Source of the DNA: Lachnospiraceae bacterium
GTDB lineage: Bacteria > Bacillota > Clostridia > Lachnospirales > Lachnospiraceae
Reading direction: 5' to 3'
DNA: 45,639 bases
NCBI GenBank assembly: GCA_030531165.1
Contig: JAUNOI010000009.1
Location: 1-45,639 of the forward strand
Shown: one piece after another, positions 1 to 45,639 of the stretch
How positions within the stretch are numbered: position 1 is the first letter of the stretch
Layout of the letters: every line of letters begins with the position of its first letter
Position numbers and translations under genes: made by a program
Notes under the pieces: generated by a model
What the model was told of the DNA's origin: nothing
The model's input: the letters and a program-made list of their open reading frames with translations, nothing else
Database searches by the model: none

Positions 1-2
1 GT

Positions 3-512
3 ACGAATATGATTCAGGCAGGCTCGTCAGAATGGTCAGCTATTTTGTTAAAGCATGAGATATATCGATTGTTTACCGCTATGTTTCTACATTTTGATAT
101 AGAACATTTGATTTCTAATATGTTTGTACTGTTTTTAATTGGAAGTTTTGTGGAACATTATCTGGGAACTATAAAATATATCATTGTATATCTTATGTGC
201 GGAGCAGCAGGAAATATGCTTTCCTTTTATTTTGCAATTGGTGAGCCTTCTCTGATACTGTCAGCCGGTGCATCGGGGGCTATCTATGGAGTATTAGGTA
301 TATTAGCTGTTCTATTGTGGAAAACGAAGGGACGATTAGAAGGAATACAAGGACCAGGCTTAGTTTTCTTTGTTATTGGAATGATTTTTCATAGTTATCA
401 GTCAGAAGGAGTCGATTATTGGGCACATATCGGAGGATTGGCTATGGGAATCATCCTGGGAATTGTTTTGAAGAGAAATTTGAATAAAACGGCAGAAGAA
501 GCGGGAGATTAA
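3..512 (+). CDS. Rhomboid-family intramembrane serine protease (5' end outside window)
   Basis: The reading frame is open to the left edge, so the N-terminus is missing. What remains has the rhomboid layout: an HEIYRLFTAMFLH segment, the HLISNM segment in the second helix, the catalytic serine in GASGAIYG, and the catalytic histidine in AHIGGLAMG in the last helix. At least five hydrophobic segments are visible. Rhomboids cleave transmembrane segments of other membrane proteins within the bilayer; the substrate cannot be told from sequence. The gene ends in a Rho-independent terminator whose stem begins inside the last codons. Family assignment is secure. Confidence 0.93.
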   Translation, partial: TNMIQAGSSEWSAILLKHEIYRLFTAMFLHFDIEHLISNMFVLFLIGSFVEHYLGTIKYIIVYLMCGAAGNMLSFYFAIGEPSLILSAGASGAIYGVLGILAVLLWKTKGRLEGIQGPGLVFFVIGMIFHSYQSEGVDYWAHIGGLAMGIILGIVLKRNLNKTAEEAGD

Positions 513-528
513 TCCTGCTTCTTTTCTG
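494..528 (+). terminator. Rho-independent terminator of the rhomboid gene
   Basis: AGAAGCGGGA (497-506) pairs with TCCTGCTTCT (513-522), with one G-T pair, and is followed by a T run. The stem overlaps the stop codon. It lies only a few bases before the 3' end of the opposite-strand kinase gene. Confidence 0.8.
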
Positions 529-529
529 A

Positions 530-1195
530 TCATAAGGGGAAATTTAGAATGATCGTTGTGCCTCTTCCGGGAGAAGAAAAAATATGAAACTCACCATGAA
601 TCGATTCCATAATTTCGAGAACGAGAGGAAGACCGATGCCATGTCCATTCTTTTTATATGTAATTCCCGGATTTAGAACTTTAGACAACTGCTGTTGATT
701 CATTCCGCAACCGGTGTCCTGAATTTGAATTTGTAAAGTTTTCGGCTGCAATTCTGTTTGAATTGATATTGAATTTTGAGAATGCCCCAATTCTGCCTTT
801 TTGCAGATAGCGTCATAACTGTTTGTTAAGATATTATAAAAAATATGTTCCAGTTGCTGCCTGCTGACGGGAAGTTCTACATGTTCAATTTCTGTTGGAA
901 TAGAAAATCGAATACCCTGATCGGAAAGCCGAGGACTCCATGATTGATATAAATGTTTCAAAAATGAGGAAATTGGTGTTGGTTCTGCTGTCGCGCAGGT
1001 GAGATCTTCTTCTTCCATGGCTTCCCGAAGAAGATGAAATGCAGATGAAAAATCCTCTTTCATGCGAATCCAATATTCATCTTTTGATAAATATTTATAT
1101 AAGTGTTCAATGTGCTGCAGTTGACTGTAAATGATCGTTAAGTAATTATTTATCTCGTGTGAAAGGGTAGGTGTTGTATGTAACATATGTTCCAT
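530..1195 (-). CDS. Soluble sensor histidine kinase (HATPase domain protein)
   Basis: 221 residues with no membrane segment or visible sensor domain. An LSHEIN segment places a likely phospho-acceptor histidine at residue 13. The ATP-binding half carries an N-box (YNILTNSYDAI), a G1 box (QDTGCGM) and a G2 box (GHGIGLPLV). The size and the H-box at the extreme N-terminus resemble stripped-down NtrB/sporulation-type kinases. No response regulator is adjacent, so it is an orphan kinase. A start nine codons further upstream is possible, but AAAGGAGAA lies inside those codons and is correctly spaced for the ATG at 1195. On the minus strand a TATAAT (1229-1234) lies upstream, without a clear -35. 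Its partner and signal are unknown. Confidence 0.75.
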   Translation of the reverse strand: MEHMLHTTPTLSHEINNYLTIIYSQLQHIEHLYKYLSKDEYWIRMKEDFSSAFHLLREAMEEEDLTCATAEPTPISSFLKHLYQSWSPRLSDQGIRFSIPTEIEHVELPVSRQQLEHIFYNILTNSYDAICKKAELGHSQNSISIQTELQPKTLQIQIQDTGCGMNQQQLSKVLNPGITYKKNGHGIGLPLVLEIMESIHGEFHIFSSPGRGTTIILNFPL

Positions 1196-1276
1196 TAGTA
1201 ATTCTCCTTTATGCCTTTCCATTCAGTTATTATAATCAGTTTAGCAAAGATAAAATCATGGTTCAATGAATATCGA

Positions 1277-1308
1277 AGGCAAAATTTCGATAAAATTTTG
1301 CCTCTTTT
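1277..1308. promoter_or_regulatory. Perfect 11-bp inverted repeat between divergent kinase and dnaX genes
   Basis: AGGCAAAATTT (1277-1287) and AAATTTTGCCT (1293-1303) form a perfect stem with loop cgata, followed on the plus strand by CTTTT. It lies upstream of both genes, not downstream of one. It could be an operator or an orphan terminator-like element in the dnaX promoter region. A possible -10 (TATGGT or TAGAAT) lies about 20 bases beyond it. Confidence 0.45.
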
Positions 1309-1357
1309 CCAATCTGTTCAGTTATGGTAGAATACTCTAATGAAGGAGGGAAAGATA

Positions 1358-2962
1358 ATGTCTTATATGACCCTTTATCGAAAATTCAGACCCGATCAGT
1401 TTGATGAAGTTAAAGGTCAGGATCATATTGTTACGACCTTAAAAAATCAGCTGATTGCGGATCGTATTGGACATGCCTATTTATTTTGCGGAACGAGAGG
1501 AACAGGGAAGACGACAGTTGCGAAATTATTTGCAAAAGCGGTAAACTGTGAACATCCGGTAGATGGAAGCCCATGTGGAATGTGCAGAAGTTGCCAGGCA
1601 ATCGCAGAAGGCAGTTCTATGAATGTAATCGAGATTGATGCTGCATCGAATAATGGTGTGGATAATATCCGGGAGATTAAAGAGCAGGTGCGTTATTCTC
1701 CAACAGAAGGAAGATATAAAGTCTATATTATTGACGAAGTGCATATGCTCTCAATCGGAGCATTTAATGCATTATTAAAGACATTAGAAGAGCCGCCTTC
1801 TTATGTTATTTTTATTTTGGCAACAACGGAAGCACATAAAATTCCAATTACGATTTTGTCAAGGTGCCAGCGATATGATTTTCGAAGAATTACGATTGAT
1901 ACGATTGCGGATCGGTTAAATGATCTGATGAAAAGAGAAGATGTATTCGTCGAGGATCGGGCAATTCGTTATATTGCTAAGGCAGCGGATGGATCGATGC
2001 GAGATGCTTTGAGTTTATTGGATCAATGCATTGCTTTTTATCTGGGGGAAAAATTAACTTATGATAAGGTTCTTGAAGTGCTGGGTGCGGTAGATACCGA
2101 AATTTATCAGAATCTGATGACATTGATCTTGGAACAGAATGCAGCCGGTGTTATGAACTATATTGAAGAAATTATCTGGCAGGGGAAAGATTTATCCCAA
2201 TTTGTTGCAGATTTTATGTGGTATTTGAGGAATATGCTGCTTATAAAAACTGGTGATGTGCCAGAAGATGCTTTGGATATTTCAAGCAATAACCTTGAGA
2301 TTATGAAAAAGAATTCAGAAAAATTAGATTCAGAGATATTAATGCGTTATATTCGTGTTTTATCTGAACTTCTGAATGAGATAAAGTATTCGACATCCAA
2401 ACGCATTTTAACAGAAGTTGCATTCATAAAATTATGCAGACCGCAGATGGAGAAAAATTATGACAGCATTTTAGACAGACTTCGTCAAATAGAACAAAAA
2501 ATGGAGGACCTGGAAAAACATCCAACAGTAGTGGTATCAAAAGTTTCGGAAGAACCGGAAACGATCGGAGAAGAGATTTCAGAGGTGGATACGACAGAGG
2601 AACTCTGCAAAAAATTTGAGACAGCTACAGTAAAGGAATTGCAGAAAATTGCAGCAGGTTGGAATGATCTCAAGCACCGTCTTCCGCCAAGATTGAGATA
2701 TCTGGTGAATTATTCAAAAATGGTAGTAAAAGAAGATAGTGAGAGGTTATGCCTGTTATTTCCGAATAATCCGGATGGAGAGGATGGCAAAATGACCTTT
2801 GAACGTGCCGGAAGGATGAAACAATTGGAACAGGAAATCAGTCATCTGGTTCAAAGAGAAGTAAGTATTGAATGTCAATTAATGGAAAAAACGCAGGTGG
2901 AGAATCGGGATTATTTTGATTTAAGTAAGATAAAAATGGAAATTGAATTTAAAGATGATTAG
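1358..2962 (+). CDS. dnaX: DNA polymerase III subunits gamma/tau
   Basis: The ATPase of the replicative clamp loader, which works with HolA (delta, at 28728) and HolB to load the sliding clamp. The N-terminal AAA+ module shows LYRKFRP, Walker A (GTRGTGKTT), the zinc-binding cysteines (CEHPVDGSPCGMCRSC), Walker B (VYIIDEVHML) and the SRC motif (LSRCQRYDF). A charged linker and a C-terminal tau-like domain follow; 534 residues is usual for Clostridia. AAGGAGGG precedes the ATG at 1358, so I chose this over the ATG 18 bases upstream, which overlaps the ribosome site. It heads the dnaX-ybaB-recR operon. I saw no clear A-AAA-AAG slippery site inside the gene. Confidence 0.98.
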   Translation: MSYMTLYRKFRPDQFDEVKGQDHIVTTLKNQLIADRIGHAYLFCGTRGTGKTTVAKLFAKAVNCEHPVDGSPCGMCRSCQAIAEGSSMNVIEIDAASNNGVDNIREIKEQVRYSPTEGRYKVYIIDEVHMLSIGAFNALLKTLEEPPSYVIFILATTEAHKIPITILSRCQRYDFRRITIDTIADRLNDLMKREDVFVEDRAIRYIAKAADGSMRDALSLLDQCIAFYLGEKLTYDKVLEVLGAVDTEIYQNLMTLILEQNAAGVMNYIEEIIWQGKDLSQFVADFMWYLRNMLLIKTGDVPEDALDISSNNLEIMKKNSEKLDSEILMRYIRVLSELLNEIKYSTSKRILTEVAFIKLCRPQMEKNYDSILDRLRQIEQKMEDLEKHPTVVVSKVSEEPETIGEEISEVDTTEELCKKFETATVKELQKIAAGWNDLKHRLPPRLRYLVNYSKMVVKEDSERLCLLFPNNPDGEDGKMTFERAGRMKQLEQEISHLVQREVSIECQLMEKTQVENRDYFDLSKIKMEIEFKDD

Positions 2963-2995
2963 GGGAAAAACCTGATCAGAAATAAGGAGGAAATT

Positions 2996-3343
2996 ATGGC
3001 AAAAAGAGGCGGTTTCCCAGGAGGAATGGGAATGGGAAATATGAATCAGTTGATGAAGCAGGCACAGAGAATGCAAAAGCAGATGGAAAAAGCCCAGCAG
3101 GAGCTCGAAGAGTCTGTATATGAAGCAACTGCAGGAGGCGGCGTTGTTAAAGTTCAATTGTCAGGAAAAGAAGAATTATTATCCGTTTCACTCGCAGAAG
3201 AAGTTGTAGATCCGGATGATATTGAGATGCTGGAGGATTTGATCATCGTTGCTGTCAATGATGCATTGCAGCAGATGATGGATGATAAAGAAGCGAAGAT
3301 GGGCAAATTCACCAATGGAATGGGTGGAGGCATGCCATTTTAA
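2996..3343 (+). CDS. YbaB/EbfC family nucleoid-associated protein
   Basis: 115 residues with the family layout: a Gly/Met-rich N-terminus, the helix [18 protein letters not shown], a short beta segment ([16 protein letters not shown]) and the motif [12 protein letters not shown]. Family members are homodimers that bind DNA and coat the nucleoid. The gene's fixed place between dnaX and recR points to a role in replication or recombination, though the exact function is not settled. AAGGAGGAAATT precedes the ATG. Its stop codon shares one base with the recR start, so the two are translationally coupled. Confidence 0.95.
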
Positions 3344-3939
3344 TGAACTATTACAGTGATGCAATTACAAATTTAATCGAAGAGTTCAGCCATTTGCCGG
3401 GAATTGGAGCAAAATCGGCACAGAAACTAGCGTTTCATGTGGTCAATATGCCGGAAGATCAGGTGCAAAAACTGGCGGATACGATTGTCTCTGCAAAGAA
3501 AAATATTCATTATTGTAAAGAATGTTGTACATTGACAGACCAGGAAATCTGTCCGATCTGTTCCAGTCAGAAGCGTGATCATAGCATTATTATGGTTGTT
3601 GAGAATACAAGAGATCTGGCTGCTTATGAAAAAACAGGCAAATACAATGGTGTATATCATGTATTGCATGGAGCGATTTCTCCGATGTTGGGAGTCGGTC
3701 CCAATGATATTCGACTGAAAGAATTGATGGCGAGACTTCAAAAGGATGTAAAAGAATTAATTTTAGCGACAAATTCCAGCCTGGAAGGTGAGACTACAGC
3801 GATGTATATCAGTAAACTCGTAAAACCGACAGGAATCAAAGTGAGTAAAATAGCCAGCGGCGTTCCGGTAGGAGGAGATTTGGAATATATTGATGAAGTT
3901 ACTTTACTCCGGGCATTGGAAGGGAGAACGGAAATTTAA
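3343..3939 (+). CDS. recR: Recombination mediator RecR
   Basis: 198 residues, the normal length. The N-terminal helix-hairpin-helix ([17 protein letters not shown]), the C4 zinc finger ([16 protein letters not shown]) and a Toprim domain ([26 protein letters not shown]) are all present. RecR acts with RecF and RecO to load RecA on gapped DNA. It starts at TAATG, overlapping the ybaB stop by one base, and its ribosome site lies in ybaB. A strong terminator follows at 3952. Confidence 0.98.
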
Positions 3940-3951
3940 GAATTTGATCAT

Positions 3952-3988
3952 AAAAGCTCAGTTTGATAATATAACTGAGCTTTTGTCG
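3952..3988 (+). terminator. Terminator of the dnaX-ybaB-recR operon
   Basis: AAAAGCTCAGTT (3952-3963) pairs perfectly with AACTGAGCTTTT (3973-3984) around a 9-base loop, and the 3' arm ends in T4 followed by GTCGTT. Confidence 0.9.
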
Positions 3989-4038
3989 TTTACATATTTA
4001 TATGTTCGGTGGTAGAATATTGGAGAGGTGGTGATTTT

Positions 4039-6177
4039 ATGAGACCGGAAGTTGGAAATGTGATGACACAGGATCAGGTGAATTATCTTCGTTTTGGAGA
4101 CAGTGACAGTCCTCAAAAAATTTTAGGAAGGCATCTTGTTGGTGAGGGACAGGTGATTAGTTTCTATGAGCCGCATGCGAAGTCGGCAGAGCTTATTCTT
4201 GAAGAAGAGTTTTATATGATGGAAAATATAGAAAGAACGAATATCTATGCCGTGTATATTCCTCATCAAAAAGAATTACCATATACAATACGGTTGACAT
4301 TCGAAGATGATTCTGTTTTTGAAACCAGGGATCCGTATTCTTTTAATGTGCAGCTTACAAGAAAACAGCTTGAACAGTGGACCAGGGGAGAATGGACGGA
4401 TGTATATCGATACCTGGGATCTCATCCTATGACGCTGAATGGAGTAAAGGGCGTTTATTTTGCCGTTTGGGCACCAAATGCGAAGCGGGTCAGTGTGGTA
4501 GGCGATTTTAATCGATGGGATGGAAGAACAAATCCAATGATTCGAAGAAATATTGGTGATGTTTTTGAATTATTTTTGCCGAATGCCAGAGAAGGCATGA
4601 TTTACAAATATGAAATAAAAACCAAAATGGGAGATGTCTTTTTAAAGGCAGATCCGTTTGCGAATGCGTTTGAAATCCCTCCGAAAAATGCACCTGTCAT
4701 CAGTGACATACAGGGATATCAGTGGAATGATAAAAAGTGGATGGTAGAAAGACACGATACGGATATCTATCGGAGTGCAGTATCGATCTATGAAGTGCAT
4801 CCGGGTTCATGGAAACGTGCCGGAAGATACGGAGAATATTATTTGTCCTATGAAGAACTTGCGCATCAGCTGGCAAAATATATGTCAGATATGGGATATA
4901 CGCATATCGAACTGATGGGAATTCCAGAGCATTTAAGAGAGGAGTCCATTGGACATGAAGTATACGGATATTATGCGCCGACATCGAGATATGGAGATTT
5001 AAAAGATTTTAAATATTTTGTTGATTATATGCATCAGCATGAACTTGGAGTAATTTTAGACTGGTCACCGGCAGGCATGACAACTGATCCATCAGGAATT
5101 TCCGGATTTGACGGTACTCCGCTGTATGAATCATCGAATGAAAATAAAAAGGGAATTATGAGATGGAATACGGTTCCATTTGATTATTCCAAAAAACAGG
5201 TAAGAAATTATCTGCTTTCCAATGCAAAATTCTGGATGGAAGAATTCCATATTGATGGATTTCGAATTGCATCACAGGACAGTATCATTTACGAAAAGTA
5301 TTATAAGGAAAATAAAGAAGGCAGGAAGTTTTTAAAAGAATTCATTGATATGGCGAGTGAACAGATGCCGGGCTGTATTGTGATAACGGAGCAAATGCCG
5401 GATGACTGCAGGGAGCAGATGGGCGAGACATTCCAATGGGCAGGCGATCATGTGTATTCCCTGATTCAGCATTTGCAAAAAGATGAATATTTTGAAAGAC
5501 AACTGGAAAATCAGGAAATCAACCGCTTTAAGAAAATAAATAATACGGAACGCGAGATTATCCGATTATCTCAGCGATTTGGTGAAACAGCCGGCTCGAT
5601 CATGTCGAAAATGCCGGGAGATTATTTTGCTCAATTTGCAAATTTAAGGACCTTATGTGGTTTTATCGTTGGAATGCGGGGCAAAAAGTATCTGTTCATG
5701 GGTCAGGATATTGGTCAATGGAATGACTGGGATGTGCATAAAAGTCTGGACTGGCATATTTTGAGGGAAGCTTCTAATCTGAAATTCCAGAAATATGTCA
5801 AGGATTTATTGCATTTTTACAAAGAACATAAAGTTCTCTATGAGACGGATTATGTAGATGGTCCTTTGACTTGGCTGACCAAAGTCGGCGTAAGTGAGAC
5901 GATCCCATTTACAAGAAAAAGTTTGAAAACAGGTGAAAAACTGTTGTTCATCTGTAATTTTACTCCAGTCAGCTATAATGCGTTTACCATCGGTCTTGCG
6001 GAACCCGATCAGTTTGTCGAAGTATTTTCAAGTGATAAACAGGAGTATGGAGGAACAGAGATGTTCAAGAATGAAGAAGTCGAAACGATAGAAGAAGAGT
6101 ATGAAGGATTTCCATATTCCCTGACATTAAAAGTTCCGAAACAATCGGTGATTATATTAGAAAGAAAACGAGGTTAG
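4039..6177 (+). CDS. GlgB-like (GH13) protein lacking catalytic residues; probable pseudoenzyme
   Basis: 712 residues with the full layout of a glycogen branching enzyme: a CBM48-like N-terminal region, a second CBM48 (YFAVWAPNAKRVSVVGDFN), a GH13 barrel and a C-terminal beta domain. Family landmarks such as GYYAPTSRYG, KMPGD, FANLR, FMGQDIGQW and SLDWHIL are present. The catalytic positions are not. The nucleophile Asp of the RVDAV motif is Ala411 (FRIASQ), the His of the DWVPxH motif is Gly346 (DWSPAG), and the His-Asp of LSHDE are Gln512-Arg513. Only the acid/base Glu (Glu451, TEQ) remains. I infer no branching activity and perhaps a glycogen-binding role. AGAGGTGG precedes the ATG at 4039; an in-frame GTG 30 bases upstream is less likely. 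Confidence 0.85.
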   Translation: MRPEVGNVMTQDQVNYLRFGDSDSPQKILGRHLVGEGQVISFYEPHAKSAELILEEEFYMMENIERTNIYAVYIPHQKELPYTIRLTFEDDSVFETRDPYSFNVQLTRKQLEQWTRGEWTDVYRYLGSHPMTLNGVKGVYFAVWAPNAKRVSVVGDFNRWDGRTNPMIRRNIGDVFELFLPNAREGMIYKYEIKTKMGDVFLKADPFANAFEIPPKNAPVISDIQGYQWNDKKWMVERHDTDIYRSAVSIYEVHPGSWKRAGRYGEYYLSYEELAHQLAKYMSDMGYTHIELMGIPEHLREESIGHEVYGYYAPTSRYGDLKDFKYFVDYMHQHELGVILDWSPAGMTTDPSGISGFDGTPLYESSNENKKGIMRWNTVPFDYSKKQVRNYLLSNAKFWMEEFHIDGFRIASQDSIIYEKYYKENKEGRKFLKEFIDMASEQMPGCIVITEQMPDDCREQMGETFQWAGDHVYSLIQHLQKDEYFERQLENQEINRFKKINNTEREIIRLSQRFGETAGSIMSKMPGDYFAQFANLRTLCGFIVGMRGKKYLFMGQDIGQWNDWDVHKSLDWHILREASNLKFQKYVKDLLHFYKEHKVLYETDYVDGPLTWLTKVGVSETIPFTRKSLKTGEKLLFICNFTPVSYNAFTIGLAEPDQFVEVFSSDKQEYGGTEMFKNEEVETIEEEYEGFPYSLTLKVPKQSVIILERKRG

Positions 6178-6181
6178 AATC

Positions 6182-6598
6182 ATGAAAAAAGAAGATTGCA
6201 TTTTTTGTAAAATCGCAAATGGAGAAATTCCATCTGCATGTATTTATGAAAATAAAGAATTCAGAGTCGTTCTCGATGTAGGACCTGCAACGAGGGGGCA
6301 TGTATTGATTTTGACAAAAGAACATTATGATAATATCTTTGAAATTGATGCAGAGACGGCAGGAAAATTATTCTCTCTTGCATCCGTAGTTGCCCGTGCA
6401 ATGAAGAAAACATTAAATTGCGATGGCATGAACATCTTGCAGAACAATGGAACGATTGCCGGACAGACTGTTTTTCATTTTCATCTTCATCTGATTCCAC
6501 GTTATGAGGGCGATAATGTAAAGATCACATGGCCTCAGGGAGAAATCAGTGATGAAGAGAAGCGTGAAATTGTGAGTCTGATTAAAAAGGAAATTTAG
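6182..6598 (+). CDS. HIT family nucleotide hydrolase
   Basis: 138 residues. It begins with DCIFCKIANGEIPS and carries the histidine-triad motif HFHLHLIPR near the C-terminus, both hallmarks of the HINT branch. Such proteins split nucleoside phosphoramidates and AMP-lysine-type adducts in the cytoplasm; the natural substrate is usually unknown. It follows the GlgB-like gene after four bases and runs straight into the next gene (two-base gap), so it is cotranscribed. Confidence 0.95.
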   Translation: MKKEDCIFCKIANGEIPSACIYENKEFRVVLDVGPATRGHVLILTKEHYDNIFEIDAETAGKLFSLASVVARAMKKTLNCDGMNILQNNGTIAGQTVFHFHLHLIPRYEGDNVKITWPQGEISDEEKREIVSLIKKEI

Positions 6599-6600
6599 CA

Positions 6601-7203
6601 ATGGCAAAAATTTCATGGAAGCCGGGCAATATGGTTTATCCTCTTCCTGCGGTGCTGGTTACCTGCAGCAATGGAAGGGGAGAGGATAATGTTCTGACAA
6701 TTGCGTGGACGGGAACAGTATGCACAAATCCGCCGATGACCTATATCTCAGTGAGACCGGAACGACATTCTTATCATATAATAAAAGAAAGCGGAGAGTT
6801 TATCATTAATCTGACGACGAAAGAACTTGCAAAAGCCACGGACTTTTGTGGAGTACGATCAGGAAAAGATATGGATAAATTTGAGCAGATGCATCTGACA
6901 AAGGAAAAGGCAAAAGTAGTGAATGTTCCGATGATTGCGGAAAGCCCGGTAAATATTGAATGCAAAGTAATAGAAATAAAAGAACTTGGTTCCCATCATA
7001 TGTTTCTGGCAGAAGTCGTAAATGTTAATGTAGATGAGTCTTTGATGGATGAAACAGGAAAATTCCATCTGTCTAGATCAAATCCATTGGTGTATTCCCA
7101 TGGTGAATATTACGAAACAGGAAAGGAACTGGGTTCTTTTGGATATTCCGTAAAAAAGAAAAAAGCAAAAAAGAAAAAGCGAAAGGAACGTTATCGTGAA
7201 TAA
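6601..7203 (+). CDS. Flavin reductase-like (FMN-binding split barrel) protein
   Basis: 200 residues. The fold is recognisable from PLPAVLVTC, the NVLTIAWTGTVCTNPP segment, SVRPERHSY and the EFIINL strand, the typical order in flavin-reductase-domain proteins that bind FMN. Clostridial members are mostly uncharacterised; some act as NAD(P)H:flavin reductases. The C-terminus is unusual: after the fold ends there is a tail of about 16 residues, most of them Lys or Arg. The tail codons hold the ribosome site of the next gene, which overlaps by 8 bases. The electron donor and partner cannot be inferred. Confidence 0.85.
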   Translation: MAKISWKPGNMVYPLPAVLVTCSNGRGEDNVLTIAWTGTVCTNPPMTYISVRPERHSYHIIKESGEFIINLTTKELAKATDFCGVRSGKDMDKFEQMHLTKEKAKVVNVPMIAESPVNIECKVIEIKELGSHHMFLAEVVNVNVDESLMDETGKFHLSRSNPLVYSHGEYYETGKELGSFGYSVKKKKAKKKKRKERYRE

Positions 7204-7687
7204 CATTACACTGTTAGGAATGCCCGGTGCAGGGAAAAGTACCATCGGTGTTCTTCTTGCCAAAGCCTTAGGATATGATTTTTTGGATACGGATTTATCG
7301 ATTCAGAATCGGGAAGGAATGCTTCTCAGGGAAATCATAGCAGAAAAAGGATTGGAAGAATTTAAGAAGATAGAGGAAAGTGTCAATGCGTCCGTAGATG
7401 TAAAGAAAACGGTGATTGCGCCTGGGGGAAGTGTGATCTATGGGGAAAAAGCAATGAGACATCTTGCATCTATCAGCAAAGTTGTTTATCTTGAGCTCTC
7501 TTACGAAGAACTGCAGAGACGCTTGGGGGATTTAACAAAACGGGGTGTTGCCTTTGAGGAAGGGCAGACATTAAAAGATTTGTACGAAGAACGTATTCCA
7601 TTGTATAAAAAATATGCAGATGTATTAATTCATACAGATCATCTCGATATTGGCGAGGTTTTGGAGAAAGTATTACAGAATCTTTAA
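7196..7687 (+). CDS. Shikimate kinase-like P-loop kinase (divergent substrate site)
   Basis: 163 residues with the shikimate kinase fold: Walker A GMPGAGKST, the DTD motif (LDTDLSI), a PGG segment and the ERIPLYKKYAD motif. Three substrate-site features differ from the classic enzyme. The Arg of the FR-xx-E motif is Lys (EFKKIEES), the GGG loop is GGS, and the lid reads KRGVAFE rather than the usual KRPLL. It may be a true AroK of a clostridial subgroup or a kinase for a related substrate. It is not next to aro genes; aroB-aroF lie about 13 kb away. The start is GTG, placed by AAAGGAACG and its overlap with the upstream gene. Confidence 0.7.
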   Translation: MNNITLLGMPGAGKSTIGVLLAKALGYDFLDTDLSIQNREGMLLREIIAEKGLEEFKKIEESVNASVDVKKTVIAPGGSVIYGEKAMRHLASISKVVYLELSYEELQRRLGDLTKRGVAFEEGQTLKDLYEERIPLYKKYADVLIHTDHLDIGEVLEKVLQNL

Positions 7688-7712
7688 TTTTTAAAGATGG
7701 ACGAAAAATTAA

Positions 7713-7740
7713 TTTACAAAAAGAAATTGTATGCTATAAT
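7713..7740 (+). promoter_or_regulatory. Promoter of murA (extended -10)
   Basis: TTTACA (7713-7718), a 16-base spacer, then TATAAT (7735-7740) preceded by TGC, which makes an extended -10. Transcription should start near 7747, giving a leader of about 125 bases before murA. Confidence 0.8.
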
Positions 7741-7766
7741 TATATTGTTTTAGTATGTAAATTTGT

Positions 7767-7860
7767 ATAGCTATGCATATGTGATAGCTATGTTTTTGAT
7801 AGATAATTATAGATAATAACAGATAAAGATAGATTAGTTTTTTGAATAGATAGACAAATA
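7767..7860 (+). repeat. murA leader: inverted repeat and reiterated AGATA motifs
   Basis: ATAGCTAT occurs at 7767-7774 and 7784-7791 and can pair across a 9-base gap. It is followed by an AT-only-like stretch (7798-7860) with several ATAGATA/AGATA copies. No known riboswitch was recognised here. Confidence 0.5.
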
Positions 7861-7872
7861 TTGAGGTGTAAA

Positions 7873-9171
7873 ATGGAACAGAAATACGTAGTCAAAGGTG
7901 GAAACCCTTTAGTTGGTGAAGTAGTAATCGGCGGAGCTAAAAATGCAGCACTTCCAGTTTTAGCAGCAGCAGTTATGACAGATGGATGTTGTCATATCGA
8001 TAATATGCCGAATGTTAGAGATATTAATGTGTTGTTACAGGCCATGGAAGGAATTGGCGCTGGCGTTAATCGTATAAATGAAAATGAAGTAGTGATCACA
8101 GGTCAGAGTATTAAGCCGGATGAAGTTGTAGATAACGAATTTATCCGTAAGATCAGAGCATCTTACTATCTGATCGGTGCTTTGTTAGGAAAGTATAAAA
8201 AAGCTCAGGTCGTGCTGCCGGGCGGATGTGCGATTGGTGCGAGACCGATCGACCAGCATATTAAGGGCTTTGAAGCACTCGGTGCAACAGTTAAGATCGA
8301 GCATGGTATGATTAAGGCAGAGGCTGAACATCTGGTTGGAAATCATATCTATATGGACGTCGTTTCCGTCGGTGCAACGATCAATGTTATGATGGCAGCG
8401 TCTCTGGCTGAAGGTAATACGATCATTGAAAATGCGGCAAAAGAGCCTCATGTCGTTGATGTTGCGAACTTCTTAAATTGTATGGGAGCAGATATCCGCG
8501 GTGCCGGTACAGATGTTATCCGAATTAATGGAAAAGAATCATTTGGAAATTGCGAATATTCCATTATTCCGGATCAGATTGAAGCCGGTACATTTATGAC
8601 AGCAGCAGCTGTTACAAAGGGGGATATAACTGTAAAAAATGTAATTCCAAAACATTTGGAATCAATTACAGCGAAATTAATTGAAATTGGTGTTGAAGTG
8701 CAGGAATTTGACGATGCAGTGCGCGTTGTTGCAACAAAGCGCTTAAAACCTACACAAATTAAAACTCTTCCATATCCGGGATTCCCAACAGATATGCAGC
8801 CGCAGATGGCGATTACATTAGCATTATCAGACGGAATCAGTATGGTTACCGAAAGTATTTTTGAAAATCGTTTCCGTTATGTAGATGAATTGACACGAAT
8901 GGGTGCCAAGATTCAGGTGGAAGGGAATACTGCGATTATAACCGGTGTTGAAAAGTATACAGGGGCGGAAGTAAGTGCGCCTGATTTGAGGGCAGGTGCT
9001 GCCTTAGTGATTGCGGGATTAGCCGCAGATGGAATCACACAGATTGATAGTATTGGATTTATTCATCGTGGATATGAAAAGTTCGAAGAAAAGCTTCGTG
9101 AACTGGGTGGACAGATTCAATTAGTAGAAACTGAAAAGGAATTACAGAAATTCATTCTTCAGGTTAGTTAA
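7873..9171 (+). CDS. murA: UDP-N-acetylglucosamine 1-carboxyvinyltransferase
   Basis: 432 residues. MurA transfers enolpyruvate from PEP to UDP-GlcNAc, the first committed step of peptidoglycan synthesis, in the cytoplasm. The K-N pair of GAKNAALPVL and the active-site cysteine, the fosfomycin target, in PGGCAIGARPID (Cys119) are intact. Later landmarks include DQIEAGTFM, PYPGFPTDMQPQ and FENRFRYVDEL. GAGGTG lies four bases before the ATG at 7873; an in-frame TTG 12 bases upstream is rejected. Clostridia often have two MurA paralogs, and which one this is cannot be told here. Confidence 0.97.
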   Translation: MEQKYVVKGGNPLVGEVVIGGAKNAALPVLAAAVMTDGCCHIDNMPNVRDINVLLQAMEGIGAGVNRINENEVVITGQSIKPDEVVDNEFIRKIRASYYLIGALLGKYKKAQVVLPGGCAIGARPIDQHIKGFEALGATVKIEHGMIKAEAEHLVGNHIYMDVVSVGATINVMMAASLAEGNTIIENAAKEPHVVDVANFLNCMGADIRGAGTDVIRINGKESFGNCEYSIIPDQIEAGTFMTAAAVTKGDITVKNVIPKHLESITAKLIEIGVEVQEFDDAVRVVATKRLKPTQIKTLPYPGFPTDMQPQMAITLALSDGISMVTESIFENRFRYVDELTRMGAKIQVEGNTAIITGVEKYTGAEVSAPDLRAGAALVIAGLAADGITQIDSIGFIHRGYEKFEEKLRELGGQIQLVETEKELQKFILQVS

Positions 9172-9185
9172 TAGGAAATATGCCT

Positions 9186-9827
9186 ATGGGAAAAAGGAAA
9201 TATTTAAAAGATAAAGTATATCAGTCGGGGCAGTGGCTGGAATTGATCATATCCATTTTGATTATTATTGCGATCTGCTTTTATGCGATCGTATTAGCTG
9301 TCGAGCTGGTATCATTAATTGCGGGAAAGAATCCGAATATTGAAGATTTAAATGGTTTTATCAATCTTGGCTTTGGCTTGGTAATTGGCATCGAGTTTAT
9401 TAAGATGCTCTGCAAACATTCGCCTTCGATTATTGTAGAAGTATTGATATTTGCGGTTGCCCGTCAGATGATCGTAGAACATACGTCACCGATAGAAAAT
9501 CTGGTAGCAATCACTTGCATCGCAATTTTATTTGCAATACGCAGATTTTTATTTTTGCAGTTTGACGAGAAGGAAAGGATGGTCTTTTCGCCGAAAGAGC
9601 CCGTGATTGAGATCAATCATTTGCTAAATCTAAATATTCCGATTGACAATATAGAAGATACATTGTATGATGTCTTTTGCAAGCATTGTTCAGCAGAACG
9701 CTTGACAAAAGGTGTTTGCGTTTACTTCAGCGGATGCGCACTCAGAATTGCCAAGATGGCAAAAGGAGAGATTGCTGAGATTGAGGTAGTGCAGGGAATG
9801 CAGACATTTATTATGTCTGATATGTAA
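9186..9827 (+). CDS. Conserved membrane protein, PsiE-like
   Basis: 213 residues with about four hydrophobic segments in the first 125, one of which reads ISILIIIAICFYAIVLAVEL. The segment FAVARQMIVEHTSPIENL resembles the phosphate-starvation-inducible PsiE family, but the match is by eye and modest. A cytoplasmic C-terminal part of about 80 residues carries four cysteines (CKHC, GVC, SGC). Function is unknown. It follows murA by 14 bases and precedes the S-box of metK. The start at 9186 is preferred because AGGAA is 8 bases upstream; an ATG at 9180 is only two bases from that site. Confidence 0.6.
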   Translation: MGKRKYLKDKVYQSGQWLELIISILIIIAICFYAIVLAVELVSLIAGKNPNIEDLNGFINLGFGLVIGIEFIKMLCKHSPSIIVEVLIFAVARQMIVEHTSPIENLVAITCIAILFAIRRFLFLQFDEKERMVFSPKEPVIEINHLLNLNIPIDNIEDTLYDVFCKHCSAERLTKGVCVYFSGCALRIAKMAKGEIAEIEVVQGMQTFIMSDM

Positions 9828-9839
9828 AATAGAACAAGA

Positions 9840-9942
9840 GTTTCTTATTCAGAACGACGGAGGTTTAAGGGCCAGTGAAGTCGTGGCAACCCCTATATGG
9901 AAGGTGCCGACCGGAGCCGCTTGAAAAGCGGAGCAATAAGAC
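9840..9942 (+). ncRNA. SAM riboswitch (S-box, SAM-I type)
   Basis: Closing stem P1 pairs TCTTATT (9843-9849) with AATAAGA (9935-9941). Inside are the conserved GGAGG, the GGGCCAGTGAAG segment, TGGCAACCCC, and a final hairpin GCCGCTTgaaaAGCGGAGC just before P1 closes. It precedes metK, the SAM synthetase gene, as expected for feedback by SAM. The terminator at 9964 is the expression platform. Fine base-by-base agreement with the family model was not checked. Confidence 0.9.
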
Positions 9943-9963
9943 AACTTGTATTATCAAGTCATG

Positions 9964-9991
9964 AATCCGGTCAGTTTGACCGGATTTTTTT
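9964..9991 (+). terminator. Terminator of the metK SAM riboswitch
   Basis: AATCCGGTCA (9964-9973) pairs with TGACCGGATT (9977-9986) around a 3-base loop, followed by a run of seven T. It lies 22 bases past P1 and should form when SAM is bound. It may also end the murA transcript. Confidence 0.9.
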
Positions 9992-10059
9992 GTATAGGAG
10001 ATTCCAAAAAATTTCCTATGTAATAACACTAATTTATCAGTTAAGAAAGGACTATTGTG

Positions 10060-11247
10060 ATGGAAAGATTATTATTTACTTCTGAATCTGTTACCGAAGG
10101 ACATCCGGATAAGATGTGCGATCAGATTTCAGATGCGATTTTAGATGCATTATTAGAAAAAGATCCGATGAGCCGAGTTGCTTGTGAGACATGCACGACG
10201 ACAGGTCTGGTTATGGTTATGGGTGAGATTACAACAAATGCCTATGTGGACATTCAGAAAATTGTTCGAGACACTGTTACGGAGATTGGATATACAAGGG
10301 GAAAATACGGCTTTGATGCAGAGACATGCGGCGTATTAGTCGCAATTGATGAACAGTCAAGTGATATTGCAATGGGTGTGGACAAAGCATTAGAGGCGAA
10401 AGAAAATAAAATGTCCGATGAAGAAATTGAAGCAATTGGTGCCGGTGATCAGGGTATGATGTTCGGATATGCTTCAAATGAAACGGATGAATATATGCCA
10501 TATCCGATTTCACTTGCTCATAAGATGGCAAGAAAATTAACAGAAGTTCGTAAAAACGGAACTCTTCCATATCTGCGCCCGGATGGCAAAACACAGGTAA
10601 CAGTAGAGTATGATGAAGAGGGAAAACCGGTAAGATTGGATGCAGTTGTATTATCGACACAGCATGATCCGGATGTGACGCAGGAACAGATTCATAAAGA
10701 TATCAAAAAATATGTTTTTGATACCACAATTCCGGCCAATATGGTAGATGAGAATACAAAAATGTTTATCAATCCAACTGGACGTTTTGTGATTGGTGGA
10801 CCACATGGTGACGCAGGTCTTACCGGACGTAAAATTATCGTAGATACTTATGGTGGATATGCGCGCCACGGCGGCGGAGCCTTCTCAGGAAAAGACTGTA
10901 CAAAGGTTGACCGTTCAGCAGCTTATGCAGCACGTTATGTAGCTAAGAATATCGTAGCTGCAGGTTTAGCAGATAAATGTGAGATTCAGTTATCCTATGC
11001 GATCGGAGTTGCACAGCCAACATCGATTATGATTGATACGTTTGGAACCGGTAAACTTTCCGAAGAACAGTTGGTTGATATCGTAAGAGAGAACTTTGAT
11101 CTTCGTCCGGCGGGTATTATCAAAATGTTAGATCTGAGAAGACCGATCTATAAGCAGACGGCTGCATATGGACATTTTGGAAGAAATGATCTTGATCTTC
11201 CATGGGAGAAGCTTGATAAGGCGGAAGATTTAAAAAAATATTTATAA
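10060..11247 (+). CDS. metK: S-adenosylmethionine synthetase
   Basis: 395 residues. MetK makes SAM from methionine and [16 protein letters not shown] at the N-terminus, [12 protein letters not shown], and the P-loop-like [16 protein letters not shown] are intact. AAAGGA lies 9 bases before the ATG at 10060; the GTG directly upstream is less likely. Expression is under the S-box at 9840, and a terminator follows at 11256. Confidence 0.99.
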
Positions 11248-11255
11248 TGGGACGG

Positions 11256-11287
11256 GACTGTATATAAATTGTTATATACAGTCTTTT
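11256..11287 (+). terminator. Terminator of metK
   Basis: GACTGTATATAA (11256-11267) and TTATATACAGTC (11272-11283) form a perfect 12-bp stem with a 4-base loop, followed by TTTTCTT. Confidence 0.9.
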
Positions 11288-11307
11288 CTTAAAAGAAAGG
11301 CAATTAA

Positions 11308-12738
11308 ATGATGAAATTACAAAAAAATGATCTTCTCGTTTACGCAGTCACAGATCGACATTGGCTCGGAGATGAGACGCTTGCGACGCAGGTAGAAAAA
11401 GCTTTGCAGGGTGGGGCGACAATTATCCAGTTGAGAGAAAAGACACTTGATGAAGCGGCGTTTTTGGAAGAAGCAATTGAAATAAAAAAAATATGTGAGA
11501 AATATCAGGTTCCCTTGATCATTAATGATAATGTAGAAATTGCATTGAAATCTGGTGCGGACGGCGTGCATGTCGGACAGAGTGATATGGAGGCCGGAAA
11601 TGTAAGAAAGATTCTGGGACCGGATAAAATTATCGGCGTCTCCACGGCAACTGTGGAAGAGGCATTGCTTGCTGAGGAGCAGGGAGCGGATTATCTGGGT
11701 ATTGGCGCAGTATTCTCAACAAGTACAAAAGAGAATACGAGGGATGTCGATTATGATTTGTTAAAGGCAATTTGTGGTGCCGTCAAAATTCCAGCAGTCG
11801 CAATTGGAGGAATTACAAAGGAGAACCTGATGCAATTAAAGGGAAGTGGGATTGCCGGTGTTGCGGTTGTCAGTGCGATTTTTGGACAGAGTGATATCAA
11901 ACAGGCATCGATGAATTTGAGGAAGCAGACCGAAAAGATGTTAGGGAAAATCCCGGCGGCATTGTCGATCGCAGGAAGCGATTCCAGCGGGGGAGCCGGT
12001 ATTCAGGCAGACATCAAGACTATGATTGCAAATGATGTTTATGCGATGACTGCTATTACTGCATTGACGGCTCAAAATACGACCGGAGTTGCAGGGATCT
12101 TTGAAACGACACCTGAATTTCTGGCACAGCAATTAGACTGTATTTTTACGGATATTTTTCCGAATGCCGTGAAGATCGGTATGGTTTCCTCGACAGAGTT
12201 GATTCGAATAATTGCGGATAAGTTAGAAGAATACGGAGCAAAGCATATTGTTCTCGATCCGGTTATGGTTGCGACGAGCGGATCAAAATTGATCAGTGAA
12301 GATGCAATTGCTGTTTTAAAAGAACGGCTGATTCCACTTGCTGAAGTTATTACGCCGAATATTCCCGAAGCCGAAGTATTAGCGAACAGAAAGATAACTT
12401 CTGCTCAGGAAATGGTGCAGGCTGCAAAGATTATTTGTGAGGCTTATCATTGTAACGTCCTTGTCAAAGGCGGGCATCAGCTGAATGATGCAAACGATCT
12501 CTTATATACGAAAGATGGTTTTCGATGGTTTTATGGAGATCGCATCGATAATCCGAATACACATGGAACTGGGTGTACGCTTTCGAGTGCGATTGCATCT
12601 AATCTTGCAAAAGGGTGTTCGTTAGAGGTATCCGTGGAAAATGCAAAGTCCTATATTTCGGGAGCATTGAAATCGAAGATTGATCTGGGAAAAGGAAGCG
12701 GTCCTCTTGATCATGGATTTGTCATGAGACAAGCTTAG
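11308..12738 (+). CDS. thiED: Bifunctional thiamine phosphate synthase / HMP(-P) kinase (ThiE-ThiD fusion)
   Basis: 476 residues in two domains. Residues 1 to about 210 are ThiE: IIQLREKTLDE, GVHVGQSD, the LGIGAVF segment and AIGGI, which couples HMP-PP to the thiazole phosphate. Residues from about 215 to the end are ThiD: SIAGSDSSGGAGIQAD, VLDPVMVATSG and HGTGCTLSSAIA, which phosphorylates HMP and HMP-P. The fusion places the last two steps of thiamine phosphate synthesis in one chain. Only 60 bases separate it from metK and they hold a terminator; no TPP riboswitch (CUGAGA core) and no clear separate promoter is visible. AGAAAGG precedes the ATG. Confidence 0.97.
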   Translation: MMKLQKNDLLVYAVTDRHWLGDETLATQVEKALQGGATIIQLREKTLDEAAFLEEAIEIKKICEKYQVPLIINDNVEIALKSGADGVHVGQSDMEAGNVRKILGPDKIIGVSTATVEEALLAEEQGADYLGIGAVFSTSTKENTRDVDYDLLKAICGAVKIPAVAIGGITKENLMQLKGSGIAGVAVVSAIFGQSDIKQASMNLRKQTEKMLGKIPAALSIAGSDSSGGAGIQADIKTMIANDVYAMTAITALTAQNTTGVAGIFETTPEFLAQQLDCIFTDIFPNAVKIGMVSSTELIRIIADKLEEYGAKHIVLDPVMVATSGSKLISEDAIAVLKERLIPLAEVITPNIPEAEVLANRKITSAQEMVQAAKIICEAYHCNVLVKGGHQLNDANDLLYTKDGFRWFYGDRIDNPNTHGTGCTLSSAIASNLAKGCSLEVSVENAKSYISGALKSKIDLGKGSGPLDHGFVMRQA

Positions 12739-12764
12739 TATTTAAAAAAATGCATAGAATTTTG

Positions 12765-12793
12765 TTTACATTTTAACAATGATTTGATATATT
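12765..12793 (+). promoter_or_regulatory. Promoter of the pantothenate operon
   Basis: TTTACA (12765-12770), a 17-base spacer and TATATT (12788-12793). Transcription from about 12800 would give a leader of nearly 195 bases before the first gene. Confidence 0.75.
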
Positions 12794-12805
12794 ACACATG
12801 GATGG

Positions 12806-12914
12806 TATTCTGAAAAGAAACTATACCAGAGACAGACATTTATTTTTATATTCAACAAGCAAAGCTTATATTCGATCTAAAGGAACAGGGTGTCAAAAAC
12901 CGATTGACACCCTG
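12806..12914 (+). promoter_or_regulatory. Structured leader of the pantothenate operon
   Basis: The leader has a GGTAT...ATACC hairpin with an inner TCT-GAAA-AGA stem (about 12807-12830) and a perfect 11-bp hairpin, CAGGGTGTCAA (12886-12896) with TTGACACCCTG (12904-12914). The second hairpin lacks a T run, so it is not a simple terminator. A 'pan' RNA motif upstream of pantothenate genes is known in Firmicutes. I could not match this leader to it with certainty. Confidence 0.45.
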
Positions 12915-12993
12915 ATTATTAGAGAGAAATAAGACTTAGAGTGTCACCAAGTTCAGGGAAGAGGAAGCATTTTCACGGGAATGAGGTGATAGC

Positions 12994-13836
12994 ATGAAGA
13001 TTGGATTTATCGGTGCGGGAAACGTTGGATGTTCTCTCGGCAGATATTTAAAACACAATCAGATCGCGGTTGCCGGCTATTACAGCAGAAGCAGAGAGTC
13101 TGCAGCAGAGGCAGCCCAGTTAACAAATACGGCACAGTTTGACACGATAGAAGAAATTGTGAAAACGTGTGATACTCTATTTCTTACAGTGCCTGACGGA
13201 CAGATCCTTGATGTCTGGAATCAGGTAAAAAGTTTTCCGATTGAAGGAAAAGTGATATGTCATTGTAGCGGAGCAATGTCCGCTGAAGTCTTTTCAGGAA
13301 TTCATGAGCAGGGGGCTTATGGATATTCCATTCATCCGATGTTTCCATTTAACAGTAAGACAATTCCATATAAAAGTTTACAGACAGCATTTATTTCCGT
13401 AGAAGGAGATGCCGAAAAACGGGATGAATTCGTAAAAATGTTTGAAAACTTCGGGAACCCGGTCAAAGCGTTAGATGGAAGGGATAAGACCGGTTATCAT
13501 GCGGCAGCGGTGATGGCGTCTAATCAGGTTGTTGCGCTGATGGAAATGGCGGTTGACCTGTTAGGAAAATGCGGGTTCACGGAAGAACAGGCATTGCAGG
13601 CAATTAAACCGTTAGCTGAAAGTAATCTGGCCAATATACTGGCAGTTGGGACGACAAAAGCGCTCACGGGACCGGTAGAACGGAATGATGTGCAGACGGT
13701 AAGAAAACATCTGGCAGAATTTGATGAAGAACAGAAGGCAGTTTATAAAGCCTGTTCGAAGATGTTGCTGCACATTACAGAACGGAAATATCCGAAACGA
13801 GATGAAAATGAAATGAAGGAATTATTGGAGGAATAG
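12994..13836 (+). CDS. panG: Rossmann/DUF2520 protein, probable PanG-type ketopantoate reductase
   Basis: 280 residues. It opens with a nucleotide-binding fold ([16 protein letters not shown]), followed by an [13 protein letters not shown] segment and IHPMFPF. The C-terminal half is helical and fits the DUF2520 family. It is not PanE. Its place as first gene of a panB-panC-panD-coaBC operon that otherwise lacks a ketopantoate reductase fits the alternative reductase PanG, described in Francisella and reported in some Firmicutes. It would reduce ketopantoate to pantoate with NADPH. GAGGTG precedes the ATG. Family assignment is firm; the substrate rests on context. Confidence 0.8.
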
Positions 13837-13841
13837 TAAAA

Positions 13842-14669
13842 ATGAAAACAACAGTTACAACACTTCAGAAAATGAAAGAAGAAGGACAGAAAATTACAAT
13901 GTTAACAGCCTATGATTATTCTACGGCGAAATTAGAAGACGCGGCAGGCGTCGACACGATTTTAGTTGGAGATTCGCTCGGAAATGTAATGTTAGGCTAT
14001 GAAAATACAATTCCGGTAACTGTAGACAATATGATCACGTATGGAGCTTCGGTTGTCCGCGGTGCGAAAAATGCATTCGTAGTCATCGATATGCCGTTCA
14101 TGTCCTATCAGACATCTGTATATGATGCAGTATGCAATGCAGGACGTATTATGAAAGAAACAGGATGCGATGCGGTCAAATTAGAGGGCGGCGTAAAATT
14201 TGCGCCGGTTATCGAGGCAATTACAAATGCTTCTATCCCAGTTGTTGCACACATTGGTTTAACACCGCAGTCCATCAATGCATTTGGTGGACATAAAGTT
14301 CAGGGCAAGACGGAAGCAGCCGCAAAGCAGATCATTGAAGATGCAAAAGCAGTGGAAGCAGCCGGCGCATCTGCAGTTGTCATTGAAGGTGTTCCTGCAG
14401 CAATCGGAAAATTAGTAACAGAAGCAGTGAAAATTCCGACAATCGGAATCGGAGCAGGTCCTGACTGTGACGGACAGGTTCTCGTATATCAGGATGTATT
14501 AGGTATGTTTACCGATTTTACTCCAAAGTTTGTAAAGCGCTATGCGGATATCGGAACGATCATGAAAGAAGCGTTTGCTGATTATATTAGAGAAGTCAAA
14601 GATCAGAGCTTTCCGGAAGAGAAACACTGCTATACGATCAAAGAAGAAGTAATTGAAAAATTATATTAA
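13842..14669 (+). CDS. panB: 3-methyl-2-oxobutanoate hydroxymethyltransferase
   Basis: 275 residues. PanB makes ketopantoate from 2-ketoisovalerate and methylene-tetrahydrofolate. The metal-binding [12 protein letters not shown], the VKLEGG motif, [14 protein letters not shown] and the [14 protein letters not shown] motif are all intact. It starts 5 bases after panG, with GGAGGAA as ribosome site. Confidence 0.98.
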
Positions 14670-14705
14670 TAAATAGAGAAACAATTGAGACAGGAGATTT
14701 ATAAA

Positions 14706-15563
14706 ATGAAAGTCGCATATACGGTAAAGGAAGTAAGAGAACAGGTAAAGGCATGGAAAAAAGAAGGACTTACCGTTGGATTGGTACCAACGATGGGATA
14801 TCTTCACGAGGGACATGCAAGTTTGATGAAAAAAGGCGTTGAACAGTGTGATAGAGTCGTTGTCAGTGTATTTTTAAATCCAATGCAGTTTGGCCCGACC
14901 GAAGACCTGGCAGCATATCCGAGAGATTTTGAAAGAGATTCCAAACTTTGTGAGGATATGGGAGTTGCGATGATCTTCCATCCTGAACCGGAAGAAATGT
15001 ACTCACCAAACTTTTGCTCATATGTGGATATGAACGTGTTAACAGAAGATTTATGTGGAAAAACCAGACCGGTCCACTTCCGCGGCGTATGTACGGTATG
15101 CAATAAATTATTTAACATTGTAAAGCCGGATAAAGCGTTCTTTGGTGAAAAAGATGCTCAGCAGCTTGCAATCATCAAACGTATGGTAGAAGATTTGAAT
15201 ATGGATCTTGAAATTGTCGGATGTCCGATCATTCGTGAAGAAGATGGACTTGCAAAATCATCCAGAAATACCTATTTAAATGAAGAAGAGCGAAAAGCTG
15301 CTTTGATTTTAAGCAAGAGTATTTTCCTGGGACAGAAGATGGTTCAGGAAGGTGAAGTGGATGCGAACAAAGTTGTCGCAGCTATGACAGAATTGATCGA
15401 AACAGAACCGCAGGCTCATATCGATTATGTAAAAGTTGTAGATGAGCTGACAATGCAGCCAATTGATGTAATTGATCGTCCGATCGTAACGGCGATCGCA
15501 GTGTATATCAATGACACGGCACGACTGATCGATAATTTCCATTACAGTCCTGAAAATAAGTAA
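14706..15563 (+). CDS. panC: Pantothenate synthetase
   Basis: 285 residues. PanC joins pantoate and beta-alanine using ATP through a pantoyl-adenylate. It carries the HIGH-like nucleotidyl-transferase motif (PTMGYLHEGHASL), FLNPMQFGP, and GEKDAQQLAIIKRMV. The start at 14706 is chosen over an upstream in-frame TTG because CAGGAGA lies 9 bases before it. Confidence 0.98.
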   Translation: MKVAYTVKEVREQVKAWKKEGLTVGLVPTMGYLHEGHASLMKKGVEQCDRVVVSVFLNPMQFGPTEDLAAYPRDFERDSKLCEDMGVAMIFHPEPEEMYSPNFCSYVDMNVLTEDLCGKTRPVHFRGVCTVCNKLFNIVKPDKAFFGEKDAQQLAIIKRMVEDLNMDLEIVGCPIIREEDGLAKSSRNTYLNEEERKAALILSKSIFLGQKMVQEGEVDANKVVAAMTELIETEPQAHIDYVKVVDELTMQPIDVIDRPIVTAIAVYINDTARLIDNFHYSPENK

Positions 15564-15616
15564 AATTTACTAAAAATCAATTTCAGAAATCTGGATATAT
15601 TTAAAGGAGAAAACCA

Positions 15617-16006
15617 ATGCATGTAAATATGTTAAAGGCAAAGATTCATCGCGCAACAGTAAAACAGGCAGAGCTGGATTACGTTGGAAGTATTACAGTG
15701 GACGAAGATTTACTGGATGAAGCCGGAATTTTAGAATATGAAAAAGTGCAAATCGTCGATGTAAATAACGGAAGCAGATTTGAGACTTATACGATCGCAG
15801 GTGAACGTGGAAGTGGAATGATCTGCTTAAATGGAGCAGCAGCAAGATGTGTTTCTACAGGTGATAAAATTATTATCATGTGTTACGCGGATTATACGCC
15901 GGAAGAAGCAAAAGATCATAAACCAAAAGTATTATTTGTAGATGAGGAAAATCATATTTCGCGCATCACAAATTATGAAAAACATGGAAGATTAGAGGAT
16001 ATGTAG
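15617..16006 (+). CDS. panD: Aspartate 1-decarboxylase proenzyme
   Basis: 129 residues, the usual length. PanD makes beta-alanine from aspartate through a pyruvoyl group formed by self-cleavage. The cleavage site Gly24-Ser25 (YVGSITVD) and the K-I-H-R-A-T N-terminal motif are intact, as is the NGAAAR segment. AAAGGAGA precedes the start. Only two bases separate it from coaBC. Confidence 0.98.
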
Positions 16007-16008
16007 TC

Positions 16009-17199
16009 ATGTTGGAAGGGAAAACGGTTGTACTGGGAGTAACCGGGAGCATTGCAGCCTATAAAATGGCAAATGTAGCCAGCATGTTAGTGAAAAAGCA
16101 TTGTGATGTCCATGTAATTATGACAAAGAATGCAACAAATTTTATTCATCCAATTGCATTTGAAACATTAACAAATCACAAATGTCTGGTTGATACTTTT
16201 GACCGGAATTTTCAGTTTCATGTCGCGCATGTATCTTTGGCACAGCAGGCGGACTGCATGTTGATTGCGCCGGCATCAGCAAATGTGATCGGTAAGATCG
16301 CGAACGGAATCGCAGATGATATGTTGACGACAACGATCATGGCATGCGAAGCACCGAAGTTGATCGCACCGGCGATGAATACGCATATGTTTTATAATCC
16401 GATTGTACAGGATAATCTGAAAAAGTTAGAACGGTTTGGATACGAAGTGATTCGTCCGGCAGCGGGCAGACTTGCCTGCGGTGATACGGGTGACGGAAAG
16501 CTTCCTTCGGAGCAGGTTCTTGTAGACTATATTGAAAAAGCAATTGCGAGGGAAAAAGACCTGCAGGGAAAAAAACTTCTGGTTACTGCAGGACCTACGC
16601 AGGAAGCGATTGATCCGGTGCGATACATTACAAATCATTCAACCGGGAAAATGGGATATGCGATCGCAAGAGCAGCGATGCTGCGCGGTGCCGATGTAAC
16701 GTTAGTTACCGGGCAGACGTCAATCGATCCCCCGCCATTTGTAAAAGTTATACCGGTTATCAGTGCTCAGGATATGTTTGAGGCGGTAAAACAGAACTTC
16801 GAGACCCAGGATATTGTCATCAAGTCCGCAGCGGTAGCGGATTATCGTCCGTCAAATGTATCGGATGAAAAGATTAAGAAAAAAGACGGTGATATGTCGA
16901 TTCCGATGGAACGGACAACGGATATTCTTCAATATCTTGCAGGACATCGTAGAGATGAGCAGTTTATCTGTGGATTTTCTATGGAAACGCAGAATATGCT
17001 GGAAAATTCAAGAAAAAAGCTGGATAAGAAGAAGCTGGATATGATCGTTGCGAACAATTTAAAAGTAGAAGGTGCCGGTTTCGGGACGGATACGAATGTG
17101 GTTACTTTTATTACAAAAGAAGAAGAAAAGACATTGGAGATTATGACAAAGCAGGAAGTTGCAGATGAACTTCTTGATTTTATTCAATCAAAAATGTAG
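16009..17199 (+). CDS. coaBC: Phosphopantothenoylcysteine decarboxylase / phosphopantothenate-cysteine ligase
   Basis: 396 residues. The FMN-dependent CoaC half has GVTGSIAAYK, the catalytic His in HVSLAQQAD, APAMNTHM, and the Cys in LACGDTGDGKLPS. The CoaB half has the ligase landmarks TAGPTQEAIDPVR, STGKMGYAIA and the KIKKKD lysines. It turns 4'-phosphopantothenate into 4'-phosphopantetheine. With panG-panB-panC-panD the operon covers most of CoA synthesis; pantothenate kinase and CoaD/CoaE are not here. A terminator follows. Confidence 0.98.
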   Translation: MLEGKTVVLGVTGSIAAYKMANVASMLVKKHCDVHVIMTKNATNFIHPIAFETLTNHKCLVDTFDRNFQFHVAHVSLAQQADCMLIAPASANVIGKIANGIADDMLTTTIMACEAPKLIAPAMNTHMFYNPIVQDNLKKLERFGYEVIRPAAGRLACGDTGDGKLPSEQVLVDYIEKAIAREKDLQGKKLLVTAGPTQEAIDPVRYITNHSTGKMGYAIARAAMLRGADVTLVTGQTSIDPPPFVKVIPVISAQDMFEAVKQNFETQDIVIKSAAVADYRPSNVSDEKIKKKDGDMSIPMERTTDILQYLAGHRRDEQFICGFSMETQNMLENSRKKLDKKKLDMIVANNLKVEGAGFGTDTNVVTFITKEEEKTLEIMTKQEVADELLDFIQSKM

Positions 17200-17202
17200 A
17201 GA

Positions 17203-17233
17203 AAAGAGAATTCGGAAACGGATTCTCTTTTTC
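17203..17233 (+). terminator. Terminator of the pan-coaBC operon
   Basis: AAAGAGAAT (17203-17211) pairs with ATTCTCTTT (17222-17230). The stem is closed by TCG-GAAA-CGG and followed by further T. Confidence 0.85.
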
Positions 17234-17318
17234 AATATATAAACTATTTGATGGATGATGCTGTTTCGTGGACTTGATTCTATTTTATAGAAAGTTTATG
17301 AAAATAAAGATTGCGGTA

Positions 17319-17327
17319 TGGTATAAT
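17319..17327 (+). promoter_or_regulatory. Extended -10 promoter of the two-component operon
   Basis: TGGTATAAT forms an extended -10. No good -35 lies at the usual distance; the best hexamers upstream are weak. The start site would be near 17334, about 30 bases before the gene. Confidence 0.6.
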
Positions 17328-17364
17328 TGTTCTATGAATGACGATTTGGACGGAGGAAGACGGT

Positions 17365-18855
17365 ATGAAAATAGTCAATAAGATAAGAGTTATATTTTTA
17401 CCGGCAATTGTATTACCATTAACGCTGATTATTATTTCATTTGCAATTTTAAGTTTTTCATATACGAGATCGGTATATAGTACAGGCTCGGGAGTGGCAT
17501 CTATTGATAATTTTTTGAATACCACACAGACGATGAATGCATTGACGAGTGATATTTTTGAAGAGATTAAGCGTATTGCAAAAGAATCACCGGAGAATTT
17601 TGAGAATGCAGACTATATTGAGAAAGTGAATGAATCTTTAAAAGATAAGGATTCTTATCTGATCGTTCGCAGAGATAATGAGATTATATATCGTGGAGCC
17701 AGGGAGAAGCATGCTAAGATGGAAAGTATGCTGCCGGCATATGGATCGACGATCAGTTCTGAGGACAGCGGAATTCTTATCAGTACCCCGGAGAATTTTT
17801 TGATCAAGCAGCAGGATTTTCAGTTTAGCGATTCTTCTCAGGGAACGATTTTTATCATGACAAATCTGGAGAATATTAAGCCGCATTTTCGAAAGATCAT
17901 AGTGCAGTTGATGTTATCGGTCGTACTTGTCCTGTTTATGACCAGTGCCCTTTTGACCTGGTATATGTATTATGAATTTGTTCGTCCGATCAATTTGCTG
18001 AAGGATGGGACCGATAGAATTCGGGAAGGCGATCTGGATACAGATGTAGAAGTAATGAATGATGATGAGATTGGAGATTTATGTGTATCATTTAATGAGA
18101 TGCGCGAAGAGTTGAAAAAATCGATCAATGATCGATTAAAATATGAAGAAGAAACAAGAGACCTCATTAGCAATATTTCTCATGATCTAAAGACACCTCT
18201 GACTGCGATCAAGGGCTATTCGGAAGCGATCATGGATGGCGTTGCAGACACGCCTGAGAAGATGGAGCGTTATGTAAGGACTATCTATAATAAAGCCAAT
18301 GATATGGATGTGTTGTTAAATGAACTTTCGATCGCTTCTAAAATTGACTGTAATACAGTACCGTATAATTTTGTTAAAATAGATATTGAGTCTTATTTTA
18401 CAGATTGTATGGATGAGATTGGTTCTGATCTGGAGCAAAGGAATATGGATTTTGCATTTTTCAATTATTGTCAGAACCGTTGCTTTGTAATGGCTGATCC
18501 GGAACAGTTAAAACGTGTTATTACGAATATTATTAGCAATGCGTGCAAATACAGCGGAAGGGAAAAAGGACATGTCAATATCCGGTTGAAGGAAATGGAA
18601 AATTATATTCAGGTTGAGATTGAGGACGATGGTATTGGTATTAGTGCAAAAGATCTTCCGAATATTTTTAACCGGCTGTATCGTGCGGATGCTTCCAGAG
18701 GAAGTTCTGGTGGAAGCGGGCTTGGACTTTCAATCTCGAAGAAGATTATTGAAGATCACGGAGGACATATCTGGGCCAGCAGCAAGTTAAATACGGGAAC
18801 GACGATTTATTTTACTTTAAATAAAGTAACGGAGGAGGATGAAGAATATGAGTAA
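17365..18855 (+). CDS. Membrane sensor histidine kinase
   Basis: 496 residues. A first membrane segment (about 11-31) and a second near 171-193 enclose an extracytoplasmic sensor region of about 140 residues. They are followed by HAMP, a HisKA dimer domain with the phospho-acceptor His273 (NISHDLKTPL), and an ATPase domain with an N-box (ITNIISNACKYS), G1 (EDDGIGI) and G2 (GSGLGLSISKKII). It overlaps its response regulator by 8 bases. GGAGGAAGA precedes the ATG at 17365; the ATG at 17338 has no ribosome site. The signal is unknown. Confidence 0.95.
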   Translation: MKIVNKIRVIFLPAIVLPLTLIIISFAILSFSYTRSVYSTGSGVASIDNFLNTTQTMNALTSDIFEEIKRIAKESPENFENADYIEKVNESLKDKDSYLIVRRDNEIIYRGAREKHAKMESMLPAYGSTISSEDSGILISTPENFLIKQQDFQFSDSSQGTIFIMTNLENIKPHFRKIIVQLMLSVVLVLFMTSALLTWYMYYEFVRPINLLKDGTDRIREGDLDTDVEVMNDDEIGDLCVSFNEMREELKKSINDRLKYEEETRDLISNISHDLKTPLTAIKGYSEAIMDGVADTPEKMERYVRTIYNKANDMDVLLNELSIASKIDCNTVPYNFVKIDIESYFTDCMDEIGSDLEQRNMDFAFFNYCQNRCFVMADPEQLKRVITNIISNACKYSGREKGHVNIRLKEMENYIQVEIEDDGIGISAKDLPNIFNRLYRADASRGSSGGSGLGLSISKKIIEDHGGHIWASSKLNTGTTIYFTLNKVTEEDEEYE

Positions 18856-19537
18856 AATTTTAATTGTAGAAGACGAACTAAGCATTGCAGAACTCGAAAA
18901 AGATTATCTGGAACTGAGTTCTTTTGAAGTAGATATTGAAACAGATGGACGAAGTGGACTGGATAAGGCATTATCCGATGACTATGATATGCTGATTCTT
19001 GATCTGATGCTGCCGGAGATGGATGGCTTTGAGATCTGTAAACGGGTCCGGGCAGAAAAAAATATTCCAATCTTAATGGTGTCCGCCAAAAAAGATGATA
19101 TTGATAAGATTCATGGATTTGGATTGGGAGCGGATGATTATATTACAAAGCCATTCAGCCCGAGTGAATTGGTGGCACGTGTAAAAGCGCATCTGGCAAG
19201 ATATGACCGTCTGGTTGGCAGTAGTGTACCTGAAAATGATATCATCGAGATTCGGGGAATCAAAATCGATAAAACAGCACGTCGCGTATATGTGAATGGA
19301 GAAGAAAGAGCTTTTACGACAAAAGAATTCGATCTTCTTACTTTCCTCGCAAGCCATCCAAACAGGGTATTTAAAAAAGAGGAATTATTTAATAAAATCT
19401 GGGATATGGAATCGATCGGAGACATTGCAACGGTGACTGTGCATATTAAAAAGATTCGTGAAAAGATAGAATTTGATACATCAAAACCACAATATATAGA
19501 AACCATTTGGGGTGTTGGATACCGATTTAAAATATAA
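18848..19537 (+). CDS. OmpR/PhoB-type response regulator
   Basis: 229 residues. The receiver domain has the acidic pair (VEDE), the phosphorylation site Asp52 (LILDLMLPEMDG) and the KPFSPSEL lysine. The C-terminal winged-helix domain shows FTTKEFDLLTFLASHPN and ETIWGVGYRF. It is the partner of the kinase whose 3' end it overlaps. GGAGGAGG ends 9 bases before the ATG at 18848, so I preferred this to the ATG at 18839. Confidence 0.96.
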   Translation: MSKILIVEDELSIAELEKDYLELSSFEVDIETDGRSGLDKALSDDYDMLILDLMLPEMDGFEICKRVRAEKNIPILMVSAKKDDIDKIHGFGLGADDYITKPFSPSELVARVKAHLARYDRLVGSSVPENDIIEIRGIKIDKTARRVYVNGEERAFTTKEFDLLTFLASHPNRVFKKEELFNKIWDMESIGDIATVTVHIKKIREKIEFDTSKPQYIETIWGVGYRFKI

Positions 19538-19555
19538 AGTATAAAAAGGCGAGAT

Positions 19556-20263
19556 ATGAAAAGACAAAAGAAAATAGATATTTTATATATGGATCAGGAT
19601 ATAATAGTATGCGTGAAACCGCAGGGAATGCCTGTTCAAAATGACAAAAGCAGAGACTTAAGCTTATTAAATTATTTAAAAAATGAAATTACCAAAAGTG
19701 AAAAACAAATACCGGAATTATTCATTGTTCATCGGTTGGATCGACCGGTTGGCGGCGTTATGGTATTTGCAAGGACAAAAGATGCAGCTGCAAATTTAAG
19801 CGGACAAATACAAAAAGGATTATTTGAAAAGTATTACCAGACTGTCTTAACCGGATATCTTCCGGATGATCAGGGGATGTTGACGGATTATCTCAAAAAA
19901 GATGGTAAGACGAATACATCAAAGGTCGTTCGTGAAGGCACAAAAGGCGCAAAACTGTCCAGATTAGAATATGAAGTTCTCGACATCATAGAAACGGATC
20001 AGGGGGTATATACGTATGCTTTAATCCATCTTTTGACGGGAAGGCATCATCAGATACGTGTGCAATGTGCAAATGCGGGAGCAGGCATTTGGGGAGATAC
20101 CAAATATAATTCCAAATTTCAGAAGACAAAACGCAGATATGTACAGATTGGATTATATGCAACGAAAATTCAGTTTTTGCATCCTTTAACGGGAAAAAAA
20201 CTTGTATTTAAGACAGAACCGGATGGAGAGGCGTTTGATATTTTAGATACAGAGGAATTTTAA
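19556..20263 (+). CDS. RluA-family RNA pseudouridine synthase
   Basis: 235 residues. The catalytic motif HRLDRPVGGVMVFA (Asp62) and the later LLTGRHHQIRVQ motif place it in the RluA family, which isomerises uridines in rRNA or tRNA. There is no N-terminal S4 domain, as in the small RluA-like members common in Clostridia. The target base cannot be assigned. It follows the response regulator by 18 bases and may be part of that operon. Confidence 0.93.
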   Translation: MKRQKKIDILYMDQDIIVCVKPQGMPVQNDKSRDLSLLNYLKNEITKSEKQIPELFIVHRLDRPVGGVMVFARTKDAAANLSGQIQKGLFEKYYQTVLTGYLPDDQGMLTDYLKKDGKTNTSKVVREGTKGAKLSRLEYEVLDIIETDQGVYTYALIHLLTGRHHQIRVQCANAGAGIWGDTKYNSKFQKTKRRYVQIGLYATKIQFLHPLTGKKLVFKTEPDGEAFDILDTEEF

Positions 20264-20302
20264 GATTATAACTGCCATCCATCTGCTTTATGTTTTCATG
20301 TA

Positions 20303-20463
20303 AACCGGATGAAACACGTTTTGCGGGTTTCATCCGGTTCGCGTGCGGCGGCAAATGGAAATGCGAGCATTTCCGCTTGCCTTGTGCCTTCGCGTAAATG
20401 AAAAAATCCGGGGAATTTCCCCGGATTTTTTGTGGCATCGGATAAAAGGAAAGGACCGATGCC
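20303..20463. repeat. Array of four stem-loops between convergent genes
   Basis: Four hairpins stand in a row. The first pairs 20303-20315 with 20327-20339 (13 bp, AACCGGATGAAAC). The second is a long imperfect hairpin, 20340-20394, with core GGAAATGC/GCATTTCC. The third is the terminator at 20401-20431. The fourth pairs GGCATCGG (20434-20441) with CCGATGCC (20456-20463). The second is richer in GC than its surroundings and looks like a REP-like palindromic element. Confidence 0.6.
20401..20431. terminator. Bidirectional terminator between rluA-like gene and aroF
   Basis: AAAAAATCCGGGGAA and TTCCCCGGATTTTTT form a nearly perfect stem with A and T runs on both sides, so it can stop transcription from either direction. 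Confidence 0.9.
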
Positions 20464-20508
20464 ATAGCTTAAAATGATGATTATATCTTAACAGAAATAT
20501 TCTTATAA

Positions 20509-21531
20509 TTAAAGAATATCTCTGCCAACGATCTTTGCAATTCCACGAGCCTTTTCAATTAAGGTATGGAATTTCTCAGGTTTTAAACATTGTGCTCCAT
20601 CGGACCATGCCTGATCCGGATTTTCATGAACCTCAATGATCAGACCGTCTGCTCCTGCAGCTACAGCAGCAAGAGATGCGGCTTCGACTAATTTCCAGTC
20701 GCCGGTTGCATGGGATGGATCAATAATAATTGGTAAATGTGTTCTTTCTTTTACGATAGGAATGACGCTCAAATCAAGGGTATTACGAGTTGCTGTTTCA
20801 TAGGTACGAATTCCTCTTTCGCAGAGAATTACGTTCATATTTCCATTCGCCATAATATATTCTGCAGACATGATCCATTCATCAATCGTATTGCAGAGAC
20901 CGCGTTTTAAAAGAATCGGTTTTGTTGTTCTTTTTCCGATCTCTTTTAATAATTCAAAGTTCTGCATATTTCTGGCACCGATCTGGATCAGATCTACATT
21001 TTCTTCAAATTCTTCGATCTTATCTGCGCTCATAAGTTCAGAAACAATTGGAAGACCGGTTTGCTTTTTGGCTTCTAACATGGCCATGATTCCCTGGGTT
21101 CTCATACCCTGAAAAGCATAAGGGCTGGTACGCGGTTTGTAAGCACCGCCTCGAAGCATATGTCCGCCTGCTCCTTTTACTTTTTGGGCAACAGAGCATA
21201 CCATCTCTTCGCTTTCAACGGAACATGGACCGCCTATGATAACAAGGGGTTCTTTGCCACCGACTTTGATTCCATCAACATCGATTACGGAATCTTCCGG
21301 GTGGAATAAACGATTTGCTAGTTTGTATTGAGCGACGATTCGGACAACATCATGAACGGCTTTATTCGCCTTAATTGTCTTAACGTCTAATTTAGAAGTG
21401 TCACCTTCGATGCCATAAACGGTAAACATATCTCCGATGCAGGCGTGGATACGACAGCCTGCTTCTGTAATTTCTCTATGTAAACGATTCACATCATCCT
21501 GAGGTGGATTCTGCTTTAATGTAATAACCAT
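20509..21531 (-). CDS. aroF: 3-deoxy-7-phosphoheptulonate (DAHP) synthase, type I beta
   Basis: 340 residues. It joins PEP and erythrose 4-phosphate in the first step of the shikimate pathway. Residues 1 to about 70 form the ferredoxin-like domain used for feedback control in this class. The barrel shows GGPCSVES, the RGGAYKPRTSPYAFQG segment, IGARNMQNFELL, LLKRG and DPSHATGD. AAGGAG lies 8 bases before the ATG. It is second after aroB (30-base gap), driven by the promoter at 22654. Confidence 0.97.
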   Translation of the reverse strand: MVITLKQNPPQDDVNRLHREITEAGCRIHACIGDMFTVYGIEGDTSKLDVKTIKANKAVHDVVRIVAQYKLANRLFHPEDSVIDVDGIKVGGKEPLVIIGGPCSVESEEMVCSVAQKVKGAGGHMLRGGAYKPRTSPYAFQGMRTQGIMAMLEAKKQTGLPIVSELMSADKIEEFEENVDLIQIGARNMQNFELLKEIGKRTTKPILLKRGLCNTIDEWIMSAEYIMANGNMNVILCERGIRTYETATRNTLDLSVIPIVKERTHLPIIIDPSHATGDWKLVEAASLAAVAAGADGLIIEVHENPDQAWSDGAQCLKPEKFHTLIEKARGIAKIVGRDIL

Positions 21532-21561
21532 AATGAATACTCCTTTATATTATACTTGTTT

Positions 21562-22575
21562 TTAGATTGGTTTATTTTTTAAAATTTCTAATATATCTTC
21601 CTGTGGCAGTTCTTTGATATATGACTTTCCAGGTTCATCTACCCATACGGTGCTGATCGTACCGCCAGATGCTTTTTTATCCATAGCGGTTAGTTCGTAG
21701 ACTTTCTGAATGTTAAAATCATCTGTGACAGGGAGTCCCATACGAAGGCAGATATCTTTTAATCGTTCCTTTAGTTCATTGGAAGTAATAAAGTAAAACA
21801 TTCCCATCATAACAGCTTCGCCGTGCAAATAGGTCTCCAGATTGTAATAAGATTCAATCCCATGACCAATGGTATGGCCAAAGTTTAAAAGCTTGCGAAG
21901 ACCGGATTCTTTCTCATCTTGCTGAACGACATCCCGCTTCATGCATAAAGAACGGTAGACGATCTCTTCTAAATGTTCGTTATAATCATCCTTTTCGAAC
22001 AGTTCAAATAATTTCGGATCACGAATGAGTCCTGCTTTGACTGCTTCGACCAGGCCATTGACCTTTTGTCTTTCAGGCAGTGTGGATAACGTATCAAAAT
22101 CAATAAGAACCAGTTTTGGATGATAGAAAGCTCCGACGATGTTCTTTACTTTTCCTAAATTGATTGCAGTTTTTCCGCCGATACTGCTGTCAATCTGAGA
22201 GAGTGTTGAAGTAGGAATAGACATATAATCGATACCGCGCATATAGCTTGCGGCAACAAAACCGGATAAATCTCCGATTACCCCTCCGCCAAGAGCTATA
22301 ATCAGATCCTTTCGACTCATATGAAAATTCAGGCAAGCTGTCAATACTTCTTCAAATACTGCCATGCTTTTACTGTCTTCCCCGCCAGGAACACGGTAAA
22401 CCATGGAAATTGGACACTGTTCTTTTACTATGTCGATCCATTGATCCGGAATATTCTGATCGGTTAAGATAAAGACTCTTCGGTCCAAGTTGATATAAGA
22501 AGAAATTGAATTGATACAGCCTCGGTCCAAAATAATGTCATATACGTCATTCCTGGTTCGCATAGTTAACTTCAT
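21562..22575 (-). CDS. aroB: 3-dehydroquinate synthase
   Basis: 337 residues. AroB closes DAHP to 3-dehydroquinate using NAD and a divalent metal. GGGVIGDLSGFVAASYMRG, the IPTSTLSQIDSSIGGKT segment and the metal-binding NFGHTIGHGIE are present, and the EAVKAGLI motif is intact. AAGGTGACACAGT precedes the ATG. First gene of the aroB-aroF unit. Confidence 0.98.
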   Translation of the reverse strand: MKLTMRTRNDVYDIILDRGCINSISSYINLDRRVFILTDQNIPDQWIDIVKEQCPISMVYRVPGGEDSKSMAVFEEVLTACLNFHMSRKDLIIALGGGVIGDLSGFVAASYMRGIDYMSIPTSTLSQIDSSIGGKTAINLGKVKNIVGAFYHPKLVLIDFDTLSTLPERQKVNGLVEAVKAGLIRDPKLFELFEKDDYNEHLEEIVYRSLCMKRDVVQQDEKESGLRKLLNFGHTIGHGIESYYNLETYLHGEAVMMGMFYFITSNELKERLKDICLRMGLPVTDDFNIQKVYELTAMDKKASGGTISTVWVDEPGKSYIKELPQEDILEILKNKPI

Positions 22576-22620
22576 ACTGTGTCACCTTCTTTTTTATTTG
22601 TTTGTGTTTGGCTTTTCGCA

Positions 22621-22653
22621 TATTAAAGTGTAGCACTTTAATGCACTAAAGTG
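22621..22653 (-). promoter_or_regulatory. Operator-like repeats at the aroB start site
   Basis: ATTAAAGTG (22622-22630) and CACTTTAAT (22634-22642) form a perfect 9-bp palindrome with a 3-base centre, followed at once by a second palindromic site, CACTAAAGTG (22644-22653). Both repeat the AGTG/CACT half-site. They cover the expected transcription start (about 22647) and directly abut the -10, as a repressor site would. The regulator is not known to me. Confidence 0.7.
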
Positions 22654-22682
22654 ATTATATTATGTAAGATAAGAAATGTCAA
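22654..22682 (-). promoter_or_regulatory. Consensus promoter of aroB-aroF
   Basis: On the minus strand it reads TTGACA (22682-22677), a 17-base spacer and TATAAT (22659-22654): a perfect match to the vegetative consensus. Such a strong promoter is consistent with control by repression. Confidence 0.88.
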
Positions 22683-22737
22683 CAGAGAAATTGTATTTTT
22701 ATCAGTACAGAAATAATTATAAAATATATTTATATAT

Positions 22738-22766
22738 TTGACAAAGAAAATATCTTGTCTTAAAAT
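22738..22766 (+). promoter_or_regulatory. Promoter of the proS T-box transcript
   Basis: TTGACA (22738-22743), a 17-base spacer and TAAAAT (22761-22766). The start near 22773 lies just before the T-box stem I. Confidence 0.85.
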
Positions 22767-22778
22767 AGATATACTGAC

Positions 22779-23013
22779 GTTGAAGAGGATTAGTACATGG
22801 ACTAGCCTGTTTTCAGAGAGGAAGCCAGGAGGTGTGAAGCTTCTAATAGGTATTCGTGGAACCTACCTTGGAGTTACTGTCCGAAAGGACAGCGCAGGCC
22901 AGCGTTATGGGCAGTAGAGAGGATTCTGATGAGAAGAAGTGTCAGGATTAATCAGGGTGGTACCGCCGATATTTTCGGTCCCTAGAGAGGGATGGAAGAT
23001 ATCGGCTTTTTAT
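22779..23013 (+). ncRNA. T-box leader, proline-specific
   Basis: The T-box core AGGGTGGTACCGCC (22954-22967) pairs with the acceptor end of uncharged tRNA. The specifier loop reads GAA-CCT-ACC, giving CCT (Pro) at 22862-22864, which fits the downstream prolyl-tRNA synthetase. The terminator pairs GCCGATATTTTC (22965-22976) with GAAGATATCGGC (22995-23006) and ends in TTTTTATTT. Binding of uncharged tRNA-Pro should favour the antiterminator and switch on proS. Confidence 0.93.
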
Positions 23014-23040
23014 TTAAAATGAAACATGGAGGATAATAAA

Positions 23041-24780
23041 ATGAAACTGAATCATTTAGTAAACCAGAGATTTAAAGAAAGACCAGCGGATTGTGTGATT
23101 GACAGTCATGCGTTGATGATCCGCGGTGGTTATATGAAGTACGTAGGAAATGGAATTTTTTCTGAATTTCCTATATTAAGGAGAATCACTTCTAAAATTG
23201 AAAAGATCATTAGAGAAGAAATGAATATCATCGACGGACAGGAAGTATTATTTCCGGTTACAATGCCTGCAGATTTATGGGATCAGTCCGGCCGTTATGA
23301 CAGTGTTGGAAGTGAGTTGCTCAGATTTACGGATCGCAATAACTCCAGAATGGTATTAGGGATGACTCATGAGGAAGCAGCGGTACATCTCGTACGCGAA
23401 TATGCACAGTCTTATCAGCAGTACCCATTCATGATTTATCAGATTCAGAGAAAGTTCCGCGATGAAGCGCGTCCACGTGCAGGCATGATCCGTGTTCGTG
23501 AATTTACGATGAAGGATGCTTACTCCTTCCATACATCTCAGGAAGATTTGGAAAAATATTATGATAAGTGTTATCAGGCTTATAATCGTATTTTCCAAAG
23601 AGCCGGAGTGCCAGAAGTCGTAACGGTTGCTTCTGATTCCGGTATGATGGGAGGAAGCGTGTCGCATGAATATATGCTGTTAACACCGGCAGGTGAAGAT
23701 TCTATCGTCCTGTGTACAGATTGTGATTATAGAGCGAATATGGAAGCTGCACCAACCACAGTTGAGAATGCATCAGGTGATATAGAAGAACTAAAATGTA
23801 TCGAAACACCGGATTGCAAAACGATCGAAGATGTATGTAGATTTTTAAATGCACCTGTAGAGAATTCATGCAAAGCAGTTGTATATCAGAGAAATATGGA
23901 TGATACATTCGTTGTTGCATTTGTTCGCGGTGATTATGAAGTAAATGAAACAAAACTCCGCAATCTTGTTGGAGAGGAAATTCATGCAGCAGAAATAACA
24001 GAGGATTCACCGGTAGTTGCAGGCTATATTGGTCCATATGGTATTTCTGATAAAGTAACATATTATATTGATAACTCTTTAAAAGGAATTAACAGCATTG
24101 TTGCCGGAGCTAATAAAGAAGGTTATCATTATACCGGATTGAATTTGGAAAGAGATCTGGAGCATGTAGAATATGTTGACATTTCTAAAATTCAGGAAGG
24201 TGGAATCTGCCCTTGCTGTGGAAAGAAAACCATTACGATTAAGCGAGGTATCGAAGTAGGAAATATTTTCCAGCTCGGAACAAAATATACAGAGAGTATG
24301 GGAATGTTATATACGGATAAAGATGGAAAGACACATCATCCAATTATGGGATGTTATGGTATCGGTGTTGGACGTCTTGCAGCATCTGTTTGTGAAGAGA
24401 AACACGATGAATATGGACCTATCTGGCCGATTTCTATTGCTCCATGGGAAGTTCAGTTATGCTGCCTGCGTCCTGATAATGAAGAGGTGAAGGCTGTTGC
24501 GGATGATTTCTATGATCGATTACAAAAAGCAGGTGTGGAAGTAATTTATGATGATAGAAAAGTTCGTCCAGGAGAGATGTTTGCGGATGCAGATCTGCTT
24601 GGTGTGCCGATTCGTGTTGTTGTCAGCCCTCGTAATTTAAAAAATGGATGTATTGAAATTTCTACAAGAGATAAATCTGTAAAAGAAATGGTTGCATTAG
24701 ATGATGCATTTGAATATATTACAGGATTAAAGGAAAAATTATTTGCGGAAATTAACAACAAAGTTGAAGAATATAAATAA
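23041..24780 (+). CDS. proS: Prolyl-tRNA synthetase (bacterial type)
   Basis: 579 residues, class II. Motif 2 (FRDEARPRAG) and motif 3 (MGCYGIGVGRLAA) are intact. An insertion domain of about 150 residues between motifs 2 and 3 fits the editing (INS) domain of the bacterial form. A CPCC motif near 394 follows it. GGAGGATAATAAA precedes the ATG at 23041; an ATG at 23026 overlaps that site and is rejected. Regulated by the T-box at 22779. Confidence 0.98.
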   Translation: MKLNHLVNQRFKERPADCVIDSHALMIRGGYMKYVGNGIFSEFPILRRITSKIEKIIREEMNIIDGQEVLFPVTMPADLWDQSGRYDSVGSELLRFTDRNNSRMVLGMTHEEAAVHLVREYAQSYQQYPFMIYQIQRKFRDEARPRAGMIRVREFTMKDAYSFHTSQEDLEKYYDKCYQAYNRIFQRAGVPEVVTVASDSGMMGGSVSHEYMLLTPAGEDSIVLCTDCDYRANMEAAPTTVENASGDIEELKCIETPDCKTIEDVCRFLNAPVENSCKAVVYQRNMDDTFVVAFVRGDYEVNETKLRNLVGEEIHAAEITEDSPVVAGYIGPYGISDKVTYYIDNSLKGINSIVAGANKEGYHYTGLNLERDLEHVEYVDISKIQEGGICPCCGKKTITIKRGIEVGNIFQLGTKYTESMGMLYTDKDGKTHHPIMGCYGIGVGRLAASVCEEKHDEYGPIWPISIAPWEVQLCCLRPDNEEVKAVADDFYDRLQKAGVEVIYDDRKVRPGEMFADADLLGVPIRVVVSPRNLKNGCIEISTRDKSVKEMVALDDAFEYITGLKEKLFAEINNKVEEYK

Positions 24781-24815
24781 ATAGTCAATGAAAACATCAG
24801 AAAGGAGAGCAGGAG

Positions 24816-26159
24816 ATGAGAATTAATATGCCGGATAATGCAAGAGCAATTATTGATAAGCTAACGAGGCAGGGACATGAAGCTTATATTGTCGGTGGAT
24901 GTGTACGCGATTCATTACTGGGTAATGAGCCGAAAGATTGGGATATTACAACTTCTGCTTCCCCTTTTGAAGTAAAGAAACTATTTTCTCATACGATTGA
25001 TACTGGTCTTCAGCACGGTACGGTTACCATATTATTAGATGGAGAGGCATATGAAGTAACAACATATCGTGTGGATGGGAAGTATGAAGATCATAGGAGA
25101 CCAACAGAGGTGACATTTACAAAGTCATTAGAGGAGGATGTTCTTCGACGAGATTTTACCATTAATGCGATGGCATATAATGATGAAGAGGGTTTGATTG
25201 ATCTGCACGGCGGAGCAAAGGATTTGAAAGAAGGGATAATTCGATGCGTAGGAATTGCCAGTCAGAGATTTGACGAGGATGCGCTTCGAATTCTCAGGGC
25301 ACTTCGATTTGCTGCCAGATTTGATTTTGAAATTGAGGACTCCACGAAAAAAGCTATGATCGAGAAAAAGGAGTTTTTAAAAGATATCAGTGCGGAAAGA
25401 ATCAGAGAGGAGTTGACGAAAATACTGCTCTCTGATCACCCGGAAATGCTGTTATCGGCATATGAAATGGGAATTACAAAGATCATTCTACCGGAATGGG
25501 ATCTGATGATGGCAACACCGCAAAACAATCCCCATCATAAATACTCAGTGGGACTTCATACACTAACGGGGATTCAAAATATCGAATCAACGGTCGTTTT
25601 GCGCTACGCCATGCTTTTGCATGATGCCGGAAAGCCGGACTGTAAGACGACAGACGAAAAGGGTATTGATCATTTTAAGAAGCATCCTTTGAGAAGCAAA
25701 GAGATTGCGAGGGATGTTCTGCATCGCCTCAAATTTGATAATGATACAGTGAAGAAGGTTTCAACGTTGGTAGAATGGCATGATTGGCGTTTTGTGCATC
25801 AAGAGGAAATCAGCAAAAAAACGGTACGGCGTTTGGCGAACAAAATAGGAAGTGATGCCTGTTATCAATTGTTTAAGGTACAGAAAGCAGATATCATGGC
25901 ACAGAGTGATTATCAGCAGAAAGAAAAGCTTGAGATTCTTACAAAAACGAAAGCTCTGCTGGATGAAATTATAGAGGCCGGGGAATGTCTGACATTAAAA
26001 GATCTGCAAATCAATGGTAAGGATCTGATCGCTATGGGTCTTGCTCCGGGAAAAGAAATCGGATTCATTTTGAATGGCCTGTTAAAAGCGGTTTTGGATG
26101 ATCCGAAGTTAAATGACAGAGAGCTCTTACTGGAGAAAGTGAAGCGGGAGAATTTCTAA
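24816..26159 (+). CDS. cca: CCA tRNA nucleotidyltransferase
   Basis: 447 residues. The class II head has GGCVRDSLLGNEPKDWDI, with its catalytic acidic pair DWD, and the base-selecting RRDFTINAMA region. The tail carries an HD-type domain (LLHDAGKP...HPLRS...WHDWR), as in many clostridial and proteobacterial enzymes. It repairs or adds the 3' CCA of tRNA. It lies 35 bases after proS with a good ribosome site (AAAGGAGAG) and is probably cotranscribed. Confidence 0.96.
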   Translation: MRINMPDNARAIIDKLTRQGHEAYIVGGCVRDSLLGNEPKDWDITTSASPFEVKKLFSHTIDTGLQHGTVTILLDGEAYEVTTYRVDGKYEDHRRPTEVTFTKSLEEDVLRRDFTINAMAYNDEEGLIDLHGGAKDLKEGIIRCVGIASQRFDEDALRILRALRFAARFDFEIEDSTKKAMIEKKEFLKDISAERIREELTKILLSDHPEMLLSAYEMGITKIILPEWDLMMATPQNNPHHKYSVGLHTLTGIQNIESTVVLRYAMLLHDAGKPDCKTTDEKGIDHFKKHPLRSKEIARDVLHRLKFDNDTVKKVSTLVEWHDWRFVHQEEISKKTVRRLANKIGSDACYQLFKVQKADIMAQSDYQQKEKLEILTKTKALLDEIIEAGECLTLKDLQINGKDLIAMGLAPGKEIGFILNGLLKAVLDDPKLNDRELLLEKVKRENF

Positions 26160-26188
26160 TAGATCATAAATACTTTAAGAGGTTGTGC

Positions 26189-26255
26189 AAGGATTCGGGG
26201 CAGAACCGAATCCTGTACCAAAACCCGTAGCGGTGGCGCAATTGCCTATAACGCT
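26189..26255. terminator. Stem-loops between convergent cca and the DUF4130 gene
   Basis: AGGATTCGG (26190-26198) pairs with CCGAATCCT (26206-26214). A weaker hairpin follows (AGCG...GGC-gcaatt-GCC...CGCT, 26229-26255). Neither has a clear T run, so a terminator role is only likely by position. Confidence 0.4.
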
Positions 26256-26259
26256 GATT

Positions 26260-27033
26260 TTACATAAATTCCGTCATATGCTTGCGATACCAAAGCGGAA
26301 GCATAGTTCTCTGACATTTTGGATTTTTTCTATCTTTGATTCCAATTGTATCAAAAAATGTTTTCCACAAATCAATAAAGGGATCTTCATATTCTTTTGA
26401 TAATCGTTCCATCTCCTGATCGGTTAATGTCGTTAGATAGTAATCCTGATCAGATGGATGAATCATTGCCAACATTCGTGTCATATCAATGATCATCCAA
26501 TTTTCGGATGGCATACGGTCAGCAAAATGAGGGGCTATGAGCGTCAAAACATTGCTTTTCGGTTCAATATGACTTACCAGCACATGATGTTCCATATTCG
26601 AAAATCGTATAAATTCTTTAAAATAGTGCGCTTCGTTACCGACTTTACGGTTTAATTCCATTAATCGCATGATGACCGGCTCCTGTAAAAAATCAATGAC
26701 AGATGCACCGTAGTAGAATCCGGCGATTAAAAAGCGGTAGATGGTATCAAGCTTATCATTCTGATCCGACATGGCTGCCTGGTATACCATACGGTAGGCT
26801 TGTAAGGAGATTTTATTCTGAATGGAACGAATAACACTCAGCATCTTTTTGTTATCAGGTTCAATATGACGATAAGTACAGAACAACTCCATATTACCAA
26901 CAGGTTCTGTCATGAGACGAATATTCGAGTGGCCTAATCTGGAAGACCAGGCATCATAGATACAGGTCATCATTGCATCGAATTGATCTTTGCATGTAAA
27001 CACAGTTGTTGGTTGTAAAACAGGTTCTAACAT
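26260..27033 (-). CDS. DUF4130 / TIGR03915 family protein, putative DNA metabolism
   Basis: 257 residues. It belongs to the family known to travel with a radical SAM protein (TIGR03916), in some bacteria fused to a uracil-DNA-glycosylase-like domain. Visible segments typical of it are DWMIIDMTRM-like text near the C-terminus (NWMIIDMTRMLAMI), LWKTFFDTIGI and RTMLPLWYRKHMTEF. No enzyme activity is established. GAGGTG precedes the ATG at 27033; the upstream TTG overlaps the ribosome site. It follows the radical SAM gene by about 60 bases and shares its SOS-type control region. Confidence 0.85.
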   Translation of the reverse strand: MLEPVLQPTTVFTCKDQFDAMMTCIYDAWSSRLGHSNIRLMTEPVGNMELFCTYRHIEPDNKKMLSVIRSIQNKISLQAYRMVYQAAMSDQNDKLDTIYRFLIAGFYYGASVIDFLQEPVIMRLMELNRKVGNEAHYFKEFIRFSNMEHHVLVSHIEPKSNVLTLIAPHFADRMPSENWMIIDMTRMLAMIHPSDQDYYLTTLTDQEMERLSKEYEDPFIDLWKTFFDTIGIKDRKNPKCQRTMLPLWYRKHMTEFM

Positions 27034-27093
27034 AATACACCTCAATTTTCATTATCCGCTTCCGCGGGTATCTTGTATCAGATTATAAATGAT

Positions 27094-28575
27094 TTACAGT
27101 TGTCCCAGACATGTTTTCCGTGTGTCTTCATAAGTTGAATTTGAATGAAAATGAAAGTCATCGAATAAAGACAGCTGGCGATATGTCTGGGGATGTTCAA
27201 TATCCCAGTTTTGTCTGCCATCTTCGCCAAGGAGTTGTCTGGTAATAAAATCTTCATGGATGGGAATGGAATACATCATCTTACCGCTGCAGGTGATGAA
27301 ATATTTGGCACGTTTCAGGACAACACCGATTTTTTTCAAATGAGGAAAATCGAGTTTGCTCTGTCTTCGGGCTTTTACAATTCTCATCGCTGATTTTGTT
27401 CCAAGACCGGGAACGCGCAAAAGAGTTGCATAATCAGCGGTATTGATCTCCACCGGAAATAACTCTAAGTGACGCAGCGCCCAGTCACACTTTGGATCGA
27501 GCATGATATTAAAGTTCGGATGGTCTTCACTCAATAATTCCTGTGCATGAAATCCATAAAAGCGAAGAAGCCAGTCTGCCTGATATAGTCGGTGTTCTCT
27601 TAAAAGCGGGGGTGCCGTACCCGGAGTGGGAAGGGACGGATCTTCGTTGAGAGAAACATAAGCAGAAAAAAATACTCTTTTTAAATCATACTGTTGATAT
27701 AATTTTTGAGTTGTCGTCAGTAATTGTAAGTCATTCTCACCAGTCGCACCGATAATCATCTGGGTGCTCTGTCCTGCCGGTACAAATTGGGACTGTTCCC
27801 GATAGCGCTTTGGTAAAGAATAGGATGTTCCGATGGACTTTTGCGCCTCCAGGCGCTTGTAAGGGTTATCTTTGAATATCGTGTGGTGGAGATAACGATT
27901 GCCGGAGGAACGTTCCATCTCTGCATTCTTACCGATTAACAATCTGTGTTCTATAATACCATCCTGGATCTGACGGATTGGTTTAATTAGATTCTCCGGC
28001 TTTTTATGGGGAGCCAGTTTCTGTAGACTATCTGTTGTAGGAAGTTCCAGGTTTACACTCATGCGGTCTGCGAAATATCCGGTCTTTGCAATCAATTCTT
28101 CCGATGCCCCGGGAATTGCTTTTACATGAATATATCCATTAAATCGGTAAACGGTTCTCAGTAAATAGAGAGTCTGATAAATCTGTTCCATCGTGTAATC
28201 CGGGCTTCTGACTATACCTGAACTTAAAAACAATCCCTCGATATAGTTTCGGCGGTAAAATTCTATTACCAATGTACAGATCTCATCAGGTGTAAAGGTT
28301 GTACGTGGATGGTCATTGGTAGAACGGTTCAGACAGTACTTGCAATCATAAATACATTCATTGCTTAATAAAATCTTTAAAAGAGAGATGCATCTTCCGT
28401 CAGAAGCAAAACTGTGGCAGATGCCGTCAGGAACTGCATTCCCCAGGTATCCCTGCTTTCCACGGCGGTTAGAACCACTGGATGTACATGCTACGTCGTA
28501 CTTGGCAGCATCGGATAATATCTTTAACTTTTCCTGTAATGATAAATCAGTTGTATGTGTATTCAATATAATCAT
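27094..28575 (-). CDS. Putative DNA modification/repair radical SAM protein (TIGR03916-like)
   Basis: 493 residues. The radical SAM cluster motif C-x3-C-x2-C is Cys74, Cys78 and Cys81 (ECIYDCKYCLN). Near residues 385-400 a helix-hairpin-helix (LLRVPGLGTKSAMRIV) suggests DNA binding. This pairing with the DUF4130 protein is a known, uncharacterised set thought to act in DNA repair. Two SOS boxes at its promoter (28579, 28636) support that. The start is uncertain: GGAG is only one base from this ATG but is well spaced for the TTG three codons later (28566). Confidence 0.87.
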   Translation of the reverse strand: MIILNTHTTDLSLQEKLKILSDAAKYDVACTSSGSNRRGKQGYLGNAVPDGICHSFASDGRCISLLKILLSNECIYDCKYCLNRSTNDHPRTTFTPDEICTLVIEFYRRNYIEGLFLSSGIVRSPDYTMEQIYQTLYLLRTVYRFNGYIHVKAIPGASEELIAKTGYFADRMSVNLELPTTDSLQKLAPHKKPENLIKPIRQIQDGIIEHRLLIGKNAEMERSSGNRYLHHTIFKDNPYKRLEAQKSIGTSYSLPKRYREQSQFVPAGQSTQMIIGATGENDLQLLTTTQKLYQQYDLKRVFFSAYVSLNEDPSLPTPGTAPPLLREHRLYQADWLLRFYGFHAQELLSEDHPNFNIMLDPKCDWALRHLELFPVEINTADYATLLRVPGLGTKSAMRIVKARRQSKLDFPHLKKIGVVLKRAKYFITCSGKMMYSIPIHEDFITRQLLGEDGRQNWDIEHPQTYRQLSLFDDFHFHSNSTYEDTRKTCLGQL

Positions 28576-28578
28576 CTC

Positions 28579-28592
28579 CGAACGTATGTTTG
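28579..28592 (-). promoter_or_regulatory. LexA (SOS) box 1
   Basis: CGAACGTATGTTTG fits the Gram-positive LexA/DinR consensus CGAAC-RNRY-GTTYG at every position. It covers the expected transcription start of the radical SAM operon. Confidence 0.8.
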
Positions 28593-28597
28593 ATTAT

Positions 28598-28626
28598 ATT
28601 GTATCATAGAGACAAGAAATATGCAA
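28598..28626 (-). promoter_or_regulatory. Promoter of the radical SAM / DUF4130 operon
   Basis: On the minus strand: TTGCAT (28626-28621), a 17-base spacer, TACAAT (28603-28598). The start lies near 28591, inside SOS box 1, and box 2 sits just upstream of the -35. Confidence 0.75.
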
Positions 28627-28635
28627 TACAAAAAT

Positions 28636-28649
28636 CGAACAAAAGTTCG
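28636..28649. promoter_or_regulatory. LexA (SOS) box 2
   Basis: CGAACAAAAGTTCG has perfect CGAAC/GTTCG half-sites with 4-base spacing. It lies between the two divergent promoters, 10 bases upstream of the holA -35. Confidence 0.8.
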
Positions 28650-28659
28650 AAAGTGGTCG

Positions 28660-28689
28660 TTGCGCATTTAGAATGAAATATGGTATAAT
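28660..28689 (+). promoter_or_regulatory. Promoter of holA
   Basis: TTGCGC (28660-28665), an 18-base spacer and TATAAT (28684-28689), preceded by TGG to form an extended -10. It may drive the long run of genes to 38098. Confidence 0.75.
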
Positions 28690-28727
28690 CATTTCATTAA
28701 ATCTGGCAGAACGAAAGGTGATAATGC

Positions 28728-29708
28728 ATGAAGACGATTAATGAACATATTAAAAAGCAGGAATTTGTTTCGTTCTATTTATTATATGGAGATGAGGATT
28801 ACTTAAAAAGGCAGATGAAGGAGCGTCTGGTTGGAGCGTTGGTGAACGATGATGACACTATGAATTTTGCAAGTTTTGAAGGCAAAAAAGTAGATCAGGA
28901 GGAGATTCTTGATCTGGCAGAGACACTTCCTTTTTTTAGTAAATACAGAGTTATTGTACTTGACAATACAGAGCTTGGAAAAAAGTGTGATGAAACTTTC
29001 TTAAAACGCATGGAAGGATTCCCGGATACAACGATTATGATCTTTATTGAAAAAAGCATTGATAAAAGGTCAAAGATTTACAAATTTATTCATAAGAACG
29101 GATATGCGGCGGAGATGACGATTCAGAACGAGAAGCAGTTAATGCAATGGGTGGCAGCAATTCTGAAGAAGGAAGGAAAAGTGATTACGAGTCAGAATGC
29201 GGCATATTTTCTCCATAAAGTGGGCACGGATATGAATATGATCCGGAATGAGATTGATAAATTAATCGTATATACCTCGGACCGCAAGGAGATTACAAAA
29301 AGGGATATCGATGAGATTTGTTCTGTGGAGATTACAGGTAAGATTTTTGATATGTTAGAAGCGATCGCACTCAGACAGCAAAAAAAGGCTTTAAATCTTT
29401 ACTACGAGTTATTGGAATTAAAAGAGCCGCCGCTTAAGATACTGGCGTTACTGATACGGCAGTGCAATCAGCTGCTTCTCGTGAAGTCGATGTCTGCACA
29501 GGGCATGCAGAATCGGGAGATAGGAAAAAAAGGGGGAATTCATCCTTTTGTTGTTGGGAAGCTGCTGAAGCAGGCGCAGACTTTTTCTGCTGATCAGTTG
29601 AAGCATATGATAAAAGCCTGCGGAGAGATGGATGAAGGCATCAAAACAGGCAGATATACGGATCGTATTGGTATTGAACTTTTGATTGTAGATTTTTCCG
29701 GCAGATAG
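28728..29708 (+). CDS. holA: DNA polymerase III subunit delta
   Basis: 326 residues, the normal length. The N-terminal part shows the LLYGDEDYLKRQ segment, FFSKYRVIVLDN and the long helical C-terminal collar region (LLIRQCNQLLLVKS). HolA opens the sliding clamp within the clamp loader that also contains DnaX (1358). GAAAGG precedes the ATG. It is the first plus-strand gene after the divergent SOS region. Confidence 0.95.
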   Translation: MKTINEHIKKQEFVSFYLLYGDEDYLKRQMKERLVGALVNDDDTMNFASFEGKKVDQEEILDLAETLPFFSKYRVIVLDNTELGKKCDETFLKRMEGFPDTTIMIFIEKSIDKRSKIYKFIHKNGYAAEMTIQNEKQLMQWVAAILKKEGKVITSQNAAYFLHKVGTDMNMIRNEIDKLIVYTSDRKEITKRDIDEICSVEITGKIFDMLEAIALRQQKKALNLYYELLELKEPPLKILALLIRQCNQLLLVKSMSAQGMQNREIGKKGGIHPFVVGKLLKQAQTFSADQLKHMIKACGEMDEGIKTGRYTDRIGIELLIVDFSGR

Positions 29709-29719
29709 GAGGAACCTTG

Positions 29720-30547
29720 ATGATAGGAATTGTTATTTGTGTCGTTTTTATGATCGTATTCGGCTGTATGTATTTATATATGTTGAAACCCAATTCCGGA
29801 CGAAAAGGACGGATGAGGCCATTTGAAGAGGTATATATCGCGCATAGAGGATTATTTGATAACCACACGAAGGCTCCGGAGAACTCCTTGTCAGCATTTC
29901 GGAAAGCGGTGAATGCAGGCTATGGTATTGAATTAGATGTACAGCTGACAAAGGATGGTCAATTGGTAGTTTTTCATGATGCTATTCTGGATCGCATGTG
30001 TGATATTGAGAAGAAATTAACGGATTGTACCTACAAAGAATTACAACAGTACACTTTGGCGGACTCGGAAGAGAGAATTCCATTGTTAAAAGACGTATTA
30101 AAAACAGTAAAGGGCAAAGTTCCTTTGATTATTGAGATCAAGCCGGAAGGTGATTTCATCGGTACCGCTCGTATGCTGTCTTCTATGATGAAAAGTTACA
30201 GAGGATTATACTGCGTAGAATCATTTCACCCAGGAGTCGTGCATTGGTTTCGGAAGCATGATCCGGATGTTATACGCGGTCAGTTATCTACGAATTATAA
30301 AAGAGATCATATTCAGGTTTCACCGGTAGTGAGTATGTTATTGTCCAATTTACTGCTTAATTTTTATGGAAAGCCGGATTTTATTGCTTATCATTATCGA
30401 TATGCGGATGATTTTTCCTATCGACTTTGCAAAAAGCTCTATAATTTTGAGTCGGTAGGATGGACATTCAGGAGCCAAAAGGCTATGGATGAGAACAAAG
30501 ACCGATTTGATGTATATATATTTGACAGTTTTATTCCGAATAAATAA
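29720..30547 (+). CDS. Membrane-anchored glycerophosphodiester phosphodiesterase
   Basis: 275 residues. One N-terminal membrane segment (about 3-22) is followed by a GDPD barrel: AHRGLFDNHTKAPENS, GIELDVQLTKDGQLVVFHD, and the catalytic Glu in LIIEIKPEG. The enzymes split glycerophosphodiesters, the products of phospholipid breakdown, into an alcohol and glycerol 3-phosphate. AGGAGG precedes the ATG at 29720; the TTG just before it is less likely. It lies 11 bases after holA and 36 before the TPR gene, so it may be read with either. Confidence 0.93.
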   Translation: MIGIVICVVFMIVFGCMYLYMLKPNSGRKGRMRPFEEVYIAHRGLFDNHTKAPENSLSAFRKAVNAGYGIELDVQLTKDGQLVVFHDAILDRMCDIEKKLTDCTYKELQQYTLADSEERIPLLKDVLKTVKGKVPLIIEIKPEGDFIGTARMLSSMMKSYRGLYCVESFHPGVVHWFRKHDPDVIRGQLSTNYKRDHIQVSPVVSMLLSNLLLNFYGKPDFIAYHYRYADDFSYRLCKKLYNFESVGWTFRSQKAMDENKDRFDVYIFDSFIPNK

Positions 30548-30583
30548 AAAGATCAGATAAAGAACGGTATTGAGGAGAATGCT

Positions 30584-33500
30584 ATGTGGAAAGTTTTGGG
30601 AATTGAGTCAACAAGTGATGAAGATATCATTAAGGCAGCATATAGAACAAAGTTGGTAGATGTTAATCCGGAAGAAGATCCGGAGGGGTTTAAAGAACTG
30701 AGGAAGGCTTATGAAGAAGCCTGTGAATGGGCGCAAAAGGCTAAGAAGAAAAAAAGCCCATTTGAACAGTGGATCTATGATATGGAACAGATCTATGAGA
30801 ATTTTTATCGGAGAATTGATGAAGACGAATGGAATGAGATTTTTGAGAACGACATCTGTACTGATTTAGATACTTTTGAAGATGCCAGAATGGAGATTAT
30901 ACGCTTTTTCATGGGACATTACTTTCTGCCTCAATTCGTATGGAAAAAAGCATGGGAAGTTTTCGAATTTGAAGAAGACAGAGATATGCTAAAGGAGAAA
31001 GTATCGAATGATTTTATTGCATACATACAATTTCGCGCGGAAGAGGAAGATTACTTTGATTACCAGCTTTATGATGGACCGTTTGATGGAGATTATGATG
31101 ATTATATTAAAAAGATACATCTTTTTAAATCGCTGCTCGAACAAGGATATCTGGAAGAAGCAAAAGAACTGAAACATGAATTAGAGGCATCGGAGATTCA
31201 GCATCCATATGTAAAAATGGAGATTATCAAATATTATCTTTTTTTAGAGGAAGATAAATGGAAACCGATATGGAAAGAATTGCAGGAAGAACTGGACGAT
31301 AATCCGTTTCTGACGGAACTGAATGGGGAGATATTATTAAAAGAGGGAAGATATAAAGAAGCAGAGGATTTATTCATTCAGGTTCTGGATAAAAAAAGTA
31401 ATGATATTAGTGCAAGTCGAAAATTGGTAGAATTGTACCAAAAGACAGGGGAATATGAAAAAGGAAAAAAGATCTGTCTGAGTGTTTTGGATGGAAAAAT
31501 TCCGGATGAAAAGATCTGTAACGAAATGATTGCAATTAATGAGAAACTGATTGATTTATGGAGAACGGTAGAAGACAGGCAGATAGATTTGGCTTGGTGT
31601 TATTATCAGAATCAAAGGTTTTCAGAATGTCTTTCGGTACTCGAAAAGATAGAACCGGAAGGCGAGATAGAATTTGATTATTACAATCTGATCGCAAGAG
31701 TTTTATTAGAGACAGGCGATTATAAAAACGGATTGCAAATGACAAAGATCTGGATTTCTAACATCGAGCATTTGACCGGTCAGGAAAAAGAATATGACAG
31801 GAAAAGCAAGAGGTACGGTTACGCACATTTTATTGCATCTATGTATTGTCTGGAAATGGGCATGGAAGAAGAATGCAATGAATATTTTCAGCGTTCATTA
31901 GAACTTGATCAGGATCAGCTCGATGTGCTTATGTATCGAGAAAGACGAATGGATTCATTCTTAAAAAGAAAAGAATATGAAAGATGCATTCGAGAGGCCA
32001 ATTATGCGATAGAGGAGAGTGAATTTTTCTATCCTGCATATGTATATCGTCAGGAAGCACATTACCATCTGTATCACGTACAGCAGGTTATTGATGATTT
32101 TTATCGTGCAATAGAAATTATTCCCGATCAGGCGAAACCGTATATAACTGCAACTAAAATGATGTTGGATTTTCATATGATGGAGGATGCTGCTAAGATC
32201 TTGGATATGGGAAAACGCAACCGGGTGGATGAACCGGAGTTTAAATTCTATTTGTTAGAACATGAAAGGCTGAATGAAGATAAGCCGGAGCGATTGCAAC
32301 AGATTATAACCGAGATGGAAGAGCTGATTCCCGATTTGCCTGACAAAAAGGGAGAGATCTGTTATCGACTGGGTTTGATCTGTGACCGTCTGACAGAAGA
32401 TTCTTTGGATGCAGATCTTTTGAAGAGTGCGATCAAATATGCTTCAGTGGCAATACAGGAAGATGAAAGCAGACCGGAATATCATTGGTTGTTAGCGGAT
32501 TTATATAAGAAAAATGAAGAATACGAAAGAGCTTTAAAGTTTTATTATAAAGTACTGCAGATCGATGATTCATTACAGGATGTATGGATTGATATAGGCT
32601 ACGTATTGGAAGCGCTTGGGAAGATTGATGAGGCGATCGAGGCTATGGAGAGAGGCGTGTCTGAGCGGGAGGATCAAACGTATGTACACAATGCTCTGAT
32701 GAACCTGTATTTGAAACGATTTGCTCAAAAAAGAGAACGGGAAGATTTTGACAGGGGTATTTTGCATGCGGACAGACAATTGGAGATGACAGAAAATGCT
32801 TATTTTTATCGTGAAAGAGCCTATTTCTATATCGAGGATATGCAGTTGGAGCCTGCATTAAGGGATATAAGAAAATCCTACGAGCTTGATCCGGAAGATT
32901 TATATGCGTTGAGCAGTATGGGATATATTTATCGTCTGATGGGGGAATACAAAAAAGCTATTTATTATTATGAACTGGCTGAAAAGCATGCGAATACGCC
33001 ACAGCAGCAGTTTTCATTGTATCGATGGTGGGGACCGATCTATGAGAGGGATGGGCAATTTGCAAAAGCTTTAGAGTGCTATATAAAATGCCTTAAAATA
33101 GACCCGGATTCCTCTGATGTACTGGAAGAGGTAGCGAATATTTGCACGCGTACCAATGATTATGCAAAGGCTGCACGATACTATGAAAAGGCAATGATGT
33201 TAGATGAAGATTCCAGAGTACATTTGATGATAAAGACCGTGCGGGCATATTATCATGGCGGTAATTGGTTAAAGGCAAAGAAAGCTTTAAAACAACTGGA
33301 ACTGAGTTATGGGCATTTGCCGAACGTAAAATGCCAGATAGCGGAATTTTATCTGGAAGAAAAGTATGATTTAAGAAAAGCATACAAGTATTATATGGAT
33401 GCATGCGGTTATGATACAGAAGAACCTTATATGAGAATTGTCGAAGTGTACCATAAAATGGGAAAGCCGGTCGATGCCCGGAAAATGTGCCGGCTGGCGG

Positions 33501-33838
33501 AAAAGAAGATCAATACAATTTATGGTTCGATGAAAGATTTTATTCGCATGAAAGGAAATCAGAAGTATGTTTACTATAATATTTCATTGATGTATTATTA
33601 TAGTGAAAAGACAGATGTTGCAATACAATACTGCGAGGAAATGAAAAGACGTCCGATGTGTGACTTCTGTCCGTATGGATTTTGTTTTGAAGAGATGTTT
33701 ATGGATGCACTGATATTAGCCTTAAAAGGAAACAAAGAGGAATCATTAAAATTATGCAGAAAAATTTTGAGACAGGATCAGAATTTAAATGAAGTGCGTC
33801 ATTTTATGAAACAACTGGAAGAGAGAAGCGAGAGATGA
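30584..33838 (+). CDS. Large TPR protein with degenerate N-terminal J-domain
   Basis: 1084 residues. Residues 1-45 align with J-domains: WKVLGIESTSDEDIIKAAYR, then DPEGFKELRKAYEEA. The HPD signature is replaced by Asn28-Pro29-Glu30. A charged region follows, then many TPR-like helix pairs from about 185 to the C-terminus, e.g. ALKFYYKVLQIDDSLQDVW and AARYYEKAMMLDEDSR. Near the end Cys1026, Cys1029 and Cys1034 make a C-x2-C-x4-C cluster. No signal peptide or membrane segment is seen. It overlaps the Hsp70 gene by 4 bases (ATGA). I infer an HscC co-chaperone that gathers clients through its TPRs, like the J-like DjlB/DjlC partners of E. coli HscC. Confidence 0.8.
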   Translation: MWKVLGIESTSDEDIIKAAYRTKLVDVNPEEDPEGFKELRKAYEEACEWAQKAKKKKSPFEQWIYDMEQIYENFYRRIDEDEWNEIFENDICTDLDTFEDARMEIIRFFMGHYFLPQFVWKKAWEVFEFEEDRDMLKEKVSNDFIAYIQFRAEEEDYFDYQLYDGPFDGDYDDYIKKIHLFKSLLEQGYLEEAKELKHELEASEIQHPYVKMEIIKYYLFLEEDKWKPIWKELQEELDDNPFLTELNGEILLKEGRYKEAEDLFIQVLDKKSNDISASRKLVELYQKTGEYEKGKKICLSVLDGKIPDEKICNEMIAINEKLIDLWRTVEDRQIDLAWCYYQNQRFSECLSVLEKIEPEGEIEFDYYNLIARVLLETGDYKNGLQMTKIWISNIEHLTGQEKEYDRKSKRYGYAHFIASMYCLEMGMEEECNEYFQRSLELDQDQLDVLMYRERRMDSFLKRKEYERCIREANYAIEESEFFYPAYVYRQEAHYHLYHVQQVIDDFYRAIEIIPDQAKPYITATKMMLDFHMMEDAAKILDMGKRNRVDEPEFKFYLLEHERLNEDKPERLQQIITEMEELIPDLPDKKGEICYRLGLICDRLTEDSLDADLLKSAIKYASVAIQEDESRPEYHWLLADLYKKNEEYERALKFYYKVLQIDDSLQDVWIDIGYVLEALGKIDEAIEAMERGVSEREDQTYVHNALMNLYLKRFAQKREREDFDRGILHADRQLEMTENAYFYRERAYFYIEDMQLEPALRDIRKSYELDPEDLYALSSMGYIYRLMGEYKKAIYYYELAEKHANTPQQQFSLYRWWGPIYERDGQFAKALECYIKCLKIDPDSSDVLEEVANICTRTNDYAKAARYYEKAMMLDEDSRVHLMIKTVRAYYHGGNWLKAKKALKQLELSYGHLPNVKCQIAEFYLEEKYDLRKAYKYYMDACGYDTEEPYMRIVEVYHKMGKPVDARKMCRLAEKKINTIYGSMKDFIRMKGNQKYVYYNISLMYYYSEKTDVAIQYCEEMKRRPMCDFCPYGFCFEEMFMDALILALKGNKEESLKLCRKILRQDQNLNEVRHFMKQLEERSER

Positions 33839-35523
33839 TTATAGGAATTGATTTAGGGACAACCAATAGCCTGGCAGCATATTTTACAGATGATGGGCCG
33901 AAGATCATACCAAATCGATTAGGAAAACACATGACTCCATCTGTTGTCAGCATCGATGGTGAAGAGATTTATGTTGGAGAAACTGCAAAAGAACGGCAGA
34001 TCCTGTTTCCGGATTGTTCTGCCAGTGTATTTAAACGGGATATGGGGAGTCAGAAAACTTACCATCTTGATGGTAGAGCGTTTACCGCAGAGGAGTTATC
34101 GTCTTTTGTCCTTCGGAGTCTGAAAGAAGATGCGGAATATTTTTTAGGCGAACCAATTGAAGAAGCTGTCATCAGCGTTCCGGCATATTTCAATGAAGCG
34201 AGAAGAAAGGCAACGAAGCGTGCCGGAGAACTTGCAGGATTAAAAGTAGAGAGGATCATAAGTGAGCCCACTGCGGCCGCTATTGCGTATGGTCTGTATC
34301 AAAAAAAACAGAATACAAAGTTTCTGGTTTTTGATCTGGGAGGCGGAACCTTTGATGTATCTATTTTAGAATTATTTCAGAATATATTAGAAGTCAGAGC
34401 AGTTGCAGGGGATAATTATCTGGGCGGCGAAGATTTTACAAAGGTGATTCAGGAATTGTTCATAAAGGACACGAAAATAGATTCGGAACAACTTGAACGT
34501 AAGGATCTTGGAATGATCCGTAAGCAGGCAGAACAGTGTAAGCTGGCATTTGGAACAGACAGCAGCTATATCATGAGCTGTCAGGTCGGTAATGATATAA
34601 AAAGGGCATCGATTACCTGCGGGAGATTTGAGAAAAGATGTGAACCGTTATTAGACAGGATCAAGAGGCCGGTAAAGAAAAGTCTGTCCGATGCCAAGAT
34701 AAAAGTATCCGATATTGATGAGATCGTCTTAGTCGGAGGAGGAACGAAACTTCGGCTTATTAGAAAGTATGTGGCAAAATTATTTAAAAAGATGCCAAAT
34801 ACCAGTGTCGATCCCGATGAAGCGGTTGCACTTGGAGCAGCGATCCAGGCTGCAATGAAAGAGAGAAAAGAAGCAATCAAAGAGGTTATTTTAACGGATG
34901 TCTGTCCATTTACGTTAGGAACGGAGGTTGTGATAGAGCGGGGAGATGACAAATACGAATCCGGACATTTTGCTCCGATCATCGAACGCAATACGACGAT
35001 TCCTGCAAGCCGTACAGAGCAGTTCCGAACGGTTTATGACGGGCAGACAAAACTGAATATACATATTTTGCAGGGAGAAAGCCGATTTGCAGCGAATAAT
35101 ATTTCCCTTGGGAATCTGGAGGTTGAAGTGCCTTCGAATAAAGCGGGAGCAGAGGCAATTGACATCACTTATACATATGACATTAATTCCCTGCTCGAGG
35201 TTGAAGTGAAGGTCGTATCGACAGGAGAGATGAAAAGAATGATTGTAAAAAATCAGGAAGTAGATATGACGGATGAAGAGATTGAAGCCCGTATGAAGGA
35301 ACTGAGTTATCTGAAGATTCACCCGAAAGATCAGGAAGAGAATCAATTATTATTACTGCGAGGGGAGCGAATGTATGAGGAGAATACCGGGGAAACAAGG
35401 CTTCGGATCGAATATGAATTGAGGGAATTTGAAAGAATCCTAAATGGCAGAGATGAAGCAGAAATTGCAGATGCAAGAAAAACGTTAAAGGATGTATTGG
35501 ATGAAATCGACGAAGAGTGGTAA
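33835..35523 (+). CDS. hscC: HscC-type Hsp70 chaperone
   Basis: 562 residues, shorter than DnaK because the C-terminal lid is short. The nucleotide-binding domain has GIDLGTTNSLA, KRDMGSQKTY, VPAYFNEARRKAT, SEPTAAAIAYG, FDLGGGTFDVS and VGGGTKLRLI. The DVCPFTLGTEV segment and the KR-MG motif match HscC rather than DnaK. The beta substrate domain follows (about 370-490). The gene begins inside the last codons of the TPR/J-like gene, so the two are probably made together. The housekeeping dnaK is expected elsewhere. Confidence 0.92.
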   Translation: MIIGIDLGTTNSLAAYFTDDGPKIIPNRLGKHMTPSVVSIDGEEIYVGETAKERQILFPDCSASVFKRDMGSQKTYHLDGRAFTAEELSSFVLRSLKEDAEYFLGEPIEEAVISVPAYFNEARRKATKRAGELAGLKVERIISEPTAAAIAYGLYQKKQNTKFLVFDLGGGTFDVSILELFQNILEVRAVAGDNYLGGEDFTKVIQELFIKDTKIDSEQLERKDLGMIRKQAEQCKLAFGTDSSYIMSCQVGNDIKRASITCGRFEKRCEPLLDRIKRPVKKSLSDAKIKVSDIDEIVLVGGGTKLRLIRKYVAKLFKKMPNTSVDPDEAVALGAAIQAAMKERKEAIKEVILTDVCPFTLGTEVVIERGDDKYESGHFAPIIERNTTIPASRTEQFRTVYDGQTKLNIHILQGESRFAANNISLGNLEVEVPSNKAGAEAIDITYTYDINSLLEVEVKVVSTGEMKRMIVKNQEVDMTDEEIEARMKELSYLKIHPKDQEENQLLLLRGERMYEENTGETRLRIEYELREFERILNGRDEAEIADARKTLKDVLDEIDEEW

Positions 35524-35570
35524 AAGAGAAACAAAGTAAAGTCTTAATTATATAAAGGGGATGGAGCTTT

Positions 35571-37493
35571 ATGCTGTTAAAAGAATATTTAAAAGCGAAA
35601 AAGATGGCAATGAAAGATTTTCGAATGCATTCGAGCAAGGGAGAATATCCATATCTGCAAGTATTGGATGACATTCTGAAATATGCGGGTACAACAAAAG
35701 AGCAAAAACTTGGACTAGTCGATATACCGCTCGATCAGATCGTCGGCACGAAAAGTTGGGGACGGACAAATGCGTTTGCAAGTAATTTTATGCCTTTGAT
35801 GGATGAAGAATCGGAATTCGCCTCCAAATGGATGAACTTATACCAGGCACACCTGGATGAAGGCATCCGGGATCCGATTATTGCTTATGAATATATGAAT
35901 CATTTTTATGTTATGGAGGGGAATAAACGGGTCAGCGTTATGAAATATTTCGATGCAGTCAGTATTTCCGGCAATGTAACGAGAATTATTCCACAGAAAA
36001 ATGATTCAAAAGAATCCCGTATTTATTATGAGTTTTTAAATTTTTATGAAATGACGCAAATTAATTATGTGAACTTTTCACAGCCGGGAGGATATAAGAA
36101 ATTAATAGAACTTGTTTGCCCGGATAGAAAAGAACCATGGGATCAGGATATGCAGACGGATTTTGGTACAGCATATTACCGGTTTGCAGACATTTTTCAG
36201 GAAAAGGCAGCGGGAAAGAAGATGCCGTTAACGACAGCGGACGCTTTTTTAATCTATCTGGATTACTACGGTTATGAATATCTTCTGGATAAAAAGCAAA
36301 AAGAATTAAAGGAAGAAATCGTAAAACTCTGGAAGGACTTTTTGATTTTTCCGAACAAACGCCAGTTGAACCTGAAGCTGGATTCTGACCAGATGGAGGC
36401 GTTGAATGTGATTGATAGAACGATCCATTTGCCGATTTCAAAAATTAAAATTGCATTTATTAATCAGAAATCTCCGGAGACATCCAAGTGGGTATATATG
36501 CATGATCTGGGAAGAAAAAGCATAGAGCAGGAATTTGGAAGTAAAATTAATGTTCTTGTCTATAATCAGGTCGATACGACGGCGGCCGGGATAGAAGCTA
36601 TGAGCGATGCAATAGAAAAGGGATGTACGCTTATTTTTGTAACGACCCCGAGTCTGATCAAAGCGTGTACCTCTGTTGCGGTCAAGTATCCATATGTAAA
36701 GATCCTGAACTGTTCGCTGAGCACCTGCTACGGACATATTAAGACGTATTATGGACGATTATATGAGGCCAAATTCCTGATGGGCGTGATTGCGGGGATC
36801 ATGACAAAATCCAACGATATCGGATATCTCGCTGATTATCCAATATCCGGTGCGATAGCAAATATCAATGCGTTTGCTATCGGAGCGAGAATGGTCAATC
36901 CGAATGCCAAAATCCACCTGCACTGGTATACGAAAAAAGAGATTAATGTGGATGAAAATTTATGGAACGATAAAGTGTCGATCGTATCCGGCTATGACAG
37001 TATTATTCCTAATAATGATGCGGTTCGTTTTGGTATTTATGATTTTAATCAGAAAGACGCACCACCACTTGCCATGCCGGTATGGGAATGGGGGACATTT
37101 TATTCCAAGATCGTAAATTCCATATTAAACAATACATGGAAGAAAGAGAAGTTAAAATCAGACGAGGCGATTAACTATTGGTGGGGAATGTCCTCAGGTG
37201 TTATTGATATACTGGTATCCGGACAGCTGCCAGTTGGTGTGAAACGTTTGGTTGAAACTTTAAAGAAATCCATCCAGGAAAAGATATTGTACCCGTTTGA
37301 AGGTGAGATTTATGATCAGAGCGGCATATTAAGGAATAAATCAGGAGAAATTATGACTCCGTATGATATTATGCAGATGGATTGGCTTGTAGATAATATT
37401 GTCGGGGAGATTCCATTTCGGGATGAGTTGGTAGACGAGGCAAAGTCAATTGTCAAAATTCAGGGAGTGAAAAAGGAAGACAGAAACATATGA
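35571..37493 (+). CDS. Cytoplasmic fusion of ParB-like domain and BMP/PnrA-like nucleoside-binding domain
   Basis: 640 residues with no signal peptide or lipobox. Residues about 45-140 look like a ParB/sulfiredoxin-type domain: PLDQIVGTKSWGR, RDPIIAYEYMNHFYVMEG, and GNKR at 117-120 where ParB proteins have their GxxR nucleotide motif. From about 292 a BMP (PnrA-like) domain begins: KIAFINQKSPETSKW, AIEKGCTLIFVTTPS, EAKFLMGVIAGIMTK, AFAIGARMVNPNAKI. BMP proteins are normally surface lipoproteins that feed nucleosides to ABC transporters; this one appears to be cytoplasmic. No permease gene is near. It follows hscC by 47 bases and overlaps the next gene by 4. I infer a ligand sensor. Confidence 0.78.
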   Translation: MLLKEYLKAKKMAMKDFRMHSSKGEYPYLQVLDDILKYAGTTKEQKLGLVDIPLDQIVGTKSWGRTNAFASNFMPLMDEESEFASKWMNLYQAHLDEGIRDPIIAYEYMNHFYVMEGNKRVSVMKYFDAVSISGNVTRIIPQKNDSKESRIYYEFLNFYEMTQINYVNFSQPGGYKKLIELVCPDRKEPWDQDMQTDFGTAYYRFADIFQEKAAGKKMPLTTADAFLIYLDYYGYEYLLDKKQKELKEEIVKLWKDFLIFPNKRQLNLKLDSDQMEALNVIDRTIHLPISKIKIAFINQKSPETSKWVYMHDLGRKSIEQEFGSKINVLVYNQVDTTAAGIEAMSDAIEKGCTLIFVTTPSLIKACTSVAVKYPYVKILNCSLSTCYGHIKTYYGRLYEAKFLMGVIAGIMTKSNDIGYLADYPISGAIANINAFAIGARMVNPNAKIHLHWYTKKEINVDENLWNDKVSIVSGYDSIIPNNDAVRFGIYDFNQKDAPPLAMPVWEWGTFYSKIVNSILNNTWKKEKLKSDEAINYWWGMSSGVIDILVSGQLPVGVKRLVETLKKSIQEKILYPFEGEIYDQSGILRNKSGEIMTPYDIMQMDWLVDNIVGEIPFRDELVDEAKSIVKIQGVKKEDRNI

Positions 37494-38098
37494 TGAATAT
37501 ATTAGTTGTAGCAGATGTAGAGTCAAAAGTCCTGTGGGATTATTTTGATGGTTCTCAAAAAGGGCAAATTGATCTGATTATCTCCTGTGGAGATCTGGAT
37601 GCGGATTATCTGTCGTTTCTGACGACCATGTATCATTGCGATGTATTGTATGTCCATGGAAACCATGATGAAAACTACAAGATAAATCCACCAGAAGGAT
37701 GCATCTGTATTGACGATCAGCTGATCAATTATCAGGGAATTCGGATATTAGGACTGGGTGGTTCGATGAAATATAACGGAGGTACGTATCAATATACAGA
37801 AGCACAGATGAAACTTCGCTATATGCGCCTCTGGATGCAGATACAAAAATATCATGGATTTGATATTCTGGTAACACATGCGCCGGCGAAGGGAATTCAC
37901 GATGGAGAAGATCTGCCGCATCAGGGATTTCAATGCTTTTGTTCCCTGATGGAAAAATACGAGCCAGCTTATTTTCTGCATGGACATGTTCATCTGAATT
38001 ACGGATACCAGATTCCGCGAGTGGACAAGTTTCGGAAAACTACCATTATTAATGGATTTGAAAAATATTTGTTTGAATACAAGACAGCGGGGGATTGA
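37490..38098 (+). CDS. Calcineurin-like metallophosphoesterase
   Basis: 202 residues. Metal-binding motifs are in order: Asp in VADVESK, ISCGDLDADY, VHGNHDE, THAPAKG and HGHVHLNYG. The first motif is D-x-E rather than the usual D-x-H. Small stand-alone enzymes of this fold hydrolyse phosphodiesters, cyclic nucleotides or phosphoproteins; the substrate here is unknown. Its ATG overlaps the TGA of the ParB-BMP gene (ATGATG), so the two are coupled. A second ATG three bases later is equally possible. Confidence 0.88.
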   Translation: MMNILVVADVESKVLWDYFDGSQKGQIDLIISCGDLDADYLSFLTTMYHCDVLYVHGNHDENYKINPPEGCICIDDQLINYQGIRILGLGGSMKYNGGTYQYTEAQMKLRYMRLWMQIQKYHGFDILVTHAPAKGIHDGEDLPHQGFQCFCSLMEKYEPAYFLHGHVHLNYGYQIPRVDKFRKTTIINGFEKYLFEYKTAGD

Positions 38099-38118
38099 CA
38101 TAAAGGTTCAATCCCCCG
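38088..38118. terminator. Hairpin shared by convergent phosphoesterase and lacI-type genes
   Basis: CGGGGGATTGA (38088-38098) pairs perfectly with TCAATCCCCCG (38108-38118). The plus-strand gene stops with TGA in the left arm and the minus-strand gene stops in the right arm. T runs are weak on both sides. Confidence 0.7.
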
Positions 38119-39130
38119 TTGTTGGCCCGGCGCTATCTCTTACGATTAGTTCACATGGAAAAGTAATGCGAATCGGGAGAACAGCTTCCGAGTTAAACAT
38201 GATCTTTTGATATAGAAATTCAACAGCTGTCTTTCCCATCATTTCCGCAGGTGCGTGAATCGTCGTTAATGGTGGGTTTGTATAAGATGCCACGCTGATA
38301 TTGTCGAATCCAACAACAGATATATCTTTTGGAATTCGCAAACCGGCTTCATGGAGTGCTCGCATAGCGCCGATCGCAATTGGATCGCTTGCAGCAAATA
38401 CAGCAGTTGGAATGCGATCCTTCTCAAGCAGCCGGTTCATCATCTGAAATCCGGATTCTGCTGAAAATTCCTCTTCTATCATATACGGTTCATATTCTAG
38501 ATGATATCGGGTGCAGTAATCGATAAAAAAGGATTTTCGCTGTTCAAAATAGATACTCTCTCCAATCTGCTCGATTCCGCCAAGATAACCAATCCGCTTG
38601 TGTCCCAGAGAAACCAGATAATCCATAATATCATAGACTGCCTGCTTAAAATCAAGGGCAATGCAGTTAAATGAAATTTTTGAAGAAAGCATGTCTACAA
38701 TTATAAAATGTTTTGTTAATTTTTGAAAATTCATGATATCGTCAGAAGAATACTTGCCGACGCAGATCAAACCGTCTAACTGTGCCAGCTGCTTTTTATA
38801 ATCCTGATCCGTTTTGAAAATACGGATTACTTTAATATTCAGATTCATACAGCAGGATTCGATGCCATTTCGAATATTCTGATAATATGGGTCTTCCAGT
38901 TCCTGAAACATGGAATACCATTGCAGAAGGCCGATCGTAATAGAATTCATTTTTTTCATTTTTTGAGCAGAAGCTTTGCTTTTCTTTTTATATCCCAATT
39001 CTTTTGCAGCAGTAAGAACCTTTTCCCTTGTCTCAGGTGTAACACTCAGAGAATCATCATGATTCAATATACGAGAGACTGCCGCCGGTGAAACGTGGGC
39101 AATATTTGCAATATCTTTTAAAGTCGCCAT
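38108..39130 (-). CDS. LacI/GalR-family transcriptional repressor
   Basis: 340 residues. The N-terminal HTH is typical (TLKDIANIAHVSPAAVSRILN) with the hinge helix near 50. The periplasmic-binding-protein-like sugar domain follows, ending in GFDNISVASYTNPPLTTIHAP. It is divergent from galK-galT, whose promoter carries palindromic sites, so it is most likely the local galactose repressor (GalR role). GGGGATGAAAA precedes the ATG. Confidence 0.92.
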   Translation of the reverse strand: MATLKDIANIAHVSPAAVSRILNHDDSLSVTPETREKVLTAAKELGYKKKSKASAQKMKKMNSITIGLLQWYSMFQELEDPYYQNIRNGIESCCMNLNIKVIRIFKTDQDYKKQLAQLDGLICVGKYSSDDIMNFQKLTKHFIIVDMLSSKISFNCIALDFKQAVYDIMDYLVSLGHKRIGYLGGIEQIGESIYFEQRKSFFIDYCTRYHLEYEPYMIEEEFSAESGFQMMNRLLEKDRIPTAVFAASDPIAIGAMRALHEAGLRIPKDISVVGFDNISVASYTNPPLTTIHAPAEMMGKTAVEFLYQKIMFNSEAVLPIRITFPCELIVRDSAGPTTGD

Positions 39131-39221
39131 TTTTCATCCCCATAATCTTATTTTTCGTTCATTTATCGTATTTATACTATAGCAGATTTTGAATAAAAGG
39201 AAAAGTATTTTATTCTTAAAG

Positions 39222-39253
39222 TTTAGTAAATATTTATCTAATAATTTACTAAA
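39222..39253 (+). promoter_or_regulatory. Upstream inverted repeat in the gal control region
   Basis: TTTAGTAAAT (39222-39231) and ATTTACTAAA (39244-39253) form a perfect 10-bp inverted repeat with a 12-base gap. Each arm shares GTAAAT/ATTTAC with the operator at the promoter, so it may be an auxiliary operator. Confidence 0.65.
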
Positions 39254-39271
39254 ATAATAGGTAAAAAAGTA

Positions 39272-39300
39272 TTGACATTACAAGTAAATTTACGTACAAT
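39272..39300 (+). promoter_or_regulatory. galK-galT promoter with embedded operator
   Basis: TTGACA (39272-39277), a 17-base spacer and TACAAT (39295-39300). The spacer contains the palindrome GTAAATTTAC (39284-39293), placed where a LacI-type repressor would block RNA polymerase. Confidence 0.82.
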
Positions 39301-39368
39301 ATAAACAGAAGGATGACAACAGGGTAAAAGAAAAAGACTTTTACAACTTATGAAATTGAGGTGGCAAA

Positions 39369-40652
39369 ATGAAGAATACAAAAGTTTTTATCAGAGAGTT
39401 TCAGGAACACGTACATACAGATTTATTAAAAGATATCTATCTGGATGAATCGTTGATCGAATATCAGGAGAAAAGATATATTGCAGCGATTACAAAGTAT
39501 GAAGATCTTTTTGGAGAAGGTGAAGTCGAGATCTACAGCGCTCCCGGACGAAGTGAAGTCGGAGGCAATCACACGGATCATCAGTTCGGATGTGTACTGG
39601 CGACATCGATCAACTTGGATGCTCTTGCAATCGTTGGTCCGAATGAAGGAAGTATTCGATTAGTGTCTGAAGGATATGATGATATGATTGAAGTCAGTCT
39701 GGATGATTTAGAGAGAAATCCTGCAGAAGAAGGAACAACCGTAGCTTTAATCAGAGGCATGGCTGCAAAGTTAAAAGAAACAGGATATCAGATTGGCGGT
39801 TTTCAAGCTTATGTTACGAGCGATGTATTAGTAGGAGCAGGATTATCTTCTTCAGCTGCATTTGAAACAATTATCGGAACAATTCTTTCCGGGTTATATA
39901 ACGATATGAAAGTCAGCCCTGTACTGATTGCGCAGGCAGGGCAGTATGCGGAGAATATCTACTTTGGCAAACCTTGCGGCTTAATGGATCAGATGGCATG
40001 TTCGGTTGGAGGACTGATCAATATTGATTTTGCTGATCCTTCTGAGCCGGTTATGAGAAAAGTAGAGGTTGAATTTGAGGATTATCATCACAGTTTATGT
40101 ATTGTAGATACAAAGGGTTCGCATGCAGATCTGACAGATGAATATGCGGCAGTGCCGGCAGAGATGAAGGCAGTTGCAGAGAAATTAGGAAAGCCGGTTC
40201 TTCGCCAGATCGATGCAGCTGAATTTTATAAAAAGATTCCTGAATTAAGAGAAGAGTTCGGTGACAGACCGGTATTACGGGCGATTCATTTCTTAAATGA
40301 AAATGAAAGAGTCGGAAAACAGGTCGCTGCATTGAATGAAGGAAGATTCCAGGATTTCTTACAGTTAGTAAAGGAATCGGGAAATTCTTCTTATAAATAT
40401 CTGCAGAATGTATATACAAATAAAGATGTGCAGAATCAGGCGATGTCAATTGGACTTGCGGTTGCAGAAACTGTTCTGGGTACTCATGGAGTCAGCCGTG
40501 TTCATGGAGGCGGTTTTGCCGGAACCATTCAGATTTTTGTAGAGAATGAATTTGTGCCGGAGATCAAGGCTGCGATGGACGGTGTGTTTGGTGAAGGCTC
40601 CTGCCATGTATTAAAAGTTCGTAAATACGGTGGAATGAAAGTATTGGCATAA
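39369..40652 (+). CDS. galK: Galactokinase
   Basis: 427 residues, GHMP kinase family. The galactokinase signature (APGRSEVGGNHTDHQFG), the ATP loop VGAGLSSSAAFE and the GLMDQMACSVGG segment are intact, with the C-terminal RVHGGGFAGTIQ motif. It phosphorylates galactose in the Leloir pathway. GAGGTGGCAAA precedes the ATG. First gene of the galKT unit; no galE or galM is in the window. Confidence 0.97.
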   Translation: MKNTKVFIREFQEHVHTDLLKDIYLDESLIEYQEKRYIAAITKYEDLFGEGEVEIYSAPGRSEVGGNHTDHQFGCVLATSINLDALAIVGPNEGSIRLVSEGYDDMIEVSLDDLERNPAEEGTTVALIRGMAAKLKETGYQIGGFQAYVTSDVLVGAGLSSSAAFETIIGTILSGLYNDMKVSPVLIAQAGQYAENIYFGKPCGLMDQMACSVGGLINIDFADPSEPVMRKVEVEFEDYHHSLCIVDTKGSHADLTDEYAAVPAEMKAVAEKLGKPVLRQIDAAEFYKKIPELREEFGDRPVLRAIHFLNENERVGKQVAALNEGRFQDFLQLVKESGNSSYKYLQNVYTNKDVQNQAMSIGLAVAETVLGTHGVSRVHGGGFAGTIQIFVENEFVPEIKAAMDGVFGEGSCHVLKVRKYGGMKVLA

Positions 40653-40676
40653 AGATAGATAAAGAGGGATGTTGAG

Positions 40677-42170
40677 ATGACGGTGAATGAAAGAATTGCA
40701 CAGCTGGTACAGTATGGTTTAACAACAGGTTTGATTTCTGAGGAAGATAAGATTTATACGACGAATCAGATTTTAGAAGTTATGCAGTTAGATAGTTATG
40801 AGGAACCTGAAACAATCCAAGATGCTCCATTAGAGGAAGTGTTGGAAGATTTATTGGAAGATGCCTTTGAACGAGAATTGATGGAGAATGATGGAATCGT
40901 TCAGAAGGATTTATTCGATACAAAGATCATGAATTGTTTGATGCCCCGTCCGAGTGAAGTGACGAGAACGTTTTGGGATAAATATGAAAAGTCTCCGGAA
41001 GAAGCAACGGATTATTATTATAAGTTGAGCCAGGACAGCAATTATATTCGCCGGGACCGGATTAAGAAAGATATGAGATGGTCCGTGGAAAGTGAGTATG
41101 GAGCAATTGATATCAGTATCAATCTTTCGAAACCGGAGAAAGATCCAAAGGCGATTGCAGCAGCAAAACTGCAGAAGCAGAGCAGTTATCCGAAGTGCCA
41201 GCTCTGTAAGGAGAATGAAGGTTACGCCGGACGTGTGAACCATCCAGCCAGACAAAACCATCGAATCATTCCGATCACGATTAACGGCAATCCATGGGGG
41301 TTCCAGTATTCACCGTACGTGTACTATAATGAACACTGTATTGTACTGTCTGGGGAACATGTCCCAATGAAAATTGATAAAGAGGCATTTCAAAAGTTAT
41401 TCAGCTTTGTGGAGCAGTTTCCGCATTATTTCCTCGGTTCCAATGCCGATCTTCCGATTGTCGGAGGTTCTATTCTGACACACGATCATTTTCAGGGAGG
41501 AAATTATGACTTTGCGATGGCAAAAGCTCCGATAGAAAAGGGCGTTATCATTCCGGGATTTGAAGATGTCGAGGCAGGAATTGTAAAATGGCCGTTATCT
41601 GTGATTCGGATTCGAAGCACAAGTACGGAAAGACTCATTGATCTTGCGGATCATATTTTAAAGAAATGGCGTGGATATACGGATGCAGAAGCATTCATAT
41701 TTGCTGATACAGATGGCGAGCCCCATAATACGATTACTCCGATCGTAAGAAAAAAAGGCGATATCTATGAACTTGACCTTACCCTGCGCAATAATATTAC
41801 AACGGAGAAATATCCGCTTGGCGTATATCACCCACATGCGCAGTATCACCATATTAAGAAAGAAAATATCGGTTTAATTGAAGTTATGGGGCTTGCAGTC
41901 TTGCCAGCCAGACTAAAACACGAAATGGAGCTTCTCGCAGATTGCCTGGTAAATGGAAAGGATCTGTCTTCGCATGATGAATTAGAGAAGCATACTGCAT
42001 GGGTAGAAAGATTTCTTCCAAAATATGATTCCATCACAACAGAAAATGTATGGGATATTTTGAAAGAAGAGATCGGCCAGGTGTTTGTCAAGGTATTGGA
42101 AGATGCCGGTGTATACAAATGCACGCCAGAAGGCAGAAAAGCTTTTGATAAATTTATTTCAATCTTATAA
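40677..42170 (+). CDS. galT: UDP-glucose-hexose-1-phosphate uridylyltransferase, class II
   Basis: 497 residues, the length of the Firmicutes class II enzyme. Landmarks are CQLCKENEGYAGR, NPWGFQYSPYVYYNEHC, and HDHFQGGNYDF, which holds the active-site region. It exchanges UMP between UDP-glucose and galactose 1-phosphate. It lies 24 bases after galK and the GAGGGATGTTGAG ribosome region fits the ATG. A hairpin follows at 42251. Confidence 0.97.
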   Translation: MTVNERIAQLVQYGLTTGLISEEDKIYTTNQILEVMQLDSYEEPETIQDAPLEEVLEDLLEDAFERELMENDGIVQKDLFDTKIMNCLMPRPSEVTRTFWDKYEKSPEEATDYYYKLSQDSNYIRRDRIKKDMRWSVESEYGAIDISINLSKPEKDPKAIAAAKLQKQSSYPKCQLCKENEGYAGRVNHPARQNHRIIPITINGNPWGFQYSPYVYYNEHCIVLSGEHVPMKIDKEAFQKLFSFVEQFPHYFLGSNADLPIVGGSILTHDHFQGGNYDFAMAKAPIEKGVIIPGFEDVEAGIVKWPLSVIRIRSTSTERLIDLADHILKKWRGYTDAEAFIFADTDGEPHNTITPIVRKKGDIYELDLTLRNNITTEKYPLGVYHPHAQYHHIKKENIGLIEVMGLAVLPARLKHEMELLADCLVNGKDLSSHDELEKHTAWVERFLPKYDSITTENVWDILKEEIGQVFVKVLEDAGVYKCTPEGRKAFDKFISIL

Positions 42171-42193
42171 TTCGGACTATGAAAGAGAATGTA

Positions 42194-42205
42194 ACGAAAT
42201 TTCGT
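42194..42205. repeat. 12-bp perfect palindrome after galT
   Basis: ACGAAATTTCGT is self-complementary. It lies about 100 bases upstream of the next promoter and may be a protein site or chance; no match to a known operator was recognised. Confidence 0.35.
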
Positions 42206-42250
42206 ATGACTTAGTTCTCCTACTTTTTGTAAAATTTTAATATAAAGTGT

Positions 42251-42286
42251 AAAATACCGCCTGTACCCCTTGTGCGGTATTTTGCT
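42251..42286 (+). terminator. Terminator of galK-galT
   Basis: AAAATACCGC (42251-42260) pairs with GCGGTATTTT (42274-42283) around a 13-base loop; the 3' arm ends in four T. Confidence 0.8.
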
Positions 42287-42302
42287 GTGTAAACTTATGT
42301 TA

Positions 42303-42331
42303 TTGACATATGCCCGAAATAATATTATAAT
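42303..42331 (+). promoter_or_regulatory. Consensus promoter of the DUF134/NifX-like gene
   Basis: TTGACA (42303-42308), a 17-base spacer and TATAAT (42326-42331): a perfect match to the vegetative consensus. Confidence 0.87.
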
Positions 42332-42360
42332 AAATATAAATCTGGACAGGAGGAAGGCCT

Positions 42361-43125
42361 ATGGCAAGACCAATAAAGTGCAGAAAAGTATGTCATTTTC
42401 CGAAGACATTGGAATTTCTGCCGGCATATCATACAGAGGAAAAGGTTCCGGTTATTTTGACCGTGGATGAATATGAAGTCATCCGTTTGATTGATAAAGA
42501 GGGCTTGTCCCAAGGACAATGCAGTGTATTTATGCAAATTGCCAGGACAACAGTACAGAGAATCTATGAGTCGGCAAGAAGAAAGCTTGCGGATGTGCTG
42601 GTGGATGGACGGCCCCTTCGTATCGAAGGTGGAGATTTCAGGCTTTGTGATGGGCGAAGTTCTGACTGTGGATGTGATGGATGTTTTAAGCAGATGTATC
42701 ATCATCAATATAAAAAACCAAAAGGAGAGCATATTATGAGAGTTGCAGTAACTTATGAAAATGGCCAGATTTTTCAGCATTTTGGCCGTACAGAACAGTT
42801 TAAAGTTTATGATATAGAGGATGGAAAGATTCTTTCTTCCGAAGTTGTCGGCACAGACGGAAAAGGGCATGGAGCGTTGGCAGGTGTTCTCGGAGCTCTG
42901 AATGTGGATGTCTTGATCTGCGGCGGTATTGGCGGAGGTGCGCAGGCTGCGCTTGCAGCAGCAGGTATCAAATTATACGGTGGGGTATCCGGTGATGCAG
43001 ATGAAGCAGCGTTGGCTCTGGCAGAGGACAGACTGGAATATAATGCAAATATTCAGTGTGATCATCACCGACACAATCATGGTGAAGGACATGCCTGTGG
43101 AGATCATGGATGCGGACATCATTAA
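42361..43125 (+). CDS. DUF134 HTH domain fused to NifX/NifB-like iron-molybdenum cofactor domain
   Basis: 254 residues. Residues 1 to about 100 are a DUF134 (UPF0251) protein: MARPIKCRKVCHFP, TVDEYEVIRLIDKEGLSQ and a helix-turn-helix (ARTTVQRIYESARRKLA). A cysteine-rich link (CDGRSSDCGCDGC) follows. From Met126 there is a dinitrogenase iron-molybdenum cofactor domain (MRVAVTYENGQIFQHFGRTE, ICGGIGGGAQAAL), then a His/Cys-rich tail likely to bind metal. AAAGGAGAG lies seven bases before Met126, so the second domain could also be made alone. No nitrogenase genes are near; such proteins occur widely in anaerobes with unclear roles in iron-sulfur handling. Confidence 0.88.
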   Translation: MARPIKCRKVCHFPKTLEFLPAYHTEEKVPVILTVDEYEVIRLIDKEGLSQGQCSVFMQIARTTVQRIYESARRKLADVLVDGRPLRIEGGDFRLCDGRSSDCGCDGCFKQMYHHQYKKPKGEHIMRVAVTYENGQIFQHFGRTEQFKVYDIEDGKILSSEVVGTDGKGHGALAGVLGALNVDVLICGGIGGGAQAALAAAGIKLYGGVSGDADEAALALAEDRLEYNANIQCDHHRHNHGEGHACGDHGCGHH

Positions 43126-43163
43126 ATCATGGATTTTCGGACTTATTTTTCATTGATACAAAA

Positions 43164-43199
43164 AAGGCTGTTTTGTTGTTAACAGAACAGCCATTTTTA
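43164..43199 (+). terminator. Terminator of the DUF134/NifX-like gene
   Basis: GGCTGTT (43166-43172) pairs with AACAGCC (43186-43192), extended inward by TGTT/AACA, and is followed by ATTTTT. Confidence 0.82.
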
Positions 43200-43264
43200 A
43201 AATGATGTAAATTATTCTTTCCAAGCTTTCTATAACCTTGATCGCAGAAAATTTATTTAGAGTT

Positions 43265-43740
43265 TTAATTTAGGCCCAGCACAACCGGTACGGAACGATA
43301 ACCGATACCCATGCGATCAATTCCCATATCGATTAACATGAGGAAGTGTTCTCTCGTGCGGATGCATCCGCTTCCTTTGATCTTGATCTTATTGCCGCAT
43401 TCTTCCATCATTGCTTTGATTATTTCAGGAGTTGCGCCATGTGCTTCGTGGCCGGTTAAAAATCCTGTGCTGGTTTTTACAAAATCGGCGCCTGCTTCGA
43501 TACCATCCAGAACATCATCCCATTTGCCGCTTCGGATCATACCGAAATTTGCTACAATATCGACTTCTTTTACGGTATCATATTTTGCGGCAATCTCAAT
43601 CTGTTTTACTTTTGATTCCGTAGAACTTGTTCCAAACGGAAAGTCATATACAGGACATAACATCGTGTTCGCACCTTTTCGGTAAATTCAGGTTTTAATA
43701 CAGAGTAGTCAATGTAAGATGCCAGTTCTTTTGAATTCAT
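43265..43740 (-). pseudogene. deoC: Deoxyribose-phosphate aldolase remnant (two internal deletions)
   Basis: The N-terminus is intact from the ATG at 43740 (ELASYIDYSVLKPEF). After FTE it jumps, out of frame, to KGANTMLCPVYDFPFG near 43680, losing about 40 codons of the usual barrel. Later KWDDVLDGI joins directly to EAGADFVKTSTGF, an in-frame loss of about 38 codons that includes the KVIIET-type strand. The Schiff-base lysine (VKTSTGF), the Asp of EVDIVANFG and the lysine of IKGSGCIR remain. DeoC splits deoxyribose 5-phosphate; this copy cannot fold as a full barrel. The longest open piece is 43265-43663. Confidence 0.85.
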
Positions 43741-43998
43741 ACCAGATCTTTTTCGTTATTACAAATGTTTTGTTCGCTCATTCGTTTTTCGTCTTTAATT
43801 AGAAAGAATCGTTTCCTGCTCGATACTTTTTGCACCGCCATGGACTCTGATCAATAATTCTTGTCTTTCGAGTTCTTCACAATCTCTTCTTATGGTCGTT
43901 TCTGTTACATCCAGATTCTTAGAAAGTTCTTTTGTAGAAATAAATCCTCTCTTATTGACGGTATTTACAATTTTTGCAAATCTTTCGCTTGCTATCAT
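43741..43998 (-). pseudogene. DeoR-family regulator remnant (HTH end only)
   Basis: From the ATG at 43998, behind a good AAGGAGAAAA site, the frame encodes a DeoR-type HTH (RGFISTKELSKNLDVTETTI) and the IRVHGGAKS hinge, then stops at 43795. Skipping one T there restores SN-KDEKRMSEQNICNNEKDLV, the natural continuation. That reading then runs into the deoC start (GTATGA). The ligand-binding domain of about 160 residues is gone. A working DeoR is about 250 residues. The 67-residue stub could still bind DNA. Confidence 0.8.
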
Positions 43999-44085
43999 GA
44001 AAATTTTCTCCTTGTTACTGACAAATATATACTGTTTTTATTTTATCATTTTTTTGCGGGTGAGAAAATAGAAATATCATATGGA

Positions 44086-44121
44086 TTGACAATAAACATA
44101 AAATAGTGTAAAATTACACTA
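44086..44121 (+). promoter_or_regulatory. Promoter with palindromic operator over the -10
   Basis: TTGACA (44086-44091), a 17-base spacer and TAAAAT (44109-44114). TAGTGTAA (44104-44111) and TTACACTA (44114-44121) form a perfect 8-bp palindrome centred on the -10, so a bound repressor would block the promoter. Which regulator binds is unknown; the XRE protein two genes on is one candidate. Confidence 0.8.
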
Positions 44122-44141
44122 TAAAAGAAGAGGAGAAAAAC

Positions 44142-44654
44142 ATGAAAAAGAAACAGGTAACATTATATAATATGCTTTTTCCGATATGGCTCATATGGAT
44201 GATTCCATTGACAGGCATTTTTCCGATTGTGCTGATTGGCAATTTTGTCATTGACAGTTTGGTCATATATTTTGCAATGAAGTTTATGAAAGTAGAACAG
44301 ATAAAGGAAAATTATAAAAGATCTGTTTTAAGAATATGGATCATGGGATTTCTTGCAGATGTGATTGGCATGCTGCCGATGCTTTTTCTGATGTTTAATT
44401 CAAACGATGAGATTTATGAATCCATTGGCTATTATGTCTGTTATAATCCTTTGAAGAATCCGGCAGGCTTTTTCTTTGTTATTGTGTGCATTGTGCTGGC
44501 AGGAATCTGTATCTATGGATTTAATAAAAAAATCGCGCTGAAAAAGACAAGTTTAAATTTGGAACAAAAGAAAAAGGCAGCGATTGCCATGGCGGTGATT
44601 ACGGCTCCGTATTTGTATTTACTGCCATTTGAATGGGTGTTACCGAATATTTAG
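44142..44654 (+). CDS. Small multi-pass membrane protein, unknown function
   Basis: 170 residues with four likely membrane segments: about 12-45 (possibly two short helices), 66-90, 110-130 and 145-165. I do not recognise a family. It has no signal peptide and no obvious catalytic motif. AGAAGAGGAG precedes the ATG. It is first in a two-gene unit with an XRE regulator 23 bases downstream and sits behind a palindromic operator. This pattern is common for small self-regulated membrane cassettes, but the job is unknown. Confidence 0.75.
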   Translation: MKKKQVTLYNMLFPIWLIWMIPLTGIFPIVLIGNFVIDSLVIYFAMKFMKVEQIKENYKRSVLRIWIMGFLADVIGMLPMLFLMFNSNDEIYESIGYYVCYNPLKNPAGFFFVIVCIVLAGICIYGFNKKIALKKTSLNLEQKKKAAIAMAVITAPYLYLLPFEWVLPNI

Positions 44655-44677
44655 TTTTGATAAAAAGGAGAAATTTC

Positions 44678-45121
44678 ATGGACCGGGAAAAATTTATATC
44701 GTTATGCAATAAAAAAGAAAAATTAATTCGAACGGAGGCAGGGTTCAGCCAAGAGAAGATGGCACATGTCCTAGGAATTTCAAAAAAGACTCTGGTAGAA
44801 ATTGAAAAAGGCAGACGAACCCTTGGCTGGACCGGAAGTGTTGCTTTGTGCAGCATCTTTTCAGATAGTGAAGTTTTGCAGGCGGCATTTGGAGGATATC
44901 CGGATGAGGTGATCAAATCACTGGCGTTTGAGCAAAAAGAAGTGGTGTATCATCAAACGATGGGCGGCAATATCTGGTGGAGAGATTTGGACATGCATAA
45001 TGGTTATAAGATTCAGCAGAATATTATGTCAAACCACTATCGCATCTTGGATGAAAAAAATAGAAGAGTCAGTTCATCGTTCGATTATGAAGAGATGAAG
45101 ATGAGATTAAGGGATATTTAA
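44678..45121 (+). CDS. XRE-family HTH transcriptional regulator
   Basis: 147 residues. Residues about 8-62 form a Cro/CI-type HTH (RTEAGFSQEKMAHVLGISKK, TLVEIEKGRRTLGW). The C-terminal half has a short conserved-looking segment (TMGGNIWWRDLDMHNGYKIQ) ending in YRILDEKNRRV, perhaps a ligand or dimer domain. AAGGAGA lies 7 bases before the ATG at 44678; an in-frame codon at 44633 overlaps the upstream gene and lacks a ribosome site. Probably cotranscribed with the membrane protein and perhaps binds the palindrome at 44104. Confidence 0.85.
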   Translation: MDREKFISLCNKKEKLIRTEAGFSQEKMAHVLGISKKTLVEIEKGRRTLGWTGSVALCSIFSDSEVLQAAFGGYPDEVIKSLAFEQKEVVYHQTMGGNIWWRDLDMHNGYKIQQNIMSNHYRILDEKNRRVSSSFDYEEMKMRLRDI

Positions 45122-45128
45122 ATCGTTT

Positions 45129-45153
45129 TGCCTTCATCGTAGATGAAGGCAAC
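45129..45153. terminator. Hairpin after the XRE gene
   Basis: TTGCCTTCATC pairs with GATGAAGGCAA around gta, an 11-bp perfect stem. There is no T run after it, so termination is only possible, not shown. Confidence 0.5.
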
Positions 45154-45161
45154 AGATCACT

Positions 45162-45464
45162 ATGACAAAAGGACTTTTGATCAATGAATCTACGGTTGTA
45201 AAACATAATGATCTGTATTTTCATGATGAAAATTTACGGGTGTATTAATTAGACTTGAGAACGGGAAAAAGGAAGGACGTATTTTCGTTAGGTGATGTAG
45301 AAAGCATAAAAAAATATGTCGGTCATGGATATCTTCATCCGGAAATTCATTTCATAAAGTCTTATATTACGGCTGATCTTCTTTATGATGATAGCAAGAG
45401 AAAATTTCTCGTATATTCATATGATGGGGAGTTGATTAGGGAGTTTTCACTACCGGCGTTTTAA
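45162..45464 (+). pseudogene. Hypothetical gene interrupted by an in-frame stop
   Basis: From ATG 45162 the frame reads 28 codons, ending in HDENLRVY. It meets TAA at 45246-45248, then continues in the same frame for about 70 codons (LDLRTGKRKDVFSLGD...ELIREFSLPAF). The join across the stop reads as one protein, with alternating strands and DL-x-TGK turns like the end of a beta-propeller. I do not recognise the family. The second part could start alone at a TTG (45255) but has no ribosome site. It is most simply a nonsense-mutated fragment. Confidence 0.55.
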
Positions 45465-45522
45465 AATTTTTTGAGAGAATAAGAGGCAAAAAGGGATAAA
45501 AATCCAGAAAGTAGAGGGAGTT

Positions 45523-45639
45523 ATGGATAAGGAATTAAAAAAATATTTTCAAATGAAATTATTAATCAGCATTTATGTGAATGAGTCAAATGCTGATACG
45601 TTTTTAATCGGTTATATCAACGAGTTGGATGATGAAGGA
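45523..45639 (+). CDS. Hypothetical protein, cut by window end
   Basis: The frame opens at ATG 45523 behind GAGGGAG and is still open after 39 codons at the edge. It begins MDKELKKYFQMKLLI and contains IGYINELDDEG. No family was recognised. The spacing of the ribosome site is short, so the start is only probable. Confidence 0.5.
   Translation, partial: MDKELKKYFQMKLLISIYVNESNADTFLIGYINELDDEG

Follow-up and report, generated by a model that had tools for sequence, protein, structure and literature searches.

An HscC chaperone module and a widespread ParB-BMP/metallophosphoesterase gene pair lie side by side in a Lachnospiraceae genome

Four codirectional genes of a Lachnospiraceae bacterium, located in a stretch of 45,639 nucleotides (the window), are two separate modules that happen to adjoin. 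One encodes a J-like TPR protein and an HscC-type Hsp70, and the other a ParB-BMP protein and a calcineurin-like metallophosphoesterase (MPE) (Table 1). In the likeliest reading, to which we assign a probability of about one half, the modules are independent and the second is a cytoplasmic two-protein unit, consisting of a sensor for a purine-type ligand and its dedicated phosphoesterase.

Table 1. Features of the locus, with positions in the window
Feature	Position	Strand	Size	Remarks
J-like TPR protein	30584..33838	+	1084 aa	HscC module; N-terminal DjlB/DjlC-type J-like domain, NPE replacing HPD
HscC-type Hsp70	33835..35523	+	562 aa	HscC module, separate from the ParB-BMP pair
Inter-module gap	35524..35570	+	47 bases	
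ParB-BMP protein	35571..37493	+	640 aa	ParB_N-like domain (remote), ~45-145; middle region, ~150-290; BMP/PnrA-like domain, ~290-618
Calcineurin-like metallophosphoesterase (MPE)	37490..38098	+	202 aa	Motif I is D-x-E, not D-x-H; other metal-ligand positions conserved

The earlier note had described two gene pairs, each with a 4-base overlap, separated by a short gap on one strand. The overlaps were confirmed at positions 33835-33838 (TPR/hscC) and 37490-37493 (ParB-BMP/MPE), and the ORF coordinates likewise bear out the gap and the common strand. A simple consensus scan found no forward-strand terminator-like site in the 47 bases, again as described. Pfam searches matched the four proteins, in gene order, to TPR repeats together with DnaJ just below threshold (E 1.3e-5; 25.7 bits, cut-off 27.8), HSP70 (E 1.2e-131), Bmp (E 3.1e-17; 63 bits, cut-off 24.1), and Metallophos (E 1.4e-8). 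Both tight gene pairs are real, and adjacency of one pair to the other was seen only within one genus.

The four genes had been proposed to form a single chaperone and ligand-sensor device. Their common direction and the 47 bases between the pairs speak for this proposal, as does their proximity in three of the five genomes of the window's genus (G000, G003, and G004), where all four are neighbours. HscC and ParB-BMP are also associated across 200 genomes of the family, although weakly (p = 0.013, or 0.029 without the two genomes of the window's genus). However, the pairs are apart in the congeners G001 and G002, and the neighbour of hscC in two genomes is a zinc-ribbon gene, not ParB-BMP: in G001 it follows hscC, with ParB-BMP elsewhere in the genome, and in G003 a zinc-ribbon gene of 325 aa is inserted between the pairs in place of the gap. 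Outside the genus, the chaperone genes were not strongly matched at any of 80 named ParB-BMP loci within the stretch fetched per locus. In the family sample, 21 genomes carry both ParB-BMP and an HscC orthologue; the two are together, as assembled, only in two genomes from the window's genus, and in the other 19 they lie on different contigs or ~189 kb or more apart. Furthermore, 17 of the 38 HscC genomes in this sample are without ParB-BMP. As a conserved unit, the four-gene device is ruled out by these gene neighbourhoods, and we give almost no credence to a single functional device. Work on the ParB-BMP/MPE unit should leave the chaperone pair out.

Judged from its sequence, the chaperone module is of an already known kind, namely an HscC chaperone with a dedicated DjlB/DjlC-type J-like targeting protein. 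E. coli HscC is 43% identical to the window Hsp70 over 557 aa, and the J-like domains of E. coli DjlB and DjlC are 55-58% identical to that of the window protein, so the names given to both genes at the outset fit. The Hsp70, at 562 aa, is inside the length range of 550-580 aa for HscC (PMC8215388). The HPD tripeptide is absent from the J-like domain, as it is from the two E. coli proteins: it is replaced by NPE in the window protein and 12 of 13 aligned relatives, by SPE in one of the 13, and by HPE in DjlB and DjlC. In contrast to the latter, which have only 475 and 483 aa, respectively, the 1084-aa window protein consists mostly of TPR repeats. The J-like gene adjoins the HscC orthologue in 14 of 16 genomes; it is 3.5 kb off in one, and it was not found on a 4.3-kb contig in another.

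The ParB-BMP/MPE pair is tightly coupled, widespread, and common in gut relatives. In a set of 61 genomes, the 22 that have full-length ParB-BMP are also the 22 that have MPE, and the two genes are side by side in 19. Among 391 genomes of the class, full-length ParB-BMP was found in 39, MPE in 41, and both in 38 (p = 4e-48), with the two genes within 600 bases of each other in 37 of the 38. MPE is located downstream on the same strand in 16 of these close pairs, downstream and convergent in 20, and upstream in one. It also lies directly downstream at 75 of 80 further named ParB-BMP loci, where the next most common neighbour families (18, 10, and 10 loci) look, by eye, like common transporter parts. 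The partners are not strictly obligate, since three of the 41 MPE genomes are without full-length ParB-BMP and five of the 80 loci show no MPE within the stretch examined. A DUF402 gene was rejected as a further partner of ParB-BMP; it is beside ParB-BMP only in G160 and G271 among the loci searched. A search for riboswitches or other known RNAs around the pair at 20 loci (L002-L021, flanks of ~1.5 kb or less) returned only two tRNAs at gathering scores, and no gene recurred as a constant third member among the 80 loci, so neither offers a pointer to a pathway. ParB-BMP was found in 76 of the 200 genomes sampled from the window's family. The pair, which apparently has not been described before, reaches another phylum in Collinsella aerofaciens (Actinomycetota) with the 4-base overlap kept, yet it is annotated there as a transporter binding protein and a generic metallophosphoesterase.

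The N-terminal domain of the sensor protein had been labelled ParB. The window protein has no Pfam ParB match, and of 46 members scanned, three reach E <= 1 with ParB_N (PF02195; best 0.0094). A remote relation is nevertheless backed by profile-profile comparison (hhalign), in which the domain was collinear over 96 columns with a set of 30 ParB_N-matching domains (29 of them distinct, and all but one matching above the family cut-off). The score was 28.2, compared to 12.1-15.2 for ten column shuffles, and was also above three other controls; the E value was 0.0004-0.0015, at a probability of only 17-34%. In this alignment EGNKR (residues 116-120), present without exception in both row sets (21 of 21 and 46 of 46), falls on GERR and fits the GxxR P-motif with its conserved Arg. 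The domain thus appears to be ParB_N-like at a remote distance, and it may bind an NTP. PHROGs gave nothing useful for residues 1-290.

Fusions of a GxxR-loop ParB_N-like domain to another domain are likewise found among the ParB-CTPase-fold proteins of Kaljevic et al. 2025 (PMC12704722). The archaeal ParB-CBS fusions in that paper, which join a nucleotide domain to a sensor of an adenosyl ligand, are the nearest idea to ParB-BMP. The domain search given in its main text was based on PF02195, which barely touches the ParB-BMP family, and that main text contains none of the terms BMP, substrate-binding, periplasmic, purine, and phosphoesterase.

The C-terminal half is more readily placed, as all 46 members scanned match Bmp (PF02608). 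The BMP domain matched AtzT (6pi5, E 7e-67) and 3s99 (E 2e-64) far better than TmpC (0.03). AtzT retains guanine, and 3s99, a basic membrane lipoprotein of Brucella melitensis, was modelled with adenine; these purine-base-binding BMP/PnrA-type proteins share the domain with ParB-BMP over ~330 residues. By these matches, the BMP domain appears to belong to the guanine/adenine-binding branch, with its pocket remodelled, and its ligand is probably purine-like. W307 occupies the position of Tyr45 in AtzT, which stacks on guanine, and is invariant (21/21 and 46/46 rows). The place of Ser97 holds Ser/Thr in 20 of 21 and 37 of 46 rows, and that of Asn220 holds Asp/Glu in 21 of 21 and 43 of 46. Other contacts have changed in most members, and purine binding is for this reason not assured: Glu is kept at the Glu165 place in 3/21 and 0/46 rows (mostly Gly), Trp at the Trp194 place in 2/21 and 0/46 (mostly Lys/Arg), and Asn at the Asn218 place in 1/21 and 3/46. 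Two distant members keep this Glu and Trp together.

Proteins such as AtzT and 3s99 differ from ParB-BMP in their architecture, as the BMP domain of the latter is placed behind the ParB-like domain in a chain without a hydrophobic N-terminus. A hydropathy scan of ParB-BMP found neither a hydrophobic N-terminus nor a membrane segment, which sets it apart from an exported ABC-transporter lipoprotein, and no transporter subunit was a constant neighbour among the 80 loci. ParB-BMP is predicted to be cytoplasmic.

The partner enzyme keeps the motifs GD, GNH, H, and GHxH throughout the 22 and 32 rows, one of which reads GNHN, and shares them, together with the Metallophos family, with YfcE- and MPPED2-type calcineurin-like phosphoesterases. 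It departs from these in motif I, where 21 of 22 and 26 of 32 rows have D-x-E and no row has D-x-H; Glu, Pro, or Lys replaces the usual His. Matches to YfcE (0.003, below the YfcE cut-off) and MPPED2 (3rl4, 0.0003) were weak, and the only PHROGs annotation that the protein matched was metallo-phosphoesterase (3.1e-8).

That ParB-BMP is almost always paired with a phosphoesterase would also suit a kinase/phosphatase cycle, in which the ParB fold acts as a small-molecule kinase of the SerK/SbnI sort on a nucleoside-like ligand in the BMP domain, and MPE reverses the reaction, for salvage or buffering and not as a sensor. SbnI is a ParB-fold kinase, and the EGNKR loop is found in every row. However, the chain also carries a BMP domain, and such domains more commonly bind than catalyse. 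SerK and sulfiredoxin are counted among the divergent ParB folds in the main text of PMC12704722, but a SerK-like protein is reported there to bind CTP rather than ATP. We consider such a cycle unlikely.

A role as a phage-defence or mobile-element accessory is more improbable still. MPE matches the PADLOC candidate model PDC-S10 (E 4.6e-17), residues 223-274 of ParB-BMP weakly match the REase_II model (5.5e-4), the genes flanking the pair vary, and many divergent ParB folds in the main text of PMC12704722 are on mobile elements. Against this, 73 of the 76 ParB-BMP carriers among the 200 family genomes have a single match, and only two plasmid records and one phage record match over >= 80% of the protein. 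Of these records, the one from Collinsella contains tuf and genes for ribosomal proteins, and the phage one is marked unverified. Inspection by eye also noticed no defence gene among the recurrent neighbour families of the 80 loci.

For the preferred reading, a purine-type sensor with a dedicated phosphoesterase, a mechanism can be outlined. The BMP domain would bind a purine-type small molecule, either a base or a nucleoside. Given the remodelled pocket, a phosphorylated derivative is conceivable but not favoured, because AtzT does not bind GTP (KD > 8 mM). Once bound, the ligand would shift the ParB-fold nucleotide-binding domain of that protein into another state, and this state would control, or be opposed by, MPE, which may contact ParB-BMP directly and could act on a phosphodiester or phosphomonoester of the ligand's metabolite class. 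Of the device in the earlier note, co-occurrence and adjacency thus uphold the sensor and phosphoesterase as a two-gene unit, with ligand and reaction as predicted parts, and the TPR-HscC pair falls away. Should the ParB-like domain prove to be a nucleotide switch, the protein would couple a ParB-fold switch to a receptor domain for small molecules and would come with a partner enzyme of its own. A bolder and rather doubtful extension is a new class of intracellular purine-signalling unit, spread from Clostridia into Coriobacteria, in which a cytoplasmic binding domain, a ParB-fold switch, and an atypical phosphoesterase read and reset a nucleotide-type messenger. Med (2hqb), a BMP-type comK activator, offers a parallel in that the label of its chain is transcriptional activator and not transporter part. 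It is far more distant in sequence than AtzT (E 5e-9), and its 296 residues match the BMP part only.

The open reading frames, strands, overlaps and gap of the four genes are as the earlier note gave them, as confirmed by an ORF check and translations. Pfam finds TPR repeats and, below threshold, DnaJ in the J-like TPR protein (J-TPR, 1084 aa), HSP70 in HscC (562 aa), Bmp in the ParB-BMP protein (640 aa), and Metallophos in the calcineurin-like metallophosphoesterase (MPE, 202 aa). The window is one entire contig (C65) from a draft assembly.

Positions of the four genes and of minor features in the window and in loci from other genomes
Sequence	Feature	Positions	Strand	Remark
Window	SAM riboswitch	9842-9942	+	
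Window	T-box leader	22771-22986	+	
Window	J-TPR	30584-33838	+	
Window	hscC	33835-35523	+	
Window	ParB-BMP	35571-37493	+	
Window	MPE	37490-38098	+	matches PADLOC phage-defence candidate PDC-S10, E 4.6e-17
L032	zinc-ribbon protein gene	3088-4065		after hscC, congener
L054	zinc-ribbon protein gene	3986-4957		after hscC, congener
L062	zinc-ribbon-like genes			between J-TPR and hscC, judged by eye
L064 (G059)	J-TPR/hscC pair	7240-11968		order reversed, hscC first
L067 (G009:C25)	second ParB-BMP and MPE copy	1-3688		broken, both genes fragmentary, short contig; intact pair elsewhere in G009

The ParB-BMP/MPE pair is a real and widespread unit. Each of the four proteins was searched for in 61 genomes (that of the window, those of four congeners, 32 from the family, and 24 from the order), and an MPE orthologue was found in exactly the same 22 as full-length ParB-BMP. 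Ten more genomes that match ParB-BMP by the BMP domain only were set aside, and one with a weak MPE match (1.7e-5) was dropped. MPE lies directly downstream on the same strand in 14 of the 22 and is convergent in five; in one of the remaining three it is on the opposite strand at a distance of about 3.4 kb, and in two it is on another contig. A class-wide sample of 391 genomes contains 91 with a ParB-BMP profile match at E <= 1e-40: 39 at full length and 52 by the BMP domain only, the latter again being set aside. MPE (E <= 1e-30) occurs in 41 of the 391, and 38 carry both genes. These are at most 600 bases apart in 37 genomes (MPE downstream and convergent in 20, downstream on the same strand in 16, upstream in one) and on different contigs in one. 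The sole genome with full-length ParB-BMP and no MPE (G160) has a ParB-BMP gene that runs off its contig, and the three MPE genomes without full-length ParB-BMP have no ParB-like gene in the 9-12 kb around MPE. In G271, ParB-BMP was apparently lost and MPE kept. MPE stands beside a DUF402 gene in that genome, and in G160 a DUF402 gene is followed by ParB-BMP (L181, L185).

At 75 of 80 ParB-BMP loci, retrieved with flanks of up to 10 kb and 46 of them at least 20 kb long, MPE lies just downstream of ParB-BMP; 74 come from the main locus scan and one, L138, from a separate MPE search. The other five (L069, L073, L074, L107, and L139) have no MPE within the fetched stretch, which in L107 ends 1.1 kb downstream. 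Co-transcription alone can hardly account for an adjacency that persists when the orientation changes.

The earlier note had proposed all four genes as one device, which is not supported. They stand together only in the window's genome and one congener (G004) and, with one insert, in a second (G003), and in the fetched stretches of the 80 other loci neither J-TPR nor HscC gave a match at E < 1e-60, a limit that is strict for TPR proteins and less strict for HscC. The insert in G003 is a 325-aa zinc-ribbon gene between hscC and ParB-BMP. In the congeners G001 and G002, the two gene pairs are on different contigs, each with other genes around it, and in G001 a zinc-ribbon gene (63% identical) still directly follows hscC. 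The zinc-ribbon gene thus goes with hscC, possibly as a component of the HscC module. The 47-base spacing of the two pairs in the window looks secondary. Among 200 family genomes, ParB-BMP (E <= 1e-100) occurs in 76, an HscC orthologue (E <= 1e-170) in 38, and both in 21 (Fisher p = 0.013, or 0.029 when the two genomes from the window's genus are excluded). This weak association counts against reading the genes as two modules, but it comes without linkage. In the other 19 of the 21 genomes, ParB-BMP and HscC are separated by roughly 189 kb or more on one contig, or are on different contigs, which in draft genomes proves less because of contig breaks.

The J-TPR/HscC pair is of an already known kind. 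The window Hsp70 shows 43% identity with E. coli HscC across 557 aa. At the N-terminal end of the TPR protein, a stretch of 55 residues has 55% identity with DjlB, and one of 45 residues has 58% identity with DjlC. HscC lengths and the partnership of HscC with DjlB and DjlC have been described (PMC8215388). The site of the HPD signature reads NPE in the window protein and 12 of 13 aligned relatives (SPE in one), whereas E. coli DjlB and DjlC have HPE. Close HscC orthologues (at least 53% identity) occur in 16 of the 61 genomes. The J-like gene adjoins them in 14 and lies 3.5 kb away in G006; in G060 none was found on the short contig that carries hscC.

Pfam gives no assignment for the N-terminal domain of the window ParB-BMP, and 3 of 46 members scanned have a weak ParB_N match. 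In hhalign against 30 domains from relatives that match ParB_N (one identical pair among them, and one domain under the family cut-off), the alignment is collinear over 96 columns with a score of 28.2 (E 0.0015), and the trimmed N-terminal domain scores 27.5 (E 0.00043), with probabilities of 17-34%; the controls scored 12.1-15.2 (ten column-shuffled), 12.0 (linker), 10.3 (BMP domain), and 15.7 (MPE). The motif EGNKR, present in every row, is aligned with the GERR loop of ParB. Proteins of the ParB fold can have CTP, ATP, or GTP as ligand and frequently carry additional domains; of 28 purified members, 17 bound no NTP (PMC12704722), so NTP binding by ParB-BMP cannot be assumed.

A profile built from 21 of the 22 full-length proteins (all except G041, which is truncated by a contig end) matches AtzT (6pi5, 7e-67) and 3s99 (2e-64) over 330 residues and, farther off, Med (2hqb, 5e-9) and TmpC (0.03). 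AtzT retains guanine (KD 110 nM), binds adenine (2.5 uM), and does not bind GTP; its contacts are Tyr45, Ser97, the Phe98 backbone, Glu165, Trp194, Asn218, and Asn220; 3s99 was modelled with adenine (PMC6834077). These contacts were mapped via the profile alignment, with a deduced numbering offset of 5, onto two alignments that both include the window: A1, with 21 rows, and A3, with 46 (the window and 45 hand-chosen loci of the 80). W307 is invariant (21/21 in A1, 46/46 in A3), and T359 is Ser/Thr in 20/21 and 37/46. Position G427, in place of Glu165, is Glu in 3/21 and 0/46; K456, in place of Trp194, is Lys/Arg in 17/21 and 43/46 and Trp in 2/21 and 0/46. The place of Asn218 holds Asn in 1/21 and 3/46, and D476, in place of Asn220, is Asp/Glu in 21/21 and 43/46. 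In the two rows that have Trp at 456, position 427 is Glu, which suggests that more of the purine-base pocket is kept in a distant branch and that one wall has changed in the window's branch. Judged from these residues, the ligand there may be different, bigger, or phosphorylated; the phosphorylated option is not helped by the rejection of GTP by AtzT (PMC6834077).

Residues D9, G34, D35, N58, H59, H130, G165, H166, and H168 of MPE are invariant in alignments A2 (22 rows) and A4 (32 rows: the window and a selection from the 75 loci). The site of the motif-I His is Glu in 21/22 and 26/32, respectively, and otherwise Pro or Lys. Departure from D-x-H also occurs in other active phosphoesterases, and MPE is plausibly an active enzyme.

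With moderate confidence, the likeliest reading is that ParB-BMP is a sensor with a dedicated phosphoesterase. The pair is apparently undescribed: literature searches on ParB with BMP or PnrA proteins and with metallophosphoesterase, with subscription papers mostly outside their scope, gave no account of it, and BMP, substrate-binding, periplasmic, purine, and phosphoesterase are absent from the main text of the ParB-fold survey (PMC12704722).

Outside Clostridia, a Collinsella aerofaciens record carries the pair with a 4-base overlap, at 35% (ParB-BMP) and 46% (MPE) identity; the annotation calls ParB-BMP a BMP family ABC transporter substrate-binding protein and MPE a metallophosphoesterase. 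This record, L186 (NZ_OY725717.1), is called plasmid 6 and is probably part of the chromosome, because it carries rplA, rplK, nusG, secE, and tuf. Both the ParB-BMP and the MPE gene are also present in a Subdoligranulum record and in a phage clone marked as unverified.
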